Origin: Tichowtungia aerotolerans
GTDB lineage: Bacteria; Verrucomicrobiota; Kiritimatiellia; Kiritimatiellales; Tichowtungiaceae
DNA: 64,000 nucleotides
Assembly: GCF_009905215.1 (NCBI RefSeq)
Contig: NZ_CP047593.1
Span: forward strand, 124,001-188,000
Direction of reading: 5' to 3'
Shown here: in pieces, positions 1 through 64,000 of the stretch
How the letters are laid out: every line of letters starts with the position of its first letter
Position numbering within the stretch: position 1 is the stretch's first letter
Position numbers and translations under genes: made by a program
Notes under the pieces: generated by a model
Seen by the model: only the letters and a program-made list of their open reading frames with translations
What the model was told of the DNA's origin: nothing
The model's database searches: none

Positions 1-627
1 ATCTTCCAGCAGCTGGAAAGTCGTCTTCAGATGATCGTTACCCAGCTCTTCAAGGTATTTCATCTCGTTGCGGAAAGGATCGAGAATAAACACCACCGGA
101 TCCAGATGAACCGGCTTCTTCGTCTTCGGGAAACCCGCCGAATAAGGATAGCCTTCATGCGGCCGCACGGTAAACGTCGAAAAATCATCCGCGACCTCAA
201 TGATGTCACCCTGCATGTGGTGCGGCATGGTATAGTCCAGTGTAAAATTTTTCACCTGTACCCGTCGGCAGTTGTTCAGGGTCAGGAACGTGTTCGACGG
301 ATGCATGCGAAACGTCGCACCCCGGCCGTCCACAACCAGATCGTCCAATCCATCCAGGTAGAGATGTGCCCCCGGGCGCAACGCCTGATGCGCGCTAAAG
401 TCATAGACGCCCTTTTGAAACACCACCTGCGCGCCCGGCCCGGCGGCAATCGCCTGATCCAGCACCGCCTTCACGCCCGGCCAGTCATCGCCTCCGCTCG
501 GTGCGAACACCCGAAACACCTTGCCAGCATCCGACACAGGCTTCTGAATGGAGATTTCCGGCACGACGCGCTCCGCCATCGCACTCGCACAGAGCCCCAT
601 TATGATCAAAACCATTTTCTTTTTCAT
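1..627 (-). CDS. Secreted right-handed beta-helix (pectate-lyase-fold) protein, 3' end outside window
   Basis: The reading frame starts at ATG 627 and is still open at base 1, so 209 codons are visible. Residues 1-18 form a signal peptide (MKKK followed by a hydrophobic stretch ending ASAMA), so the protein is exported. The stretch GDDWPGVKAVLDQAI near residue 40 is the usual opening of pectate-lyase-superfamily beta-helix enzymes, and the strand-turn pattern that follows (LDGLDDLVVDGRGATFRM, LTLNNCRRVQVKNFTLDY) looks like successive helix rungs. Such folds carry polysaccharide lyases and glycosidases such as GH28 and GH110. The phrase VKNFTLDYTMP followed by QGDIIEV resembles GH110-type alpha-galactosidases, but the catalytic part is not in view, so the substrate is open. 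The two-component genes lie just upstream on the same strand, but a 176-bp gap suggests a separate promoter. Confidence 0.7.
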   Translation of the reverse strand, partial: MKKKMVLIIMGLCASAMAERVVPEISIQKPVSDAGKVFRVFAPSGGDDWPGVKAVLDQAIAAGPGAQVVFQKGVYDFSAHQALRPGAHLYLDGLDDLVVDGRGATFRMHPSNTFLTLNNCRRVQVKNFTLDYTMPHHMQGDIIEVADDFSTFTVRPHEGYPYSAGFPKTKKPVHLDPVVFILDPFRNEMKYLEELGNDHLKTTFQLLED

Positions 628-803
628 AACCACCCAGCATTACCAGAAAATCTTCACAATGAGGTTTGCCGATTCTCTTTCGGATTGATAAGAACGCAAC
701 AGAATACAAGCAAACACCCACGATGTCTATCGGTCAAGTAACCGATGATCGCGCGGATGTCTGATTTACAATTTGTGAGCGCGGATAACGCGGGCGCAGG
801 GAA

Positions 804-1439
804 TCAGATAATCCTCGAGCGCAGTGCTTTTGCAACGGCACCGGACTGGGAATGAACCTGAAGCTTTCGATAGATATTTTCGAGATGGGTGGCAACCGTC
901 CGGCGACTGATCCCCAGCTCTGCTCCGATCTCCTTAACCGACAGGTCTTCTGCCATTTTCTGAAGAACATCCACCTCGCGCGGTGTCAGGCCAAACGTTT
1001 CGGAAGGACCCACCGAACGCATCTCTTCAACCACCACCCTGGCGATCTTGGGACTCAGCGCCGCACCTCCCAGAAAAACCTGCGTCACGCCCTGAAGAAT
1101 CTCATGGTCAGAAGCCGTCTTTAATAAATACCCCGCCGCGCCGGCATCCAGCGCCTCAACAACTTTCTGCTTGTCTTCAAAAACGGTCAGCACCAGCACC
1201 GTCATATCGGGCGCCACTTTGGCCAGGCGGCGAATGCCCTCGACTCCGCCCATGCCGGGCAGCCCCAGATCCATCAGCACCAGGTCGGGATGACGGTCCG
1301 TTTCAACAGCCTCGAGAAACTCAATACATGAGGGAAACACACGACTGCAGGTGATATTTTTTTCGCGATTCAACAGCCGCTGCAGGGTCCGGCGATAAAA
1401 TGCGTCATCCTCAACAATCCAAATATTCATCGAGATCAT
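804..1439 (-). CDS. NarL/FixJ-family response regulator
   Basis: A 211-residue transcription regulator with an N-terminal receiver domain and a C-terminal LuxR-type helix-turn-helix. The acidic pair E10-D11-D12, phosphoacceptor D57 (LVLMDLGLPG), T85 and K107 (GYLLK) are all present. The C-terminal part (LTPREVDVLQKMAEDLSVKEIG, then SRRTVATHLENIYRKL) is a complete LuxR DNA-binding domain. The gene follows the histidine kinase at 1461-3518 by about 20 bases, so the two form a co-transcribed pair. The frame is open back to a TTG at 1457; ATG 1439 was chosen because GGGAAGAGG lies just upstream, and ATG 1430 is a close alternative since the receiver begins right after it. Targets are unknown; the adjacent beta-helix enzyme is the nearest candidate. 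Confidence 0.9.
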   Translation of the reverse strand: MISMNIWIVEDDAFYRRTLQRLLNREKNITCSRVFPSCIEFLEAVETDRHPDLVLMDLGLPGMGGVEGIRRLAKVAPDMTVLVLTVFEDKQKVVEALDAGAAGYLLKTASDHEILQGVTQVFLGGAALSPKIARVVVEEMRSVGPSETFGLTPREVDVLQKMAEDLSVKEIGAELGISRRTVATHLENIYRKLQVHSQSGAVAKALRSRII

Positions 1440-1460
1440 CAGCCTCTTCCCGTTCAAAAT

Positions 1461-3518
1461 TTATGCTTCATCTTTTTTACGACAGCCAAACCGGCCGGGT
1501 CGATTGGAGGTTTTATAGGGATGGTCCGTTTTGTTCAGCAGAATTTTCCAGGGAATCGTCAGCACAAGAACCGTGCCCTGTCCGGGCGCGGTTTCGAGGT
1601 CCATTTTTCCTCCCATTTCCTGCGCGCGCTTTCTCATGCTGTCAAGCCCCCATCCATCGACAACGGAAGACACATCGAATCCGCACCCGTTGTCACGCAT
1701 CTGCAGTCTAAAACCGGCGGGCGCAACCTGCACAGAAACATCAACCTTCGTGGCCTGCGCATGTCGCGCACAGTTGTGCAACGCCTCCTTGAAATACATG
1801 AGCAAATGACGTTTCAACGTTAAAGGTATCTCGACATCCGGACAGTCATCCGGCATCTCGAAGGTGAGTTCCATACCGTCCAGAACCCGTTCCGTACGCT
1901 CCCGCAGCTTAACAAGCAAATCAGGCAGGCGCACACCACTGCGGTCAATCAACCAGACCACTTCGCGCAGCGAAGCACAGGCATCTCGAGCCATCAGGGC
2001 CAATTCGCCCAGCTCCTCTTTCATTTCCCCGGAAGCCGCAGTTCTCTCCAACGCAGAGGCCATTAGGGCCATACCGCCGAGATTGCTGCCGACCTCGTCA
2101 TGCAGGTCTCGGGTAATACGCTGCTTCAGCCGGAGTGCACCGACTCTACGCAGGATATGCTGATATATCAACGCCGCGATAACCAGGCTTGCAATCAGAG
2201 CTCCAATGACAATCCATGCTGTTTTTAAAATTCGGCGACGATGTTCGACCGACTCAACCATAAGTCTCGCAATATCATTCAAACGCCGCTCCAGCATATT
2301 GCGTCGGATCAGTCCGTTCACCCACTGGTTCATAGGCAACACCAGCAAACCGTTCGCCGTCCGATCAACCAGCGCATCCACCTGTCCCTGCCCATCCCAG
2401 CTGGCTACCCGGCATTGCAACAGTTCAACGCCCTGCAAAGCAACCTCCCCCAATGCAAATGTATACATCCCCTCATGCACCGGGAAATCGGAGAACGTCA
2501 GCTGCACCCAACGGACAAACCTGGAATTACCGGAAATACGAACCACGTTATTGCCCGGATTCGGCAGCGCCGATTCCTCGACGACACGCTCTATCTCCTG
2601 CGGATCGTTCGGCCGATCCCGAAACATCTGAAGCCTGACAGATCCCGGAAAGCCGTATCCCGGCACAATAATCCCTTCCGGCGGACGAGCCGGATAGAGA
2701 GAGATCATACTTACATGCACTTTTCGCCCCAAATCCAGCAGAAGCACCTGCTCGGCCGGTTGCTTCCTGTAGCGCATAATGTAATCCGATAACGGTTCTC
2801 CCCCGACGGCAGCCCCTACAGGCAGGCCACAACTGGTTTTCTGGTCGATCAAATAATCAGCACTCCAGAACGGAGGCGACTCGAAACTGGCGGAGGACCG
2901 TATCGCCAGAGTTTTCATTACAAAAAAATCAGTGCGTATCAACGCCTCGTCCAGCGCAAAAAACTCCCGGCCACCTTCGACAGTTCCGCGATAAACCTCC
3001 AAGAGGATCGTATCGAGAGAACCGCCGGTCCCGGCAAACCGAACAGGATAACGCCCGGGGTCAGGATAGTCACGCTCACGCCAGTCGGCAATCACCTCGC
3101 GCGAGCCATCCTGAGCAACTGCGGTAATCCGGAATCGACGGGGAAAGCCATATCCCGGCATATCATCAAACCGTCGGTCGGCCGCAGGAATAAGGAAAAA
3201 CTCATTAAAACTGTGCTCTAAAGTGGTTTTCAACTCGACGGTCCATCGCGGTTCCTCAGGTAATTCATCCAGTACCGGGAGGTATCCGCTGTGATAGCCA
3301 TATGCATCAAGTTGCAAAGAATCATCAATCTTCGGCAGGTCCGCCAGCTCAGCGCGCAGACGGAACTCCTCTACCTCCAGCCGCTGAATATATTTTTTGA
3401 TAGAAAACAAAGGAACAGATCCAACCGGATCCCCCTGAGCAAAAAGCTCCGCAGACATCACCCACAAAGACGTGTGAGCCAATACCGCAACTCGGAAAAT
3501 GGAAGCAAACTTGAGCAT
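1461..3518 (-). CDS. Sensor histidine kinase (HisKA_3) with a large duplicated periplasmic sensor
   Basis: A 685-residue membrane sensor kinase. Residues 1-28 look like a signal peptide. About 400 extracytoplasmic residues follow, with two lobes that both carry PGYGFP (121-126 and 286-291), suggesting a duplicated beta-sandwich resembling discoidin/F5-8C ligand-binding domains. One transmembrane helix lies at about 430-455. The cytoplasmic part has a HisKA_3 dimerisation region with phosphoacceptor H473 (RDLHDEVGSNLGG) and an HATPase domain (EALHNCARHAQAT, DNGCGFD, GWGLDSMRKRAQEMGG). It pairs with the NarL-type regulator directly downstream. The expected role is sensing an external sugar or polymer and phosphorylating that regulator. 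The start at 3518 has no clear ribosome-binding site. The ligand is unknown. Confidence 0.88.
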   Translation of the reverse strand: MLKFASIFRVAVLAHTSLWVMSAELFAQGDPVGSVPLFSIKKYIQRLEVEEFRLRAELADLPKIDDSLQLDAYGYHSGYLPVLDELPEEPRWTVELKTTLEHSFNEFFLIPAADRRFDDMPGYGFPRRFRITAVAQDGSREVIADWRERDYPDPGRYPVRFAGTGGSLDTILLEVYRGTVEGGREFFALDEALIRTDFFVMKTLAIRSSASFESPPFWSADYLIDQKTSCGLPVGAAVGGEPLSDYIMRYRKQPAEQVLLLDLGRKVHVSMISLYPARPPEGIIVPGYGFPGSVRLQMFRDRPNDPQEIERVVEESALPNPGNNVVRISGNSRFVRWVQLTFSDFPVHEGMYTFALGEVALQGVELLQCRVASWDGQGQVDALVDRTANGLLVLPMNQWVNGLIRRNMLERRLNDIARLMVESVEHRRRILKTAWIVIGALIASLVIAALIYQHILRRVGALRLKQRITRDLHDEVGSNLGGMALMASALERTAASGEMKEELGELALMARDACASLREVVWLIDRSGVRLPDLLVKLRERTERVLDGMELTFEMPDDCPDVEIPLTLKRHLLMYFKEALHNCARHAQATKVDVSVQVAPAGFRLQMRDNGCGFDVSSVVDGWGLDSMRKRAQEMGGKMDLETAPGQGTVLVLTIPWKILLNKTDHPYKTSNRPGRFGCRKKDEA

Positions 3519-4120
3519 AAATGAAAAAACGGCTTAATCTCGAAATCGAATGTCGGGGTCAACATTTGGATATTATTGTTAACCCAAACTTCAGACCAAC
3601 AAAAGAACGTTCTGCAAGATGTGAAAATGAGGCACACGATGAAAAACAGCATTCGTGCTAACGGTTCGAACGTTCTGAAAAGAATCTCTCGAAACAGAAA
3701 CAATTTTCTCAACCGGGACGTGTTAACACCAGCTCCCCAAACCGACACAAACTCAAAAAGAAAAAGACTGCAGTACAGAAAAACCCTCCGTCTGCTGCCT
3801 GCTCAGCAAGGCGGCCTTATCCAACAAAGATATTTCAAACACGGCTCAGTATGTCGCCGCACATGGATACTAATGATGAGGGAGGCTCCTGACATTTCTG
3901 GAAACGGCATACAATTGACACCCGCACGAACTGGATGAAAAAAGTGTACCGGCCCAGGTCACCGATGAGCTCCAGAAACCGCAGTCCATGCAGATCAGTT
4001 TCAACACCGCATCCGTCAATGCGCACATCGATCAAGGCGCATCTGGACGGATTCGATGCTTTAAAAACCGACGAACTGTCTATTTCCCCCCGAACAAATC
4101 AGTCTCCCATCGCGAACAGT
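3519..4120. other. 602-bp non-coding gap
   Basis: No convincing gene lies between the GxGYxYP gene and the histidine kinase. Short open frames on both strands match no family known to me and lack ribosome-binding sites. The part next to the kinase presumably holds its promoter and contains two copies of an 8-bp palindrome, listed separately. No clear rho-independent terminator for the gene ending at 4121 was found. Confidence 0.5.
3605..3675. promoter_or_regulatory. Paired GAACGTTC palindromes upstream of the histidine kinase
   Basis: GAACGTTC occurs at 3605-3612 (within the longer palindrome AGAACGTTCT) and at 3668-3675, 63 bp or about six helical turns apart, 87-157 bp upstream of the kinase start. 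Two identical perfect palindromes on the same DNA face could be a dimer-binding site pair, for example for autoregulation by the response regulator. This is seen only as sequence; chance cannot be excluded. Confidence 0.3.
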
Positions 4121-6553
4121 TTATTCTGCATCATGTTCGAGGATCATTGACTCTATATCCACCGTTCCCTGCCCGCTGATTATTACACGGAAATCCGCCA
4201 TGGCATTCTGGCTGTTCTTGAAATATGGACGATCGAGTTTAAAGACAATTTCCTGAGCCTCTCCGGGAGACTGCCTTGTTTTTTTCGGATGCGCTTTATA
4301 GGGGTTGGGAAAATCGCCTGCAGGCCACATAGAATTATATTGAAGTCCCACAGTCACCGGGGCATCACAGCTCAATGCAATCCGGACCTGCAGGTCATCA
4401 GCCAGTTCATTTTCCTTGGAAAAAGCATCATCCACTGTGACGTAGAAATAACGAGGACTCTTCGCGGAAGGAGCCAGCCTCCAAACGGATGCATCACCGT
4501 CCTTCACTACAGCAAACGCCCCGTCACCGGCACGCACCGGCTCCAGCCCGGACGGCCCTTCTCCTGCACGGGCCTCCAGCCGTTTTTTATGCATCCAGGG
4601 ACTGGTCAGCGGAAGTTTGTCTCCTTCCTGCTTCAGAGACATAAAGGTATGGGCATCCAGAAACTCGATATTTGCTGCGGGGTGTTGTTTGCGCAGTTCT
4701 GTCACGACATCGGCCACCATAGACGGACGGAACAGAATAAGGCGATAAGCGTAAAACTCAGGATAGATCAGTCCGGAGCCGGCCCGCTCAAACAACCGGG
4801 CCATTTCAGACGTGAACATGGCCTTGTCCCGATGATGGTAAGCCTGCGCAAACTTAACCGGAACTCCGGCAACCTCCTTCAGAGTCGCGGTTCGGTTCAG
4901 TCCCATCCCGGCCGGTGTCAGGGCGGCAATCGGCGCGAGGATCTCTTCAGTGAACTCCTGGTCGCTGATATAGAATGCCATCAGATCCATATTCAACCGA
5001 TCGAGATACGGCTTCGCCGCCTGACAATAGGCCTCATACCCGTCCTCTTTAATACGGCCGGTACGGTTACTGCCCACCAAATAATATGGGTCGACGTAAC
5101 CGGCTCCGTCATCGCCGATGCGGAAGAAATCCTGCTCGGTCCGGTTTTCCAGCAGATAGCGGAACACGTGCGGAACGCGATCCGAGAGGAGCGGATTAAT
5201 CGCCCAGTTCAACGGGACGGTTCCCCGGCCGGGACGATCATAAATCGTGTGGGCAATCTGGTTCAGCCATGCCGACCCGTCATGATCGAGCATAAACAGG
5301 CAGACATAGATTGTATCTTTTTTCAGCTCCGGCTTTTCCACTGCGGGATTTGTGAATTCCGACGGCTTCGGCAGCGGCAGATGACGGTAAAACGAAGCAT
5401 TGGACAGCCCGAATGCGGCATCGGCATCGTTCCACAGGTTATATGATGTCGCCAGCCGGATAAACGCCTGCTCCGCATCAATCGGCGGATGCGCGTTGCC
5501 AACGGCATCGGTGTATTTCACCCACCACGGAGCAAACCCGCCCATCACACCGAATGCTCCGTCACGTTGACGGTAACTTTCTTCCAGCAGATCATTCCAC
5601 AACCTCAGGTCTGTGCCGGGAACCTGTCTCAGATCATCATTGGGTGCTGCATCATCCAGCGGATAGAGGTCCACAAAAAGGCCGCGCTGCGAAATCCAGT
5701 AATCGCCGTTGTAAAGTCCGTTGTGCTGAAGGATATTGCGGTTGCCCAGATGCTTGTTTCCCCCATAACTGACAACCGGCGGGTTCCAGGTAAACGCATC
5801 CAGATTGTACCAGAGATGATACGGACTGGCCTTGCCGGATTTCAGGTACAGATCCAGCATCGTGCGGTAAATCAGTTCTTTACCGGTGATCCCCTGTTTG
5901 GCCGCTTTCGAGGCATACCCTGTAAAATTCTGAACAACCGGAAGCGAAATCCCTGACGCCGCAATCCTCTGTTGGAGAAACCCGTCGTCAAGATCTGCAC
6001 TCAACGGCAGAAGGTCCTCGCACCCGGCTGCCGTCAGCGCCAGATTCACAGAGGATGGAGTTTCCATATCCCACAGCGCCAGCCCATTGACCTCGTCGGC
6101 AAACACAGAAAGCAGATCTTTAACCGATTCGATCTCAACAACGGGCCGTTGTCCCAGCAGCCCCGACTGCTGAAGCCAAGCCAGCCAGCGGCGGTCCATC
6201 GACTCAAAATCTGCCTGTTTATCACGTCCCTTAATATGAAAACTATCCAGTTCCACCCCGATCAGGTTCACCGCGGCATCCAGAAACAGCCGCGACTCAT
6301 CGCGGTTCACGATGCCCTGCAGGGCCGTAATAAAATAGGTAGCGTTCACTTGTTTCTCAAGTGAGTCAAATCCCTCCTGTTCATAGATTTTCCAGAGATC
6401 CAGCACGTAAACCGAAGCATTCGGCTCCGAAACAACGGTCTGCTGGGCGCACGCCGAAACAGCCCCGACCAGACAGCCGGCTGAAATCACCGACGCAAAA
6501 ATCCGCCTCGTCCACTTTTTAAACCCGTTGGGAACAGAACATATTGTCATCAT
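4121..6553 (-). CDS. Exported GxGYxYP-domain protein, putative glycoside hydrolase, predicted lipoprotein
   Basis: About 810 residues. The leader ends in VSAC at about residues 32-35, an acceptable lipobox, so the protein is probably lipid-anchored. The N-terminal part (VYVLDLWKIYEQEGFDS, then ALQGIVNRDESRLFLD) is the recognisable opening of GxGYxYP-domain proteins. The name-giving motif appears in altered form as GAGYVDP, with Asp in place of the second Tyr. The C-terminal 120 residues look like a beta-sandwich accessory domain. Members of this family are often found in carbohydrate-utilisation loci, but I know of no firmly established activity. It is the third gene of the minus-strand run after the two GH38 genes, about 95 bp downstream. 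The start is ATG 6553, with GAAGGG six bases upstream; an in-frame TTG just before it is less likely. Confidence 0.6.
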   Translation of the reverse strand: MMTICSVPNGFKKWTRRIFASVISAGCLVGAVSACAQQTVVSEPNASVYVLDLWKIYEQEGFDSLEKQVNATYFITALQGIVNRDESRLFLDAAVNLIGVELDSFHIKGRDKQADFESMDRRWLAWLQQSGLLGQRPVVEIESVKDLLSVFADEVNGLALWDMETPSSVNLALTAAGCEDLLPLSADLDDGFLQQRIAASGISLPVVQNFTGYASKAAKQGITGKELIYRTMLDLYLKSGKASPYHLWYNLDAFTWNPPVVSYGGNKHLGNRNILQHNGLYNGDYWISQRGLFVDLYPLDDAAPNDDLRQVPGTDLRLWNDLLEESYRQRDGAFGVMGGFAPWWVKYTDAVGNAHPPIDAEQAFIRLATSYNLWNDADAAFGLSNASFYRHLPLPKPSEFTNPAVEKPELKKDTIYVCLFMLDHDGSAWLNQIAHTIYDRPGRGTVPLNWAINPLLSDRVPHVFRYLLENRTEQDFFRIGDDGAGYVDPYYLVGSNRTGRIKEDGYEAYCQAAKPYLDRLNMDLMAFYISDQEFTEEILAPIAALTPAGMGLNRTATLKEVAGVPVKFAQAYHHRDKAMFTSEMARLFERAGSGLIYPEFYAYRLILFRPSMVADVVTELRKQHPAANIEFLDAHTFMSLKQEGDKLPLTSPWMHKKRLEARAGEGPSGLEPVRAGDGAFAVVKDGDASVWRLAPSAKSPRYFYVTVDDAFSKENELADDLQVRIALSCDAPVTVGLQYNSMWPAGDFPNPYKAHPKKTRQSPGEAQEIVFKLDRPYFKNSQNAMADFRVIISGQGTVDIESMILEHDAE

Positions 6554-6649
6554 CAATCGCCCTTCTTCATTTGATCTTCATCATATCTGCTGTCCGCCTG
6601 GGATCCGCAATACGAATAACCTTTTTCACTTAACTCGTTCAAAAAATAC

Positions 6650-9517
6650 TTATCTGAAACACAGGGTCAGAATTTCCAGGGGCCGGAAAGTCAACTCGGT
6701 TTTATTTCCAAGGATCGGAAGTTCTTCGCCGGACGGAGACTCATCCAGATTAATTTTTTCCAATGTCTGGAAATCTGCCTGCAGAGTCAGCTTCGTCTTC
6801 ACCGGTTCCGGCGCACTGTTCCAGAGACGAAGAACCGTCGCGCCCTCTTCCGTGCGGTACAGCGCAGAAATCTGGACGTTCCGATTTTCCTCAATCTCCA
6901 GCAGCGACTGTTTCGGCGGCAGAATGCCCGGCTTCGGAACGCCCTGCAGCACACGCACCGGCGTACGGAAGTCATCGGCCTCCCAATGGATCCCCGCGTC
7001 GTTCCAGTTTCCGTCGTGCAGTGTCACGGCGTATTCAACCTCGTATGTTCCCTGCAGCTGGTGACCGTTGCTGCGATCCAGCTCTTCCGGCGTCATCTTG
7101 CCGCGGTTGGCTTTCATCGAAACACGCGTGGTGCGCAGCATCGTGACTGCCAAGGTACGATCCGCATCGTCGAACACTTCGTATTCCCCGACGCCCTTGC
7201 TCATAAAGCTGAATCCGGCTTTGTCGTCACTGACGGTGACAAAGCGCTGCATCGGCTGGAACGGATGATGCGGTTCCATGTTGTCCTTCGTGTCGTTCCA
7301 CAAAACACACCGCTTAATGACATCAAACGGACTGTCCGCGTAGGCGAAGTCGGTCTGAATGCCTGTCGGGAACAGCAGGCGCAAACGATGATCTTTGGCG
7401 CTGTTGTCAATCGTGGTTTTAAACTCAAGACGGCGGCTGCCTTTGGCCAGCGTCACGCGGGTGGAGATGGCAACCGGCACGGTATTACGCGAGCGGTCAG
7501 CGCCCTGCGCGCATTCCGGCACGGGAAGCGTCAGCTCAATCTGCCAGGTGGCACGCAGCGCATTGTTTTCAACCAGCGTCAGGTGTGCCGGTTCGCAAAG
7601 GCTGCTGACCACTGTATCGCGCAGAACGCCGCTGTGCTTGTGCGCATTGCCGGTGCTCGCATCGTCCGCCCAGACGTGCAGTCCCGCAGCCGTGCGACCG
7701 GTCTGCTTGTCGGTCAAATCCAGCGTGCCGTTCGGATTGATCTGCGCACGGACAAACTCGTTTTCGAGTATTCCGCTCTGAAACGCGATAAAGGACCGCT
7801 CCCCTTTCGGCTGCGGATTCGGTTCATACTCACGCAGGCGCGGTCGCACAGCCAGTGTGCGCCAGCCCATCGGCGGCAGCTCGATATCGATGAGCAACCG
7901 GTTGCGAAGGATGTCAAAAACCGCCGCGTTGGCGTCGAGCTTGCGTTCGACTTCCATATCGATGTCTTCGCGCTGAAAGACCGTATACGGAACCTTGTTT
8001 CCCTCTTCATCAATCAGATCGAAATATTGGAACGTCAGCATTTTGTCGGGCTCAAACCCTTCAACGATCGGGCCCACGCCGGTACAGGTTTCGACCTTGA
8101 AGTTTCCAAAGTTCGGGCGCGGCGTGTCGACAACGACCGATTCAATCCGCTTGCGGGTAACCGGCAGCGTATTGAAGAAGGTGAGCGTCAGATCGCCGTC
8201 CTCGAAGGTTCCGGCGGTGTCGATTTTCGTCCAGAGTTCTTCGGAGGCTTTGCGAGAACATTCGAGGGCAATCGACGTCGTGGCGTGAAAGCGGAACGGA
8301 TTGTCTTCGTGCGCCTGTGAAATCGCCGCGCCGCAGATGCTGTCGTGAGCATGGTTTTTCAGCAGGTACAGCCACGCCCGCTCGAGCAGAGCACTCTCAT
8401 ACGTACCGCCGCAGAGCGCACTCATCGCAGCCAGCGGTTCCGCTACATTGATCAGCTCGCGCTGTGCGAGATCGTTCTCTAATTTCAGATCCATCCGGGA
8501 AGAATGCGTCGCACCCAGCAGGCCGTTGAATCCGGCCTCAACGAGCGTATAACGCATTTCCCCGCGAAGAACGGGAACGGAATCTGCATCCAGCCCGTCC
8601 AGACAGGCATCGACGTATTCATCGATACCCGCCTGCTGAATCTGATACTCATCCTGTGCGGCATTGCAGGCGGCGATCAGCGCCGGCAGCTTTTCGTAAG
8701 GCACGGCGTTGTCTTCCATGTCGAGCGCAAGCAGCTGGCTGTTCACCATCTGCGGCTCAGCCTGCGCGCCGAGCATGCGGATTGCTTCGCGAATGGCCTC
8801 CGGATCGGCATTGAAATCCATGCTTTCGTTTTTGAGCTGGAAGGCCGTTTCGTACAGCCCGGCATCGGCCATGTGCACCGGCCAGTCGGAGGCATTCCAT
8901 TCTGTGCTCAGGTCGCGCGGATGTTTGCCGAGTACGAGTTTATAGTGCGGAAAGAAAAACCAGTTGGTGCGGGTGACTTCGTCAAAACAGCGCAGATGGA
9001 AGATCTGGGTTCCGTCCGGACTTTCGAGGCGGCAGATCGGCGGGACCTGTTCTTTATTGGTGCCGCGGTAGGAGAGCGCGGATTTCATGCCGAAGCCGGC
9101 ATAGATCTGCGCGAGCTGCGAAATCTGGCCGTAGGACGTCGCGGTATAACCGGCGTTGACGGCTCCGCCGAACCCGTCGGCCATGCGTTTGCCGATGAGC
9201 AGGTTGCGGATCAGCGACTCCGGCGCCACCGATGACATTTCCGGCAGCGTGTACCACATGACCGTCTGAATCCGCCCGGCGTTCATCAGTGCGCGCAGGC
9301 GTTCTTCGTTCTGCGGCCGGGCGCTGAGATAGTCCTCGATCACCACGGTGCCGCCGTCGAGCAGGAAGCACTTGTAGTCCGGATTGCGCTCCATAATATC
9401 GAGCAGTTCGTCGACCAGCTCCGCCAGCCGCAGCAGGGACTGCTCGGCCGTGAAGCGCCATTCCCGGTCCCAATGCGTTCCGGAGATTACATGAAAGGTT
9501 TTCTGTGCGTCAGACAT
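6650..9517 (-). CDS. GH38 alpha-mannosidase-family protein lacking the catalytic nucleophile
   Basis: A 955-residue cytoplasmic-looking protein (no signal peptide) with the overall plan of GH38 alpha-mannosidases. The zinc-site motif HWDREW is at residues 15-20, and NHAHDSICG marks the second zinc-histidine region at about residue 390. The central mannosidase domain and the C-terminal beta-domains follow. The segment that normally holds the Asp nucleophile and zinc ligand reads GYTATSYGQISQL (123-135). Aligned with GYAPDQFGLISQL of the neighbouring paralogue, the Asp becomes Thr127. Either the protein is catalytically inactive, or it works differently or on another substrate. The gene starts 35 bp after the intact paralogue, with AGGGA six bases before ATG 9517. 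No frameshift or stop suggests decay, so selection appears to maintain it. Confidence 0.85.
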   Translation of the reverse strand: MSDAQKTFHVISGTHWDREWRFTAEQSLLRLAELVDELLDIMERNPDYKCFLLDGGTVVIEDYLSARPQNEERLRALMNAGRIQTVMWYTLPEMSSVAPESLIRNLLIGKRMADGFGGAVNAGYTATSYGQISQLAQIYAGFGMKSALSYRGTNKEQVPPICRLESPDGTQIFHLRCFDEVTRTNWFFFPHYKLVLGKHPRDLSTEWNASDWPVHMADAGLYETAFQLKNESMDFNADPEAIREAIRMLGAQAEPQMVNSQLLALDMEDNAVPYEKLPALIAACNAAQDEYQIQQAGIDEYVDACLDGLDADSVPVLRGEMRYTLVEAGFNGLLGATHSSRMDLKLENDLAQRELINVAEPLAAMSALCGGTYESALLERAWLYLLKNHAHDSICGAAISQAHEDNPFRFHATTSIALECSRKASEELWTKIDTAGTFEDGDLTLTFFNTLPVTRKRIESVVVDTPRPNFGNFKVETCTGVGPIVEGFEPDKMLTFQYFDLIDEEGNKVPYTVFQREDIDMEVERKLDANAAVFDILRNRLLIDIELPPMGWRTLAVRPRLREYEPNPQPKGERSFIAFQSGILENEFVRAQINPNGTLDLTDKQTGRTAAGLHVWADDASTGNAHKHSGVLRDTVVSSLCEPAHLTLVENNALRATWQIELTLPVPECAQGADRSRNTVPVAISTRVTLAKGSRRLEFKTTIDNSAKDHRLRLLFPTGIQTDFAYADSPFDVIKRCVLWNDTKDNMEPHHPFQPMQRFVTVSDDKAGFSFMSKGVGEYEVFDDADRTLAVTMLRTTRVSMKANRGKMTPEELDRSNGHQLQGTYEVEYAVTLHDGNWNDAGIHWEADDFRTPVRVLQGVPKPGILPPKQSLLEIEENRNVQISALYRTEEGATVLRLWNSAPEPVKTKLTLQADFQTLEKINLDESPSGEELPILGNKTELTFRPLEILTLCFR

Positions 9518-9552
9518 AGATATTCCCTGTTTAAAATTTTGGCGGACAGAAC

Positions 9553-12273
9553 TCAGCCGAACTTCAGTTCCAGGCTGAGAATCTGCTTCGGGGTCAGCAC
9601 GGGCGGGATCTCTGCCGACTGCCAGGCCTCCTGCGGAGTTTCATCCAGCATCACCTCGCGCCAGCCGGTCACATTCCCCAGATCAACAGAGACCGGTTCG
9701 TCCGACGGATTGAACAGACGCAGAATCAGTCCCCGCCGATCTTCGGCCTGCTTAAAGGCGGAAAACACTCCGTCTCCCCGCAGTTCCACACTGGAGGATT
9801 GCAACGGCAGACAGACCTGCTCCGCCGGAAGATCCCTGAAGAACATTTCACTGAGATCCGCACTCTGCACGCAGGGACGGCCGTTCAGGAATTTATGATG
9901 ATCCGCGGAGTCAAAGCCATACAACAGCGACGAGACCCAGCACTGTTTTTCACGGAAGAGTTCCGCAGAAGAGGCCTGCCCCACCCGGATCCCGATATGG
10001 AACGGCGTAGAGCGCAAGCATTGATTTTCTGGAGCGGCCCATTCCGGAGCCTGCTCAACGCCGTTTCCGTCCTCTCCAAACAGATCGTTTGTGATACGGC
10101 CTGTCGCACGCACGCAGGTAAAGGCGAGCGAGTGGCGCTCATCTCTCAGGTATTCATAGTCGTACACTCCGTCTGTCAGCACACTGATCTGCGCTTCGCT
10201 GTCTTTGACTGAAACCCAGTCGGAGACGGGCTGACACTTATCGGTATTGAGCCACTCCTGCTCCGGATAGCGCGGGCGAACCACAACATCGAACGGCTGG
10301 GCACACAGGCTGGAGTCTGCATTGACCCCGCTGTGAACCAGCATCCGCAGGCGGTGGTCGGAGGACGCATTTTCAATCTCCGCATTCAGATCCAGCACGG
10401 GAGATCCCCGGCGAAGCGTCAGAAGCAGGCTCACCCGGTTTTCCACAGAGCCGGTGCGAATGCCGCGTTTCCGATCCAGCGATTCCGGAAGCATCAGTGA
10501 ATAGTCCAGGCGCAGGGACTGGCACAGATCATTTTCTTCTTCCAGAGTCACAACCGGCTCTGCGCCGGAAAGATCAAAGGCGTCTCCCGGAATGCAGCAG
10601 TAGGAATCTCCAAGATCCGTCGTATCTTCAAATGACAGCACCGACTCGATCACCTTCCCGCTTTGAAGATCTTCCAGGTCGACACGCCCTGTCGGCTGCA
10701 CGGACAACCGCAGGAATTCATTCTCGATCCGGCATCCGGTTCCAATTTCCGCCTGACATGCAGCCGGAGCGTTCGAGTCCGGCTCAAGCCGGTAGACCGC
10801 ATAGCCGGAAGCCGGAACTTCGGCCGCATAGAAACGGATGGTCAGCTCTTCGACCGCCAGCTGGCCGGGAAGGTTGAACGGAGACAGCGTCATGCGGTTA
10901 TGCTTTTTGGACTCAACCACATGGTACGGCACACTCTCGCCGTTCGGAGCGGTGAGCCGGAATCCGCTGACCTTTTCGTCCAGCGGGAGCCGAACCTGGG
11001 CCGTGACCACTTCGGAACGCGTGTGCGGAAGCGGGTTAACGACAGCCAGCAGATAATGGTCCGCAGCCATCCCGTCGCGGCTGATCCGGTCAAGAAGACC
11101 CTGAATTCCGCGCTGTTTCAGATCCTCTCCCCCGTCGATCACCCGCAGGAAACGGTTTTCATTATCCTGGTGAACCCGGTCCACGCTGCACCCACAGATG
11201 CTGTCGTGAGGATGGTTTTTGATCAGCTCTTTCCACAGGTAAAGCATCATGTCTGCAGGATAGGACTGAGCCCCGCCGGTCGATACGGCCAACGCGGCAT
11301 AAAGCGGCTCCAGTTCGAGTTCAAGAAGTGTCTGACATCGGCTGTTCAGCGCTTTCAGGTACCGACGAGAGCTGAGCGTTCCCTGAAGCAGGTCCAGGTC
11401 AATGCCGTACCTCAACTCTCCATGCACCGCGGGAACGGCCCGGTCACTGAGGTAGCCGGACACGCGATCGATATAGGCCTGAAGCGTGGACTGCGAAATC
11501 TCGGCGGCTCCCTCCATATCCTGCTGAAGCCGTGAAAGAATCGGCAGCAGGTTTCCCTGCGCTTCCAGATGGTCGACCCCGTTCATCAGCAACCGGAACG
11601 GTGTGGTACAGAACGGCTCCAGTTCTTTATCTACATGCTGCAGATACCGCAAAGCCCGCTCCGGATCTTCGGAAAACCGCTGGGCGTTGTTATACCATTT
11701 TGAGAGGTGAATCGAGAACACACCGGAGCCGTCCGGAGAAATCCACTCAAACTCTGCCGGGCGGGATTCGCGCACCGGCGCTCCGTCTTCGCCCTGCTGA
11801 TAAAAATTAAAGCCGCGCCCGAAGACGGCATTCTGGACCCCGAACCGCTTCAGGATCTGGGGAAGCTGACTGATCAGCCCGAACTGGTCCGGCGCATAGC
11901 CGACCATTTCGCAGCGGCCGAATTCGCTCGCGATCGCAGACCCGATCAGCAGATTGCGAACCGTGGACTCACCGCTGGTCAGATGAAAATCGTTCTGAAC
12001 ATACCACGGGCCGACCAACAGATTCCCGCTGGCAATCAGCTCCCGCAATCGTCCCCGCCGATGCGGACGAATCTCCAGATAATCTTCCAGACAGATGGTT
12101 TGTGCATCCAGATAGAAGACATAATTCGGATGCTTATCATAAATCTCCAGCAGGTGGTCGATCAGATCCACCAGCCGCAGCCGGAATTCCTCAAAACACT
12201 GATACCATTCACGGTCCCAGTGAGTGTGGGAGATCACAAAAAACTCTTTATTCTGTATATCAGACTGGTGCAT
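9553..12273 (-). CDS. GH38 alpha-mannosidase
   Basis: A 906-residue alpha-mannosidase of family GH38, related to bacterial mannosylglycerate-hydrolase-type enzymes. HTHWDREW at residues 16-23 supplies the zinc-binding His and Asp. GYAPDQFGLISQL contains the predicted nucleophile D129, and NHPHDSICG supplies the later zinc His. There is no signal peptide, so it should act in the cytoplasm on an imported mannoside. It is first in a minus-strand unit with the variant paralogue and the GxGYxYP lipoprotein, divergent from the sodium symporter gene 156 bp away. That layout suggests uptake and hydrolysis of the same sugar. ATG 12273 has AAGGA four bases upstream. Linkage specificity cannot be read from the sequence. 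Confidence 0.92.
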   Translation of the reverse strand: MHQSDIQNKEFFVISHTHWDREWYQCFEEFRLRLVDLIDHLLEIYDKHPNYVFYLDAQTICLEDYLEIRPHRRGRLRELIASGNLLVGPWYVQNDFHLTSGESTVRNLLIGSAIASEFGRCEMVGYAPDQFGLISQLPQILKRFGVQNAVFGRGFNFYQQGEDGAPVRESRPAEFEWISPDGSGVFSIHLSKWYNNAQRFSEDPERALRYLQHVDKELEPFCTTPFRLLMNGVDHLEAQGNLLPILSRLQQDMEGAAEISQSTLQAYIDRVSGYLSDRAVPAVHGELRYGIDLDLLQGTLSSRRYLKALNSRCQTLLELELEPLYAALAVSTGGAQSYPADMMLYLWKELIKNHPHDSICGCSVDRVHQDNENRFLRVIDGGEDLKQRGIQGLLDRISRDGMAADHYLLAVVNPLPHTRSEVVTAQVRLPLDEKVSGFRLTAPNGESVPYHVVESKKHNRMTLSPFNLPGQLAVEELTIRFYAAEVPASGYAVYRLEPDSNAPAACQAEIGTGCRIENEFLRLSVQPTGRVDLEDLQSGKVIESVLSFEDTTDLGDSYCCIPGDAFDLSGAEPVVTLEEENDLCQSLRLDYSLMLPESLDRKRGIRTGSVENRVSLLLTLRRGSPVLDLNAEIENASSDHRLRMLVHSGVNADSSLCAQPFDVVVRPRYPEQEWLNTDKCQPVSDWVSVKDSEAQISVLTDGVYDYEYLRDERHSLAFTCVRATGRITNDLFGEDGNGVEQAPEWAAPENQCLRSTPFHIGIRVGQASSAELFREKQCWVSSLLYGFDSADHHKFLNGRPCVQSADLSEMFFRDLPAEQVCLPLQSSSVELRGDGVFSAFKQAEDRRGLILRLFNPSDEPVSVDLGNVTGWREVMLDETPQEAWQSAEIPPVLTPKQILSLELKFG

Positions 12274-12330
12274 TTCATCCTTTCATCCGCGCAACCGTAA
12301 ATGTGTTATTTTTGGTACGGTGTTTATTTA

Positions 12331-12350
12331 GTATACAAATTTTGGTTTAC
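12331..12350. promoter_or_regulatory. Candidate operator between the divergent mannosidase and symporter genes
   Basis: The AT-rich divergent promoter region contains a 20-bp imperfect inverted repeat (GTATACAAAT followed by TTTGGTTTAC, seven of ten arm positions matching). It overlaps a second short palindrome centred on GTATAC at 12331-12336. Its size and symmetry suit a LacI- or GntR-type dimer, and the position would control both gene units. No -35/-10 pair stands out. Inference only. Confidence 0.3.
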
Positions 12351-12429
12351 TAACAATCAAAAACTTGCTTTATTCGCTCCTGAACAATTTTATTGTTGGC
12401 CACTATATTCCCAACTAAACGGAGACCTC

Positions 12430-14400
12430 ATGAACGCAATGAACTATTTCGGGCTATTGGATTACATCTTCATGGGAGGCTATCTCCTGATTCTTCTGGG
12501 AATGGGGTTCTACCTGAAGCGACTGGCGTCCCGCAGTCTGGAAAACTACATCTGCGGCGGGCGGCACATTCCGTGGTGGATGATGGGGGTGTCCGGAATG
12601 GCCAACTTTCTGGATCTGGCGGGAACGGCCGTCATCATCTCTTTTCTCTTTATGATCGGCCCGCGCGGACTGTTTGTTGAATTCCGCGGCGGCGCGGTGC
12701 TGATTCTCCCGTTCATGATGCTCTGGGCCGGAAAATGGCATCGGCGCTCCGGCTGCCTGACGCTGGCCGAGTGGAATATTTTCCGGTTTGGTGACAACTG
12801 GGGCGGACGCTTTGCACAGCAGATGATCGTGATTTCCGTCATTCTGTTTACAATCGGCATGCTGGCCTACCTGATTATCGGCGCCGGAATTTTCCTGTCG
12901 ATGTTTCTGCCCTTTTCTCCCATGGCCTGCTCCATTGGCCTGATCGGGCTCGCCACGTTCTATAATATGATTTCCGGATTCTACGGCGTGGTTTACACCG
13001 ACCTGTTTCAGTCCTCCATCATCATCGCCGCGGTCATTTACATATCGATTAAAGCATTCGGAATCACAGACAGCGCCGAACAGATCTCGGCCGTGGCACA
13101 GCAGGTAACCGGCACCGCCGACTGGATCAGCGGAATGCCCCGCTGGACCGTGGATATGCCCAAGGGCTATGAGGCCTACCGCCCGCTCATGGCCATCATG
13201 GGACTCTACCTCGTTCGCACCATCTTCTTCGGTGCCGGCTCCGGCGGCGACCAGCGCTACTTCGGAGCCCGCAACGACCGCGAGTGCGGCATGCTCTCAC
13301 TGTTCTGGACCGTTCTGATGACCCTCCGCTGGCCCATGATGATCGGCATCGCCGTGCTCGGCCTGTTTGCCGTGCACAACCTGCTGCCGAACCACGATGC
13401 CGTCGCACAGGCCTCCCAGCTGATTCAGGCCCACTATCCCGGCACGGAAGGTCAGGCCTGGGACGCACTGATCTCCGGCTTATCACACAATCCGGCAAGC
13501 TATCCCGCCGAGCTGATCGACCAGCTCAAAACCCTGCTCGGCACCGACCAATTCTCCGGGAAACTCCAGCTGCTCAGCAGCCAGGGAACCATCAATCCGG
13601 AAAAAATTCTTCCGGCCGTTCTGCTGATTTCCGTGGGAGAAGGTATGCGCGGCATTCTGGTGATTGCGCTGGTGGCGGCGGCCCTGTCCACCTTCGGCAG
13701 CACGGTCAACCTCACAACCGGCATGATCGTAAACGACCTCTACAAAAAATGGATCCGCCCGAAAGCCTCCACCCGCGAGCTGATCTTTGCCAGCTGGGCC
13801 AGCGTGGCCATTCTGGTCATCGCCGGCTTCTTTTTCTCCGTGACGCTGAAAAACATCAACGACATCTGGGGCTGGCTGATGATGGGGCTGCAGAGCGCCA
13901 TCCTCGTCCCCATGTTCCTGCGTTTCTACTGGTGGCGCTTTAATGGAGGCGGCTATGCATTCGGCTGCCTCGGCGGGCTGGTTGCAACCATCATACAGCG
14001 CGCAATTGCTCCGGAGCTCAATGAAGGCTGGCAGTTTGTCATCACACTGGCCGGCGGACTGGCCGGAGCGATTATAGGAACCTACACAACTCAGCCCACA
14101 GACCCCGAGGTTCTGAAAAACTTCTATCTGAAAACCCGGCCGTTCGGAATCTGGGGAAAACTCAAGCAGCAGCTTCCGGAAGAGGAGCGGATCAAAGTCA
14201 GCAAAGAACATTCCCGCGACCTGATTTCCGTCCCGTTCGCCCTTCTCTGGCAGATCACGATGTTCCTGCTGCCCATGCTCGCATTAATTAAAAACTGGAA
14301 AGGCAGTATCATCACATTTGTTCTGTGGCTGATCGGAGGAATCGGGCTCTGGTTCTTCTGGTACCGCCACCTGCCGAAAACCAATTTCTACGAAGACTAA
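12430..14400 (+). CDS. Sodium:solute symporter (SSS family)
   Basis: A 656-residue inner-membrane transporter with about 13-14 hydrophobic segments. The N-terminal region (LENYICGGRHIPWWMMGVSGMANFLDLAGTA) is typical of the sodium/solute symporter family of sugar and organic-solute importers, driven by the sodium gradient. ATG 12430 was chosen because GGAG lies five bases before it; the frame extends further upstream, but that part is AT-rich and non-membrane-like. The gene is divergent from the GH38 mannosidase unit and is followed within 20 bp by a sulfatase. It therefore probably imports a mono- or disaccharide released by the secreted enzymes of this locus. The substrate is not identifiable from sequence. 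Confidence 0.9.
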   Translation: MNAMNYFGLLDYIFMGGYLLILLGMGFYLKRLASRSLENYICGGRHIPWWMMGVSGMANFLDLAGTAVIISFLFMIGPRGLFVEFRGGAVLILPFMMLWAGKWHRRSGCLTLAEWNIFRFGDNWGGRFAQQMIVISVILFTIGMLAYLIIGAGIFLSMFLPFSPMACSIGLIGLATFYNMISGFYGVVYTDLFQSSIIIAAVIYISIKAFGITDSAEQISAVAQQVTGTADWISGMPRWTVDMPKGYEAYRPLMAIMGLYLVRTIFFGAGSGGDQRYFGARNDRECGMLSLFWTVLMTLRWPMMIGIAVLGLFAVHNLLPNHDAVAQASQLIQAHYPGTEGQAWDALISGLSHNPASYPAELIDQLKTLLGTDQFSGKLQLLSSQGTINPEKILPAVLLISVGEGMRGILVIALVAAALSTFGSTVNLTTGMIVNDLYKKWIRPKASTRELIFASWASVAILVIAGFFFSVTLKNINDIWGWLMMGLQSAILVPMFLRFYWWRFNGGGYAFGCLGGLVATIIQRAIAPELNEGWQFVITLAGGLAGAIIGTYTTQPTDPEVLKNFYLKTRPFGIWGKLKQQLPEEERIKVSKEHSRDLISVPFALLWQITMFLLPMLALIKNWKGSIITFVLWLIGGIGLWFFWYRHLPKTNFYED

Positions 14401-14420
14401 GTTCACAATCAGGATCGATC

Positions 14421-15845
14421 ATGAAAATAAGAACCTCTCGCAAAGCCCCCATCTCTTACGCCATTCACACAGCACTTCTGACCGGAATGCTCAGCACGTT
14501 CGCCGAGTCTGCCGCCCCCCGCCCCAATATTCTGTTCATCTTCACCGACGATCAGCGCTGGGATGCGCTGGGTGTTGTTCAGGAAGAAATGGGTAAGCGG
14601 GCCCGCTTCCCCTGGCTGAAAACCCCGAACCTGGACCGGCTTGCGGCTCAGGGCATGCGGTTTCGCGAAGCCTTCGTGGTAAACTCGGTCTGTTCTCCCT
14701 CCCGCGCCTGCATGCTGACCGGCCAGTACAGCCACAACAATGGACTCCTCAACAACCACACCCCCTTCCCAGTAGAGACTGTGACCGTTCCCAAACTGCT
14801 GCAGCAGGCCGGCTACACCACCGGCATGTTCGGGAAGTGGCACATGGGAGCCCAGCAGGATCGCCCCGGATTCGATGTGTCCAAAAGTTACATCGGTCAT
14901 GGACAGTTCTTGGACTGCCCCTTTCTGGTAAATGGCGTCAAAACTCCGACTCAAGGCTGGGTCGATGACGTTGCCACCGACTACGCCATCGATTTTATCA
15001 AAAAAAACAGCAATGCGCCCTTCTTTGCATGGGTCGGGCTGAAGTCGCCGCATGATACACGGGTTCCGGCACCGCAGGATCGCGACGCCTACCAAAATGA
15101 ATATCCGGACGACAGCCCCAACCTGAACCGGCATCCAATGCCGTTTATGAATGCCTTGCAGGCTGCACGCGGAGCCGAAAGAGACCCGAAATACCTGATG
15201 GACTACTTCCGGACACTCAATGGAGTCGACCGTTGTATCGGGCGAATCCTGGACGCCCTCGAGGCAACCGGCCAGCGTGACAACACCCTGCTCGTCTTCA
15301 GTTCCGACAACGGGTATTACCTCGGCGAGCACTGCAAGACCGACAAGCGGATGGCCCACGAAGAGAGCCTGCGCATTCCCCTGCTCATTCACTACCCGGA
15401 CATGGTCCCGGCGGGAAGTCTCTGTGATGCAACGGTCCTGAACATCGACCTTTCCTCCACATTCCTCGACCTGGCCGGCGTCTCACCGCCCTCTTCGATG
15501 CAGGGAGCATCCCTGACTCCCCTGCTTCAGGGGAACACCCCCGCGTCCTGGCGCACCGCATTTTTCTATGAATATTTCTATGAAAACAACACCTGGCCGC
15601 CAACAGTCACTGCCGTCCGCACCACCACCCACAAGCTGATTAAATATCACTTCGCAGAACCGTTCTATGAACTGTTTGACCTGCAAAACGATCCCTATGA
15701 AACACGCAACCTGTTTTACGAGCCGAAATTCGCACCCCTGAAAAAACGCATGCTGGCAAACTATCAGCAGCAGCACGATGCGTGCGGATACTTTGAGCCG
15801 GAAGCTGCGGACCGCCCCACGCGAGTCTGGCCAAATCACCTCTAG
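14421..15845 (+). CDS. Secreted S1-family sulfatase (CSPSR type)
   Basis: A 474-residue sulfatase with a signal peptide (about 1-32). RPNILFIFTDDQ supplies the paired Asp metal ligands. Cys91 in CSPSRACMLTG is the residue converted to formylglycine, so activity needs a maturation enzyme. FGKWHMG and SSDNGYYLGEHCKTDKR provide further active-site residues. CSPSRACMLTGQYSHNNG and the overall length resemble N-acetylglucosamine-6-sulfatase and related sulfatases, but the substrate is not certain. It should remove sulfate esters from glycans outside the cytoplasm. The gene follows the symporter by 20 bp with AGGA before ATG 14421, so the two are probably co-transcribed. The frame is open further upstream, inside the symporter gene, but that extension is rejected because the signal peptide starts here. 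Confidence 0.92.
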   Translation: MKIRTSRKAPISYAIHTALLTGMLSTFAESAAPRPNILFIFTDDQRWDALGVVQEEMGKRARFPWLKTPNLDRLAAQGMRFREAFVVNSVCSPSRACMLTGQYSHNNGLLNNHTPFPVETVTVPKLLQQAGYTTGMFGKWHMGAQQDRPGFDVSKSYIGHGQFLDCPFLVNGVKTPTQGWVDDVATDYAIDFIKKNSNAPFFAWVGLKSPHDTRVPAPQDRDAYQNEYPDDSPNLNRHPMPFMNALQAARGAERDPKYLMDYFRTLNGVDRCIGRILDALEATGQRDNTLLVFSSDNGYYLGEHCKTDKRMAHEESLRIPLLIHYPDMVPAGSLCDATVLNIDLSSTFLDLAGVSPPSSMQGASLTPLLQGNTPASWRTAFFYEYFYENNTWPPTVTAVRTTTHKLIKYHFAEPFYELFDLQNDPYETRNLFYEPKFAPLKKRMLANYQQQHDACGYFEPEAADRPTRVWPNHL

Positions 15846-15952
15846 TCGGAGACCAGCTAAACGGAAAATCTATCTGTGCAAAAAGGAAAGATCTTCACGC
15901 TGAACTGAACGGATTTAAACAGAAACGGCCCCCAACCCTCTAGGTGCAAAGT

Positions 15953-17716
15953 ATGAAACATACAACATGGATTACAGGAACACTGCTCGCGGCATCCGCC
16001 AGCCTGGCAAATACCGCCGCGGTTCCGGGCGAGAACGCGAAACCAAATATTATTCTGATCCTTAACGACGATATCGGCTACGGGGACCTCGCCTGCTACG
16101 GCAACCCGGTCGCCGACACTCCCAATCTGGACCGTCTCAACCAACGATCGATCTCCTTCTCCAATTATCACGCCTCACCGATGTGCACCCCCACCCGCAG
16201 CGCCCTGCTGACCGGCAAAGACCCCATTCGCACCGGTGGTGATTTTGTCTGCATGGGACGCTCCCTGACGCGCACCGACATTCCCATGGCCTCTCAGTTT
16301 TTTAAAACCGCCAACTACAGAACGGCCATTTTCGGGAAATGGCACCTCGGCAACAATATTCCCTTCCGCCCGCAGGACCGCGGCTTCGATGAAGTCCTGA
16401 CCTTTCTCGGCTCACACATTGCCAGCGCACCCGATTATTGGGAGAATGACTACTGGAACCCGAAGCTGCTGCATAACGGCGAATGGAAACAGTATCGCGG
16501 CTTCTGTACCGACATCTGGTTTGATGAATCCATGAAGTGGATTGAATCCCATTCCGACCAACCGTTTTTCCTCTATCTCCCCCTCAATGCCGCGCACGGG
16601 CCCTACTGGAGCCCGCAGGACCTGAAGAAAAAGTATGAACAGCGCGGTCTCCAGGGCGCGGAAGCCGGATTCTACGGACTGATTGATAACGTCGACCAGA
16701 ACATCGGGCGCCTGCTCCGCTTCCTCAACGAAAAACAGCTCGACCAGAATACCATTCTGGTGTTCACATCGGACAACGGAACCGCCTTCGGCGACAAAGT
16801 GTTCAACGCAGGCATGCGCGGCAAGAAACGCTCCCTCTATGAAGGCGGCCACCGCGTTCCACTCTTTATCCACTGGCCCGGGAACCTCAGTGAATCCCGG
16901 GAGATCAGCGAACCGGTACAAACGCAGGATCTTCTGCCGACCCTGCTGGATCTCGCCGACATCCCCCTGCCGGGTGCAGAATTCGACGGCATCAGCTTCG
17001 CCGAACAGATTCGCCCGGGATCGACCGCGGATTTCCCTGAACGAAAACTGGTCGTCCAGTACGGGAACGACAGCAAGACAGGCGGTCATCGCAAATACGA
17101 CGGGACCGTTATCTGGAATCAATGGCGGCTGGTTAAAAACAATGAACTCTACAACCTCGAAACCGATCCCGGCCAGCAGACCAATGTGATCGACCAATAC
17201 CCTGAAACCGCCCGGGCGTTGCGCGAACACTATGAAGCGTGGTGGGACACCGTGTCGCCATTCAAATACTCGCGGATCCACATCGGCAGCCCTGAAGAAC
17301 CGGTTTCAACGCTCTCGTCCAAAGACTGGGCGTATGGCTACTGCGATGATCCCGGGAACCTTCGACGCGGCACTAACGCGACCGGCGTGTGGCATCTTGA
17401 TGTTCAAACCGCGGGAACCTATTCCATCAAACTGCACCGCTGGCCTCCGGAGTCCGACCTCTCCATCACAGCCGGGGCTCCCAAGTTTATCGGCAAATAC
17501 GGCTGGTTTGAAAAAGGGGCCGCCCTGCCCATCGCCGGAGCAAAAATTAACATTGGCGGACAGACCCTGACCGTGCCGGTCAAGCCCGACGATCAGTCGG
17601 CCGATTTCACCGTCGAGCTGGATGCCGGGGAAACGGAACTCGCCACATGGTTCCTGCTCGAAAACGGCAAGCCGCGCTGCAGCGCCTTTTATGCCCAACT
17701 GAAACGTATTCAATAA
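15953..17716 (+). CDS. Secreted S1-family arylsulfatase (CTPTR type) with C-terminal extra domain
   Basis: A 587-residue sulfatase. Residues 1-23 form a signal peptide, PNIILILNDDIGYGD gives the metal-binding Asp pair, and Cys78 in CTPTRSALLTG is the formylglycine site. FGKWHLG and TSDNGTAFGDK complete the active site. The last 130 residues or so (from about 455, WAYGYCDDPGNLRRG onward) form a beta-rich domain seen at the end of several arylsulfatases. ATG 15953 was chosen because AGGTG lies six bases upstream; GTG 15944 is part of that ribosome-binding site. It is the third gene of the symporter-sulfatase unit, after a 107-bp gap. The sulfated substrate cannot be fixed; sequence similarity to the previous sulfatase is low, suggesting a different position specificity. 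Confidence 0.92.
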   Translation: MKHTTWITGTLLAASASLANTAAVPGENAKPNIILILNDDIGYGDLACYGNPVADTPNLDRLNQRSISFSNYHASPMCTPTRSALLTGKDPIRTGGDFVCMGRSLTRTDIPMASQFFKTANYRTAIFGKWHLGNNIPFRPQDRGFDEVLTFLGSHIASAPDYWENDYWNPKLLHNGEWKQYRGFCTDIWFDESMKWIESHSDQPFFLYLPLNAAHGPYWSPQDLKKKYEQRGLQGAEAGFYGLIDNVDQNIGRLLRFLNEKQLDQNTILVFTSDNGTAFGDKVFNAGMRGKKRSLYEGGHRVPLFIHWPGNLSESREISEPVQTQDLLPTLLDLADIPLPGAEFDGISFAEQIRPGSTADFPERKLVVQYGNDSKTGGHRKYDGTVIWNQWRLVKNNELYNLETDPGQQTNVIDQYPETARALREHYEAWWDTVSPFKYSRIHIGSPEEPVSTLSSKDWAYGYCDDPGNLRRGTNATGVWHLDVQTAGTYSIKLHRWPPESDLSITAGAPKFIGKYGWFEKGAALPIAGAKINIGGQTLTVPVKPDDQSADFTVELDAGETELATWFLLENGKPRCSAFYAQLKRIQ

Positions 17717-17904
17717 CAGCGAGGCCATTGTTATACCATCGTGTCGCATGATCTCCATTCCGGGGCCGATGGGGCGGCGCTGTCCCATGATTCCGGAAAG
17801 AACAGGATTGCCGATCACGAACAAGGATTATCTTGGCGTGGCCGGCAATTTCCTGTCTCGGTGCAAACTCAGAGCGGACTGACCATCAGAGGAACTGCCG
17901 CCCG

Positions 17905-18929
17905 TCAGCAGCTCCCCAAAGCTTTTAAAGAGTGAACCGTCGGTAGTGTCCAGATGTTATATTGGATTGTGGTCTTTGCCCCGGCCTCGTTGATGAAGTT
18001 TTCCGATTCCGCCCCACTGCCTACCCGTACATTCGCAAGGATCTCAGCAGATGAAACGCCCGACCGAATCTGAATGTTCTCAGAGTCGCGCTGAAAATAG
18101 GCCCCGGTGATTTTCACCTGACCGCCCCGCAATTCAACCGGTACCGGTCTGGAGAACCCCGCCTGCTGGAGTTCAATGTTTCCGCTGTTAATCTCAATGT
18201 TCTTATCGGGCTGTCCCCAGAAAATCGTTTTGTAGAAACGAGCGGTGCCGGAATTCTGTCCTGTTACATAGATGTTTCGGCGGGTGCTCGCTGTCTCCAT
18301 GGCACCAGCTGCGTGTTGATGAAGTCGACGGAACCGATGGCATCGATCTGCAACGCCGTTCCGCTGCCGTCAGTGCCGTGTCCAATGAACGTTCCACTGC
18401 AGGTCTTGCCGTCCTGTTCGACGAAATACAGCGCCCGGCGCGCGCCGTACACAAAAGTATGCAGTACATGTTCATTTTCACACGAACCAGAAACCAGCGC
18501 GTCCAGCGTTTGCTGCGTTAACGCGCACAACGGCGGACCATCCGGAGCATTTGCATAACTGGCGCGCCCCCAGTAGTGCGGAATAAACTGCACGTTCTGC
18601 ACCCAGCCTTCCGCACTGTTTCCAAGATAGATTCCTGTGACCAGCGGAGATCCGGCCACATAGTCAATCACATGCCCCGTTGTGTCATAGGTGCCGAAAT
18701 CGATGCCCTGGTACGGATTCACCAGCGTTACATCTTTGGCCCACACGCCGGGCCCCTGTCCCTGAATCGTCCATGGATACTGGATGAAATCCGTGCTGCT
18801 CGCTGTCTGATCCGGATAATAGATGGTTACGCCCCGAACCCCGGCATTTTCATCCAGGCAGATCAGAGGGGTTCCATTCGGTTCATTCTTTCCTGTATCA
18901 ACAGGAAACTGGGTTCCCTCCCATCCCAT
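17905..18929 (-). pseudogene. Truncated, frameshifted beta-helix (pectate-lyase-fold) gene remnant
   Basis: Two overlapping frames encode consecutive parts of one beta-helix protein. The upstream part (18929 to about 18300) reads through VRGVTIYYPDQ, WAKDVTLVNPYQGIDFG and IDAIGSVDFINTQLV. The downstream part (about 18300 to 17905) starts at METASTRRNIYVTGQ and goes on with FYKTIFWGQPDKNIEIN and ENFINEAGA. Joining them needs one extra base near 18298-18303, where a one-base loss in GGTGCC is likely. The N-terminal rungs and a signal peptide are absent, so the gene is also truncated. It begins two codons after the stop (18936-18938) of the esterase gene and is in frame with it. No ribosome-binding site is visible. 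This looks like a decayed secreted glycan-active protein, though a sequencing error could explain the frameshift alone. Confidence 0.7.
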
Positions 18930-18935
18930 GGAAAT

Positions 18936-21479
18936 TTAAGGTGTCAGCGACGAAAGAAAAACGCCTCCTAAAAACAGGTTCGTATCAGTCGACTGGATTC
19001 GCAGATCCGCTCCGTTACAACGCCCACCGAAGAAGGCATCTTTAAGGGTAATGGTGGCCACCCGCCACGTCCGGCTATCGGCCAACATCACTTTCATCCC
19101 TGAAAATTTCCAGGCCCCCGCAGACTTCGGATTCACACGAACACTCGAATCCGAGGAGTCGTAAACCAGAGAGAAAGATCCCTCGCCCTGATCAAAATAA
19201 AGAACCTGAACCTTGACCTCTGGATTCTTCCCATTCCGTACCGCATGATCTTTAGACTTGTAGTATCCGTATCGGCTTTTAGATCCTGCTTTCTCTGAGA
19301 TATAAGAAACAGCCCGCCCCTCTTTTTCCTGCAGTGCAACAGGAGACTCTTTGGTGCCGGCATGCAGTTTCATCGGTGTTCCCAAAGCCTTTACATCACC
19401 CGAAAAAAGTTCTCCCGACTGCGCGCCGTCAAAGTTCGGCGGAGGGAAGTTGTCTGTACGGAACGGACAGACCGGCAGTCCGCTCTTTGAATACAGGTTG
19501 CAAAGAGGAAAGTTTCCCCATCCGTAGCGGACCGCGACAGGCGTTGGAACCTGCGGACTGGAGACAAACACCTGATTTCCGCGAATCACGGCATTCGCTT
19601 CCACAAATTTACGGTCTGCACCGCAGATTTTAAATCCGGCCACCTTGGAGGCCGGAACCCGGAATGCTTCCGGATCTTCACCTTTCGGCAGATTGCGGTT
19701 CCGGTTCATCACAACCTCCCGGGTCTCCAACCCGGAATCCGCTTTGGAAAAATTCAGAACAATCTGATTCCCGTCCACCGTCATGCCACTGTACATCGGA
19801 CTGGAAGCAACAACATCCAGTCCTTCCGCCTGCAAGGCGTGCAAGGCCAGCCGCTCGCCGACAACCTGCTTCCATTGAGGATGGATATCCAGATACTCAC
19901 CGGCATCGGTAATCACAGCCATTCCTGTATTGGGCAGCGCCAGCGTCCGGGTCTGAGCCTCACGAAGCCAGGCCCATGCCGCCCCGTTCTTGTTCCAGCC
20001 CAGCGTTTGATACGGTGCAAGCTGCACAAAATAGAACGGAAGGTCTTCATTATCAAAAGTCTCTCGCCACGCGGAAATCATCCCTGAAAAAAGAGACTCA
20101 TACGCGAGGACTTGCGGAGAGTTTGATTCCCCTTGATACCAGATCACTCCTTTAAACGTAAAATGGCGCAGCGGGTAAATCATCCCGTTATATAAAACCG
20201 ACGGGTTGTTCCGCCCCAGCTCTCCTCCTTTATAGATCGGCTCCTTTTCAGCATACCCCAGTGCCTCCAGCGTCTCCGCCGGAGTCCAGGCTTCGGCAAT
20301 GGTAGCGCCCCAGGCACTTTCAATGAGCCCGACCGGCACATTGAGTTCTTCATGCAGGATGGATCCGAAGTAATATGCGGACGGAGAAAACCCTTCCAGA
20401 TAATAAGAAGAAGATGACTGCCAGGTTCCCTTCAGAACCGGCTCCAAAACCAGTTGATCGAGAGGATTTACGCTGGGCACTTTCGCCGCGACCAGAATCC
20501 GGAGGTTCGGGTTGGTCTTTTCCGGAGGGGTCAGCAGGCTGTATGATCTGAAGGGATGGTCCATATTAGACTGTCCTCCGGCCAGCCAGACATCACCAAC
20601 CAGAACATTGCTAATCGACGTCTCTCCGGACCGTTCTGATGTAACGCTCAGTGTACGCGGTTTGAAAGAAGCGGGCATGGGGTCCAAATGAACCAGCCAC
20701 TTTCCCTCTCCATCAGCAACCGACGTCTTCGACTGGTCGGCAAAGGAAACGGCAACCTGATCCCCGGGACGAGCCGCTCCGTAGACGGCCACCCGGGCAT
20801 TGCGCTGAAGAACCATATTATCCGTGAATACATTGAACAGACGAACCGAATCCGGACGAACATCGGACGGAATCACTGATACATGATCGATACAGATCCG
20901 CTCGCGCTGCAGAAATGTACCTTTTCTGGGTCGGAAACCAATATACAGATTCGGATCCGACCCATCCGGCATCGCCCGGGTCGGAACAATCGTAAACGAG
21001 TAGGAGGTCCACTCGTCACTCAGCTCCAGGTTTGTGTCCATCAGCGATTCCAGAATCGCCGCGGACCCTTCATACGTTTTGACGGCAACCTGCAAGGCAT
21101 TGTCGTCGCCCGACACCCGTTTGGCATCAAAAGAAACCGTGTACGCGGTCCCGGGAGAGATCGCAGACGCACCGGCGCCGACATGATGCACATCGAATCC
21201 GGCATCCCGTTTCTCTGATGAAGAACAGTCAATTTCTAGGTAATTACTGCCATCTGAGGCCGAAGATGGGTCCGTCACCACACGATACGTCACCGCGCCT
21301 TCCGTCGCGGTATTGAATGCCCGCCACCCAGTCACTGAATATGCGGGCGATATCTGACTCGGCGTCAACATCTGTTCTGCTGTATCTTCAAACCCTCCAT
21401 TGACGACCAGGTTCGTGATGCCCGCCTGGCACCATGCCGCCAGGCTGAACACCATCATTACTGCTGTAAATTTATTCAC
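18936..21479 (-). CDS. Secreted sialate-O-acetylesterase-like (SASA) enzyme with N-terminal binding module
   Basis: An 847-residue exported protein. Residues 1-19 are a signal peptide. Residues about 22-205 are one copy of the locus-wide binding-like module. An esterase domain with an inserted beta-sandwich follows at about 210-690. GDVWLAGGQSNM gives nucleophile S304 and oxyanion residues; FKGVIWYQGESN and DAGEYLDIHP carry the other SASA-family signatures with the catalytic Asp/His region. The last 130 residues form a further beta-domain resembling accessory parts of the GH71/99-like neighbour (GGRCNGADLRIQ compared with GRQNGGADFRLV). Family members remove O-acetyl groups from sialic acid or other glycans; here sulfated polysaccharide is the likelier target. 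Translation starts at GTG 21479, with AGGAG five bases upstream. Confidence 0.85.
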   Translation of the reverse strand: MNKFTAVMMVFSLAAWCQAGITNLVVNGGFEDTAEQMLTPSQISPAYSVTGWRAFNTATEGAVTYRVVTDPSSASDGSNYLEIDCSSSEKRDAGFDVHHVGAGASAISPGTAYTVSFDAKRVSGDDNALQVAVKTYEGSAAILESLMDTNLELSDEWTSYSFTIVPTRAMPDGSDPNLYIGFRPRKGTFLQRERICIDHVSVIPSDVRPDSVRLFNVFTDNMVLQRNARVAVYGAARPGDQVAVSFADQSKTSVADGEGKWLVHLDPMPASFKPRTLSVTSERSGETSISNVLVGDVWLAGGQSNMDHPFRSYSLLTPPEKTNPNLRILVAAKVPSVNPLDQLVLEPVLKGTWQSSSSYYLEGFSPSAYYFGSILHEELNVPVGLIESAWGATIAEAWTPAETLEALGYAEKEPIYKGGELGRNNPSVLYNGMIYPLRHFTFKGVIWYQGESNSPQVLAYESLFSGMISAWRETFDNEDLPFYFVQLAPYQTLGWNKNGAAWAWLREAQTRTLALPNTGMAVITDAGEYLDIHPQWKQVVGERLALHALQAEGLDVVASSPMYSGMTVDGNQIVLNFSKADSGLETREVVMNRNRNLPKGEDPEAFRVPASKVAGFKICGADRKFVEANAVIRGNQVFVSSPQVPTPVAVRYGWGNFPLCNLYSKSGLPVCPFRTDNFPPPNFDGAQSGELFSGDVKALGTPMKLHAGTKESPVALQEKEGRAVSYISEKAGSKSRYGYYKSKDHAVRNGKNPEVKVQVLYFDQGEGSFSLVYDSSDSSVRVNPKSAGAWKFSGMKVMLADSRTWRVATITLKDAFFGGRCNGADLRIQSTDTNLFLGGVFLSSLTP
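20850..21416 (-). repeat. Module copy A (N-terminus of the SASA esterase)
   Basis: Coding repeat of about 185 residues with landmarks NGGFED, VTGWRAFNT, YTVSFDAKRVSG, EWTSYSF, LYIGFRPRKG and ICIDHV. It is the most divergent of the six copies, with a few inserted residues near the start. Confidence 0.75.
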
Positions 21480-21518
21480 CGTCTCTCCTTCTTGTAATTG
21501 GCAGTCCGAACCTGCCGG

Positions 21519-24497
21519 CTAATCCCTAGCGGAACGCCGCAGTGAAAAAAAATGCTGATCAACGCCATGAACCGCGGAATAAAAATTCACATTATTTGAG
21601 GTGGCCGATATTTCCGCCACTTCCTGCCATGATGAGGCGATCAACGATTCCGTTGCATACAACCGCCATCCGACCGCCTCGGCGGCAGCAGGCCACTGCA
21701 CCGCACCGTTCCTGGACAAACTCAACGCAACGGAAGAATTCATACCGCCGGCAGCAGGATCATCTTCCGGAAAAAAAACACTGCACCGCCGAATTGCCGC
21801 GGAATCGCCGGCCGACAATGCAATGCGAAAATCTGCCCCTTCGTTCTGCCGTCCGGCAAACAGACCGTCCGCGATATTCCAGCGCAGATTTTTCCATCCT
21901 CCGGTTCCCGGGCTTTCATAGACAGCTGAATGCCGCACATACGGCCCGGAGAGAGCATCATACTGCAGCCTGAAAAGAGTGCCTTTGGTTGCCGCATCGT
22001 CGTAGTACTCGATTTCAACCGTAACCGCCTGTCCCTGCCAATTGCTGACACAGAACAAATCGTCGATATCAAAATAAAAATAAAAATCCGTCAAAGGGTC
22101 CGGTCCGTTCGTCCGGCAATCATGACCGCCCGCAACCGTCCCGACCGTTCCGCCGTCAGCAGTCTCAACCTGCGCCAGTCCGAGCTCCGTATTGGATTCA
22201 CCCAGATAGGCCGTCAAATTCGTTCCTCCAAAGGCCGGTTCCGTCAGCCCCCCCGAAGCCGGGAGAGAAAGCGAAACGGAACGAGTACCGTGCAGCATTT
22301 CCCGCGCGGCCCCGCTCAGCTGAAGATGCCAGAACGGATCATTCCCCTCATTGTCGATATACTGTCCCCAGTCGGTGTGCGGGAGCGGATGGTCATCGGA
22401 CATCGGCATAATAGCGGTTCCTTCGTCGTATTCATCGAACATGCCGAGAAAAATCTGATCCGCCCCGCAGGAAACCGCATTGCAGATTCGGTCCCAGTAG
22501 AACTGTCCTCCATTGCGCGGCTTGTATGAGGTGCCGGGTGCCAGCATTTTCAGGTTGCACCACGAAAATCCAGGCCATGCATGCGGCAGGATTTTCATGC
22601 CCCAACTGTTGAGCGTCGATTTCTGACTGTTCAGGTCGGCGAGGTCCGTTTCCATCCAGCCGAGAAGCTGATCGTAACGCTGATAATGTCCATACCAGTC
22701 TGTGTTGTCTTTCCACATCGAGTGGACCCCGCCAATCAGGTATAAGTCCTGCGCAGCAAAATAGTCGACGATCTGATTGGCCTCTTCGAGCGTAAACTCG
22801 CGAAGCGGCACCGAGAACCCCCAGATGAACAGCACCGGCTTGCCGTCTTCATGCAGATAGCGGGGATCATTCAGAATATCCAGGTCCTCTGTCAGCCATT
22901 GCCAGTCGTTCGTGATCACCTCGAAGGGCGCATCATCAAAATGCAGCGAACTGACGTCATACTCCAGCGCCCACACTCGTCCTTCACGGGCGGCAGCTTC
23001 ACGTACATTGTTCAAAACAAACTCGTCCGCCCCGTAGAAGCCGCTTTGCCGCCGGCTGACAAACCGCTGAAGATAGGCTCCGTCAATATTGTATTTCCGC
23101 ATCCAGCGGAAATGACGCAGAACGGTCTCGCGGTCCGCCGAAGAAAACAGATAAGCCGGCCGGCCGTTTTCATAAACCATTTCATCCGCAGGATAGACGC
23201 TGTCGGCCGAATAATCATTCAGGTAAGGCCACATATCCACAGTAATCTGGGAGGCATCCAGCGGGTCATACGCCGTACGTCCCCAGTGAACCCAGCCTTT
23301 ATCCACCGGATCGTTCGGACAGCGAAACCAGCCCTGATAGCCGGTCAGCACTTTCCCCGACAGGGTCATCCGGTCAATAAAATCATGCACCGGACCGTCA
23401 TAGGACTGCAGCCACGGCTCTGACAGCGCATATTGAAACCGTTCATCATCAAACGGGACATTGCTGAGCTGTACGCCCGCCACAGCAAACGGCTCCAGAT
23501 CGTTTTTGAGAAGGACCAGCCGAAAATCTGCGCCGCCGTTCTGACGTCCCTCGAACAATGGAGATTCCAGCATCTTGCAGGAAAAAACAAACGCGCCGCT
23601 GTCGACACGGCTGGACCGACTGTGCAGTTCCGAAGCATAATATTTGTCGCTGACCTCGCTGCCATATGAGGAATCATACTGGCAGTTTAAATAGCCTCTT
23701 CCGGCATCCAGATACTCCACCCGCACATAGACAGGGCGTCCCGGAACAAACCCGAATCCGGCCGGAACATCAAAGTAAAGATAGTTCTGTTCCGGGACCC
23801 AGACCGTTCTTCCCGAACGGAGTTCTGTGGTAAACAGACCGTCACTCGCCGTTGTGAGCGGAACCAGATCCAGTGTCACCGGCTCAGAATCCAGCCGGAT
23901 ATTATCAATACAAATCACCTCATCCAGCAGACTGCCGCCCGCTTTCGGCCGGAATCCGATATAGAAAGCAATGCCGTCCCCGCCCTCAGGCAGCTGGGTC
24001 GGTGTAAATTCATAGGTATACGTGGTCCAGAACGGGTTCAGCGGCATGCTTACAGACTCAAAATCTTCAACAACGGCATAACTTCCCTCGGCGAAAGAGC
24101 GCAATGTGAACGTCATCGAGTTGTCCGTTCCCGAAACCCATTTGGCATCAAATGAAACCGTATAGGTCGCACCGGTCGACAGCAGAACCTTTCCGGCTCC
24201 CTGAAATGTGATATCAAAGCCTGTATCTCCAAGACCGCTGCCGCTCACAACCGATGTGATCTTTATATAATTGGTTCCATCCGCTGCACCTGTCGGGTCG
24301 CTGACCAGCTCAATCGAATTGCTGCCGGATGTATCAAAAGCCCGCCAGCCTGGAACCTCGTCCATGGACGGCAACGAGAGCACTCCGCCGGGTCCGCTTT
24401 CAAAGCTGCCGTTTTCCAGGATGTCGGCACCGGCAGTCATCATCATAAGCAGCGCTATAATGACCACTGCCGCCCGCTTGTACCACGTGCGATGCAT
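21519..24497 (-). CDS. Secreted GH71/GH99-like glycosidase with N-terminal binding module
   Basis: A 992-residue exported protein. After the signal peptide (ending near MTAGA) comes one copy of the locus-wide module, then a beta-sandwich, then a catalytic-like barrel beginning VLTGYQGWFRCPNDP and GWVHWG at about 385. This is the hallmark start of GH71/99-like proteins, related to endo-alpha-mannanases. WALEYDVSSLHFDD and GMFDEYDEGTA hold conserved acidic residues. A second GRQNEGADFRI beta-domain and a C-terminal tail (GAVQWPAAAEAVGWRLYAT) follow; such tails are common in PVC exported proteins. ATG 24497 is preceded by AGGAGG at a five-base spacing; a frame extension upstream is rejected. A mannan-like or other sulfated glycan is the likely substrate, but the exact activity is unknown. 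Confidence 0.8.
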   Translation of the reverse strand: MHRTWYKRAAVVIIALLMMMTAGADILENGSFESGPGGVLSLPSMDEVPGWRAFDTSGSNSIELVSDPTGAADGTNYIKITSVVSGSGLGDTGFDITFQGAGKVLLSTGATYTVSFDAKWVSGTDNSMTFTLRSFAEGSYAVVEDFESVSMPLNPFWTTYTYEFTPTQLPEGGDGIAFYIGFRPKAGGSLLDEVICIDNIRLDSEPVTLDLVPLTTASDGLFTTELRSGRTVWVPEQNYLYFDVPAGFGFVPGRPVYVRVEYLDAGRGYLNCQYDSSYGSEVSDKYYASELHSRSSRVDSGAFVFSCKMLESPLFEGRQNGGADFRLVLLKNDLEPFAVAGVQLSNVPFDDERFQYALSEPWLQSYDGPVHDFIDRMTLSGKVLTGYQGWFRCPNDPVDKGWVHWGRTAYDPLDASQITVDMWPYLNDYSADSVYPADEMVYENGRPAYLFSSADRETVLRHFRWMRKYNIDGAYLQRFVSRRQSGFYGADEFVLNNVREAAAREGRVWALEYDVSSLHFDDAPFEVITNDWQWLTEDLDILNDPRYLHEDGKPVLFIWGFSVPLREFTLEEANQIVDYFAAQDLYLIGGVHSMWKDNTDWYGHYQRYDQLLGWMETDLADLNSQKSTLNSWGMKILPHAWPGFSWCNLKMLAPGTSYKPRNGGQFYWDRICNAVSCGADQIFLGMFDEYDEGTAIMPMSDDHPLPHTDWGQYIDNEGNDPFWHLQLSGAAREMLHGTRSVSLSLPASGGLTEPAFGGTNLTAYLGESNTELGLAQVETADGGTVGTVAGGHDCRTNGPDPLTDFYFYFDIDDLFCVSNWQGQAVTVEIEYYDDAATKGTLFRLQYDALSGPYVRHSAVYESPGTGGWKNLRWNIADGLFAGRQNEGADFRIALSAGDSAAIRRCSVFFPEDDPAAGGMNSSVALSLSRNGAVQWPAAAEAVGWRLYATESLIASSWQEVAEISATSNNVNFYSAVHGVDQHFFSLRRSARD
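23892..24422 (-). repeat. Module copy B (N-terminus of the GH71/99-like enzyme)
   Basis: Coding repeat of about 176 residues with ENGSFESGPGG, VPGWRAFDTSGSNSIEL, TGFDITFQGAG, YTVSFDAKWVSG, FYIGFRPKAGG and VICIDNIRL. It is very close to the module at the sulfatase C-terminus and to the third module of the stand-alone protein. Confidence 0.85.
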
Positions 24498-24518
24498 ACA
24501 CGCCTCCTTTCTCAAACA

Positions 24519-25925
24519 CTATTTTTGAAGGCCGGGGAATCCCTTTTTCAAACGGGCCGCCAACTGTTTTTTAATCCGCCGGTATTCGGGGTGATCGGCC
24601 AGATTATAGTACTCGCCTTCATCGCTGGAGTGGTCATACAGCTCAACGCCGCCTTCACCGTTGACACCCCACTGAATCAACCGCCAGCGGTCCGTGCGAA
24701 TACTGTAGCCCATGCCGATGACTCCACGTGTTACCTGGGTATACGCCGCGTGCTCCCAAGGTTTGGAAGGATTCTCCAGCACCGGGCGCAGACTCTTGCC
24801 GGATAATTTATACGGTTCCTGAAGTCCGCACAGATCCACGAGGGTCGGGTACAGGTCCACAAACTCCGCAATGGACTCGGTATTCTGTCCCATGCTGTCT
24901 ATCCCGGGCACCCACATCATCAGCGGTGCCCGGGCGCCGCGCTCAAACACGGTCACCTTGTTCCACCAGCCGCGATCCCCCAGGTGATAACCGTGATCTC
25001 CGAGCAGGACGACAATGGTGCTGTCCCACAGTTTCAAGCGGTCCATGGCCGCAAACAGCCGGCCCACCTGTGTATCGACAAACGTCACACAGGCATGATA
25101 GGCCCGCTTGAACTCGCGCTGATCTCTTTCCCCGAAAGAAGAAAAAAGATTCCGGTTCGGCAGCGAATAATCCAGCAGCGGAGTGCGATCATCCGGTTCA
25201 GCCGCCAGGCTGATCTCTTCAAGCGGATACTTCTTAAAATATTCTTTCGGCGCCACAAACGGGTCATGCGGCTTGTGGAAACCTACAGCGATGAAAAACG
25301 GTTCATCCCGATGATCCTGAAGAAGCCGCACCGCCTCTGCCGCCAGTATTCCATCGGGCTGAGCCGCATCGCCGCCTTCGGCAGCAAGCCACCGGGCCCA
25401 GGGGATGCTTCCGTCACCCAGCCGGCGCCCCTCGCCTTGGCTCCCAATCTTGGGAGCATGCTCTTTCGCATTGAAAAACCGGTCATACGACAGGTCGTCC
25501 CGATACGGGGCATAAGCTCCGCCTTCGTCCGTCCCCGCACACAGGATCTTCCCCAGCCCTGCGGTGAAATAACCGCTGCTGCGGAACAACTGCGGCAGCG
25601 TCACGGCGTCCGGCCACTTTCTGCGCACCGGCATTTGGTTCTGATAAATACCAAGCTCATCCGGGCGGCGACCCGTCAGGAACGAAGACCGGCTCGGGTT
25701 GCAGACGGGATACTGTGCATAGGCCCGATTGAATTTGACTCCTTTTGCCGCCAACCGGTCAATGTTCGGAGTCCCGACTTTTTCCGCGCCATAACAGTCC
25801 AGCTCAGGCCGCAAGTCGTCGACGACAACAAACAGCACATTCAGCGGCTTCGCGTCTGCAGCCGTTACGAGCAACTGACTCAAGCCAAGCAATACCGGCA
25901 AACAGGATTTTCCCATCCGAACCAT
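24519..25925 (-). CDS. Secreted iduronate-2-sulfatase-like sulfatase (CNPSR type)
   Basis: A 468-residue S1 sulfatase. A signal peptide covers about residues 1-25. LFVVVDDLRPELDCYG and Cys75 in CNPSRSSFLTGRRPDE closely match the iduronate-2-sulfatase subgroup. GKILCAG, VGFHKPHDPF and LGDHGYHLGDRGWWNKVT also fit that group, the last being the metal and substrate region. It would remove 2-O-type sulfates from uronic acids or related sugars in the periplasm; the true substrate in this organism is not known. The start at ATG 25925 has AAGG five bases before it; upstream codons in the same frame overlap the end of the previous gene and are rejected. It sits between the metallophosphoesterase (44 bp upstream) and the GH71/99-like gene in one run of minus-strand genes. 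Confidence 0.9.
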   Translation of the reverse strand: MVRMGKSCLPVLLGLSQLLVTAADAKPLNVLFVVVDDLRPELDCYGAEKVGTPNIDRLAAKGVKFNRAYAQYPVCNPSRSSFLTGRRPDELGIYQNQMPVRRKWPDAVTLPQLFRSSGYFTAGLGKILCAGTDEGGAYAPYRDDLSYDRFFNAKEHAPKIGSQGEGRRLGDGSIPWARWLAAEGGDAAQPDGILAAEAVRLLQDHRDEPFFIAVGFHKPHDPFVAPKEYFKKYPLEEISLAAEPDDRTPLLDYSLPNRNLFSSFGERDQREFKRAYHACVTFVDTQVGRLFAAMDRLKLWDSTIVVLLGDHGYHLGDRGWWNKVTVFERGARAPLMMWVPGIDSMGQNTESIAEFVDLYPTLVDLCGLQEPYKLSGKSLRPVLENPSKPWEHAAYTQVTRGVIGMGYSIRTDRWRLIQWGVNGEGGVELYDHSSDEGEYYNLADHPEYRRIKKQLAARLKKGFPGLQK

Positions 25926-25968
25926 GCGTACCTTCTCCGCGTCTATACGTTCTTTATTTCGGGCTTTC

Positions 25969-28143
25969 TCATCCCGCCACAACGGTCACACGGCTTCCCG
26001 CGGCTAACTGAACCTGAACGACACCGTTCTCGTAAGACCAGGAAACAGCTCCTCTCACATCTGCCGGACGCTTCTGGACACACACCTCCACCGTTCCGGT
26101 TTCGGCCCCGGACAGCATCTCAATTGAAACCTGCGAATTCCCGCGGTTTAACGGCCAGATTCTGGCGCCATCGATCTGACGCAGACGATGCACGAACACA
26201 GCATCCCGCGTTGTCGCCGTCGGCTGAATAACCACCTCATTTCCGGTGGACCAGGTATTGGTCGGAGCACCGACCTCCAGATAAGCCCCATGATCCGCCA
26301 CAGGAGCATTGCGGACCTGCCAGTCAATATTCGTCTGGCGGCAGTACCACAGCATGCGGTGGGATCCTTCACAGCTCCCCTCGACCAGCCAGCGGTCGTC
26401 TGTCGGCTTCGCCACGGAACGCGTCAGTGTCTTTCCGGAGCCGAGAGATCCGGCCTTACCGACCGGGACTCCATTAAACGTCAATTCCGGGTTGAGCGTC
26501 GCTCCTTCAGAATCAGCCCGATAAAAAGCGGCTTCGTAAATGGTCAGATCGTTCATCAGGGAACGGAAGCGGGCCTCAATCGAAAGCTGGATTTCCGAGT
26601 CGAGCATCCCTCCCCCGTAAATGGTTTTACGATCATGGATCTCCGGCACTTCGATCGGAAAAACCAGCGTCTGCTCGCCGGATTCCAGACTGCGCACAGG
26701 CAGAGTGGTCTTCCAAAGTCCCCGTCCCTCCTGCGAACAGACTCGGACCCGCAGTTCGAGCTTTTCCCCGCCCTGCTTCGAGGCGACCTTCAATCTGCAC
26801 TCATAGGGCCGCCCAGGAACGGCCCGGTAATACATGACATTGGCGAATCCGGGATCCGGCAGGTTCAAGGAAGTGACCTCTTCGGAAGACTCTCGCGCCA
26901 GCAGCAAAACGCCGGGATTCAACCAGCGCCACACATCGTTTTTCTCCTCAAAATACCGGGGCCAGCCGTTGTGCCTCACCTTAAAGCCGAATACGTCCCA
27001 TTGCTTATACTGAGGGTTATCACTGCGGTGGGTATAATCAGAGAAGCCGATATTTTCATTAATACAGGCATCCTCTGTTCCGGCAAGAATCAGCGAACAG
27101 AGCGAATCCTTTGATGTATGGTAGTTATGCACAGCGGCCCGCTGCCCATCCAGAAAGCCCCCGTGCCCAAACGCATAGCCGGTCGGCGCAAGAGGATCGA
27201 CGGTGGTCGACACCCTGAGAGTCTGCGAGCGCCCCTTGCGCCCCAGCCCCTCATCAATAAACAGTTCATGCTCGGCGCTGTAACACTGGACGACCAGCCG
27301 GTCCGGCCACACTTCAAAATAGATCCCGCCCAGCGGCTCACCATCCTCATACGCATGGTGCGGATTAAATCCGCCAATGCGTCCATTCGAGACAAACAGG
27401 CGATTGTTATGCCTGGAAACCACATAGTCATGATTGTGACCATGCATCCAGGCAATCACATTCGGATGCTGCTCAATCACATCGAGAAGAGTTTTACTAT
27501 TGGCCACGCCGCGATAGCCGGCCATGAAGGTGTCATCAAAATGGGTGGTTCCCTTGACATTGTTGTGAGAAAGAAGGATGACGGTTTTATCACGATTCAA
27601 ATCCAGGTCCAGCTTCAGCCAATCCATTGTCTCTTTGTTGATATAAACCGGATGCTCGAGCTCCGGAACGGAGACAAAATGAATTCCTTTCACATCAAAG
27701 CTGTAATACGGCCGATAGGACATGCTTCCCATGCGGGCACAGCGGCGTTCAGAATCCTGCCCCGCAGTCGGCTGACAGATCTCATGATTGCCGGGAACAT
27801 AGTAGAACAAGGCCTTATTGCTCTGGTTGGCGATAATGTCGCACCAGTCTGTCGTTGCGGCGTCAAAAACAGCCTTCGCGCCTAAGGAGCTGTGATGGGC
27901 ATCACCGGTATCGAGCCACAAATCCAGATCCGGAAACCGCTCATGAATATGAGTAATCAGTTCGCGCTGCCGCTGAGGGTCCGGCTGCTGTTCATTGCGC
28001 CACCCGAAATGGGCGTCGGACACAATAAAACCTTTCAGCACACCCTGCCCGGAAACATTCGGTGATTTTGACAAAGCGTTCGCAATCATCGGGGCAATCC
28101 CCAATGTCGAAGTCGCACTCATTACAAAATTTCTTCGGTTCAT
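25969..28143 (-). CDS. Exported calcineurin-like metallophosphoesterase with C-terminal beta-domains
   Basis: A 724-residue protein. MNRRNFVMSATSTLG resembles a twin-arginine leader, though the hydrophobic part is short. The catalytic domain contains all metallophosphoesterase motifs in order: SDAHFGW, LDTGDAHH, GNHE, LLSHNN and HGHNHD, so it should bind two metal ions. The C-terminal 430 residues are beta-rich and unassigned. It lies inside the sulfatase run, 21 bp after one sulfatase and 44 bp before the next. It may therefore act on a phosphorylated or phosphodiester-containing part of the same glycan, or on another released ester. ATG 28143 has GAGG five bases upstream. The biological substrate is unknown. 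Confidence 0.82.
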   Translation of the reverse strand: MNRRNFVMSATSTLGIAPMIANALSKSPNVSGQGVLKGFIVSDAHFGWRNEQQPDPQRQRELITHIHERFPDLDLWLDTGDAHHSSLGAKAVFDAATTDWCDIIANQSNKALFYYVPGNHEICQPTAGQDSERRCARMGSMSYRPYYSFDVKGIHFVSVPELEHPVYINKETMDWLKLDLDLNRDKTVILLSHNNVKGTTHFDDTFMAGYRGVANSKTLLDVIEQHPNVIAWMHGHNHDYVVSRHNNRLFVSNGRIGGFNPHHAYEDGEPLGGIYFEVWPDRLVVQCYSAEHELFIDEGLGRKGRSQTLRVSTTVDPLAPTGYAFGHGGFLDGQRAAVHNYHTSKDSLCSLILAGTEDACINENIGFSDYTHRSDNPQYKQWDVFGFKVRHNGWPRYFEEKNDVWRWLNPGVLLLARESSEEVTSLNLPDPGFANVMYYRAVPGRPYECRLKVASKQGGEKLELRVRVCSQEGRGLWKTTLPVRSLESGEQTLVFPIEVPEIHDRKTIYGGGMLDSEIQLSIEARFRSLMNDLTIYEAAFYRADSEGATLNPELTFNGVPVGKAGSLGSGKTLTRSVAKPTDDRWLVEGSCEGSHRMLWYCRQTNIDWQVRNAPVADHGAYLEVGAPTNTWSTGNEVVIQPTATTRDAVFVHRLRQIDGARIWPLNRGNSQVSIEMLSGAETGTVEVCVQKRPADVRGAVSWSYENGVVQVQLAAGSRVTVVAG

Positions 28144-28164
28144 CACTCCCTCATCCTTTCTAAA

Positions 28165-29664
28165 TCAGCGGGATCGACCGCTATCCCGATATTTATTCAA
28201 TATTTCCTGCATTCGGCTCACCTTTTCTGGAAACTCAGCAATCAGGTTGTTCTGTTCGGCCGGATCGTCTTCGAGATTGTACAGTGCCGGCTGAGCTTCG
28301 CTCTGAAAGGCATTGCGACTTCCGTCTTTTTGCGGAAGTGAGTCGGGAAATTTTCCTTCGATATATTTCCAGAAACCATCGCGAAGAGAGAGAATTCCGG
28401 CGACATTATTGCAAACCATTGGTTTGCGCACAGACTGAGCCCGACCAAGAAGTATCGGAAGAAAACTGATACTGTCCGGAGCTTCTCCTTTAGCCAATGG
28501 ACGATGGCCCAACATCTCGGAAAAGGTGGCATACAAATCGACCAAATTCACCATATGGTCGCTGATGGAGCCCGCCTCAACCCTGCCCGGCCATCGAACA
28601 ATCATCGGAATGCGCAACCCGCCTTCATAAATGGTGTGTTTATCACCGCGCTGCGGACCGTTCGCCAGAAGCCCGGCGCCCCGGGCCTGAATCTCCGGCT
28701 TGTCCTTATCACCCGGCAAATCACCGCCGTTATCAGCAGTAAAAATGATCAAGGTATCATCACGAATTCCTTCGTAAGCCAGCGTGTCAATCAACCGGCC
28801 GACCGACCAGTCCAGATCATGGATAAAGGCTCCATACGCCCCACATCCGCTGGTCCCGCGCATCGTTTTCGAAGGAACAATCGGATGATGCACCGCGGGG
28901 GGAGCAAAATAGAGAAAGAACGGACGAGCCGACTCCTTGCGACATTCCGAACGAATCCATTCAATCGCACGGTCCGTAACAGTTCCCATTGCCTCCTCCC
29001 GGCTTCTCTGAGGCGCATCGAATCCGGTGTACGGACCTCCATAGAACGATTTTCCGTAGGGACTGATTTTCGAGGATCTCAGCCCATAAACTCCGTTGTT
29101 TTCAATCCAGCCCCGATGCCCGTCATCCAGGTTCTGCGGAATTCCAAAGTGATAATCAAATCCAACATCGTTCGGTCCCGGATACAGCGGCTTTGTAAAA
29201 TCAACATGATCCTGCCCCTCATCCGGCGTTCCATATCCCAGATGCCATTTCCCGATACTCGCAGTCCGGTATCCTTTGAACTGCAGTAACGAGGCAATCG
29301 TCGACTGACCGGCGTCAAAAGAGGCCGGCTCAAACGGATCATGGACGCCATATGGGAACGGGCCGCGCCATGCATAACGACCGGTCAACAACGCATAGCG
29401 TGTCGGGGAGCATACCGAGGCCGGCGCATTGGCATTTGAAAACCGCATCCCCTCTTCAGTCAACCGATTCAGGTTTGGAGTCCGCACAAGATCAGACGGT
29501 GCCCCGTACGCGTTAATACTGCCTACACCGAAATCGTCTGCCACAATCAAAAGAATATTAGGAAAACTAATTACTTCATCAGCGAACGATAAATGCGACA
29601 TCAACACGCCTGCCAGAATCCCTCCCGCAAAATATCCACCTGCATTTAGTTGTCGTTTATACAT
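28165..29664 (-). CDS. Secreted S1-family arylsulfatase (CSPTR type)
   Basis: A 499-residue arylsulfatase with a signal peptide (about 1-29). PNILLIVADDFGVGS gives the metal-binding Asp pair. Cys85 in CSPTRYALLTGRYAWR is the formylglycine site. IGKWHLGYG, APPAVHHP and FTADNGGDLPGDKDKP complete the active-site outline, which resembles the arylsulfatase A group. It is exported and should desulfate a glycan or aryl sulfate ester. The gene begins 14 bp after the modular sulfatase at 29679-31838 and ends 21 bp before the metallophosphoesterase, so it is very probably co-transcribed with both. AGGAGA is upstream of ATG 29664 at a rather long ten-base spacing. Confidence 0.92.
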   Translation of the reverse strand: MYKRQLNAGGYFAGGILAGVLMSHLSFADEVISFPNILLIVADDFGVGSINAYGAPSDLVRTPNLNRLTEEGMRFSNANAPASVCSPTRYALLTGRYAWRGPFPYGVHDPFEPASFDAGQSTIASLLQFKGYRTASIGKWHLGYGTPDEGQDHVDFTKPLYPGPNDVGFDYHFGIPQNLDDGHRGWIENNGVYGLRSSKISPYGKSFYGGPYTGFDAPQRSREEAMGTVTDRAIEWIRSECRKESARPFFLYFAPPAVHHPIVPSKTMRGTSGCGAYGAFIHDLDWSVGRLIDTLAYEGIRDDTLIIFTADNGGDLPGDKDKPEIQARGAGLLANGPQRGDKHTIYEGGLRIPMIVRWPGRVEAGSISDHMVNLVDLYATFSEMLGHRPLAKGEAPDSISFLPILLGRAQSVRKPMVCNNVAGILSLRDGFWKYIEGKFPDSLPQKDGSRNAFQSEAQPALYNLEDDPAEQNNLIAEFPEKVSRMQEILNKYRDSGRSR

Positions 29665-29678
29665 GTGCTGAAAATCTC

Positions 29679-31838
29679 CTAATGAACAGTCACCTGAACA
29701 TGATCAATCCGGATCGTCTCCTCCTGCAGGGTCCCGCCGTTTTTAGGCCGGAAGCCGATATAGAGCAACGGACTCTCTCCGTTTGGCAGTCGGTATTCTT
29801 CAGTAACGTCAAATGTGTAACTGTATGATGTCCAGTCCGAGGCAAGGGAAAAGCTTTCTCCAGCAAACTGCGCCCCGACATCCCGACTGCCGTCTTGGGC
29901 ACGAATCGATACATTCAGCGAATTGTCCGGACCGGACACCCATTTCGCATCAAATGAAACCGTATAGGTTTTCCCGACGGAAAGGACAAATGCTCCGGCG
30001 CCGGTTGTCGTCACATCAACACCGGTGTCTCCGAGCCCACTTCCGCTCAGAGTGGAGATAATTTCAATGTAATTGTTCCCATCACTGGCGCCGGAAGGGT
30101 CTGTCACCAAACGGATACTGTTTTGACCGGTGGTATCAAATGCGCGCCATCCCGGCGCCTCATCAACAGACGGACCCGGCGGGACCAGCTGCCTGGAGGA
30201 ACGGCCTTCAAAACTTCCGTTGACCAGCTGCGCCGACGAAATGGCAGCCGGAGGTATGGACGGGTTCTGGTCATGGAATTCTTTCCGGGCGCTCTTCACC
30301 ACCGAATATGCCTCTGCGCCAACCCGGTTCGCCCATTCCTTCCAGTCCGCACGAAGCCCCGCTGCAATTTCGCGTCCCTGCGGTGTATCAATCAGATTGT
30401 TCAGTTCCGTTCCATCGTTCTCCAGGTCAAATAGGAACTCTTCCGAGACTCCTGTTTTTGTATCGTAAGACTGATAGTATTTCCACTTGTTGTCCTGGAT
30501 GACGGCCTTCTGTCCGTACAGCTCCCAGAACAGTTTCCGATGGGTTACCGTGAAACTGTCATGGTCTTTCAACAACGGCATCAAACTGACTCCTTCCAGC
30601 GGATGCAGCGTACGCTCCTTGAACTGTTCAGGATATTTGACTCCGGCGGCGTCCAGCACTGTCGGCATAATATCCAGAACGTCGGCCTTTGCTGAAACGA
30701 TGCGGCGAGCGCTGATATCATCCGGCCACTGGACAATACAGTGAGAAGCCACTCCGCCTTCGGTCAAATCGCCTTTACTTCCGCGAAACGGAGCGTTCCA
30801 GATGTTGTTCAGATCATGCGCCAATGCACTGCCGTTATCGCTGAAGAAAAACACCAGCGTATTACCGGTCTGCCCCAGCCTGTCCAGTGCCGCCATGACC
30901 TTGCCGACATTCCGGTCTGCGGAAACAATCGCGCCCGCTTTGATTGCAGCAATTTCCCGCAGATTCTGTGCCCGTTCTTCCGGCATGTTGTCATAATAGG
31001 CATCATCAAATTCAAATCCGTTGGCGCCCCACTCCTCGGGAATGATTCCGTTTGCTTTGAGCTTTTCCACACGATCCGTCATGACCGACGGCCATAATTC
31101 CTTTGCATACCCCGGCAGGTATGGCCGATAATCTTCATCCAGCGCCTGCCGCGGATTGTGCGGCGCCTTGAATGCCAAATGTAAAAAGAACGGTTTTTCC
31201 TCGGCGACAGCATCCTCAATCCATTCGACCGCCTTATCCCCAAAAGCATCTTCCGAATACCAGTTCGGGTCATTGCCCGGCGGCTCAGCCGGCTCAAAAC
31301 CGTCCCAATACTGCTGCGGCTCAAAGTAGTCGGCGGAAGGGCCGAGCAGCCCGTAAAAATTATCGAATCCTCTTCGCATCGGGTGGGAATTAAAACCTGC
31401 AGAAAACTCCGGTTCACCGCCCAGATGCCACTTACCGCTCAACAGGGTTTCATAACCGGCATTGCCGAGCAGTTCCGCGATAGTCGCATTGTTTGTATGT
31501 TTCAAATATCCGGCATATCCCGGCAGGTCCGAGGCATACCCTTCTCCACACAGGTCTCCGACGCCAACACTATGGGGATAAAGCCCCGTCAGCAAAGAGG
31601 CCCGGGTGGGACTGCAACGGGCATTATTATAAAACGTACGGAAAACAACCCCGCGTTCAGCCAACTGATCAATATGCGGCGTTTGGATCTCACTGCCGTA
31701 CAGACTGATGTCGGAATACCCGGCATCATCGGTCATAAAAATAATAATATTGGGCCGTCCGGGTTCTTCCGCCAGCAGGTTCTGCCGCAGGCAGCAGCAA
31801 ATAGAAAACAGATACAGAAAAATACGGATGCGGCTCAT
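29679..31838 (-). CDS. Secreted S1-family sulfatase fused to a C-terminal binding module
   Basis: A 719-residue protein with a signal peptide (about 1-23), a sulfatase domain (about 28-520) and one copy of the locus-wide module (about 540-719). RPNIIIFMTDDAGYSD holds the metal ligands, and Cys75 in CSPTRASLLTGLYPHS is the formylglycine site. SGKWHLGG, FKAPHNP and FSDNGSALAHDL mark further active-site elements. Most sulfatases end after about 500 residues, so the module is an added targeting or substrate-binding part. It lies at the far end here, whereas in the neighbouring esterase and glycosidase it is N-terminal. A strong terminator separates this gene from the triple-module gene upstream, so it may have its own promoter within 31839-31897. 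Confidence 0.9.
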   Translation of the reverse strand: MSRIRIFLYLFSICCCLRQNLLAEEPGRPNIIIFMTDDAGYSDISLYGSEIQTPHIDQLAERGVVFRTFYNNARCSPTRASLLTGLYPHSVGVGDLCGEGYASDLPGYAGYLKHTNNATIAELLGNAGYETLLSGKWHLGGEPEFSAGFNSHPMRRGFDNFYGLLGPSADYFEPQQYWDGFEPAEPPGNDPNWYSEDAFGDKAVEWIEDAVAEEKPFFLHLAFKAPHNPRQALDEDYRPYLPGYAKELWPSVMTDRVEKLKANGIIPEEWGANGFEFDDAYYDNMPEERAQNLREIAAIKAGAIVSADRNVGKVMAALDRLGQTGNTLVFFFSDNGSALAHDLNNIWNAPFRGSKGDLTEGGVASHCIVQWPDDISARRIVSAKADVLDIMPTVLDAAGVKYPEQFKERTLHPLEGVSLMPLLKDHDSFTVTHRKLFWELYGQKAVIQDNKWKYYQSYDTKTGVSEEFLFDLENDGTELNNLIDTPQGREIAAGLRADWKEWANRVGAEAYSVVKSARKEFHDQNPSIPPAAISSAQLVNGSFEGRSSRQLVPPGPSVDEAPGWRAFDTTGQNSIRLVTDPSGASDGNNYIEIISTLSGSGLGDTGVDVTTTGAGAFVLSVGKTYTVSFDAKWVSGPDNSLNVSIRAQDGSRDVGAQFAGESFSLASDWTSYSYTFDVTEEYRLPNGESPLLYIGFRPKNGGTLQEETIRIDHVQVTVH
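29682..30230 (-). repeat. Module copy C (C-terminus of the modular sulfatase)
   Basis: Coding repeat of about 180 residues with LVNGSFEGR, APGWRAFDTTGQNSIRL, GLGDTGVDVTTTGAG, YTVSFDAKWVSG, LYIGFRPKNGG and IRIDHV. It ends the protein; its presence at a C-terminus shows the unit is portable. Confidence 0.85.
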
Positions 31839-31897
31839 GAAACACCTGCCTTTGGAAAGTTATCGAGCGTCTCGCTCTACGCGATAAATTTTGATAC

Positions 31898-31937
31898 AAA
31901 AAGCTCCGGAGAGATTTCAATTCGGTCTCTCCGGAGC
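31898..31937 (-). terminator. Rho-independent terminator after the triple-module gene
   Basis: On the minus strand a perfect 12-bp stem, GCTCCGGAGAGA pairing with TCTCTCCGGAGC (31926-31937 and 31903-31914), encloses an 11-base loop and is followed by TTTTTG. It lies 15 bp after the stop of the triple-module gene, so that gene is probably transcribed largely on its own. Confidence 0.9.
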
Positions 31938-31951
31938 GTAACAATCCCGAA

Positions 31952-34057
31952 CTACTCGGTCTTTTGAACTTTCAACTGCATAAAGGCCTGTTGGACATCC
32001 GTCAGAATACCGTTTGTCACCAGATTAAAGTCCGCATCATACTCGCCGGAACCAATGACAGACGTGGCATTCGTCAACAGAGCCGAATCCAGTTCCAATC
32101 CCGAAAACACGCTGTAATCCAGACCGAGCTGTTCATACTCCTTGTGCTGCTTATAGATATAATAGATCCACTCGCCATCCATTACGGAAGAAGGCTTAAC
32201 GGAAGAGGCATCTGAAGCGGATGGATCTCCCCCAAGCGCATATTCAAGAAGGTTGTTCATTCCGTCCGCATCCGGATCATCCGTGTAATTGGTTGATATG
32301 CCCAAGGTCGGATATGACTCAATCCATCCGGTATAGGTGTACGCCAGATCGAGCAGTCGTACATTATCGATATAGATAATCTCATCCTGTAGATACACGC
32401 CGTCTTTGGGACGGAACCCGGCATAAAACGTGATACCGTTGACTCCATTGGATGGCAGCAGGGTTGGCGTAAATTCATACGAATAAGTGGTCCATTCTGA
32501 GGCGAGCGTAATGTTTTCACTGACTAACTGGTCTTCGAAAACCGGACCTCCGGTTCCCTCTTCAAAGGTTTTCACCTGAAAATTCAGCGAGTTATCCGAT
32601 CCGGACACCCATTTGGCATCAAATAGAACCCGGTATGTAACCCCTGTGGAAAGCATGCATTTCCCGGCACCGTTCATCGTAACATCGAATCCGGTATCGC
32701 TGTTGACACCACTCAGAACCGATGTGATTTTCACGTAATGGGCACCGTCCGTTGCCTCGGCTGGATCATTGACCAGTTCAATGCTGTTGCTGCCCGACAC
32801 ATCAAATGCCCGCCAGCCGGTCACCTCATCATTTGAAGGCAGAGAAAGATCGCCGACCGGTCCCTCTTCGAAGCTGCCGTTGACAAGACGTCTGGGCTTT
32901 GGAAGCTCTGAAACCGTCAGGTTATCAATGCAAACCGTCTCATCCAGTAAAAACCCGCCTGCTTTGGTCCGAAGTCCAATGTAAAAATTAGGATCTGTTC
33001 CATTCGATTCAAACAGAGTCGGTCTGATTTCGTAGGAATAAGTTGTCCAATCGGCTGTGAGCGTAATGACCTCTCCCACCAGATTATTCTCTAGGATGGA
33101 CGTACCCTCAAAAGTCTTAACCTGAACCTCAAGGCGATTATCGGTTCCCGCAATCACCTTGGCATCAAACGAAACCGTATAGCTGGCTCCCGGCGAAAGC
33201 CGAAACGCATTGACGCCCGGGTTTACCTGATAAATGTCCAATGCAGCATCTGCAGATCCGCTTGCTCCTGCTGTGGAAATAATCTTCACATAATTACTGC
33301 CCTCGGTGGCTCCTGCAGGATCATTCACCAGTTCATATGAAACCGAGCTTTTTGTAGTATCAAACATACGCCAGCCCGGAATTCCGTTATCAATATTCGG
33401 CAGTCCCGCCGCCGGATAAAGCCCAACGGTCCCGCTTTCAAAACCTCCGTTCCCAAGCTCGTTAGGCACCTCGGTTACAGAAACATTATCAATACAAATA
33501 GTCTCATTAAGCAGAGTGGCGCCTTTCGGCCGAAAGCCAATATACAGATTGCCTTCGCCCCCTCCCGCTTCAAAGAGAGTCGGTGCAATTTCATAAGAAT
33601 AGGTTGTCCACTCTTCTGAAAGCGAAAGCCCTGTGGTAATAAACTGTTCCAGAATAGAGCCGCCATCATATGTTCGGATTGTCAGAGCCAGATTATTGGC
33701 GGTGCCAGATACCCGCTTGGCATCAAATGAAACCCTGTAAGTAACCCCGGGAGAAAGAGAAACTCCGCCGGCACCGGTATGTGTAATATCAATAGCGGCA
33801 TCACCGGACGCCGCACCGACCGAAACAATCTTCATATAATTGTCCCCATCCGTTGCCTCTGAAGGATCATTAATCAGTTCAAACGTGACAGTACTCCCCG
33901 TAGTATCAAACGCACGCCAGCCGGTTACCTGATCCACTGCAGGCAACGGACTGAGAATACCGATCGGTCCTGTCTCAAAGCTTCCATTAACGACTACGTT
34001 CGCACTGACCACCCCAGCCAGCAGAATACCTAACAATACGGATACAATTTTCCTCAC
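31952..34057 (-). CDS. Exported non-catalytic protein with three tandem binding modules and a PVC-type C-terminal tail
   Basis: A 701-residue protein without any enzyme domain. A signal peptide ends near residue 19 (GVVSA). Three copies of the locus-wide module follow at about 20-195, 200-380 and 388-575, each with GWRxFDT, YxVSFDAK, EWTTYSYE or DWTTYSYE, GFRPK or GLRTK, and ICIDN-type landmarks. The C-terminal part (DDPDADGMNNLLEYALGGDP) is an acidic, probably Ca-binding tail common in PVC secreted proteins. Binding to a glycan, the cell surface or partner proteins is the natural guess. Translation starts at GTG 34057, preceded by AAGGAGG at a six-base spacing; the longer frame from 34105 is less likely. 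It faces the GntR/LacI regulator gene across a 311-bp promoter region and precedes the enzyme genes. Confidence 0.85.
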   Translation of the reverse strand: MRKIVSVLLGILLAGVVSANVVVNGSFETGPIGILSPLPAVDQVTGWRAFDTTGSTVTFELINDPSEATDGDNYMKIVSVGAASGDAAIDITHTGAGGVSLSPGVTYRVSFDAKRVSGTANNLALTIRTYDGGSILEQFITTGLSLSEEWTTYSYEIAPTLFEAGGGEGNLYIGFRPKGATLLNETICIDNVSVTEVPNELGNGGFESGTVGLYPAAGLPNIDNGIPGWRMFDTTKSSVSYELVNDPAGATEGSNYVKIISTAGASGSADAALDIYQVNPGVNAFRLSPGASYTVSFDAKVIAGTDNRLEVQVKTFEGTSILENNLVGEVITLTADWTTYSYEIRPTLFESNGTDPNFYIGLRTKAGGFLLDETVCIDNLTVSELPKPRRLVNGSFEEGPVGDLSLPSNDEVTGWRAFDVSGSNSIELVNDPAEATDGAHYVKITSVLSGVNSDTGFDVTMNGAGKCMLSTGVTYRVLFDAKWVSGSDNSLNFQVKTFEEGTGGPVFEDQLVSENITLASEWTTYSYEFTPTLLPSNGVNGITFYAGFRPKDGVYLQDEIIYIDNVRLLDLAYTYTGWIESYPTLGISTNYTDDPDADGMNNLLEYALGGDPSASDASSVKPSSVMDGEWIYYIYKQHKEYEQLGLDYSVFSGLELDSALLTNATSVIGSGEYDADFNLVTNGILTDVQQAFMQLKVQKTE
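32335..32895 (-). repeat. Module copy F (third in the stand-alone protein)
   Basis: Coding repeat with LVNGSFEEGPVGDLSLPS, VTGWRAFDVSGSNSIEL, TGFDVTMNGAG, YRVLFDAKWVSG, FYAGFRPKDG and IYIDNVRL. It resembles copy B more than it does its two tandem neighbours. Confidence 0.85.
32925..33460 (-). repeat. Module copy E (second in the stand-alone protein)
   Basis: Coding repeat with LGNGGFESGTVG, IPGWRMFDTTKSS, AALDIYQVNPG, YTVSFDAKVIAG, FYIGLRTKAGG and VCIDNLTV. Confidence 0.85.
33472..34003 (-). repeat. Module copy D (first in the stand-alone protein)
   Basis: Coding repeat with VVNGSFETGPIG, VTGWRAFDTTGS, AAIDITHTGAGG, YRVSFDAKRVSG, LYIGFRPKGA and ICIDNVSV. Confidence 0.85.
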
Positions 34058-34368
34058 TTCGACCCTCCTTGTTAATTGATCATTCGCGCTCTTCTGAATG
34101 TTCACCTCGATACCCCTGACAGCGCGCCAACGATACCCTTTCAGGTTTACTTCAATATTTTTTATACCAAAAACTGTACATCGTCAACCCGTAATCGATG
34201 AAAACAGCCAAACACACCAAAAAAAAGCAGATACCGCTATAGTCCAAAATCAAATGCATCTCTCAAATTTTTGAAATTTGGGTCAAAAACGGCATCTCAT
34301 AGGCCAGGAACAGGCTTAAAAATTTTTTTTAGGCTGGACACGGAATATCCTTCGTAGAAAATAATCCC
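34058..34368. other. 311-bp divergent promoter region, AT-rich
   Basis: No gene is visible. The region is clearly richer in A and T than its surroundings and separates the triple-module gene (leftward) from the GntR/LacI regulator (rightward). It holds a 17-bp palindrome, listed separately, and several A/T tracts. Promoters for both genes presumably lie here, but I cannot place them firmly. Confidence 0.6.
34264..34280. promoter_or_regulatory. Palindrome CAAATTT-N3-AAATTTG upstream of the GntR/LacI regulator
   Basis: A perfect inverted repeat with 7-bp arms (34264-34270 and 34274-34280) lies 89 bp before the regulator's start and about 210 bp before the triple-module gene. The position fits an operator used for autoregulation and for control of the module and sulfatase run. 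Because the motif is AT-rich, chance formation is possible. Confidence 0.4.
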
Positions 34369-35430
34369 ATGCAAAAATTTGAACGCTTGGCAGCGACAAT
34401 CGAGAAGCAAATCGAAAAGGGAGACTTTTCTCTTTCCGGGTTACCCAGCGAACGCATTCTGGCGGAAAAGCTGGGAGCCAACCGACTGACCATTCGCAAA
34501 GCCCTCTCCCTGCTGGAACAAAAAAAAATGATCAGCCGGGCAGATAACGGCCGTTATGAAATAACCCCCCAAACGGTCGGCTCATCTCAAAACGTACGGG
34601 TCGCAATTCTCACCCCACCCGCTTTTTCATCAGGTAACATTCGAATCTGGTACGAAGAACTCTTTCGCTGTGCAGAACAACACAGCGTTCTGTTTCGCCC
34701 CTTCCTGTTCGTCCACTGGAACGATACCTCCATCAGCGATGTGTTCTCCAACTTCGACGGCGTATTCATTATTCCGTCAGAAGAAAAAATCCCGGAGGAA
34801 ACACTTCTGCAGTTTCTGGCCAAAGACGGTCTGGTGTTTCTGAACACCAATATGAGTCATCATCAGATTCTTTCGATCAATCTGTACCCTGCCATTTTCG
34901 TTCGTCAGCTGCTGGATCAGCTGAGCCAAATGGGGCATCAGAACATTGCCTGCCTGCACCTCCAGTCAGATATCAGTGATGTACTGAACAATCGAATCAG
35001 CCAGTGGGAGTACTGGAGCACCCTCAACGAGAATACGGCTCCGTTCATTAAAGCAAACATCAATCCGTTTAACGAAGGGTACACATTTCTTGACGAACAG
35101 ATTCAAAAGGGTGCCCTGAAAAACATTACCGCTGTTTTCTGCACAACCGTTCATGCAGCAATCGCTTTGATCCGCGCCTGCAAAAACAACGGCCTGGACC
35201 CCGAAAAAGATATCTCAATCTGCACAATCGATGATGAAGGTATCGGCATGCACTCCACCCCAAGCATTACCTGTTTTGAAAAGCCGGACATCCAGAAAAT
35301 CCTGCGCCCCGTGTTTAACTGGATTAAGGCAGGCGGCAATCTGGATACATGGAAAGGCCCGCTCCTGATTGAACCGGCAAATCTGAAAGTCTACCCCGGA
35401 GAAACCCTGCACCCACCCGTTAACAAGTGA
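34369..35430 (+). CDS. GntR-type transcriptional regulator with LacI-like sugar-binding domain
   Basis: A 353-residue regulator. The N-terminal winged helix-turn-helix (about 5-65: LPSERILAEKLGANRLTIRKALSLLEQKKMI) is of the GntR type. The rest (about 75-345) resembles periplasmic-binding-protein/LacI effector domains (NVRVAILTPP, SNFDGVFIIP, AVFCTTVHAAIALIRACKNNGLDPEKDISICTIDD). This AraR-like architecture usually senses a sugar and represses catabolic genes. It stands divergently next to the triple-module gene and the run of sulfatases, its most likely targets. ATG 34369 begins right before the DNA-binding domain, but no strong ribosome-binding site is visible. The effector is not known. Confidence 0.88.
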   Translation: MQKFERLAATIEKQIEKGDFSLSGLPSERILAEKLGANRLTIRKALSLLEQKKMISRADNGRYEITPQTVGSSQNVRVAILTPPAFSSGNIRIWYEELFRCAEQHSVLFRPFLFVHWNDTSISDVFSNFDGVFIIPSEEKIPEETLLQFLAKDGLVFLNTNMSHHQILSINLYPAIFVRQLLDQLSQMGHQNIACLHLQSDISDVLNNRISQWEYWSTLNENTAPFIKANINPFNEGYTFLDEQIQKGALKNITAVFCTTVHAAIALIRACKNNGLDPEKDISICTIDDEGIGMHSTPSITCFEKPDIQKILRPVFNWIKAGGNLDTWKGPLLIEPANLKVYPGETLHPPVNK

Positions 35431-35532
35431 CACCAATCCCCGACAAAAAACGTTTTCAGCCGGAACACATGTCAGCTTGTCGCTTGCGCGACACACGAAT
35501 ATCCACCTGCATGCTCAGAAACTGATCCGTGC

Positions 35533-36732
35533 CTAAACAGCTCGCCCGGTTCCTGACACCAATTCATCTGCGTAATGTGCCTTGGCGATATTGTCTGCCA
35601 AGATATCGATCTGGGCGAAGGTCCCCGCGTCCGGCAGTCCTTTTTGCAGAACTGTTCCCAGCACATCAACTTTGAGGTTGGGAATCAGCCCGGCAATCTG
35701 CTCAATCGCCTTGCTGCTCCATCCGTATGAGCCGACGATAGCGGCATATTTGAGCTTGGGCTTCAGCAGGTTGGCTAGATGCGATACATAATAGACCGCA
35801 GGGTGCGGCCCGACATGCACGGTCGGGGTGCCAACGATCAGTGTAGCGGCATCCACCAGCGCAATCGCCAGCTTGCCAATATCCACAACTGCCAGATCAA
35901 AGGCCTGGACGGAGACCCCTTTCGCGGTCAGCGCATCGATCAGATGTTTCACCATCATTTCAGTGGAGCCGTGCATGCTGATATACGGCAGCACCACTTC
36001 GTTTTTCATCTGCGGCGAAATCCAGTCTTTATACGCCTCAAGGATAAAATCCGGCTGGTCGTAAACGGGGCCATGGCTCGGGGCGATCATATCGAAATCA
36101 AGCTCCGAGAGCTTTTCGATATTTTTAGCGATGATCGCGCGGAACGGCATCATGATTTCGGCATAATAGCGCTTGGCCGCCTCATAAACCTTTGCCTGAT
36201 CAGTCACATACAGGTCGGTCGTCGCCAAATGAGACCCGAAAAAATCGCAGGAAAACAGGCATTGATCTTCCGGCACATAGGTGCACATGGTTTCCGGCCA
36301 GTGCACCCATGGTGTATAAATAAAGGTCAGTGTTTTGTTGCCAAGCGAAACGCTCTCACCATCGGCCACCACCCGGACGCGTTCCTCCGGAACATGCAGG
36401 TGCGAGATCAGCATGTCGCGGGCTTTTTCGCTGCACAGCAGTTTCGCAGATGGAAACCGTTTCAGCACATCGGGAAGCGCGCCGGCATGATCCTGTTCGG
36501 AATGCTGGGAGACCACATAATCAATGTTATCCACGCCTTGGAGCTGTTCCATCAGCTCGTCGCGCAGCGCGGGGTCGGCGCTGTCGACCAGCGCCGTAGC
36601 CGTCTCGCCTCGCACCAGATAGGCGTTATAGCTGGTTCCGTCAGGAAGAGGAATCAGAGAATCAAAAAGCCGACGTTCCCAGTGCACACAGCAGATGGCT
36701 TCGATTCCCTTTTTTATCTCTCTTGCATGCAT
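35533..36732 (-). CDS. Flavodiiron protein (FprA type), NO/O2 reductase
   Basis: A 399-residue cytoplasmic enzyme with a metallo-beta-lactamase-like di-iron domain (about 1-250) and a C-terminal flavodoxin domain (about 255-395). The di-iron ligands are visible: HSEQDHAG at residues 77-84, PWVHWPET, CDFFGSH and SHGP. The FMN-binding part includes SMHGSTEMM, TPTVHVGPHP and GSYGWSSKAIEQI. Such enzymes reduce NO to N2O or O2 to water using electrons from rubredoxin or a similar carrier, protecting anaerobes. It follows the RIC/hemerythrin gene by 76 bp on the same strand, so both are probably expressed from the FNR-type promoter upstream of that gene. AAGGA lies eight bases before ATG 36732. No rubredoxin gene is seen nearby. 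Confidence 0.93.
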   Translation of the reverse strand: MHAREIKKGIEAICCVHWERRLFDSLIPLPDGTSYNAYLVRGETATALVDSADPALRDELMEQLQGVDNIDYVVSQHSEQDHAGALPDVLKRFPSAKLLCSEKARDMLISHLHVPEERVRVVADGESVSLGNKTLTFIYTPWVHWPETMCTYVPEDQCLFSCDFFGSHLATTDLYVTDQAKVYEAAKRYYAEIMMPFRAIIAKNIEKLSELDFDMIAPSHGPVYDQPDFILEAYKDWISPQMKNEVVLPYISMHGSTEMMVKHLIDALTAKGVSVQAFDLAVVDIGKLAIALVDAATLIVGTPTVHVGPHPAVYYVSHLANLLKPKLKYAAIVGSYGWSSKAIEQIAGLIPNLKVDVLGTVLQKGLPDAGTFAQIDILADNIAKAHYADELVSGTGRAV

Positions 36733-36808
36733 AATCTGTTTCCTTTCTTTTTTCCGCTTCTTGCCGGCATTCTACTCAGCGTTTCCGGTTATGAACAGAT
36801 CCGTCTGA

Positions 36809-37684
36809 TTAGTAATTTACCGTCGCTGCCTGCTCTGCACTTTTAGGAAACAGAATGTTGTTTTCCAGATGTATGTGCTCATGCAGGTCGGCCTCCATGG
36901 CGGCAAGCCCCTCGTAGAGAGCCTCAAAGGTTGGGCAGGCATCCGACGGCAGTTGATAGTTATCAGTCAACCTGCGCAGGGTGGCCAGCGTATTGCCTGC
37001 GTGGTCGTGCTCGATCTCCATTTGCCGGATTGGATCAGCCATGTTGCGGCAATGGGACACAGGCGCAGGACCGTTGCCGCATGAAAACGCCTCGATCTGC
37101 TTAATGAGCGGAAAGAGGTCCTGCTCCTCTTTCATCAGGTGGGCTTCGAGCTCGGAGCGCAGGGTGCTGTAGTTGAGACGAAGCTGAGCAAGCATCTCGC
37201 CATGCTGCGCACCGTGTGCTTTTTCAACCTTCACCAGTAAACCGCTAAGTCGCGGCAACTGCTCCTTCATAAAAACATGGTGCGTGAGGACAATATGATC
37301 GACCAGCTCACTGAGCGGAACATCGGCCCAATTCTTTTTCACAGATTCCGGCTGCACTGCAAGAGCTTCCATCAATGCTTCCTGTACAGCCTCCCATTGC
37401 AGCCCGGCTTCCTTGACCGCGATGCCCAGCGGTTTTTTTCCACCGCAGCAATAATCAATGCCCATGAGTTCCAGGCTTGCCCGGAGTTGCGGATACCGGA
37501 CAACGAGATTCGCGACGGTGATATTGCTTTCGATTCCGTGTTTCATGAGACCAGCTCTCCCTTCATTGTCTGTTTTCAGCGGATTATTCGAAGCATCGTT
37601 GCGGACGCATGCCGTACTTACTGACAGCACCAGAAGTCCGATTGATGCCACCCAGACGGTCTTGGAATATGAAATCATCTTCAT
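36809..37684 (-). CDS. RIC-type (YtfE/ScdA) di-iron hemerythrin protein with a lipoprotein leader
   Basis: A 291-residue protein with an N-terminal ScdA_N/DUF542 motif (GIDYCCGGKKPL at about 75-86) and a hemerythrin-like domain. All helix ligands look present: HIVLTHHVFM, EAHLMKEEQDLF, EIEHDHAG and LHEHIHLENNILF. Family members repair iron-sulfur clusters or release iron under nitrosative stress and are normally cytoplasmic. Here residues 1-26 form a hydrophobic leader ending in STAC, a lipobox, and GGAG lies five bases before ATG 37684. The leader therefore seems to be translated, which would place the protein outside the inner membrane. An internal ATG at residue 47 could give a cytoplasmic form. 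It is first in a two-gene unit with the flavodiiron gene. Confidence 0.88.
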   Translation of the reverse strand: MKMISYSKTVWVASIGLLVLSVSTACVRNDASNNPLKTDNEGRAGLMKHGIESNITVANLVVRYPQLRASLELMGIDYCCGGKKPLGIAVKEAGLQWEAVQEALMEALAVQPESVKKNWADVPLSELVDHIVLTHHVFMKEQLPRLSGLLVKVEKAHGAQHGEMLAQLRLNYSTLRSELEAHLMKEEQDLFPLIKQIEAFSCGNGPAPVSHCRNMADPIRQMEIEHDHAGNTLATLRRLTDNYQLPSDACPTFEALYEGLAAMEADLHEHIHLENNILFPKSAEQAATVNY

Positions 37685-37730
37685 TGACACTCCTTTCTCT
37701 GCCGTGACTTAAATTCAATTGCAAAAGGAC

Positions 37731-37771
37731 ATTATCGCTTTCTGAATAAATCATCCTTGATTTACATCAAG
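37731..37771 (-). promoter_or_regulatory. FNR/DNR-type box and -10 element upstream of the NO-detoxification operon
   Basis: CTTGATTTACATCAAG at 37756-37771 is a perfect match to the Crp/Fnr-family box TTGAT-N4-ATCAA, extended by one base pair on each side. On the minus strand GATAAT (37736-37731) lies 30 bp downstream, centre to centre, near the spacing of a class II FNR-activated promoter. The RIC gene starts 47 bp further on. An anaerobic or NO-responsive Crp/Fnr regulator probably drives the RIC and flavodiiron genes. Confidence 0.8.
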
Positions 37772-37936
37772 AAAAACTTCCAATGCCTGGAAGGCGGTTT
37801 TAATCAAAAAAAACCGGAAATGAGATCAAGGCAGAGCAAAGGTTGCAACCACCACCGAATCTCCTGCATTGACCAGACACTATTATAACCGTCTACCGCG
37901 AGCCTTCTGCAGCAAGGCAGATGTAAAGGAATCGTC

Positions 37937-39367
37937 TCAGGAACACAGCTCGAAGCGGGCGACGCTTTCGACGTGATTGGTCTGCGGGAACATGTCCACC
38001 GGCTGGCAGCTGACCAGTCTATAAAGGCCGTCTTCGCACAAAAGCTGTCCGTCGCGTCCCAGCGAGGCCGGTCCGCAGCTGACATAAATGATCACCGGCG
38101 GAGCGAGTTCGCGCAGCATTTTGACGGCTTTGGGATGCATGCCCGCGCGCGGCGGATCGGTGATAACCACATCCGGAAGTCCGAACGATTCGAGATCATC
38201 ACGAATTTTGCCGAAATGCATCAGGTCCATCTGGCGGAAGGTGCAGTTTTCCGCGCCGTGTGCGGCCGCATTTTTCTGAGCGTCGGCGACAGCGCTTTCG
38301 ACCAGCTCGATGCCGAGCACTTTGCCGCAGTGTTTGGCGGCAAACAGCGCAATGGAGCCGGTTCCGCAGAAGAGGTCATAGACGGTTTCCGAACCTTGGA
38401 AATCCGCCTGGTTGATAATTTCCTGATAAAGGACTTCGGCCTGGGCGGTGTTGGTCTGGAAAAATGAGTTGGGCGAAATCCGGTAGCTGTATTCGCCAAG
38501 CCGATCCGTGATGTATCCTGCGCCGAGCATCACATGTTCTTCTTCGTTGAACGCGACCATGTTTTTGCGCGTGCAGATTCCATTCACAAAGGTCGTCAGT
38601 TTTTCGCCGAACACGCGCTGCAGTTCCGTGCAGAGCTCTTCCATCATCGGTTTGTCGTGTGAGGATGTGATCAGATTCACCATCAGTTCCCCGGTGGCCC
38701 CGCCCTGCCGAACGACCAGATTGCGCAAAAACCCTTCATGCGTGAAGGTGGAATAGATGGAGGGCTTGCGCTCAATCATGAAACGGCGCACGGTTTCGAC
38801 AGCGAGATTCATATCGTCGGAAGCGATGTCGCACTGATCAATATCGATGGCCTTGGCAAAGCAGCCGGGCGCATGGAATCCGAGCGCAAAGTCGAGCGGC
38901 TTGTCGAGGTCTTCTTCCGGCACATTCATTTCGTCGGCCGTAAGGTAACGCATATCCGTGAAATCCATGTCGATTTTATTGCGGTAGCCGAATGTGTCCT
39001 GGGCCGGAATACAGTCCGCAACCGACGGATTTTCAAAACCGCCGAGTCGTTCGAGAGCATCCACAACCTGCTTGCGTTTGACGCGCAGCTGTTCGGAATA
39101 GTCGAAGTGCTGCCATTTGCATCCGCCGCAAACCCCGAAATATTTACAGCGCGGCTCGGTGCGCCGGTCGGAAAATTTGACAACTTCCGTCAGGCGCGCC
39201 TGCAGGAAGCGTTTTTTCATCTTCGTGACTTTTGCCCGGACGGTGTCGCCGACAGCGACCGGCCCTTCTACAAAAACCTTAATACCGTCTTCGAGCTGTC
39301 CGACACAGCGATTTTTATCCGCCGTATCGAAAAGTTCCACCTCAATGATTTGTCCTTTTTTTGCCAT
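37937..39367 (-). CDS. rlmD: 23S rRNA (uracil-5-)-methyltransferase, RlmD/RumA family
   Basis: A 476-residue SAM-dependent RNA methyltransferase. A TRAM-like domain comes first (about 1-65, GQIIEVELFDTADK). A cysteine cluster for a 4Fe-4S centre follows (CKYFGVCGGCKWQH), and then the methyltransferase domain with FCGTGSIALFAAKHCGKVLGIELV for SAM binding, DPPRAGMHPKAV, and the catalytic Cys in YVSCGP. The enzyme forms 5-methyluridine in 23S rRNA. Which position it modifies (RlmC, RlmD or RlmCD type) is not certain from sequence. It is a housekeeping gene and not functionally linked to its neighbours; 87 bp separate it from the efflux operon. No clear ribosome-binding site is seen before ATG 39367. 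Confidence 0.9.
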   Translation of the reverse strand: MAKKGQIIEVELFDTADKNRCVGQLEDGIKVFVEGPVAVGDTVRAKVTKMKKRFLQARLTEVVKFSDRRTEPRCKYFGVCGGCKWQHFDYSEQLRVKRKQVVDALERLGGFENPSVADCIPAQDTFGYRNKIDMDFTDMRYLTADEMNVPEEDLDKPLDFALGFHAPGCFAKAIDIDQCDIASDDMNLAVETVRRFMIERKPSIYSTFTHEGFLRNLVVRQGGATGELMVNLITSSHDKPMMEELCTELQRVFGEKLTTFVNGICTRKNMVAFNEEEHVMLGAGYITDRLGEYSYRISPNSFFQTNTAQAEVLYQEIINQADFQGSETVYDLFCGTGSIALFAAKHCGKVLGIELVESAVADAQKNAAAHGAENCTFRQMDLMHFGKIRDDLESFGLPDVVITDPPRAGMHPKAVKMLRELAPPVIIYVSCGPASLGRDGQLLCEDGLYRLVSCQPVDMFPQTNHVESVARFELCS

Positions 39368-39454
39368 AAGCGCGCAGTTAAACCACGTTTTTCCGATGTT
39401 TGGAAGGCCTATTGCGCCGAGTCGGGCAGATTTTCCAAGCCGTGGAAGCCGGAC

Positions 39455-40780
39455 TCAGTTTTTCAGCACCCGCCGGGCGAGGCTCCAGGCCAGCCCGCCG
39501 CTCAGCAGGTTGCCCAGAGCAATTCCGGAAACAAGGCCGACAAAACCGAACAGATGGCTCCCGATCAGGCAGAGCGGCATCACAAAACCGAATACGCGGG
39601 CGAAGCCGATCACCATCACCGGACCGGGCCGACCGATAACATTCATCAGCTGCCCCATCCAAATGCTGAGGTGCAGCCCGGAATGACCGAGCACGGCAAT
39701 CAGCAGATAGGTGGTACTCAGGCGCACAACGGTTGGATCTTTACTGAACCAGCCGGAAAAGATTCCGGCGGTCGGCAGCAGGATCAAAAAAATCGCTGCA
39801 CTGTAAATCAGAGCGAAACGGTTGCTGGCGCGGCGGGCTTCGTCGACCCGCTCATGTGCTCCGGCACCGAAGTTGTGACCGACAAACGGCACAAGCGCGA
39901 TGCCGTAGGAAATGGCAAGGATCATCAGGAAGGCCTCGATTCGTGTGCCGGTGGCCATGGCGGCGACCGCCTGCACACCGCCGACACCGGCGGCGAGACG
40001 GATGTAAAAACCCTGCGCAACCGGATTGAGCACCTGCGTGAGTGCCGCCGGAATGCCGAGGCGAACAATTTCGCGCCACGACTGCAGCATTTCGCGAATG
40101 CGGGGGCGGCTCCAGCTGATCAGGCGGTGTTTATAATGAAGAAACCCAAGGGAGGCCGCCATTCCGCAGACCCGCGCAAACACGGTGGCAAGAGCCGCGC
40201 CGCGCATACCCATGGCCGGAACGGGCCCCCACCCGAAAATCAGGATCGGATCGAGAATGATGTTCATGACGGCACAGGTGCACATCACGATCAACGGACG
40301 AACCATATCGCCTGCCGCACGCAGACAGCCGTCGCAGACCGGAGGAAGAACGGCAGCCACAGCCCCGCAAAACCAGATCTGCATATATTCGTGTACGAGA
40401 GTCAGTACGCGGCCTTCGGCTCCGAGCAGAGAAAAAAGCGGATCAATGGCAAGATATCCGGACACCCCGATGATTACGGTTCCGGCAATCGTCAGAAAGA
40501 GACCGTCCGAAACAGTCCGGGCCGCCAGGTTGCGATTGCCGGCGCCCAGCGCACGACTGATAATCGACGCCGCGCCGGTTGAGAAACCGATCGCCAGCGC
40601 CCCGACAATCATCACCACGGCAAAGGTGAAGCCCATCGCGGCGAGCTGGTCGGTGCCCAGCCGGGATACAAACCAGGTATCGGTCAGGTTGAACACCATA
40701 ATGGCGAGCATCCCGCCGATACTGGGCAGAGTCAGTTTAACGAGGTGGCCTTTGACGCCACCGGTCAGCAGTTTACTCAT
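39455..40780 (-). CDS. MATE-family efflux transporter
   Basis: A 441-residue inner-membrane protein with twelve predicted helices, in the two-half layout of multidrug and toxin extrusion transporters (LTLPSIGGMLAIMVFNLTDTWFVSRLGTDQLAAMGF at the start, GFSTGAASIISRALGAGN in helix 2-3). It exports drugs or metabolites in exchange for sodium or protons. Its start overlaps the end of the RND pump gene by four bases (ATGA), so the two are translationally coupled. It is the last gene of a TetR-controlled efflux operon. A MATE pump coupled to an RND system is not the usual arrangement and suggests a shared substrate class. Confidence 0.92.
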   Translation of the reverse strand: MSKLLTGGVKGHLVKLTLPSIGGMLAIMVFNLTDTWFVSRLGTDQLAAMGFTFAVVMIVGALAIGFSTGAASIISRALGAGNRNLAARTVSDGLFLTIAGTVIIGVSGYLAIDPLFSLLGAEGRVLTLVHEYMQIWFCGAVAAVLPPVCDGCLRAAGDMVRPLIVMCTCAVMNIILDPILIFGWGPVPAMGMRGAALATVFARVCGMAASLGFLHYKHRLISWSRPRIREMLQSWREIVRLGIPAALTQVLNPVAQGFYIRLAAGVGGVQAVAAMATGTRIEAFLMILAISYGIALVPFVGHNFGAGAHERVDEARRASNRFALIYSAAIFLILLPTAGIFSGWFSKDPTVVRLSTTYLLIAVLGHSGLHLSIWMGQLMNVIGRPGPVMVIGFARVFGFVMPLCLIGSHLFGFVGLVSGIALGNLLSGGLAWSLARRVLKN

Positions 40781-43700
40781 TCCGAAACCGGGGGCTCTCT
40801 CAATCCTTTAATGTCCTCAATGATCATGTAGAGCGACGGAACCAGCAACAGCGTAATACAGGTTGCAAACAGCAGTCCGTAACCGAGTGAAATGGCCATC
40901 GGGATGAGGAAGCGTGCCTGACGCGATGTTTCAAAAATCATCGGGGCCAGTCCTCCGAAGGTGGTGAACGTGGTCAGCATGATCGGCCGGAAACGCTGAA
41001 TGCCCGCCGAGACCACAGCATCGTGCGCATTATCATGATGCGCCCGGCGATCATTGGCAAAGCTGATCATCACCAGCGCGTCATTCACAACCACCCCGCT
41101 GAGTGCCAGCATTCCGATGATACCGATCATGGTCATGTCGTAGCCCATGATCAGATGACCGATGACCGCGCCGATGATTCCGAACGGAATACTGATCATC
41201 ACGATCAGCGGCTGGGAATAGCTCTTAAACGGAATGGCCAGCAAGGCGTAAATGGCAACGAGCACCATCGGCAGCGTCACTTTCATGCTGCCGAAGCTCT
41301 CGCGGCTGTCGGCATCGCGTCCTTCATAGCTGTAGTCAAGACCGGGATAGCGATCCATAATTTTCGGCCAGACACTGGCGGCAAGCTGCTCGCGCACTTC
41401 GCCCGCCTTGGATTTCGGACGAACGTCTGCCGTCAGCGTCAGCGCGCGCATTCCGTTGCGCCGTTTGATGGAGGTGTAAGAGGTTCCGGCGTCAACATCG
41501 ACCGCATCCTCCAACAGCACTTCGCCGCCGTCCGGAGTGCGCAGAATAAAGTTTTCGAAGCTGTAGAGCCGGTCCCGATCCTCTTTCGGCAGGCGGACAC
41601 GCACTTTCACTTCGTTGCGTCCGCGCTGCTGACGCAGCGCTTCGGCGCCCTGATAGGCAGCGCGGATCTGCCGCCCGACCTCGGTCGGAGTCAGTCCGAG
41701 CGCTGTCCCCTCGGGCTTCATGGTGAAGTCAAACTGGGACTTGCCGGTTTCCACGCCGTCGTCCACATCCTGCACCAGCGGGAACTGCTCCAGTTCGCGG
41801 CCCAGCTCCGCAGCAGCGGCTTCCAGCACGGCAATGCTCTCGTGCCGCAGCTCAACCGTCAGCGCCGGACCACCGCCCGGCCCGCCGGAGTCGGCGGAAA
41901 AACGAATGAAGCGAACGCCCGGCACCGTGCCGACCTGTTTGCGCCACGCCTGCGTGAATGCCATGGTACTCATGATTTTATCGCGCACCTCTGCATCAGC
42001 CAGATAGACCCGCACCTGTGCCTGATGGGTTCCGCCGCGGCCCACATCTGCAAAAATCCCTTCGACCAGCTCCGGATGCCCGGAAGCTTCAAGGACCGCC
42101 TGAGCTCCTTTCACCACCCGTTGCGTGATTTGTTCGGTGTCCCCGATCGGCGAACCGTACGGGAGCACCACCGTCGCCACGGAATAATCGCTTTCCACCG
42201 TAGTGAACATACTGAAGCCGAGACGACCGCTCTTCCAGTACCCGCCAATGAGAATCAACAGGGCCAGCGCAGCGGAAACCACCAGATAGCGATGCGTCAG
42301 GCAGCGATCCAGAAACGGACCGTACACCTTGCGAACCCAGCGGGTAAAAGCATTACTGAAACGCTGCTGCTGTTCATGGATTTTTTTGCGCAGTCCTTTC
42401 AGTTTATGCAGTCGACTGTGACTCAAATGCGCCGGAAGAATGTAAATACTCTCCAGCCAGGAAAGCATAAATACAGAGATCACCACAATCGGCAGCATGC
42501 CGAGCATTTTGCCCATCATGCCGGGAAGAACCAGCAGCGGCACAAAAGCGGCCACGTTGGTCAGAATACTGAACCCGACCGGAGATGCCACTTCCCGACA
42601 GCCTTTAATAGCGGCAAGAAACGGTTTTTCTCCCTTCTGCTGGTAGTGGTAAATGTTTTCACCCACCACGATCGCATCGTCCACCACAATCCCGAGCGCA
42701 ATCAGGTAGGCGAACATTGTAATCATATTGATGGTCATACCCAGGGCCGGCATCAGCAGCATGGATCCAAGGAAGGAAATCGGAATCCCCATCATCACCC
42801 AGAAGGCGAGCCGGATTTCGAGAAAGAAGCCGAGCAGCAGCATCACAAGCATCAATCCGACAGCTCCGTTGCGCAGCAGCAGCTCCGCGCGCTGAACAAA
42901 GATTTCAGTCCGGTCGCTCCGCACCTGGATTTCCACGCCGTCAGGAAGCTGTTCCCGGATCAGCGGCAGCATGGCGTACACCTCTTTGGAAATCTCGGTG
43001 GGAGTCTGTTCACCAACGCGGTAGACATCAATCATGATGGCCGGTTTGCCGTTATAAAATGCAAAGCGGTCACTGTCCTCCAGCCCATCCTGCACATCAG
43101 CAATATCACCCAGCCGCACCGGCGTTCCATCCTCGGAAACCGCCACGGGAAGTCCTGCGAAATCAAGTCCGTAATCGCGTCGTTCCTTCATTCGCAGAAG
43201 TGTTTCGCCGCTGTCGGTTTTGATTCTCCCGCCGGAAAGCTCGATAGCTTCCTGGTTGATCTTCGAAGCGATACCCCGGTGCGTCAGCCCATAACGGCGG
43301 AGCTGTTCCTGAGATACCTCCACGCTGATTTCCAGATCGCGGGTTCCCGAAAGATCGACCTGTGTAATCTCCGGACTCTGCTGCAGCCGGTCACGCACCT
43401 GCTCCGCCAGCGCCCGAAGCACTGTATCCGAAATCTCCCCGTAGAGCACCAGCGTCATTGCGCCACGGCGACGGGATGCCAAAGATACCTCCGGCTCCTC
43501 CGCCTCATCCGGGAAGGTTGTAATCCGGTCGATCTCGCTCTTAATGTCCTGATAGACTTTCATCACGTTGACGCCATCGAGCAGTTCCGCCTCCACACTG
43601 GCCGACCCTTCGCTGGCGGTAGCTGTCACCTCTTTGACGCCTTCCAGCCCGCGAACCGCCTCTTCGACAACCAGGCAGACGCCCTGCTCCAGTTCCTCCG

Positions 43701-43890
43701 GCGTTCCTCCGGGATAGCCGACTCGAATCGTCACCACCTCTTCGGCTAAATCCGGAAACACCTCCTGCCCGATATTGGTAAAGGAGATCAGTCCACCGAT
43801 CAGGCAGATGGCCATCAACAGATTGGCCGCCACCGGATTGTTCACCATCCAGGCAATCGGTCCTTTGGGATTTTTCAGGAAATCACTCAT
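40777..43890 (-). CDS. RND-family efflux pump inner-membrane subunit (AcrB/HAE-like)
   Basis: A 1037-residue resistance-nodulation-division transporter of normal length. The first helix (NPVAANLLMAICLIGGLISF), the porter region starting EVFPDLAEEVVTIRVGYPG, and the helix-4 proton-relay motif ALGIVVDDAIVVGEN are all present. The second half has the matching GIIGMLALSGVVVNDALVMISF. It forms the proton-driven core of a tripartite pump with the fusion protein and outer-membrane factor encoded directly upstream. The motif set fits the drug or hydrophobic-compound branch and not the heavy-metal branch, but the substrate is open. ATG 43890 lies 49 bp after the fusion-protein gene; the 3' end overlaps the MATE gene. 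Confidence 0.94.
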   Translation of the reverse strand: MSDFLKNPKGPIAWMVNNPVAANLLMAICLIGGLISFTNIGQEVFPDLAEEVVTIRVGYPGGTPEELEQGVCLVVEEAVRGLEGVKEVTATASEGSASVEAELLDGVNVMKVYQDIKSEIDRITTFPDEAEEPEVSLASRRRGAMTLVLYGEISDTVLRALAEQVRDRLQQSPEITQVDLSGTRDLEISVEVSQEQLRRYGLTHRGIASKINQEAIELSGGRIKTDSGETLLRMKERRDYGLDFAGLPVAVSEDGTPVRLGDIADVQDGLEDSDRFAFYNGKPAIMIDVYRVGEQTPTEISKEVYAMLPLIREQLPDGVEIQVRSDRTEIFVQRAELLLRNGAVGLMLVMLLLGFFLEIRLAFWVMMGIPISFLGSMLLMPALGMTINMITMFAYLIALGIVVDDAIVVGENIYHYQQKGEKPFLAAIKGCREVASPVGFSILTNVAAFVPLLVLPGMMGKMLGMLPIVVISVFMLSWLESIYILPAHLSHSRLHKLKGLRKKIHEQQQRFSNAFTRWVRKVYGPFLDRCLTHRYLVVSAALALLILIGGYWKSGRLGFSMFTTVESDYSVATVVLPYGSPIGDTEQITQRVVKGAQAVLEASGHPELVEGIFADVGRGGTHQAQVRVYLADAEVRDKIMSTMAFTQAWRKQVGTVPGVRFIRFSADSGGPGGGPALTVELRHESIAVLEAAAAELGRELEQFPLVQDVDDGVETGKSQFDFTMKPEGTALGLTPTEVGRQIRAAYQGAEALRQQRGRNEVKVRVRLPKEDRDRLYSFENFILRTPDGGEVLLEDAVDVDAGTSYTSIKRRNGMRALTLTADVRPKSKAGEVREQLAASVWPKIMDRYPGLDYSYEGRDADSRESFGSMKVTLPMVLVAIYALLAIPFKSYSQPLIVMISIPFGIIGAVIGHLIMGYDMTMIGIIGMLALSGVVVNDALVMISFANDRRAHHDNAHDAVVSAGIQRFRPIMLTTFTTFGGLAPMIFETSRQARFLIPMAISLGYGLLFATCITLLLVPSLYMIIEDIKGLREPPVSE

Positions 43891-43939
43891 ATGTCAGTAC
43901 TCTTGCTCGCTGTTTTTGAACCGGCAAACCAGTCGGAAC

Positions 43940-45121
43940 TCATCCATTGGCATCTTTCTCCGGTTTGTTTTCATCTGCCGGGGCAGATTCATCGACGGTC
44001 TTGAGCTGCATACCGTCAACCGGAGCCTGTATGTTTGAAGTCACCAGCTTCCAATCCCTGGAAAATTCGAACCGCACCAGCACCTGATCGGAATACCCCT
44101 GAATCACCTTGGCCGGACAAATATGAAGATGTCCTTCTGTATCCATCATCCAGACCGTGGAGTTGTTACGCAGGTGCCTGCGACTGATCAGACAGACATC
44201 ACGCTCCTCGCGGCCCACGAGATCAACCCGCACGGTTTCTCCTATCAGCATCGGTCGCGGTCCCGACAAAGGCTGGTCAACCGTCACCAGTAACTGGGCC
44301 ATCCGCCCCTGCGCGGTCAGTTCCGGCTGCAGCTTATAAAGGATACCGGACCGGACCGAGCCATCGCTCAAAGCAATCTCTGCAGAATAACCGACTGTAT
44401 CCAGATTCGGAAAATACTTCAGATTGCTGACCGGCAGAGAAACCCGGACATAAAACCGCGCCGCCCCAGCAAGCTCCACCAGCGACCGTCCGGTCTGAGC
44501 CTGATCGCCGACATCCACACTCACCGACTGAATGACCGCATCAAACGGCGCGCGGATTTTGGTTCGTTCCAAATCAACCAGGGCACTGTCCAGGGCCGCT
44601 TCAGCACTGGATACGGCAGCCATGGCCGCCTGCAGCTGAGGCTCGCGCAGCATCAGATCGCGATACGCCTCGTCCACGTCCTCCACGGAACTGATCAGCT
44701 CCATTTCATGAAGAGCGACCGCCTGCTGGCCTTCTTCCAGACGCAGACTGCTCTTCGCACTCTGAAGAGCCGCCTCTGCCCGCTTCACAGCCAGTTCATA
44801 ATCGCAGGGATCCACCTCGATCAGCACATCGCCCTTGCGAACAAACGCGCCTTCCACTAAATCCGGATAGACCTTCAGGACCCGCCCGCTCACCTCCGCC
44901 TGCAGCGAAACCGCGGCATCGGCAATCACCGTTCCAAGGGCATCAACCCGCACCGGCCGGGTTGATGACTCAACCGCACACACTTCCACCACCGGCACCA
45001 TGGAAGACATCTTCTTGCGCTCAGCCTTCGGACGGGTTTTCACAAATGTCCACGCAGCGATCATTGCAATGATCAGCAGTAAGATCCCGATTCCTGTTGT
45101 CAGCCACCGTCTATCGTTCAT
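43940..45121 (-). CDS. RND efflux periplasmic adaptor (membrane fusion protein)
   Basis: A 393-residue adaptor with one N-terminal membrane helix (WLTTGIGILLLIIAMIAAWTF). The lipoyl-like halves are split (SLQAEVSGRVLKVYPDLVEGAFVRKGDVLIEVDP before and KIRAPFDAVIQSVSVDVGDQAQTG after) around an alpha-hairpin of about 100 residues, with beta-barrel domains after it. It links the RND pump to the outer-membrane channel. ATG 45121 has AAGGAG six bases before it; this start lies inside the last codons of the outer-membrane-factor gene, so the genes overlap by 11 bp. ATG 45124 is an equally plausible start. A longer frame back to 45199 is open but rejected. Confidence 0.92.
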   Translation of the reverse strand: MNDRRWLTTGIGILLLIIAMIAAWTFVKTRPKAERKKMSSMVPVVEVCAVESSTRPVRVDALGTVIADAAVSLQAEVSGRVLKVYPDLVEGAFVRKGDVLIEVDPCDYELAVKRAEAALQSAKSSLRLEEGQQAVALHEMELISSVEDVDEAYRDLMLREPQLQAAMAAVSSAEAALDSALVDLERTKIRAPFDAVIQSVSVDVGDQAQTGRSLVELAGAARFYVRVSLPVSNLKYFPNLDTVGYSAEIALSDGSVRSGILYKLQPELTAQGRMAQLLVTVDQPLSGPRPMLIGETVRVDLVGREERDVCLISRRHLRNNSTVWMMDTEGHLHICPAKVIQGYSDQVLVRFEFSRDWKLVTSNIQAPVDGMQLKTVDESAPADENKPEKDANG

Positions 45122-46538
45122 CATTTTCTCCTTGGGAAACCGTTTCGAGGACCGCACCCCAGTCGCCGCCGAGCGAGCGGTACAACTGAATTCGATCACC
45201 CAGCAGTTCGTATTCCGCCGTCAGCACACTCACTTCCAGATTCTGGCGCGACGTCTCTGCCGCCAGAGCTTCAAAATAGGTTTCCAGCCCGCGGGTATAG
45301 CGACGGTATGCCTCTGTGGCGGTCTGCTGTGCGGCCTCAAACTGTCGGCCCAGCGTATTCACATACTCCTGCTGATGGGTTTCCGCAGAAAGAGCATCCT
45401 CCACTTCGCCGAGCGCACCCAGCACCGCTTCACGATAGGCTGCCAGCTGTTCATCTGCGGCGGCGCGGGTTCTGGCAACATCCGCACGCAGGGACCCGCC
45501 GTCGATCAGCGGCATCGTCAGTCCGGCCAGCAGATTTCCAATCCAGTTATCAAAAAGCCGATCCGTGTCGGAATTCGATGTTGTAAGGGTGCCGGTCAGC
45601 CGGATTGCAGGCATACGGGCCGCGCGAGCCGCGCTTACATTCCAATCGGCAGCAGCCAGCAGCGCCCACTCTCTCTGAAGATCCGGGCGCCGGGCCAGAA
45701 GGTCCGCCGGAATACCCGAGTCCGGTCGTTCAGGAAGAGCCGGCAGCGCTTTCGCTTCCAGTGCCAGATCGGTCTGCGGCGGCTCACCGACCAGAATAGC
45801 CAGCCGGTTATAGGCGGCAGCCAACGAAGCGCGCACCGGCGGCAGCGCCGCCTCGGCCGCAATCACCTGCTGACGCCGCTGCAGTACATCCAGCGCATCC
45901 GCACTGGAGGTCTGGAACCGTTTTCCAACCACGGAAAGCATTTTACGATTTACCGTCAGCTGTTTTTCCAGAACCGCCAGGCGCTGATTCAGGTACAGCC
46001 ATTGGAAATAAGCCGATGCCGTTTCGGCGGAGATCGTCATGGCCGCGGTTTCCAGGCTGAACCGGCTGGCGTCCAGACCGGCCAATGCCGCACGATGGCC
46101 GGACGCCACCCGCCCCCACAGGTCAAACTCATAGCGGGAAACTTCCAGTCCCAGTGAAAAATCGTCCGCCGTCGACGTTCCGGCACCGGCTGTATGGGTA
46201 TATCGCGTTTGCGCATCACCAGTTGCATCCAGAGACGGAAAACGATCCGCACCGCTTTTCATCACAGCGGCTTCGGCCTGCCGCAACCGGGCGGCAGCCT
46301 GCTCGATGGTCAGGTTCCCGCCGAGCGCCCGCTCCATCAAGCGGGTCATCTGTGCATCATCAAACGCCGTCCACCATGCATTTGGAACCGCCGCGCTGTC
46401 GACGGCCTGACGATATTCATCTGGCAGCATCATGGTTTCGCGTTCATCCGGGCCGAACAGTATGGTGCACGAAGAACAGGCGAACACCGCAAACGCTGCC
46501 GCAAAAAGTAATAAACCGGAATGCATTTTTTTCATCAT
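45111..46538 (-). CDS. Outer-membrane efflux lipoprotein (NodT/TolC family)
   Basis: A 475-residue outer-membrane channel. The leader ends in FACSSC, giving a lipobox, and is followed by the usual NodT-type opening (WWTAFDDAQMTRLMERALGGNLTIEQAAARLRQAEA). Two repeated coiled-coil halves (about 55-250 and 265-470) form the TolC fold. It completes the tripartite pump with the adaptor and RND genes downstream. The gene begins right after the stop of the TetR gene: ATG 46538 touches TAG, and GGAG in the end of the TetR gene serves as ribosome-binding site. ATG 46535 is possible too. Confidence 0.93.
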   Translation of the reverse strand: MMKKMHSGLLLFAAAFAVFACSSCTILFGPDERETMMLPDEYRQAVDSAAVPNAWWTAFDDAQMTRLMERALGGNLTIEQAAARLRQAEAAVMKSGADRFPSLDATGDAQTRYTHTAGAGTSTADDFSLGLEVSRYEFDLWGRVASGHRAALAGLDASRFSLETAAMTISAETASAYFQWLYLNQRLAVLEKQLTVNRKMLSVVGKRFQTSSADALDVLQRRQQVIAAEAALPPVRASLAAAYNRLAILVGEPPQTDLALEAKALPALPERPDSGIPADLLARRPDLQREWALLAAADWNVSAARAARMPAIRLTGTLTTSNSDTDRLFDNWIGNLLAGLTMPLIDGGSLRADVARTRAAADEQLAAYREAVLGALGEVEDALSAETHQQEYVNTLGRQFEAAQQTATEAYRRYTRGLETYFEALAAETSRQNLEVSVLTAEYELLGDRIQLYRSLGGDWGAVLETVSQGENDER

Positions 46539-47114
46539 CTATCTCCGTACAGCAGCTGCGGACCAGAACAGCTCAAGCAGCGATTCCACTTCGATGTTGT
46601 CATGATTAAACCGGTTAAGCCGGGATCGGAAAAGAAGAGGCCCAATCAGGCTGCAGTGCAGATCTGCCACCGTAAAATCATCCCGCAAAGCCCTCTCATC
46701 GATTCCAGCCTGAATCAGGCTGCGCGCCGCGCGGACCAGCTGTTTGTGCTGCTGCATAAATGCTTTTTGAATTATTTCCGAACCGGTCTGGTTCATCAGT
46801 CGGAACATGACAGAACGTCTTTCAATAAATACGGCGACCTCCCGCCCGAAACACAGAAACCGTTCGTGGAAAGAAATGTTCATCGCTGCGATCTCCCGCA
46901 TGCGCTCTGACATCTCTGCGACGCCATCAATTGCCATTTGAACAAACAGGTCTTCTTTGTTTTCAAAGTAGAGATACAAAGTCCCTTTGCCGACTCCGGC
47001 CCGTGCCGCAATATCATCCAGTTTTACTTCATCAAAACGCCGCGCCGTGAACTCCGCGTGAGCCGCCTTCAGGATTGCATCGCGCTTCTGCTGTTTTTTT
47101 CGTTCCCGGGTCAT
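46539..47114 (-). CDS. TetR/AcrR-family repressor of the efflux operon
   Basis: A 191-residue regulator with an N-terminal TetR DNA-binding domain (AILKAAHAEFTARRFDEVKLDDIAARAGVGKGTLYLYFENKEDLF) and an all-helical ligand domain. It is the first gene of the minus-strand operon and precedes the outer-membrane factor with no gap, so it is co-transcribed with the pump it probably represses. A perfect palindrome 18 bp upstream of its start is the likely operator. The ribosome-binding site before ATG 47114 is weak. The inducing compound is unknown. Confidence 0.93.
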   Translation of the reverse strand: MTRERKKQQKRDAILKAAHAEFTARRFDEVKLDDIAARAGVGKGTLYLYFENKEDLFVQMAIDGVAEMSERMREIAAMNISFHERFLCFGREVAVFIERRSVMFRLMNQTGSEIIQKAFMQQHKQLVRAARSLIQAGIDERALRDDFTVADLHCSLIGPLLFRSRLNRFNHDNIEVESLLELFWSAAAVRR

Positions 47115-47131
47115 GCCGAGAAAGCTACAAA

Positions 47132-47145
47132 ACTGACCGGTCAGT
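47132..47145. promoter_or_regulatory. Operator ACTGACCGGTCAGT at the efflux operon promoter
   Basis: A perfect 14-bp palindrome of the TetR/AcrR type, 18 bp upstream of the TetR gene. On the minus strand TTGAAT lies ahead of it and TTTTGT just after, 17 bp apart, so the palindrome would sit inside the promoter spacer, where a repressor blocks RNA polymerase. The -10 element is weak. Confidence 0.8.
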
Positions 47146-47436
47146 CACAATTCAATTTTTAATTATTTTATTAAGTGGCGGTCGGCCTGAGTTCTCCGGA
47201 TTCAACCCGATGAAGAAAACGTCTATCAAAAGAACAACGGTCACCTACTCCGACCTCGAGCGCACGCTCATTAAGCTGTGCTGTACCAATCGGAACTCAA
47301 AGCCGGCATGACCCATAACAACCGCCAAACATGCCATTAAGAATGGCCTACTTCTGAAACAGGGTGATCAATCAAATCGACCGGGAATTTTTTAAGCGCA
47401 CAGAACAACATTTCCCCGGCATCCCCTCTCGGCAAC
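47146..47436. other. 291-bp non-coding gap between the efflux operon and the secretin operon
   Basis: It contains the -35 side of the efflux promoter. A 33-codon frame on the plus strand (47210-47311, starting MKKTSIKRTT) lacks a ribosome-binding site and has no known relative, so it is not called. Nothing else is recognisable. Confidence 0.5.
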
Positions 47437-47462
47437 AAAAAACGCGAACCCGAAGGTTCGCG
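47437..47462 (-). terminator. Rho-independent terminator after the secretin operon
   Basis: On the minus strand CGCGAACC (47462-47455) pairs with GGTTCGCG (47450-47443) around the stable loop TTCG, and six T residues follow. It lies about 40 bp after the stop of the second secretin gene and closes the three-gene unit. Confidence 0.92.
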
Positions 47463-47499
47463 TATGTAAGGGTTCATTTTTTGATCTCATTCAAAATGC

Positions 47500-49044
47500 T
47501 CAGGGAGCACTCTGAACAAGCCTCCCATTCGGCATCACCTTGCGGGCCGAAACAAGAATCATCAAATTGCGCTTCACGCTGCGCTCGCCTTCGGACCGGA
47601 ATAACCGGCCAATCAAGGGAACACTTCCTAAAACCGGAACCCGATCGCTAAAGCTTTCCGTTTTCTCGCTGATTAATCCGCCCATGCCAATCGTGCTGCC
47701 GTCCTTGATGGTCACACGTGTTTTGATTTCACGCTGACGGAAAATCGGCAGGCGCGCACGAATCGCGTCATGCTCATACGTCATCCCAATGCGATACTGA
47801 TACCACGTGTAGGACGAATCAGCCGGAGCCACTTCATAATTGCGCCATCCGACCAGATCTTTAACAACCGGATTGAGATCCATTTCGATCAAATCACTTT
47901 CGATCAGCTTCGGTTTAACCTCCAGCTCAACCCCCATCAGAGACTCCTCAAAATCCTGATAATCGGCATACACGATCGTCCCGCCGCTGGCACCCACTTC
48001 AAAGACTTCCGGGAAATAGTGCCGCTGTCCCACCTGGATCAACGCAGACTGCCCGGAACGGGTCACCACTCGGGGAGCCGACAAAACATCCGCTCCGGAA
48101 GTCTGATCAATGGCACGAACCAGCAGATCCAGATCGTTACCAATATCACCAGTAATCTTAAGTTCCCCAGCCTGATCATTAAAGCCGTCAACCAAGCGGC
48201 TCGCAGTCCAGTCACCGCTCTCGCCGTCAACTCCAAGACCTAAGGCCCCGGGCTTGTCAAACACGCCGGCGTCACCGGTGGTGCGCAGAGCTCCGGCAAA
48301 AAGGGATTCTCCGTCTTTGACGCTCCAGTCATCCGCCAGCGACTGGGCAGAAGAGTCCTGCACGTCGGACCACTCAAAACCCAGCTCTTCGAGCGCGCCT
48401 TCGGCGAATTCAATAAACCGGGTTTCGATTTCGATCTGTCCTTTGCGGCCATCCAGCGGCGCCTCGAGGGCCGCCAGAAGCTGCTCCAGCTCTTCAATCG
48501 TATCTTTGGTGTTGCAGACAACAATCTTTTTCAGCTTCGGACGGTAGACCGCATAAGCTCCATCCTCAAAGACAAGCGGCTCAAACAGACTGGAAACATC
48601 TACCGCCTCATCGGCATCCGACAGTTTCAGCTTCTGAATCGTCTCATCCGTCAGCGGATAGTTGCGCAGGATCATTCCGTTCCAGGCCTGCTCCACTGTT
48701 TGGATCGCATCGTCTTCAGCATTGCGCCGAAGCCGGGCGTTAATACGGCTCAAAAAATAGCGCGACAGCGCATGCGCCGGCATGGTTTCGAGAATCTTTT
48801 CGAACCCGGCAGCCGCCTGAAGGTAATCCCCTTCGGCATACAGGCGCATACTTTCATCGGACAGCTTTTCAATTTGTGCCGGTGTCAGCTCAGTCTGTTT
48901 CTGCTGAACAGCCTCAGACGCTGCCGGCTCGGTCGCAGGGCTTGTCGAAGCCAAATTGTCAGCAATGCCCGCAACAGACTCTTCAGCCTGCGTGAAGCAG
49001 GCGGCAGCCAAGAGGATTGCTGCGATTGTGGTTTGATTTTTCAT
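47500..49044 (-). CDS. Secretin-family outer-membrane protein with TPR-like N-terminus
   Basis: A 514-residue exported protein. After a signal peptide (about 1-20) comes a helical TPR-like part (SDESMRLYAEGDYLQAAAGFEKILETMPAHALSRYFL), then a secretin domain. Hallmarks are QIEIETRFIEF, DVLSAPRVVTRSGQSALIQVGQ, the ring motif GMGGLISEKTESFSDRVPVLGSVPLIGRLF, and the end segment SVKRNLMILVSARKV. Secretins form the outer-membrane gate of type II/III secretion and type IV pili. This one is short and has few N-domains. It lies 23 bp after a paralogous secretin gene and ends the operon. No ATPase, platform protein or pseudopilin gene is nearby, so it may depend on parts encoded elsewhere. GGAG precedes ATG 49044 by eight bases. 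Confidence 0.85.
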   Translation of the reverse strand: MKNQTTIAAILLAAACFTQAEESVAGIADNLASTSPATEPAASEAVQQKQTELTPAQIEKLSDESMRLYAEGDYLQAAAGFEKILETMPAHALSRYFLSRINARLRRNAEDDAIQTVEQAWNGMILRNYPLTDETIQKLKLSDADEAVDVSSLFEPLVFEDGAYAVYRPKLKKIVVCNTKDTIEELEQLLAALEAPLDGRKGQIEIETRFIEFAEGALEELGFEWSDVQDSSAQSLADDWSVKDGESLFAGALRTTGDAGVFDKPGALGLGVDGESGDWTASRLVDGFNDQAGELKITGDIGNDLDLLVRAIDQTSGADVLSAPRVVTRSGQSALIQVGQRHYFPEVFEVGASGGTIVYADYQDFEESLMGVELEVKPKLIESDLIEMDLNPVVKDLVGWRNYEVAPADSSYTWYQYRIGMTYEHDAIRARLPIFRQREIKTRVTIKDGSTIGMGGLISEKTESFSDRVPVLGSVPLIGRLFRSEGERSVKRNLMILVSARKVMPNGRLVQSAP

Positions 49045-49067
49045 GATTATTTCTCCTCTAAAACGGG

Positions 49068-50630
49068 TTAGTCAATTTGGGATGAACGGCGTCCATTTAC
49101 ATCCACCTGAGTTGCGGTTGCAAAAATCATCAGGTTGCGCTTCACGCTGCGCTCGCCTTCTGAGCGAAACAGGCGTCCGACGAACGGAATGGACCCCAGC
49201 ACTGGAACCTTATCTTTGTAGGTTTCGAGCTTTTCATAAATCAGCCCGCCCATGCCGACCGTACTGCCATCGGCAACCGTCAGGTTGCTTTCCAGCTTGC
49301 GAACCCGGAATACCGGCAGCGAACCATTCAACTGCGGAACCGGAACGCCGTATTCATCCATTGTCACGGCTCGACCCTGATCGTAATACTTCGGACCGCT
49401 GGTGAAGCTCTCTTCGTTGGGATCCTCGCCACCAAGGGTAGAGAACATGTTGTTCCAGGCAGTGTCTATCACTCCGGGCATATTGAGGATCGGGAAGCGT
49501 CCCTGAACCTTCATATCCGGCGCGGCGCGGCCCGCCCAAACCATCATCTCGGCATTGCCCGGCGTGATCTGATAATCATCAAACCCGATCAAATCAATCA
49601 CTTCCGGCTGAAGGTCCAGGTTAATGAGGCCGTCGTCGAGCACTTCCGGCGTCACCTTCAAGTAAACACCGAGATTCTGTCTTTCCCAGTCATCAAACTC
49701 TACATAGAGACTGCTCTCCTTCTGGCCTACCTGAAAAGCGGTCGGCATCATTTCCTGATCCCCCACCCAGATTTCCGCCATTTCGCCGTCCTGGGTCGTG
49801 ACGCTGGGCGCCGACAGGACATCGGCCCCGCCGGACTGCTCCAGAGCACTGATCACCAGATCGAGTGGAAGCCATCCGTCTTTGGTCAGCGTCATGCTGC
49901 CGGCACTGCCGGCATCCAGCGCGCTGGCCGCTGTGCGCAGCGTTCCGCCCAGTGTCTGGTTCGGCAAGTCTGCCAGCCAGTCCCCGGAGACCTGCCACGC
50001 CTCATTAAAGTTCCAGCTGAAACCAAGCTCATTCAGCACCTTCTGCTCCACTTCTACGAAACGGGTTTCAATCTCGACCTGACGATAATCGGTCACGTCG
50101 TGATGTTCAGCGAGCACATCGACCACCTGAAGCATTCCGGCGGCGGTTTGACGAACGATCAGTCGATTAAAATCGGGCCAGAAATCAGCCGCGCACTCTT
50201 CAGGAAAGTCGATCGTCTTGAAGAACGAACGTACATCAATTTTCGCCTGCCCCGGATTGGATCCGGCGAGCAACTCCTTAGCCACATCTTCTTTCACAGA
50301 AAACGTTTTCATCTGGATTTTATCCGTTGCATTCCAGGCCTGCTCAACCTCCATCAGCAGGTTGGCCCGAACTGTCTCCCGGACATTCTGGCGGAATGGC
50401 GCCGCCGCACCATGGATCGTGTTGCGAAGCTCATCCGCCGCAAAATCCACTGTATCCCCAACCGCCCGAACAGTATCAACGGGGGCTTCCCGAAGCGAGT
50501 CGACGGCTTTTTCAAGAACCACATCACTCTCATCCGACACGCCGGTCGACGAAGCAATCACCACTTCGGCGGAAGCCAACCCGCCAGCCATTGCGCCCGC
50601 AATGATAAGCTCACCTATGCACCTTTTCAT
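49068..50630 (-). CDS. Secretin-family outer-membrane protein, paralogue of the next gene
   Basis: A 520-residue exported protein with a signal peptide (about 1-21), a helical N-terminal region (VLEKAVDSLREAP and following) and a secretin domain. Key parts are QVEIETRFVEVEQKVLNELGFSW, DVLSAPSVTTQDGEMAEIWVGDQ, GMGGLIYEKLETYKDKVPVLGSIPFVGRLF and SVKRNLMIFATATQV. The C-terminal 60 residues are nearly the same as in the following gene (RSEGERSVKRNLMI is identical), while the N-terminal parts differ. Two similar but non-identical rings, or a mixed ring, are possible. AAGGAG lies six bases before ATG 50630, and the gene follows the 1306-residue exported protein after 65 bp. Confidence 0.85.
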   Translation of the reverse strand: MKRCIGELIIAGAMAGGLASAEVVIASSTGVSDESDVVLEKAVDSLREAPVDTVRAVGDTVDFAADELRNTIHGAAAPFRQNVRETVRANLLMEVEQAWNATDKIQMKTFSVKEDVAKELLAGSNPGQAKIDVRSFFKTIDFPEECAADFWPDFNRLIVRQTAAGMLQVVDVLAEHHDVTDYRQVEIETRFVEVEQKVLNELGFSWNFNEAWQVSGDWLADLPNQTLGGTLRTAASALDAGSAGSMTLTKDGWLPLDLVISALEQSGGADVLSAPSVTTQDGEMAEIWVGDQEMMPTAFQVGQKESSLYVEFDDWERQNLGVYLKVTPEVLDDGLINLDLQPEVIDLIGFDDYQITPGNAEMMVWAGRAAPDMKVQGRFPILNMPGVIDTAWNNMFSTLGGEDPNEESFTSGPKYYDQGRAVTMDEYGVPVPQLNGSLPVFRVRKLESNLTVADGSTVGMGGLIYEKLETYKDKVPVLGSIPFVGRLFRSEGERSVKRNLMIFATATQVDVNGRRSSQID

Positions 50631-50695
50631 TCCCTACTCCTTCTGCTATCCGCGCCCACTGGAGGCTGGCGGAATCTCTCTTTATTCACCGCACC

Positions 50696-53600
50696 TTAAT
50701 CGACCGTCACCTTGTAATAAACGGCCGGAACATCCACATGAATGATGTCGATGAACCGATTGGTCGTGAGCCCCACGGCTCCCTCCAGCGGCTTAAACTC
50801 CTCTGTAAGATTCAATGTGTACCAGACGGTATATGCGCGCCCCGGGGCGGCGACCCAGCTGATATCCCGCGCCCCATCGGCAGCAACGCTAAAGACCGAA
50901 TCAGCGCGGAGCGGATCGGTTCCGGCGATGAGTTCTTCATCGTAGGACATGCCGTCGCCATCGGCATCAAGCAAGTCGATCGGCATCGAACCGGGCGCGC
51001 TATTGGTCACAATGAGTGCGACAGTAACTTCTACCGGGTCCTTCTCATTATCATCCTCAGACGAAACTTCCAGCTGTGCATTACGAACCAGCTGATTGGT
51101 TCCGGATGGAATCAGGGTGGCGGCGTTGCCAATTACAGAAATCCGGTCACTGCTCCCCGGCTCCAGCGTTCCCTCAACCGGCGTATACGTGAAGTACTCT
51201 TCATCGGACGGCTGCAACCGGACTGACCGGGCAGCAGCTTCATTTACATAATTGGTGCGCGGGAACCCGTTGATATCGATCACCACCTCATCGGAAGGAA
51301 GCGTCAGCACACCGCCGGCAAACCGCGTAAGGCTTGAGAGCCTGGAGCGCACCCCCGCCACCGTGACCGGCCAGCTGATTCCGTTCAGATTGCGGTAATT
51401 GAACCGCACGGATCCATCGGAAAACAGCAAAGCCTGGAAGCTGATATCGGATCCAAAACTCGCACCGACCTGCTCCATATTCTCCCAGCTGACAACCAGC
51501 CGGTTGGTATCACCGCTCATGTAAATGGCGGCATTTTCATCCATGAAAAGGTATCCCCAGTACGGCGCAACAAACTGATCCGGCACGTTCGGACTGGCGG
51601 TCTGCAGATCATTGCCGGCCGCGATGCGGCCGCTCGCCCCCAGCGAAATCCCGCCGTTAACCCCAACCGACAGGTCCGTGTAGCTGCCGTCATAGAACGG
51701 GAAAGCAAACCCGATCGGAAGCAGCGCGCTGTACCCTTCGTTCGTGGCGTTGATGTACGGGCTGACGCCGGGGTCCTGCAGTTCAATGCGGTTCGTTTCG
51801 GCCGCGATGTCCACCCAGCTGTTTGTCAGGAACACTTCAAAGCCATACTGCTTCGACGCGGCATTGGAGTCGCCACTGATCGAATAGGTCAACGGCGCCG
51901 TGCCGGTGTTTGAAACCATAAAGCGTCCCTCAACCGACTGCCCCGCCTCCGCAAAAAGCTGCAGGTTATTGGTCGAAACCGCCAGCACCGGAACGGCGGC
52001 AACGACCGCGGCGTGAACATCAACGAAATCATTGCCCCCGCTGCTCCAGTTGAATGTTGTGTTGAAGAGGCTGGACTCCCCGGCAGCCTGCCCGGTGCCG
52101 TCGGCCGTAAAGACAACCGAAGCAGTACCAAATCCCGGCACCACTCCGGTCGTCGGGCTGTAAGAAACCCAGCGGTTTTCCGCCAGCGCCAGCGCCAGCG
52201 CGGTTCCGTCCGCCGGCAGGATCCCAAAATTTTCAAACTGATCGGATCCACCCTGGACTCCGACTGCGGCAAACGCGGCCTGGTTTTCCGAAATATTGTA
52301 GTAGCTGAATTTAAGCTCTCCGCTGGCGAAAAGTTCCGCCTGAAATTGAAGGTCGGTCTCTTTCGACACGCCGCTCAGAGTAACCTGATCGAACACAACG
52401 ACCAGCCGGTCCGCCTGATGGATCGTGCGCAGGCTGCCCTCCGGAATTCCCAGCTGCACATGGCGGAACGGGGCAATCAGCGGACGGTTGCCCAGCGGCA
52501 GCGCGCCAGTGGAATTATCGGCGATTTCCATATTTCCTGAAACGGGCTCTGTGGTGAGGATAATCGCGCCGTTCGAATCCACATAGAAATGGGTATAGAC
52601 GTTGCCGTAGAACGGGAAGGCGAAGCCAATGGCACGGGTATCACTCTGTCCGGACTCCGCTGCCGTAATCGTCGGAATCGAGGGATAAGGATCGTTGAGC
52701 AGCAGAACAGTCCCGCCGGTCTCCCGCGGCGAAACCGCCGCTGAGCTGCCAGTCGGAATGCTGCCCCAGCTGGCATTATCGTCCACCGTAAAAGTGAACG
52801 CCGCATTGCCGCTGTTGGAAATAACGACCACTCCGCTCGCGAAATGTCCTTCGGCGACGCTCAGATCGATCGTCCCCGGAGTCAGCGAGGGTATCGAGCG
52901 GTTAAAAACGGAAATCGAAAAGTTCAGCTCCCAGAACGTTGCGCCGGCGGTATTTTTAGCCGTAAAAGCTTCCTCGCCATCCGGAGCATCAAGAGGAATC
53001 ATAACCGTATACGTAGTCGAGGTGACGTCCCCAACCGACATTACGGCGTACAGGTCAGTGCCCGGCGCAACCTGCCAGCCGGATTCAGACACCAAGGCAT
53101 TCGTGATGCTGTTCACCGGGATCGCCCCGTCATTCGTGCTGGTAACGGTGATTTCGAGAATTTCGCCCGGTTCGTAAATTCCGGGCAGGTTGTTGACGCC
53201 GCCCGCCTCCACAATGGCATTCGTCGACAGCAGCAACGGCGAAATTTTGGGACCGACATCAAACACGAGCTCGAACGCCACCGGGTTAGGCTGCGAACTG
53301 TTGTTGTTATAGGTCACCTGAAGCGTATCCGTATACTGGCCCTGCCCCGGAGTGAGCGACGCATCCGCCGTCACCGCAATATTGGTGACCGCCCCCGCCG
53401 GAAGACTGAGAATTCCGCTCGGAACCTGCAGCCAGGCTTCGCTTTTGGACAGTTCATAGGACAGCGCCCAACCGGCCGTATTGGAAATCGTCAACTGGGC
53501 GACATCGGTGTCCGCCACATCACCGGACAGGGATGTTTTATCGATCGAAGCAAATGCCGTATTCAACACCTCCAGCTCCACATTAACCAAAAAATTGCTG

Positions 53601-54616
53601 GTTGAGCCGTCCGTACCGGTTCCCTGCATGTTAAGCGCAAATGCGTCCGAAAACACACCGGGCAGCGCATTGGAGGCAATGGATACATCAAACCGATTCG
53701 TCACGGATTCCCCGCGAAGGATCTGCGCCACAGCATTGGATCCGGAATGAACCGTCAGCCAGGGATAGTTGCTCTCCAGCTGAATGGTTACATTGGTTGC
53801 ATCATAGCCGTCATTTTGAATGACGAATGTGAGATTCGTGGTGACGCCGGGCTTTTGAGCCGGCTGCTCCGGCGCGGAGTCGGGATAAACCAAATCGCAG
53901 GGACCGAAACTCAGATCCTCCGTAACCAGCGTCAACAGCGGCGGATTCTCCGCGTCATTTCCAGCCCGGAAGCGATAATTTTTTGCTTCCGGCGCCACCT
54001 GATCCGCAGCGATACAGAAAAAGATATACTGATTGGTCGCCCCGGCGTCATACTGAGCCTGTACCCAAGCCGCCAGATCGCTCTGGGCGGTGGCCTGCCC
54101 GGTCAGATCATAAATACCTTCAGTGCCGCCGGCCGGAACAAACTCGGAGCTGATCGGGGTGCGCCCCGCAGCGCCCACGTATGGCCCCTGATAAAAGTCA
54201 GAAGCAGCCATCGCCGGAGACGGATCGACACGCAACCCATAAAGATCCAGCCCAAATGTAAATGATGTAGTAAATCTCCAATACATCATCATGGACAGGT
54301 TGGCCTGCACCACTTTGTGCCCCGGCGGCAGGGGCGGTAACTGAAACATCGTGACCCCGGCAACCGGAATATTTCCAAACGCATTCCCCACAAACATGAA
54401 ATTTGGAACCGTTGCGCCGTCCTCGGTCACACGCCCGTCACTCCCCGCGACACTGTTGATCTGAAAAGTGTCTGCAAACGCTGCGCAACAGGAAAAAAGC
54501 AGAGCTGCCGCAATAAATTCACGACCTCGCCGTGCAAGGAAAAACCGCCCCAGTGGAAAGACGCAACCCCACCGGTCCATCCCGATCTTCCGGGCGCCCG
54601 CTTTAATCGAATCCAT
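50696..54616 (-). CDS. Large exported beta-rich surface protein with duplicated FPFY domains and TSP3-like tail
   Basis: A 1306-residue protein. After a long leader (hydrophobic core FIAAALLFSCCAAFA) come an opening beta-domain (about 50-230), several Ig-like/BACON-like repeats (for example VADTDVAQLTISNTAGWALSY and PGQGQYTDTLQVTYNNN), and two related domains marked by IGFAFPFYGNVYTHFYVDSNGA and IGFAFPFYDGSYTDLSVGVNGG. The acidic LLDADGDGMSYDEELIAGTDP tail (TSP3/dockerin-like, Ca-binding) is followed by the end domain ISWVAAPGRAYTVWYTLNL. No catalytic motif was seen, so adhesion or a structural surface role is more likely than an enzyme. GGGAG lies about eight bases before ATG 54616; a longer frame from 54637 is less likely. 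It is the first gene of an operon with two secretins and may be their cargo. Confidence 0.8.
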   Translation of the reverse strand: MDSIKAGARKIGMDRWGCVFPLGRFFLARRGREFIAAALLFSCCAAFADTFQINSVAGSDGRVTEDGATVPNFMFVGNAFGNIPVAGVTMFQLPPLPPGHKVVQANLSMMMYWRFTTSFTFGLDLYGLRVDPSPAMAASDFYQGPYVGAAGRTPISSEFVPAGGTEGIYDLTGQATAQSDLAAWVQAQYDAGATNQYIFFCIAADQVAPEAKNYRFRAGNDAENPPLLTLVTEDLSFGPCDLVYPDSAPEQPAQKPGVTTNLTFVIQNDGYDATNVTIQLESNYPWLTVHSGSNAVAQILRGESVTNRFDVSIASNALPGVFSDAFALNMQGTGTDGSTSNFLVNVELEVLNTAFASIDKTSLSGDVADTDVAQLTISNTAGWALSYELSKSEAWLQVPSGILSLPAGAVTNIAVTADASLTPGQGQYTDTLQVTYNNNSSQPNPVAFELVFDVGPKISPLLLSTNAIVEAGGVNNLPGIYEPGEILEITVTSTNDGAIPVNSITNALVSESGWQVAPGTDLYAVMSVGDVTSTTYTVMIPLDAPDGEEAFTAKNTAGATFWELNFSISVFNRSIPSLTPGTIDLSVAEGHFASGVVVISNSGNAAFTFTVDDNASWGSIPTGSSAAVSPRETGGTVLLLNDPYPSIPTITAAESGQSDTRAIGFAFPFYGNVYTHFYVDSNGAIILTTEPVSGNMEIADNSTGALPLGNRPLIAPFRHVQLGIPEGSLRTIHQADRLVVVFDQVTLSGVSKETDLQFQAELFASGELKFSYYNISENQAAFAAVGVQGGSDQFENFGILPADGTALALALAENRWVSYSPTTGVVPGFGTASVVFTADGTGQAAGESSLFNTTFNWSSGGNDFVDVHAAVVAAVPVLAVSTNNLQLFAEAGQSVEGRFMVSNTGTAPLTYSISGDSNAASKQYGFEVFLTNSWVDIAAETNRIELQDPGVSPYINATNEGYSALLPIGFAFPFYDGSYTDLSVGVNGGISLGASGRIAAGNDLQTASPNVPDQFVAPYWGYLFMDENAAIYMSGDTNRLVVSWENMEQVGASFGSDISFQALLFSDGSVRFNYRNLNGISWPVTVAGVRSRLSSLTRFAGGVLTLPSDEVVIDINGFPRTNYVNEAAARSVRLQPSDEEYFTYTPVEGTLEPGSSDRISVIGNAATLIPSGTNQLVRNAQLEVSSEDDNEKDPVEVTVALIVTNSAPGSMPIDLLDADGDGMSYDEELIAGTDPLRADSVFSVAADGARDISWVAAPGRAYTVWYTLNLTEEFKPLEGAVGLTTNRFIDIIHVDVPAVYYKVTVD

Positions 54617-54751
54617 TCTAAATTCTCCCAAAAACATGCACTTTCAGATGAAACATAACTGTCCAGCAAAGCCAGATCGAAGGTCCGATCCACAGCTCAC
54701 CAGCGAGAGTACAGCTTCCCAAACCGCCACGGGATTGCAAGAAAAAATAAA

Positions 54752-54779
54752 AACTGTTTCGCATATCAACGAAACTGTT
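54752..54779. promoter_or_regulatory. Candidate operator for the sulfatase-phosphorylase-GH3 operon
   Basis: AACTGTTTCG (54752-54761) and CGAAACTGTT (54770-54779) form an inverted repeat with nine of ten positions matching and an 8-bp spacer, 33 bp before the sulfatase start. It lies in the 196-bp gap shared with the divergent surface-protein gene. Size and symmetry fit a LacI- or GntR-type dimer. The same sequence was not found at the other candidate operators of the window. Confidence 0.5.
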
Positions 54780-54812
54780 GCTACGATGCAGAAAACTGGA
54801 GAGATGTTATTT

Positions 54813-56381
54813 ATGAAAAGACCCAACATTCTGTTTATTATGTCGGATGATCACGCCAGCAACGCGATCAGCTCATACGGCTCCCGCTTTGCGGACATTG
54901 CGCCCACCCCGAATATTGACCGGATCGGCAACGAAGGCGTCCGTCTGGAAAACTGCTACTGCACGAACTCCATCTGCACCCCCAGCCGGGCTACGATTAT
55001 TACAGGACAGTACAGCCATACCAACGGCGTTAAAACCCTCTGCGATTTTCTCACCACAGATACACCCACCCTACCGGAGCTTCTCCAGGAATCGGGATAC
55101 AGCACCGCACTGTTCGGCAAATGGCATGTCGGTGCGCATCCGAAGGGCTTCGATCAATGGGCCGTTCTGCCCGGACAAGGGTTCTATAATGATCCCTCTT
55201 TCATTTTTCCCGATGAAGAGTCCGCTCCCGAGGGAACCATTGTGGATGAAATTACAGACGATCTGTTTTCATACCCCAACGAGCGCAAAGAACACGGCGG
55301 TTTCGGCGTCATGACCCGCCTGCCGGGATATGTAACAGAGTTGACTACCGACATGTCACTGGACTGGCTGAATGACTCGCGGGACCCCGACAAACCGTTC
55401 TTCCTCTGCTGCCACCACAAAGCGCCGCACGACTTCTTTGAATACCACCACAAATACGAAAACCTCTTTGACGGTATTGAACTCCCCGAGCCGGAGACGC
55501 TTTTTGAAGATGACGACACGCTGAATGAAATTTCACGGAAGTACGGCAGCACGGTTTCCGACCGCTGCCCGGAAGTCAGCATGCTGAAACGCCTGCAGCA
55601 GGAAAACTATCCAAATGGCGGACCGGTTGATTTTGAGGGGCTCGATTTCAAAGCCCGCACCCGCAAAGCGTATCAGAAGTATATGAAGGATTATCTGCGG
55701 ACTGTGCGCTCCATCGACGACAACGTCGGACGTCTGCTTGACTGGCTGGACGAATCCGGCGAAGCAGAAAACACGATTGTGATCTATACGTCGGACCAGG
55801 GAATGATGCTCGGCGAGCACGACAAGATCGACAAACGCTGGATCTTCAACGAATCGCAGCAGATGCCATTTTTAATGCGCTACCCGGCCGAAATTAAAGC
55901 CGGCCAGGTCTGTCACGACATGGTCGACAACGTCGACTTTGCTCCGACCCTTCTGAACTACGCCGGGCTGGAAGCCCCGGAGTTCATGCAGGGACGAAAT
56001 GCCTGCAGCGTTCTGGAAGGGAACGCCCCGGCGGACTGGCGGCAAAGCGTTTATTACCGTTACTGGATGCACATGGCGCATCACTGGATTCCGGCGCATT
56101 ACGGCCTGCGTACGCCGGATCACATGCTTGTGTTCTTCTATGGAATGGTGCTCGATGCGTCGGGATGCTTCCACCCGGACTGCCAGAAGAATACAGATCC
56201 GGGATTTGAGCTGTACGATCTGAAAAAGGATCCGTTTGAGACGACCAATGTCTATGACGACCCAGCCTACCTCGATATCCGCGAGGAGCTGAAACAACAA
56301 TTGCAACAAATGAAACAGGATGTCGGCGATACGGATGAACGTTATCCGGAACTGGCCTCCCTTTGGGAAAAAATGAGCTAA
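54813..56381 (+). CDS. Cytoplasmic S1-family sulfatase (CTPSR type)
   Basis: A 522-residue sulfatase without a signal peptide; it begins directly with MKRPNILFIMSDDHASN, so the metal-binding Asp pair is at residues 12-13. Cys55 in CTPSRATIITGQYSHTNGV is the formylglycine site. FGKWHVGAH, HHKAPHDF and TSDQGMMLGEHDKIDKRW complete the active site. All other sulfatases in this window are exported, so this one probably desulfates an imported oligosaccharide. Start ATG 54813 follows GGAGAG by nine bases; ATG 54804 is too close to it. The open frame far upstream runs opposite the surface-protein gene and is not coding. The next gene starts one base after its stop, so sulfatase, phosphorylase fusion and GH3 enzyme form one operon. 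Confidence 0.9.
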   Translation: MKRPNILFIMSDDHASNAISSYGSRFADIAPTPNIDRIGNEGVRLENCYCTNSICTPSRATIITGQYSHTNGVKTLCDFLTTDTPTLPELLQESGYSTALFGKWHVGAHPKGFDQWAVLPGQGFYNDPSFIFPDEESAPEGTIVDEITDDLFSYPNERKEHGGFGVMTRLPGYVTELTTDMSLDWLNDSRDPDKPFFLCCHHKAPHDFFEYHHKYENLFDGIELPEPETLFEDDDTLNEISRKYGSTVSDRCPEVSMLKRLQQENYPNGGPVDFEGLDFKARTRKAYQKYMKDYLRTVRSIDDNVGRLLDWLDESGEAENTIVIYTSDQGMMLGEHDKIDKRWIFNESQQMPFLMRYPAEIKAGQVCHDMVDNVDFAPTLLNYAGLEAPEFMQGRNACSVLEGNAPADWRQSVYYRYWMHMAHHWIPAHYGLRTPDHMLVFFYGMVLDASGCFHPDCQKNTDPGFELYDLKKDPFETTNVYDDPAYLDIREELKQQLQQMKQDVGDTDERYPELASLWEKMS

Positions 56382-56382
56382 A

Positions 56383-59307
56383 ATGAACAATTTACAAACC
56401 ATTCGCGCAGCACTGTTCGATCTGGACGGCGTTGTCTGTTTTACCGATCACTACCACTATCTGGCGTGGAAAGAAATGGCCGATGCCCAGGGGTGGGACT
56501 TCAACGAAACGATCAACCATCAGCTGAGGGGCATCCCCCGCGAGGCATCCCTGGAGGTGATCCTGAATCACAACGGCGTTACACTGGATCCTCAGAAAAA
56601 GCAGGAGCTGGCGCACCTGAAAAATGAGCGGTACAAAGAACTGCTTCAGCAAATCGATTCCGACGCGCTGTATCCGGGAATTGTTGAGTTCATCACCGCG
56701 CTGCGCGAACGGGGCGTAAAAATCGCACTCGGCTCGTCCAGCAAGAATGCCGGAGCCATTCTCGACAAGCTCAGCCTGACCGTGCTGTTTGACGCTGTTG
56801 TAACCGGCAACGACATTGAAAAGCCGAAACCGGATCCGGAAATCTTTTTAAAAGGAGCGGAACTGCTGGGCATCCACCCGTTCAACTGCGTGGTTTTTGA
56901 GGATGCCGAAAGCGGTGTTGAGGCGGGCCTGCAGGGCGGCATGAAGGTGGTTGGGGTCGGCACGCCGGCCACCCTGCCCAATGCTCCCACTGTTGTCCGT
57001 GACTATCAGAAGGACATCGATCTGGACACGCTGCTGCAGATCGGAAAACCCGCGCGCATCAGCGCCCATCCCTGGGAGGTTGTTGAGGACACGTTTGTTC
57101 CCGGAAAGGCCGGATACTGGGAAAGCATTTTTGCGCTCAGCAACGGAGTTCTCGGCCTGCGCGGTGCGATCGAGGAAAACTCTCCAAACGCAACAGAGCA
57201 GCCGGGAATGTTCATCAACGGGATCTATGCGTTCTCCTCACCGAAGGGCTACCCCAACCGGCCGGACGGCACTCCGCCGAAAAGCCAGGTGATGCTGAAC
57301 CTCTGCGACTGGCGGCCGATCGACCTGTTTATCGGCGGCGAAAAAGTCGACGTGCTTTCCGAGCACTGCAGCGAACACAACCGCACCCTGAACATGAAGA
57401 CCGGCATTCTGACACGCTCCTTCGTCTGGAACGGAGAAGAAGGAGCTGTACGGGTCACACTCCGCAGGCTGGTTTCCATGACACGCCGCCACAATGCCGC
57501 CATTGAATTGACGCTGGAAGCGCTCGACCGCCCCCTGAATGTATCCATTGAGTCCAGAGTTTTCGGGAAAAGCATCACGGGTCAGTTCGGTCTGGACGGA
57601 ACCACGCTGCAGAATGCAGAGATTGATAAAGATGCCGCCACCCTGCAGTTCAAGACCCTCAACTCCGGCCTCAGCTATTCCGCATCGTTCAGCCATTCGG
57701 ACTCCTGTTCAAAAAACCATGCGTGGACACAAAACGACGCCGACCTGTGTTATCAAGCCGACCTCTCCCTGACTCCCGGCACGCCGTACCGTCTCGAAAA
57801 GCATGCGGCATTTGTCTCCTGCATGGATGAAGGAGATCCGGCAGAGGATGTCCGGCAGGCATCCGCAGACGGGTTCGAAACACTTGCCGCGGAGCAGACC
57901 GAATACTGGCGGCGGGTTTGGGAACAGTGCGATGTGAAAATCGAGGGATCCGTCGAAGACCAGCAGGCCATCCGGTATAATATTTTTCAGCTGCACCAAA
58001 ACCACCCGATGGACATGCAGCGGTCGATTTCCGCCACAGGCGTCACCGGAGCCAACTATATGGGCTGGATCTTCTGGGACACCGAAATGTTCATGGCACC
58101 GCTTTTCACCTACACGGCCCCGGAACGCACGCGCGCCCTGCTGGCATTCCGCTACGGCCAGCTGGATGGCGCCCGCCGGATCGCAAAAAATCTCGGCCGC
58201 CGAGGAGCCCTGTGGCCCTGGTCCACCATCAATGGCGACGAATCCAACGCAGACCCGTATGTTTCGACAGCTCAATATCACATTGTGGCAGATGTCGCCC
58301 ATGCCCTGCACCGCTACTGGCAGGCGACGGGCGACGACGACTTTCTCTTTGCGCAGGGCGCGGAAATGCTTTTTGAGACATGCCGCCTCATCGCAAGCAT
58401 TGGATGCTTCGTGCCGAACAAAGGCAATCGCTACTGCATCAATACGGTTTGCGGACCGGACGAATACAACTTTCCGGTCAACAACAACTGCTACACCAAC
58501 CTGATGTTTAAATGGCAGCTGGAATTCGCCCAGTCCGTGCTGAACCGGATGGCACAACACTGCCCGGAACGCCTGGCGGAACTCCAGAAAGCCATCGGGC
58601 TGACAGAGGAAGAAACCGCTGAATGGAAAACGATTGCCGAGCAGATGTATGTACCGACCAGCGAAACGCTGGGAATCTACAAACAGGACGACCAGTATCT
58701 GGACAAATATCCGGTCGACATGAGCACCCTGCCCCGCAACTATGAATTCAAAAAGGATGTCTACCTGCTTTCGCTGCTGCAGATGCAGGTCAGCAAGCAG
58801 GCCGATGTCGTTCAGATGCTCTTTACGCTCTCCGAGCGCTTCACCCCGGAGCAGAAAAAGGCAAACTACGATTTCTACGAGCCCCGCACAACCCACGCGT
58901 CGAGCCTCTCGCCCTGCGTTCACGGCATCACCGCGGCTGAAATCGGCTATACTGAAGAGGCCCTGAACTACTGGAAACAGAGTGTGCTCATGGACCTCGA
59001 CGACTGCAAAAACAACACCTCTTCCGGCATCCACCTGGCCTGCTCCGGCGGAGCCTGGATGATGCTGATGTTCGGATTCCTCGGCATGCGAACGGAAGAA
59101 AACCGCATTCAATTTTCGCCGCGAATTCCGAAGGAATGGGACGGAATAGAAACAAGCCTTATCTATCAAGGCACCCGGTTCAATATCAAGGTCACCCCCG
59201 ACCAAACCGATGTCACTTGGACTGCGGGGCCGGCTCTCCAGATTCAGATTAGAGACACTCAAAAAAACCTGTCCAGCAGCGAAAAGATTTTCTCACTTGC
59301 ACACTAA
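56383..59307 (+). CDS. Bifunctional beta-phosphoglucomutase - GH65 glycoside phosphorylase fusion
   Basis: A 974-residue cytoplasmic fusion. Residues about 1-220 are a HAD-type beta-phosphoglucomutase: nucleophile motif FDLDGVV, then GSSSKNAG, KPKPDPEIF and VFEDAESGVEAG. Residues about 230-960 are a GH65 phosphorylase: GYWESIFALSNGVLGLRG at the start of the beta-sandwich, WDTEMFMAPLF and LWPWSTINGDE in the barrel, catalytic acid E694 in CGPDEYN, and a phosphate-binding region around THASSLSPCVHGI. GH65 enzymes cleave alpha-glucosides such as maltose, trehalose or kojibiose with phosphate to give beta-glucose 1-phosphate, which the mutase turns into glucose 6-phosphate. Normally these are two separate adjacent genes. 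The disaccharide preference cannot be read here; the co-encoded sulfatase hints at a sulfated substrate. Confidence 0.92.
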   Translation: MNNLQTIRAALFDLDGVVCFTDHYHYLAWKEMADAQGWDFNETINHQLRGIPREASLEVILNHNGVTLDPQKKQELAHLKNERYKELLQQIDSDALYPGIVEFITALRERGVKIALGSSSKNAGAILDKLSLTVLFDAVVTGNDIEKPKPDPEIFLKGAELLGIHPFNCVVFEDAESGVEAGLQGGMKVVGVGTPATLPNAPTVVRDYQKDIDLDTLLQIGKPARISAHPWEVVEDTFVPGKAGYWESIFALSNGVLGLRGAIEENSPNATEQPGMFINGIYAFSSPKGYPNRPDGTPPKSQVMLNLCDWRPIDLFIGGEKVDVLSEHCSEHNRTLNMKTGILTRSFVWNGEEGAVRVTLRRLVSMTRRHNAAIELTLEALDRPLNVSIESRVFGKSITGQFGLDGTTLQNAEIDKDAATLQFKTLNSGLSYSASFSHSDSCSKNHAWTQNDADLCYQADLSLTPGTPYRLEKHAAFVSCMDEGDPAEDVRQASADGFETLAAEQTEYWRRVWEQCDVKIEGSVEDQQAIRYNIFQLHQNHPMDMQRSISATGVTGANYMGWIFWDTEMFMAPLFTYTAPERTRALLAFRYGQLDGARRIAKNLGRRGALWPWSTINGDESNADPYVSTAQYHIVADVAHALHRYWQATGDDDFLFAQGAEMLFETCRLIASIGCFVPNKGNRYCINTVCGPDEYNFPVNNNCYTNLMFKWQLEFAQSVLNRMAQHCPERLAELQKAIGLTEEETAEWKTIAEQMYVPTSETLGIYKQDDQYLDKYPVDMSTLPRNYEFKKDVYLLSLLQMQVSKQADVVQMLFTLSERFTPEQKKANYDFYEPRTTHASSLSPCVHGITAAEIGYTEEALNYWKQSVLMDLDDCKNNTSSGIHLACSGGAWMMLMFGFLGMRTEENRIQFSPRIPKEWDGIETSLIYQGTRFNIKVTPDQTDVTWTAGPALQIQIRDTQKNLSSSEKIFSLAH

Positions 59308-59322
59308 CCGAAAGGTAAAAAA

Positions 59323-60963
59323 ATGATTAAACCACTGACTTCAACGCAGAAAAGCTGGGTTGAGGAAACACTTCACAACATGAGTGAGGATCAGAAGATT
59401 GCTCATGTTCTCTGTCCGTTTTTCAACCCCTACACAGCAAGCGTTGAAGACGTAATTCAACTGATTGAAACCGTTCATCCCGGATGTATCTTTTTTCTGC
59501 CTGGACCGGCGAAAAAGATTAAGGAGTTTACCGAGGCCGTTCGGAAGCATTCGAAGATTCCGACACTGGTTGCAATGGATATTCTGTGGGGAGCCGGGCA
59601 CGTCATTAAAGAAGAGTGCACCACGTTTGTCAGCACCATGGCCTGCGGAGCCGCCGACCAGCCGGACCTGACACACGCCATGGGAGAAGCGATCGCCAAA
59701 GAGGCCCGCGCTATGGGAGTACACTGGACTCTTGGCCCGATTGTCGACATCAACGTCAACCCCGCCTCTCCGATTGTCAACTTCCGTTCTTATGGAGACT
59801 GTCCAGAACACGTCGCCCGCCACGCCAATGCCTTCATCAGCGGAGTCCAGGATGCCGGACTGATGGCCGCCACCGCCAAGCATTTCCCCGGCGACGGGGT
59901 TGATGACCGCGACCAGCACTTTCTGACCAGCATTAACTCGCTTGATCGAGCCACATGGGATGCCACGTTCGGAAAAACCTTCCGCAGCGTCATTGATAAC
60001 GGGGTGTGTTCCATCATGTCCGGCCATATCGGGCTCCCGGCTGTGGATCCCGGCGAACCCGATTCCTATCTGGGTGCGCCGCCGGCCTCTCTCAGCAAAA
60101 AACAGCTTCGCGGCGTAGTTCGTGATGAGTTTGGATTTGAAGGTCTGATTGTTTCCGATGCAATCCGGATGACCGGTCTGACCAGCCATGCCAAGTTTGA
60201 AGACATCGGCTGGCGTCTGCTGGATGCCGGCAATGACGTAATTCTCTTCAGCGAACCCGATTATGATATTCCGTCTATCAAAAACGCACTGAAGGACGGA
60301 AAACTGGATCCCTCGCATCTCGATGAGGCCGTCCAGCGGGTTCTCGAAATGAAATGCCGCGTCGGAATTGCGCCGGAAGCCATCACTTACGAACTTTCAG
60401 CGGAAGAAAAGGCCTCCCACGAGGAAACCGCCAGAAAACTGGGACACAGCTCAATTCGTATTGTCCGGAACCTGGACAACGTACTGCCCCTGAAGCTCTC
60501 CAGCGGAGATCGGGTTCTCACGATCACCATTCAGTACCCCCGCAATGACGCTAAGTTCATATTCATTGACAGTATTGATGATGAGCTTCGCGCGGAGGGG
60601 CTCGAGGTCGATCACATGCTCAACCCCTCCCCGGACGATATCATTAAAGTCGCAGACCAGTACGCGGCCGTGTTCATCAACATTAACGTTGGCTCACATG
60701 GACGGGCAGGAATCATTCGGCTCAACAACATCCTGTGCGAACCGATTGAGGCGGTGGTTCAAACACACCCAAGAACCATCGTCACGTCCTTTGGCGACCC
60801 CTACAAACTGTATGAAATGCCGTACATCCGCACCTACATGAACACCTTCAGCCCGACACAAACATCGGTTGAAGCGGCAGTCAAGGTCTGGCTCGGCAAA
60901 GAAGAAGCCCTCGGGAAAAACCCGATAGAACTTCCCGGCTTCTTCAGCCGGGAAGTAGAATAG
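59323..60963 (+). CDS. Cytoplasmic GH3 beta-N-acetylhexosaminidase/beta-glucosidase (NagZ-like)
   Basis: A 546-residue GH3 enzyme without signal peptide. The barrel domain carries KHFPGDGVDDRDQH, with Asp197 and His199 matching the Asp-His dyad of NagZ-type enzymes, and the nucleophile D279 in LIVSDAIRMTGL. A C-terminal alpha/beta-sandwich follows at about 365-540, as in two-domain N-acetylglucosaminidases. It would hydrolyse or phosphorolyse beta-linked N-acetylhexosamine or glucose residues; the dyad favours GlcNAc-type substrates. It is the third gene of the cytoplasmic sulfatase operon, 15 bp after the phosphorylase fusion, with AAAGG seven bases before ATG 59323, and is followed by a terminator. 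Peptidoglycan recycling is a less likely role in this context. Confidence 0.9.
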   Translation: MIKPLTSTQKSWVEETLHNMSEDQKIAHVLCPFFNPYTASVEDVIQLIETVHPGCIFFLPGPAKKIKEFTEAVRKHSKIPTLVAMDILWGAGHVIKEECTTFVSTMACGAADQPDLTHAMGEAIAKEARAMGVHWTLGPIVDINVNPASPIVNFRSYGDCPEHVARHANAFISGVQDAGLMAATAKHFPGDGVDDRDQHFLTSINSLDRATWDATFGKTFRSVIDNGVCSIMSGHIGLPAVDPGEPDSYLGAPPASLSKKQLRGVVRDEFGFEGLIVSDAIRMTGLTSHAKFEDIGWRLLDAGNDVILFSEPDYDIPSIKNALKDGKLDPSHLDEAVQRVLEMKCRVGIAPEAITYELSAEEKASHEETARKLGHSSIRIVRNLDNVLPLKLSSGDRVLTITIQYPRNDAKFIFIDSIDDELRAEGLEVDHMLNPSPDDIIKVADQYAAVFININVGSHGRAGIIRLNNILCEPIEAVVQTHPRTIVTSFGDPYKLYEMPYIRTYMNTFSPTQTSVEAAVKVWLGKEEALGKNPIELPGFFSREVE

Positions 60964-60996
60964 AGCAAAACAAAGCAGATTATAAAACTGAATGCA

Positions 60997-61027
60997 GGCG
61001 GGGCTTTCACCCCGCCAGCTTCTTTTT
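60997..61027 (+). terminator. Rho-independent terminator after the GH3 gene
   Basis: GGCGGGG (60997-61003) pairs with CCCCGCC (61010-61016) around a six-base loop and is followed by a T-rich tract (61020-61028). It lies 33 bp after the GH3 stop codon and ends the plus-strand operon; the convergent glycosidase gene stops at 61026. Confidence 0.85.
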
Positions 61028-62099
61028 ATTCGGTAAACCAGAAATTCTGGTTCACACGATCCGCACTAAGAATACGGCGCTGCATGCTGTTGGTCACCCC
61101 GCCATAGGTGGCATGAATGTAATACATCACACCATCCGTGACCGGGAAGCTGTAATACCCGTCCGTACCGCTGGTCATGCTGCCCGATTCGTCGTTCTCC
61201 GCCGTGTACCAAACCGAAATACCGGATGTGCCCACCGTGTTCACAAACGTCTTCCCGGAAAAAGTATACTGCACAGCATTACTTGTTGTCGTGGCCGACG
61301 CCTCAGCCGCCGCACTGTCACCATTCACATTATAAGCAACCACACGGTATTCATACAGGGTTCCCTCACTCAGGCCCGTATTCGAATAATTTGTCGTGCC
61401 CGCTGCCAGGGAAACGATCTGCGTGTAACCGCCCTGTCCGTCAACCTGGCAGGCAATCCTGAATCCGGTTTCATCCGACGAATTATCTGTCCAACTCAGG
61501 TCGATCTGATCCGGTCCCATGGCCGTTGCCGTCAACCCGGTCGGAGCCGCCGGGACATTGGTCGGAAGAGTGAAGTTGAAGTACTGGTTTACACGGTCTT
61601 CACCCAGAATCCGGCGCTGCATGCTGTTGGTCACGCCGCCATAGGTTGCGTGAATGTAGTACATGACCCCGTCGGTCACCGGGAAGCTGTAATATCCGTT
61701 CGTGCCGCTGATCATACTGCCCGACTCGTTGTTCTCCGCCGTATACCAGACAGAAATCCCTGAAGTCCCCTCCCAGTCCACATAGGTGTTTCCAGAAAAG
61801 GTAAACTGCACAGCGTTCGTTGCCGTCGTGGCCGAAGCTTCGGCCGCCGAGCTGTCCCCGTTTGCGTTATACGAAACCACACGGTATTCATACAGGGTTT
61901 CGGCACTCAGACCCGTATCCGAATAGCTCGTCGTACCCGCTGCCAGGGAAACGATCTGCGTGTAACCGCCCTGCCCGGCAACCTGACGGGTTATTCTGAA
62001 TCCGGTTTCATCCGACGAGGTATCGGTCCAGCCCAGATCGATCTGATCCGGCCCCATAGCCGTTGCCGTGAATCCGGTCGGTGCCGAAGGCGCATTGGT
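61026..62099 (-). repeat. Tandem duplication of a 537-bp (179-codon) unit
   Basis: Two adjacent coding units (61026-61562 and 61563-62099) each encode one Fn3 domain and one beta-domain. Landmarks recur exactly 537 bp apart, for example ATGCTGTTGGTCAC at 61084 and 61621, and long stretches of protein such as YYSFPVTDGVMYYIHATYGG are identical. The end of the C-terminal unit has changed to FWFTE. Confidence 0.9.
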
Positions 62100-64000
62100 A
62101 GACGGGGTCTCACACGTCACTGTAATTTCCCCACTGTCTCCAGCACTGTTATAGGCCTTCAACTTATAGTCATATTCCGTGGCAGCACTTAACCCGGTAT
62201 CTGAATGACTGGTCACATTCGAGCCCAGTGTCGCAATCTGCGTAAACACGCTCTCCCCCGCTGCCCGGCGGTTCAGGATAAACCCGTCTTCGTTATCCGA
62301 GGAATCCGTCCAGCTCAGGTCAATCTGACTGTAATCAACCGCAGTTGCAGAAAAAACTACCGGCATGGCCGGCGGGGTCAGCCCTCCGGACCCGCCAGCC
62401 ACCGTAAAGGAGCGGAAAGCACTCCACTCGCCGATATTGCCCAGGGTGTCGATCGCCCGCACCTGCCAGAAATGCTCGCCCGTGCTGAGCGTTTTCACAC
62501 AGCTTGTTGCGCTTCCCGCATCGTAGACGAGTGAATCGATCCGTATCTGATAGCCGGACACGCCGCTCGCATCCGTCGCCGCGGCCCAATCAAACGTTAC
62601 GGACCAAACCAGACCCGTCTGCCCGTCCGACGGGCTCTGCAGGGAAGGAACCGTCGGTCCGTCATCATCCACAGTGAAATAAAAATTAACGATCCGATCC
62701 GCGCTCAGGATTTTCCGGTACGTGTTGTTCGTCTGTCCCTGGTAGACAACGGTCAGGTAATAAAACAGGCCGTCACCCGCCATAAAGGAATACGCCCCGT
62801 TTTCATCCCCGATCTCCTGCCCGACAAAGCCGACGGAGTTGGAGTAGTTGATCGTGAGCCCTTCCACCGGATCCCCGTTCACGTATGTCACTCCGCTGAA
62901 CAGGAAGGTATTGGGAGTGCCGCCCATATCTTTGAGCTTGAGGCTGAAGCTATTCGTCCAACTCACGGACCCGCCGGGGCTGTCGCCGGTCAGCGTCAGG
63001 GTAAAATCAACGATATGCTCAAGAGACGCCGAGCTGCTGATGTCGACGAGGAACAGGCCGTTGGTTTTGCTTTCGTCGACAGCCAGCGTGCCGAAGCTCA
63101 GCTCATCATCGACAAGCGTAACGGCGGAGTCAGAGCAGCTGAGCGTGGCGGTGAGGTTGCTGCAGCCGAACACATCCAGGTTCTCCACAAGCACCTGCAG
63201 GCCGATCCGCTCGCCGGGCTCCGGGTCGCCATAACCGTCGCCGGACGTACCGCCCGTGTTGTCCTCGACCAAAACGGTTTGCGCATCAACCAGCCACGGG
63301 GCGCCGTTGCTGACCACCCAGTAGACCGGGTCATGACTCACCGGCAGAGCGAGGGCGCCATCAGGCGCAAAGATCTGCTCTTCAGCGCCCATCATGCTGA
63401 TCTGCGTCAGCGCCGTACCCGGTGCAACCGGCAGCTCCACACTGAACGGATAAACCGCATCCTCGGTCGCCCACGCGGCATAGATCAGGTCGCCGGAGCG
63501 GTTCTTGAAGGAATAGAGCCGAACCGGGTCGGGATAGTCGCGCAACCGCTCCACCGGCTGCGCACCCGCCAGCAGACTCGCAGTCGTCGCAAAGGACCCG
63601 ACCACCTTGGTGCAGCGCGTCTGCTGCGCGCCGACATCCTGCGCGCGATGCAGCACATTGTAGTCGAGCTTGAGATCGTGGAAGCTGAAGAGGTTGATAC
63701 AGCCCACGTTCAGATCCCGCAGGAAGCTCATCATGATGACCAGCTCGCGGGCGGTCCAGCCGGCATACTCTTCTTCGGTGACCAGTCCGCGCGTCCAGCC
63801 GAACTCGGTCCAGAAGGTCGGCAGCTCCTGCTGCCCGTGCTGCGCGAGCACATCCTGCACGGCCTGAAGGCGGGGAACCAGATCCGGCTCCGGCGGCGTC
63901 TGGTGGCCGGTGCCGTTCGCGGTCGTCTGCCAGACCGGGTACGGGTGCGTGCTGATCGCATCCTGATGACCGATCAGGCTGTTGGGCGCCTCGAGCAGGT
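61026..64000 (-). CDS. Secreted multidomain glycosidase, 5' end outside window; GH39/GH5-like end, Fn3 and duplicated beta-domains
   Basis: The frame is open to the right edge, so about 991 codons of the C-terminal part are visible. The first 100 residues look like the end of a clan-A barrel glycosidase: DAISTHPYPVW, then FWTEFGWTRG with a likely nucleophile Glu, then NLFSFHD. A beta-domain, a domain of unknown type (about 240-420), three Fn3 domains (PVVFSATAVDYSQIDLSWTDSSDNEDGF and two relatives) and two carboxypeptidase-regulatory-like repeats (GISVWYTAENDESGSM) follow. The last two Fn3-plus-beta-domain units are a near-identical tandem duplication. Similar layouts occur in secreted polysaccharide-degrading enzymes, where the extra domains extend or anchor the protein. 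The family cannot be fixed without the missing N-terminus. Confidence 0.75.
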   Translation of the reverse strand, partial: LLEAPNSLIGHQDAISTHPYPVWQTTANGTGHQTPPEPDLVPRLQAVQDVLAQHGQQELPTFWTEFGWTRGLVTEEEYAGWTARELVIMMSFLRDLNVGCINLFSFHDLKLDYNVLHRAQDVGAQQTRCTKVVGSFATTASLLAGAQPVERLRDYPDPVRLYSFKNRSGDLIYAAWATEDAVYPFSVELPVAPGTALTQISMMGAEEQIFAPDGALALPVSHDPVYWVVSNGAPWLVDAQTVLVEDNTGGTSGDGYGDPEPGERIGLQVLVENLDVFGCSNLTATLSCSDSAVTLVDDELSFGTLAVDESKTNGLFLVDISSSASLEHIVDFTLTLTGDSPGGSVSWTNSFSLKLKDMGGTPNTFLFSGVTYVNGDPVEGLTINYSNSVGFVGQEIGDENGAYSFMAGDGLFYYLTVVYQGQTNNTYRKILSADRIVNFYFTVDDDGPTVPSLQSPSDGQTGLVWSVTFDWAAATDASGVSGYQIRIDSLVYDAGSATSCVKTLSTGEHFWQVRAIDTLGNIGEWSAFRSFTVAGGSGGLTPPAMPVVFSATAVDYSQIDLSWTDSSDNEDGFILNRRAAGESVFTQIATLGSNVTSHSDTGLSAATEYDYKLKAYNSAGDSGEITVTCETPSTNAPSAPTGFTATAMGPDQIDLGWTDTSSDETGFRITRQVAGQGGYTQIVSLAAGTTSYSDTGLSAETLYEYRVVSYNANGDSSAAEASATTATNAVQFTFSGNTYVDWEGTSGISVWYTAENNESGSMISGTNGYYSFPVTDGVMYYIHATYGGVTNSMQRRILGEDRVNQYFNFTLPTNVPAAPTGLTATAMGPDQIDLSWTDNSSDETGFRIACQVDGQGGYTQIVSLAAGTTNYSNTGLSEGTLYEYRVVAYNVNGDSAAAEASATTTSNAVQYTFSGKTFVNTVGTSGISVWYTAENDESGSMTSGTDGYYSFPVTDGVMYYIHATYGGVTNSMQRRILSADRVNQNFWFTE

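Follow-up and report, generated by a model that had tools for sequence, protein, structure and literature searches.

Glycoside hydrolase family GH38 is a textbook example of a retaining family, and an Asp nucleophile is its defining feature. The active site has been described for the S. pyogenes enzyme SpGH38, where, in the part of the published account drawn on here (PMC2815779), Asp125 serves both as nucleophile and as zinc ligand, His13 and Asp15 are further zinc ligands, Asp232 has the acid/base role, Tyr192 bonds to the nucleophile, and the equivalents of the residues numbered Arg151 and Asp392 below hold the sugar. A family in which phosphate takes part is GH130, where, according to the sections used of PMC4599007, the phosphate is bound by three basic residues; members that have them are phosphorylases, and members that have lost them are hydrolases.

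In the 64,000-nucleotide stretch of Tichowtungia aerotolerans DNA analysed here (the window), an ORF of 955 aa with no internal stop (6650..9517, minus strand) encodes a full-length GH38-fold protein. All four GH38 domains (38N, mid, 38C and 38C2) were matched by Pfam both in this product and in that of the adjacent gene (9553..12273, minus strand), the AF2 model of the former had a pLDDT of 92.2 and a pTM of 0.93, and its top PDB match among those listed by VIA-align was 2wyh (Z 45.7, rmsd 2.4 over 840 residues). Its motif GYTATSYGQISQL (residues 123-135; 9113..9151, minus strand) carries Thr127 (9137..9139, codon ACG on the minus strand) at the position of the nucleophile and zinc-ligand Asp. 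This placement was obtained from a phmmer alignment to 3LVT, which runs without gaps from residues 4-151 of the Thr-type protein to residues 6-153 of 3LVT and sets Thr127 on the Asp of GYFPDTFG; no other Asp was found at the nucleophile place in the motif. The Asp to Thr swap proposed in the initial annotation was thus borne out, and HWDREW (residues 15-20) and NHAHDS (residues 388-393), which it had listed as conserved, are both intact. The adjacent paralogue retains the nucleophile Asp (GYAPDQFG, within GYAPDQFGLISQL), and relative to it the Thr-type protein has ~40 extra residues ahead of Asp269. A sodium:solute symporter gene (12301..14400, plus strand; Pfam PF00474) lies divergently beyond the paralogue, and the next gene on the other side, in the same direction, encodes a GxGYxYP_C protein, a putative glycoside hydrolase (4121..6556, minus strand; Pfam PF14323, 78.9 bits). 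Members of the GxGYxYP_C family were met repeatedly at Thr-type loci.

The gene had been described as not degraded, and this held: the same motif was present in two orthologues (70-71% identity) and in a second copy in the same genome (89% identity), against which the dN/dS of the window gene was ~0.08 (dN 0.069, dS 0.879). As the identical motif is common to independent genomes and dN/dS is low, decay or sequencing error was ruled out. The second copy (C1:2653790-2656489) begins only at residue 52, and it is this copy, not the window copy, that looks broken. It adjoins transposase-like ORFs, and the gene of its HAD protein ends after ~110 residues.

Thr was found at position 127 in 42/42 rows of a Thr clade spanning many phyla, which is nested in a bigger GH38 clade where the Asp was absent in 118/118 rows; across this one Asp-less clade the replacements at residue 127 were Phe, Ser, Thr, Cys, Asn, Ala and Met. 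With the motif columns excluded, the Asp-less rows made up one side of one branch in a first tree (109 of 125 rows, SH-aLRT 94) and again in a second, which was built under a mixture model from a set with more Asp-type rows (48 of 81 rows, SH-aLRT 90). On both trees the nucleophile Asp was thus lost once, and the Asp-less clade is monophyletic. This branch of GH38 is old and widespread. The initial annotation had raised the question of whether the variant forms a clade, as it does inside the Asp-less clade, and had missed both that status and the range of replacements.

The three non-nucleophile zinc-ligand residues of GH38 are retained in the Thr-type protein, as the predicted zinc ligands His15, Asp17 and His391. 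His15 and Asp17, equivalent to His13 and Asp15 of SpGH38, lie in HWDREW (9458..9475, minus strand), which was conserved in 115/115 aligned Asp-less rows. His391, the fourth-domain zinc ligand (SpGH38 His351), and the following Asp392 (8342..8347, minus strand) were H in 117/118 and D in 118/118 Asp-less rows, respectively. The acid/base residue, Asp269 (8711..8713, minus strand; SpGH38 Asp232), was D in all 118 such rows, and Arg151 was kept across this clade of many phyla. Other residues were gained. Arg21 (9455..9457, minus strand) takes the place of Tyr in HWDREW-type Asp enzymes, position 21 being R in 102/116 aligned Asp-less rows and Y in 21/26 aligned Asp rows. Gln131 (9125..9127, minus strand) is typical of the Asp-less clade, with Q in 111/118 rows, and was not among the residues listed for 35 Asp rows. 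Arg183 (8969..8971, minus strand) belongs to the loop in which SpGH38 has Tyr192; it was R in 113 and K in 5 of the 118 Asp-less rows, and its equivalent was L, F or M in the ten Asp-type WY.N loops listed. His215 (8873..8875, minus strand) is H, R or K over the Asp-less clade and basic in 116/118 rows. Glu268 was invariant in the Thr clade (40/40 rows, the later row set having itself been chosen by EDN), and position 268 was His, Cys, Met or Val in the remaining Asp-less clade.

The Asp-less genes show linkage to an unusual HAD phosphotransferase family, whose genes frequently lie right beside them. Within one Clostridia order (245 genomes), the HAD was present in 11/11 Asp-less genomes as against 1/234 others, and in 0/88 genomes of that order with other GH38 matches; among 58 relatives, it was present in 13/14 readable Asp-less genomes as against 2/44 others. 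It lay at most 1.5 kb away in 22/39 Thr-clade rows and 13/47 other Asp-less rows, and among the 43 Asp-less genomes that have no short HAD adjacent, 15 gave no full-length match to either HAD. Instead of a GH38, the HAD adjoins a GH2 beta-mannosidase-like gene in one genome (G121) and a GH78-like gene in another (G033). Mannose genes occurred near some Thr-type loci, namely ManA, a ROK kinase and GH92, each at three loci. A readable Asp-type GH38 was encountered at only two scan loci among the 39 Thr-clade rows, L093 (adjacent) and L128 (~3.7 kb away), and, beyond the genome scan, adjacent or near in the window and at L039. The role as partner of the intact paralogue that had been offered for the Thr-type protein is thus not general, and a pseudoenzyme partner of an Asp-type paralogue was rejected as a general rule because few Thr-type loci have such a paralogue.

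Such a companion phosphate-handling enzyme makes the cutting of a sugar with phosphate instead of water probable. The reading that fits best, which in our judgement has about an even chance, is that the Asp-less GH38-fold proteins are inverting phosphorylases, with phosphate standing in for the nucleophile of the enzyme and the resulting sugar 1-phosphate passed to the HAD for processing. In its favour are the single loss of the Asp, the gained basic residues, with Arg183 in the loop of the Tyr192 that bonds to the nucleophile in SpGH38, the HAD linkage and the mannose genes close to some Thr-type loci. The Thr-type protein would then be a cytoplasmic, zinc-dependent inverting glycoside phosphorylase, with inorganic phosphate gripped by the clade-gained basic residues Arg21, Arg183 and His/Arg/Lys215. 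The bound phosphate would attack the anomeric carbon while the leaving group is protonated by Asp269, and an alpha-mannoside substrate would yield beta-mannose 1-phosphate, which the linked HAD would convert further, giving mannose 6-phosphate in the case of a mutase. As predicted from the sequence, the active site would lack the nucleophile and keep the acid, and Glu268 could act as a base in the Thr clade; inverting phosphorylases likewise have one catalytic residue, according to the part of a phosphorylase review used here (PMC8950772). A precedent for the second step is beta-PGM, described in the excerpt used of PMC7608592 as acting on beta-glucose 1-phosphate from maltose and trehalose.

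Counting against phosphorolysis are the absence of Arg21 in 14/116 rows, the variation at residue 127, the two genomes in which the HAD adjoins another hydrolase, the 15 Asp-less genomes that gave no full-length HAD match, the lack of mutase hallmarks in the HAD and, in the window genome, the position of the intact HAD 1.6 Mb away. The HAD family itself has an invariant DLDGT (21/21 members), fold matches of Z 17-20 in which phosphatases and beta-PGM were tied, and the HAD-IA fold with the DxD motif of beta-PGM. Its NCBIfam beta-PGM scores were 25-27 bits in 4/4 members scanned, below the equivalog cut-off of 189.4 and no better than the phosphatase scores, and at what we take to be the beta-PGM hallmarks, His20 and Arg49, the aligned HAD residues were Trp and Val. 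The HAD's own sequence would therefore fit a mutase or a phosphatase alike, and by that measure it is not a recognised beta-PGM.

An alternative that we consider rather unlikely is that these proteins are active hydrolases of another mechanism. The role of the Asp would be taken by water bound to the zinc or by a different carboxylate, in the Thr clade possibly Glu268 next to the acid Asp269, and the HAD would serve the same pathway as an ordinary sugar phosphatase. The retained zinc site and acid, the invariance of Glu268 in the Thr clade and the coordination site that would be opened by loss of one zinc ligand are consistent with it, as are the ROK kinase and ManA encoded close to some of the loci, which would fit release of free mannose, and the two cases in which the HAD adjoins ordinary-looking hydrolases. 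However, a role for Glu268 could account for the Thr clade at most, since the other Asp-less proteins have His, Cys, Met or Val there, and neither the three gained basic positions nor the HAD's tracking of only Asp-less GH38s would be explained. Still more doubtful is a different zinc chemistry on the sugar, such as deacetylation or elimination as in related-barrel enzymes, whose product would later be dephosphorylated by the HAD. The GH38 barrel resembles that of NodB-type deacetylases, and three zinc ligands and the acid/base Asp remain; yet the whole GH38 architecture is kept together with the sugar-holding Arg151 and Asp392 equivalents, and no deacetylase appeared among the 50 PDB matches listed. 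A pseudoenzyme, as a non-catalytic sugar-binding or regulatory protein possibly partnering the neighbouring Asp-type GH38, would account for the missing nucleophile and for the Asp-type GH38 adjacent or near in the window and at L039, but is very improbable given an acid/base Asp in 118/118 rows, purifying selection, the tight HAD linkage and the lack of an Asp-type neighbour at most Thr-type loci. Thus, of the three options in the initial annotation, changed chemistry fits best, while pseudoenzyme and regulator are disfavoured because the three zinc ligands, Asp269 and Arg151 are kept, new residues have become fixed beside the missing Asp, and the clade is tied to a HAD enzyme.

Returning to phosphorolysis, its broadest form would be a new class of inverting phosphorylases, ancient, widespread and dependent on zinc, born within GH38 by loss of the Asp, which converts alpha-linked glycans to beta-hexose 1-phosphates and has its own new HAD subfamily (short and long form) as dedicated phosphomutase, with thousands of entries affected; we give this a little less than an even chance. 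The Asp-less clade was not found in the titles and abstract openings of the papers listed for GH38 and for phosphorylases, a coverage in which subscription journals are mostly absent, and no known GH38-fold phosphorylase appeared among the matches listed, by title and abstract opening, for GH38 phosphorolysis and alpha-mannoside phosphorylase. GH38 is mentioned 0 times in the available portion of the phosphorylase review PMC8950772. An Asp-less clade of such breadth means that many automatic annotations are wrong on mechanism and, if the proposal is true, thousands of database entries that now carry the name alpha-mannosidase or mannosylglycerate hydrolase would in fact describe phosphorylases. 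The clade would show a retaining hydrolase turning into something else with its metal site unchanged. Phosphorolysis would further save energy in the use of alpha-mannosides, or related sugars, by gut Clostridia and by marine Kiritimatiellota and Planctomycetota, and would offer a new means of synthesising alpha-mannosides from sugar 1-phosphates.

Among known systems, the GH130 mannoside phosphorylases offer a functional likeness only, in the phosphate nucleophile, single catalytic acid and basic pocket, and a parallel in one family split into phosphorylases and hydrolases (PMC4599007 and PMC8950772, in the parts used). They differ in their five-bladed propeller, as given in the same part of PMC8950772, and in acting on beta-mannosides with alpha-mannose 1-phosphate as the sugar phosphate. 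In overall build the Thr-type protein is closest to SpGH38 (2WYH) and the E. faecalis GH38 (3LVT, 5KBP), with which it shares the four Pfam domains and whole fold, the His/Asp/His zinc ligands, the acid/base Asp and the Arg151 equivalent; unlike these, it has Thr in place of the Asp that is nucleophile and fourth zinc ligand, altered residues in the Tyr192 loop and a new Arg. The mannosylglycerate hydrolase MngB (NF007331) was the best NCBIfam match at 404.6 bits, but its cut-off of 1138 bits was not reached and the Asp-type neighbour scored as well (423.8). Maltose and trehalose phosphorylases belong to another family, GH65, and are paired with beta-phosphoglucomutase, which the HAD here is not recognised to be; their functional likeness to the proposed pathway lies in the two steps, an inverting phosphorolysis that cleaves an alpha-glycoside and then the conversion of the resulting beta-sugar 1-phosphate by a HAD enzyme.

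The Thr-type gene (6650-9517, reverse strand) has an uninterrupted reading frame of 955 residues, and its product contains all four GH38 Pfam domains. Just upstream of it, 35 bases away, is a second GH38 gene (9553-12273, reverse strand), with 33% identity between the two by pair alignment. An AlphaFold2 model of its product, built from 62 sequences (mean pLDDT 92.2, pTM 0.93), gave SpGH38 (2wyh) as best PDB match (Z 45.7, rmsd 2.4, 840 residues), the top PDB rows being GH38 throughout. The protein begins about 10 residues ahead of the first strand, like those of the wider GH38 clade lacking the nucleophile Asp (Asp-less), in which no obvious signal peptide was found by eye. The Thr that the initial annotation had placed at the nucleophile and zinc-ligand Asp was borne out by phmmer, which aligned residues 4-151 with 3LVT without gaps and set Thr127 on the Asp of GYFPDTFG. 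SpGH38 coordinates zinc through His13, Asp15, Asp125 and His351; Asp125 also serves as nucleophile and is contacted by Arg149 and Tyr192, and Asp232 is the acid/base (excerpt of PMC2815779). The equivalents in the window protein are His15, Asp17, Thr127 and His391, with Asp269 as acid/base, and Arg151; where SpGH38 has the Tyr192 loop NWYSN (numbering checked), the window protein has RTNWFF. Of the four zinc ligands, one, which is also the nucleophile, has thus been lost, and the remaining sites are kept. The fold, the domains, three zinc ligands and the acid of GH38 are present and the defining nucleophile is absent, and for this reason we class the product as a GH38-fold protein, neither as a GH38 alpha-mannosidase nor, for now, as a phosphorylase.

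Across the alignments, loss of the Asp is a feature of a clade and not an accident. A PF01074 search found six GH38 genes in the window's genome, one with the Asp and five without (the window gene, its second copy and genes at about 1.005, 2.368 and 2.551 Mb). A scan of 84,980 genomes, one per species, with an alignment of 14 Asp-less relatives as query matched at least 594 stretches, at least 533 of them encoding relatives. The best 80 loci, which were retained, are mostly from metagenome-assembled genomes and, going by their record titles, span at least 15 phyla, including Kiritimatiellota, Planctomycetota, Bacillota, Sumerlaeota, Spirochaetota, Lentisphaerota, Bacteroidota and Calditrichota. 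Their GH38 rows with a readable position comprised 39 of the Thr clade, 47 other Asp-less and 3 Asp-type, a ratio that is skewed to Asp-less genes because the scan pattern includes the GQ motif, and that tells nothing of the Asp-less share among all GH38.

By two trees, the nucleophile Asp was lost once. In a tree of 125 rows, made without the motif columns, the two records that duplicate L008 and L009, and rows below 580 residues, the 109 Asp-less rows lay on one side of a single branch (SH-aLRT 94), and a mixture-model tree of 81 rows, including 33 Asp-type, recovered the split (SH-aLRT 90); both trees were quick and without bootstrap, with several long-branched Asp-type rows and weak inner branches near the split. 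Whether the Thr variant forms a clade, a check proposed earlier, was answered by the 125-row tree, in which the Thr clade is a single group (support 100). The first branch within the Asp-less clade is a small Ser-type group (GYxISSFGH; Sumerlaeota, Armatimonadota) that retains the FGH of ordinary GH38. In lone Asp-less rows on long branches (L060:4339-7110 in genome G055, L110, L133 and L119) the nucleophile is replaced by Cys, Ser, Met or Asn, and one locus, L012, has Leu at the zinc-ligand His391 position, perhaps a sequencing error.

The residue counts cover 118 Asp-less rows, of which 42 belong to the Thr clade and 76 do not, and 35 Asp rows, once a pair of duplicate records, a single repeat gene and all rows below 400 residues had been set aside. 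Asp269 is found in all 118 Asp-less rows, His391 in 117, Gln131 in 111, and His15 and Asp17 in all 115 aligned rows; outside the Thr clade, position 127 is Phe in 56, Ser in 10 and Thr in 3 of the 76 rows, the remainder carrying Cys, Asn or another residue. At position 183 all 118 are basic, with Arg in 113 and Lys in 5; the 10 Asp-type WY.N loops examined have Leu, Phe or Met at the aligned place, and the remaining Asp rows have no comparable loop. A basic residue (His, Arg or Lys) also stands at position 215 in 116 of 118, and position 21 is Arg in 102 of 116 Asp-less rows; of the 26 aligned Asp rows, 21 have Tyr there. Basic residues gained next to the lost carboxylate are expected if an anion fills its place.

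A HAD phosphotransferase family is linked to the Asp-less genes in two forms. The short HAD (about 330 residues, with an additional N-terminal part) adjoins the Thr-type gene in many Clostridia and lies within 1.5 kb of 22 of 39 Thr-clade rows (19/26 where at least 1.1 kb of DNA was available on both sides). A HAD lies equally near 13 of 47 other Asp-less rows (11/33 with such flanks) and none of the 3 Asp-type rows. Included in the 13 are three genes, from Ignavibacteriota, Calditrichota and one further bacterium, adjoined by the long HAD (about 450-500 residues, sharing 27-31% identity with the short HAD), which occurs beside Asp-less GH38 genes at L116:4427-5797, L122:4605-5948 and L132:8824-10308, has the signature DMDGTTTTTE and GNSTTKHVEYL, and is barely recognised by Pfam.

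Linkage was also tested by raw genome counts, uncorrected for shared ancestry. Among 245 genomes of one Clostridia order, 12 have a strong short-HAD match (at least 461 bits) and 99 a GH38 match of any kind; the 11 top-scoring GH38 genomes (including G165 and G204) have readable Asp-less motifs and all belong to the 12, and a strong HAD is found in none of the remaining 88, most of them classed Asp-type from score alone. The 30 best GH38 loci read as 18 Asp-type, 9 Asp-less and 3 without a readable motif. The twelfth HAD genome, G121, gave no GH38 match, and its HAD adjoins a GH2 beta-mannosidase-like gene. In a second set, 58 genomes related to that of the window, 14 had a readable Asp-less GH38; of these, 12 have the short HAD and one (G055) the long HAD, neither being found in G027, which is 88% complete. 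A HAD occurs in two of the other 44: G012, where it adjoins a GH38 fragment that lies at the end of a contig, and G033, where the short HAD directly follows a GH78 rhamnosidase-like gene (L196:4776-8566) with no GH38 nearby. Where a locus had no short HAD next to it (43 genomes), this form was found elsewhere in 17 genomes and, by a search of 28, the long HAD in 11 more, with no full-length match to either in 15 of the 43; the window's genome has an intact HAD 1.6 Mb from the window. Since the HAD stands beside other glycosidase genes without GH38, it may have a broader role in a sugar phosphate pathway, and the GH78 locus may hint that other glycosidase families feed the short HAD too.

The NCBIfam models of beta-PGM, hexitol phosphatase and pyrophosphatase scored the HAD much the same, at about 20-28 bits and in each case under the cut-off, and its fold came as close to phosphatases as to beta-PGM (Z 17-20). 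Among solved sequences the nearest is the beta-PGM 3NAS (E 6e-6); His20 and Arg49 of beta-PGM are not conserved in the HAD in the sequence alignment.

Facing the Thr-type gene in the window are a symporter and two sulfatases; the gene after it encodes a GxGYxYP protein (4121-6556, GxGYxYP_C), of a proposed glycoside hydrolase family without assigned specificity (abstracted from PMC4071793). Members of this family turn up at many Thr-type loci, a recurrence that may supply a substrate context for the putative hydrolase; LacI regulators and ABC sugar transporters also lie nearby at such loci. These neighbours point to glycan breakdown, and mannose is the likeliest sugar, the link resting on the few loci with GH92, ManA or a ROK kinase. 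A histidine kinase (1461-3518) and a LuxR-type response regulator (804-1457), in the same direction downstream of the cluster, are possibly its regulators. CBM_4_9 domains occur in two large secreted-looking proteins (21519-24515 and 18936-21479); one of them also matches GH99 weakly, short of the cut-off, and one has a SASA esterase domain. A second locus (L037, G000 C1:2648000-2662000) holds a Thr-type GH38 (89% identical to the window gene, first 51 residues missing), GxGYxYP, a symporter and a HAD cut after about 110 residues; flanked by transposase-like ORFs, it has the look of a copy of the window system that broke recently.

Inverting phosphorylases require one catalytic residue, which suffices because phosphate is the nucleophile (excerpt of PMC8950772). 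In the Asp-less proteins the acid is kept and the enzyme nucleophile lost; phosphate would serve as nucleophile, the gained basic residues would lie where the anion replaces the carboxylate, and the linked HAD would act as a phosphate-handling enzyme alongside. We regard the Asp-less clade as candidate inverting phosphorylases, a reading with about an even chance of being right. Its main rivals are other zinc chemistry at the retained ligands and a hydrolase that keeps the acid but relies on a different base, for which Glu268 is a possible candidate in the Thr clade. Among the options of the initial annotation, changed chemistry gains from this pattern, and a pseudoenzyme is least likely, given the kept acid, the gained basic residues and the linked HAD. 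A comparison for the phosphorylase reading is GH130, in which three basic residues hold the phosphate and members with Glu instead are hydrolases (excerpt of PMC4599007); the Asp-less GH38 clade, its short N-termini lacking an evident signal peptide included, fits the pattern expected for the opposite change, from hydrolase to phosphorylase.

Follow-up and report, generated by a model that had tools for sequence, protein, structure and literature searches.

The window, a 64,000-nucleotide stretch of the single-contig, 3.88-Mb genome of Tichowtungia aerotolerans, carries a gene for a large exported surface protein, here called the cargo, followed by two tandem secretin genes, SnA and SnB. The three probably form one functional unit, and from their sequences we propose, with a probability of about 0.5, that SnA and SnB are dedicated to the protein encoded beside them and act as its outer-membrane gate or display port. 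Known secretins, to our knowledge, have a partner that pushes the substrate, be it a pilus, pseudopilus, injectisome, or phage; a pair without the usual secretion machinery suggests a stripped-down route for large proteins to the cell surface. If the proposal is right, a pilus secretin has been stripped of its docking domains, doubled, and tied to one surface protein, and the system would show the minimal needs of a secretin for the export or display of a folded protein.

The unit lies entirely on the minus strand and consists, in order, of the all-beta cargo (50696-54637; 1,313 aa from the first ATG at 54637, or 1,306 aa from the ATG at 54616), SnA (49068-50630, 520 aa), SnB (47500-49044, 514 aa), and a strong intrinsic terminator (47442-47463) with a 9-bp GC-rich stem, a loop of 4, and a TTTTT tail. 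The open reading frames, the matches to the secretin profile PF00263 (E = 3.4e-34 for SnA and 6.4e-34 for SnB, the latter also matching TPR_19), and the terminator bear out the order of surface protein, secretin, secretin, and terminator proposed in an earlier note on this DNA. Cargo and SnA are separated by 65 nt (50631-50695), SnA and SnB by 23 nt (49045-49067), and a Shine-Dalgarno-like AGGAG stands right before SnA and also precedes SnB; the 65-nt gap with its AGGAG suggests that cargo and SnA may be co-transcribed. ORF lists and Pfam showed no ATPase, platform, or pilin gene within the unit or next to it. The earlier statement that no other secretion genes accompany the pair therefore holds for the window but fails for a related subclade, in which the pair belongs to a TPR/ExbB/ExbD operon. 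Elsewhere in the window, a single 974-aa frame (56383-59307) reads, without profile searches, as a beta-phosphoglucomutase-like HAD domain fused to a GH65-type phosphorylase.

A chance arrangement is excluded because the same arrangement recurs in relatives. SnA is present in 12 of the 14 genomes that we call the family (G000-G013, all one genus group); carriers of the pair are marine and sediment bacteria, often with several copies per genome and at most six pairs (in G004). A pair in all 14 genomes was rejected, G010 and G011 having no SnA and only the long single type. The tandem order is kept, with gaps of 22-29 nt in 12 of 14 measured pairs; L060, a candidate SnB-only locus, was ruled out by a full SnA at 6534-8303. 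The placement inside a T2SS or T4P operon that the earlier note had considered for relatives was not seen within the family, where none of the loci read has T2SS or T4P genes beside the pair.

The large protein, too, is conserved beside the secretins, as the earlier note had supposed. Among 18 loci with the cargo core (the search set plus L064, added by tblastn), 14 adjoin a pair, three lie at contig edges (G004:C95, G004:C61, and G001:C6), and one, L221 (G004:C73), stands alone. The cargo is on the same strand as the pair in 10 of 10 loci, upstream of it in one subclade and downstream in others, and in G003 a different large beta-rich protein occupies its place. The L052 pair is adjoined by a small PEP-CTERM protein (L052:10722-11516), not a large protein.

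Within the T. aerotolerans genome, the cargo core occurs at only two places, both beside a secretin pair. PF00263 has 13 matches there, four of them pieces of a second tandem pair, L014 (3.719-3.722 Mb; 567 and 538 aa); after this pair comes a 717-aa protein that is 25% identical to the cargo across some 790 residues. In a third cassette, L015, a single longer secretin (683 aa, with a weak STN match) precedes a 908-aa LTD/TSP3 protein. Cassettes of this kind, in which a single longer secretin of the SnA/SnB clade is followed by an LTD/TSP3-like protein of 587-2012 aa, occur once per genome in the family members read (L015:2788-7617, L143, L144, L145, L150, L151, L171, and L173).

The cargo comprises a signal peptide, Ig-like repeats of the NEW3/BACON/HYDIN type, two repeats with a conserved GFxFPFxGxxYT motif, a TSP3-type repeat, and a C-terminal domain of about 90 aa. 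Its Pfam matches are NPCBM_assoc (1.4e-8), HYDIN-like Ig (1.2e-5), and TSP3_bac (3.3e-5), and its AF2 model is all-beta (pLDDT 69); a search for a specific fold or PDB relative returned generic Ig-array matches only. The C-terminal domain, marked by W, R-x-Y, Y-x-D, and a YYKVTVE-like end, is common to many large proteins and may serve, specifically in this lineage, to sort or anchor them. Its 34 places in the genome rule it out as a secretin-specific signal, and since about 30 of them lie away from SnA/SnB-type secretins, they weaken the word "dedicated" in our proposal. The cargo may therefore leave by a general route used by all proteins with this domain, the pair being a stable neighbor with another job, and the lone cargo gene at L221 is in keeping with this. 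We regard it as unlikely, because the cargo core, in contrast to the C-terminal domain, hardly occurs away from secretin pairs, and because cargo distances track those of the secretins.

Both secretins clearly belong to the secretin superfamily, scoring 117 and 118 bits against PF00263 (curated cut-off 27.5), a profile matched by all 29 aligned homologs (13 SnA, 16 SnB); apart from the TPR of SnB, no other Pfam match was found in either. The earlier note was right that both hold the C-terminal ring motif (PF00263 E about 1e-34) and a common stretch, RSEGERSVKRNLMI, which is present exactly in SnA and SnB. The corresponding C-terminal stretch of the more distant single secretin at L015 is RSEGERSVKRNLLI. 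The whole clade has RSEGERSVKRNLMI as its C-terminal signature; the stretch therefore speaks for kinship and is by itself no sign of pairing in a hetero-ring.

An AF2 model of SnB, of middling confidence (pLDDT 62), shows a signal peptide, a TPR region (residues 55-120), one N3-like ring-building domain (124-194), and the secretin barrel (203-503); in structural alignment it matches N3 and the barrel both of GspD (starting near residue 240) and of pIV (109-403), in each case with Z = 11.3. Profile searches found no N0/STN match in the 13 SnA or 16 SnB proteins, although N0-N2 could escape profiles, and weak Secretin_N matches appeared in 2 of the 16 SnB. SnB would thus be composed of an N3-like domain, barrel, and TPR only, no match having been found for the platform-docking N0-N2 domains. 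SnA has an insertion near residues 376-425, in the outer-barrel region, which the variability profile of a 13-homolog alignment shows to be absent at one extreme and to reach about 60 residues or more at the other; we infer that it faces outwards.

These domain differences bear on whether SnA and SnB could be alternative outer-membrane ports for T2SS or T4P inner-membrane platforms encoded elsewhere. Orphan secretins with a platform in trans exist, such as XqhA of Pseudomonas aeruginosa, and complete type IV filament operons (L016, L017, and L018, with gene roles assigned from order, size, and sequence) are encoded elsewhere in the T. aerotolerans genome. Each of these operons, however, has its own secretin matching N0/STN or Secretin_N, domains that SnA and SnB lack or show weakly, and we consider such platform sharing improbable.

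The origin of the pair can be traced through its relatives. The best named family for all scanned paired and single homologs is NF042912 (Amuc_1098); the Amuc_1098 secretin is abundant in the outer membrane of Akkermansia (PMC4960237). Across 289 genomes of the phylum, no short paired form was found outside the family. The sister family has a single homolog of 720-750 aa, 34% identical to the L015 secretin, beside PilM/N/O-like genes, and similar arrangements recur deeper in the phylum; outside the family these gene names rest on gene order and size, without profile searches, and PilM/N/O-like genes flank only the single long homologs there. Because homologs outside the family adjoin PilM/N/O-like genes, the secretins were co-opted and not invented.

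In a tree made by a quick method, with SH-aLRT support only, SnA forms one clade (100) and SnB another (99), and the two are sisters (97). The SnA and SnB trees run parallel in their subclades, and paralogs within a genome fall in matching subclades too: type I holds the window pair, L052, L054, and L059, with L179 added for SnA; type II holds L014 and others; and type III holds L062, L063, L064, L066/L067, and L166. Pairwise distances correlate at 0.89 for SnA-SnB, 0.63 for SnA-cargo, and 0.69 for SnB-cargo (all p <= 0.0002), in part through shared species history. As judged from these trees and distances, SnA and SnB arose by one duplication of an Amuc_1098-type pilus secretin and were kept as an adjacent, co-evolving pair. 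In other Kiritimatiellales, tandem arrays of long Amuc_1098-type secretins, with two or three genes each, occur (L175, L178, and L181), and doubling has therefore happened more than once. Descent from an Amuc_1098-type secretin and the loss of the PilM/N/O neighbors might also mark the pair as the decaying remnant of a pilus operon; against this, frames are intact, barrel motifs are near-invariant, and whole cassettes have been duplicated repeatedly, so this reading is very improbable.

The type III subclade links the pair to a motor. At L067 (G007), one strand carries p191, a TPR protein (1,041 aa), a small TPR protein, ExbB, ExbD, ExbD2, SnA, and SnB; the order in G003, which spans two contigs with fitting ends (L226 and L066) whose join is our reading, is large protein, SnA, SnB, p191 homolog, TPR, small TPR, ExbB, ExbD, ExbD2, and transducer. 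The ExbD and ExbD2 genes of L066 and L067 were detected by tblastn. The motor set of TPR, ExbB, two ExbD, and transducer is complete in L066/L226 and lacks the transducer in L067, and motor pieces linked to type III pairs or p191 cargo loci also occur in L062, L063, L099, and L166. The transducer combines a His-bearing, TonB-like membrane helix and a Pro/Lys-rich linker with a C-terminal domain whose PA14 match stays below threshold. TonB/TolA-like proteins with such a weakly PA14-like C-terminus in place of vWA are encoded at L096:8034-9146, L066:151-1272, and L097:13696-14844.

Two copies of the motor in its close form (L096 and L097) are encoded in the T. aerotolerans genome, both away from the pairs, with none near the window pair. 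The ExbB-ExbD DNA of these two loci (L096:9030-10908 and L097:11931-13812) is 92% identical over 1.9 kb, the flanking TPR genes being far apart, which makes gene conversion between the ExbB-ExbD parts probable. The close form was absent from searches of G002, G005, and G008; since G002 bears two pairs and only a distant motor form, the close form is ruled out as a universal partner.

A TolQR-like motor with a TPR partner and a vWA force transducer has been described from T. aerotolerans itself, its function being given as unknown (PMC12204202), and the operon link gives this module a candidate partner. The link also opens a reading in which the secretin pair and the surface protein make up a trans-envelope complex for adhesion or force transmission, not an exporter: the rings would be a passage or anchor through which motor-driven TPR and transducer proteins reach the Ig-like protein, as in gliding-type machines. 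The operon with TPR, ExbB, ExbD, ExbD2, and a TonB-like transducer of weakly PA14-like C-terminus, the retention of the link in three different gene orders, the Ig-like array of the cargo, and the published view of the module as a putative force transducer (PMC12204202) all suit it. The motor is linked in one subclade only, however, is missing near the window pair, and was not found in its close form in G002; we hold this reading to be rather unlikely.

Under the gate or display port that we favor, the surface protein would cross the inner membrane by Sec, and SnA and SnB would assemble in the outer membrane, either into a single mixed ring or into two rings that cooperate, with the SnB TPR perhaps serving as a built-in pilotin. 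The surface protein would then exit, or be held and displayed, through the secretin gate, with no piston of the pilus type. Should energy be required, a TolQR/ExbBD-type motor, together with a TPR partner and a TonB-like transducer, might supply it, possibly assisted by proton motive force; this putative energizing motor shares an operon with the pair in one subclade and is encoded apart from it in the window genome. That a motor drives the port at all is a tentative suggestion. The fullest version, a two-secretin port for giant Ig-like surface proteins in which a proton-powered TolQR/ExbBD-type motor, TPR scaffold, and TonB-like transducer replace the ATPase-driven pilus, is speculative and on balance doubtful.

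Co-option of secretins is a known theme (PMC6668835); subscription journals aside, a literature search on orphan or paired secretins and on links between secretins and Exb proteins turned up no relevant work. The motor shares with the published module the set of TPR, ExbB, two ExbD, and TonB-like transducer, and differs in a transducer C-terminus that is weakly PA14-like instead of vWA and in a secretin link that goes unmentioned in the portion of that source available (PMC12204202). With Amuc_1098, SnA and SnB share a TPR-plus-secretin plan, common descent by tree, and best named family (NF042912, 1e-54 and 1e-51), but their scores of 184.8 and 175.7 bits, far below the cut-off of 750, place them outside this type IV pilus family; they are also shorter (about 515 versus about 800 aa), paired in tandem, and set beside a surface protein gene without PilM/N/O neighbors. 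The secretin fold, N3-like domain, and C-terminal barrel motif are shared with GspD of the T2SS and PilQ of the T4P, whereas the lack of N0-N2 matches and of an ATPase, platform, and pseudopilins at the locus sets the pair apart and leaves it outside the T2SS. Joint top in structural likeness, with Z = 11.3 over N3 and barrel, is pIV, likewise a short secretin, which needs no type IV filament for its work. That secretin carries an N0 domain, at the position of which SnB has its TPR, and here two genes and a large surface protein stand in place of phage extrusion.
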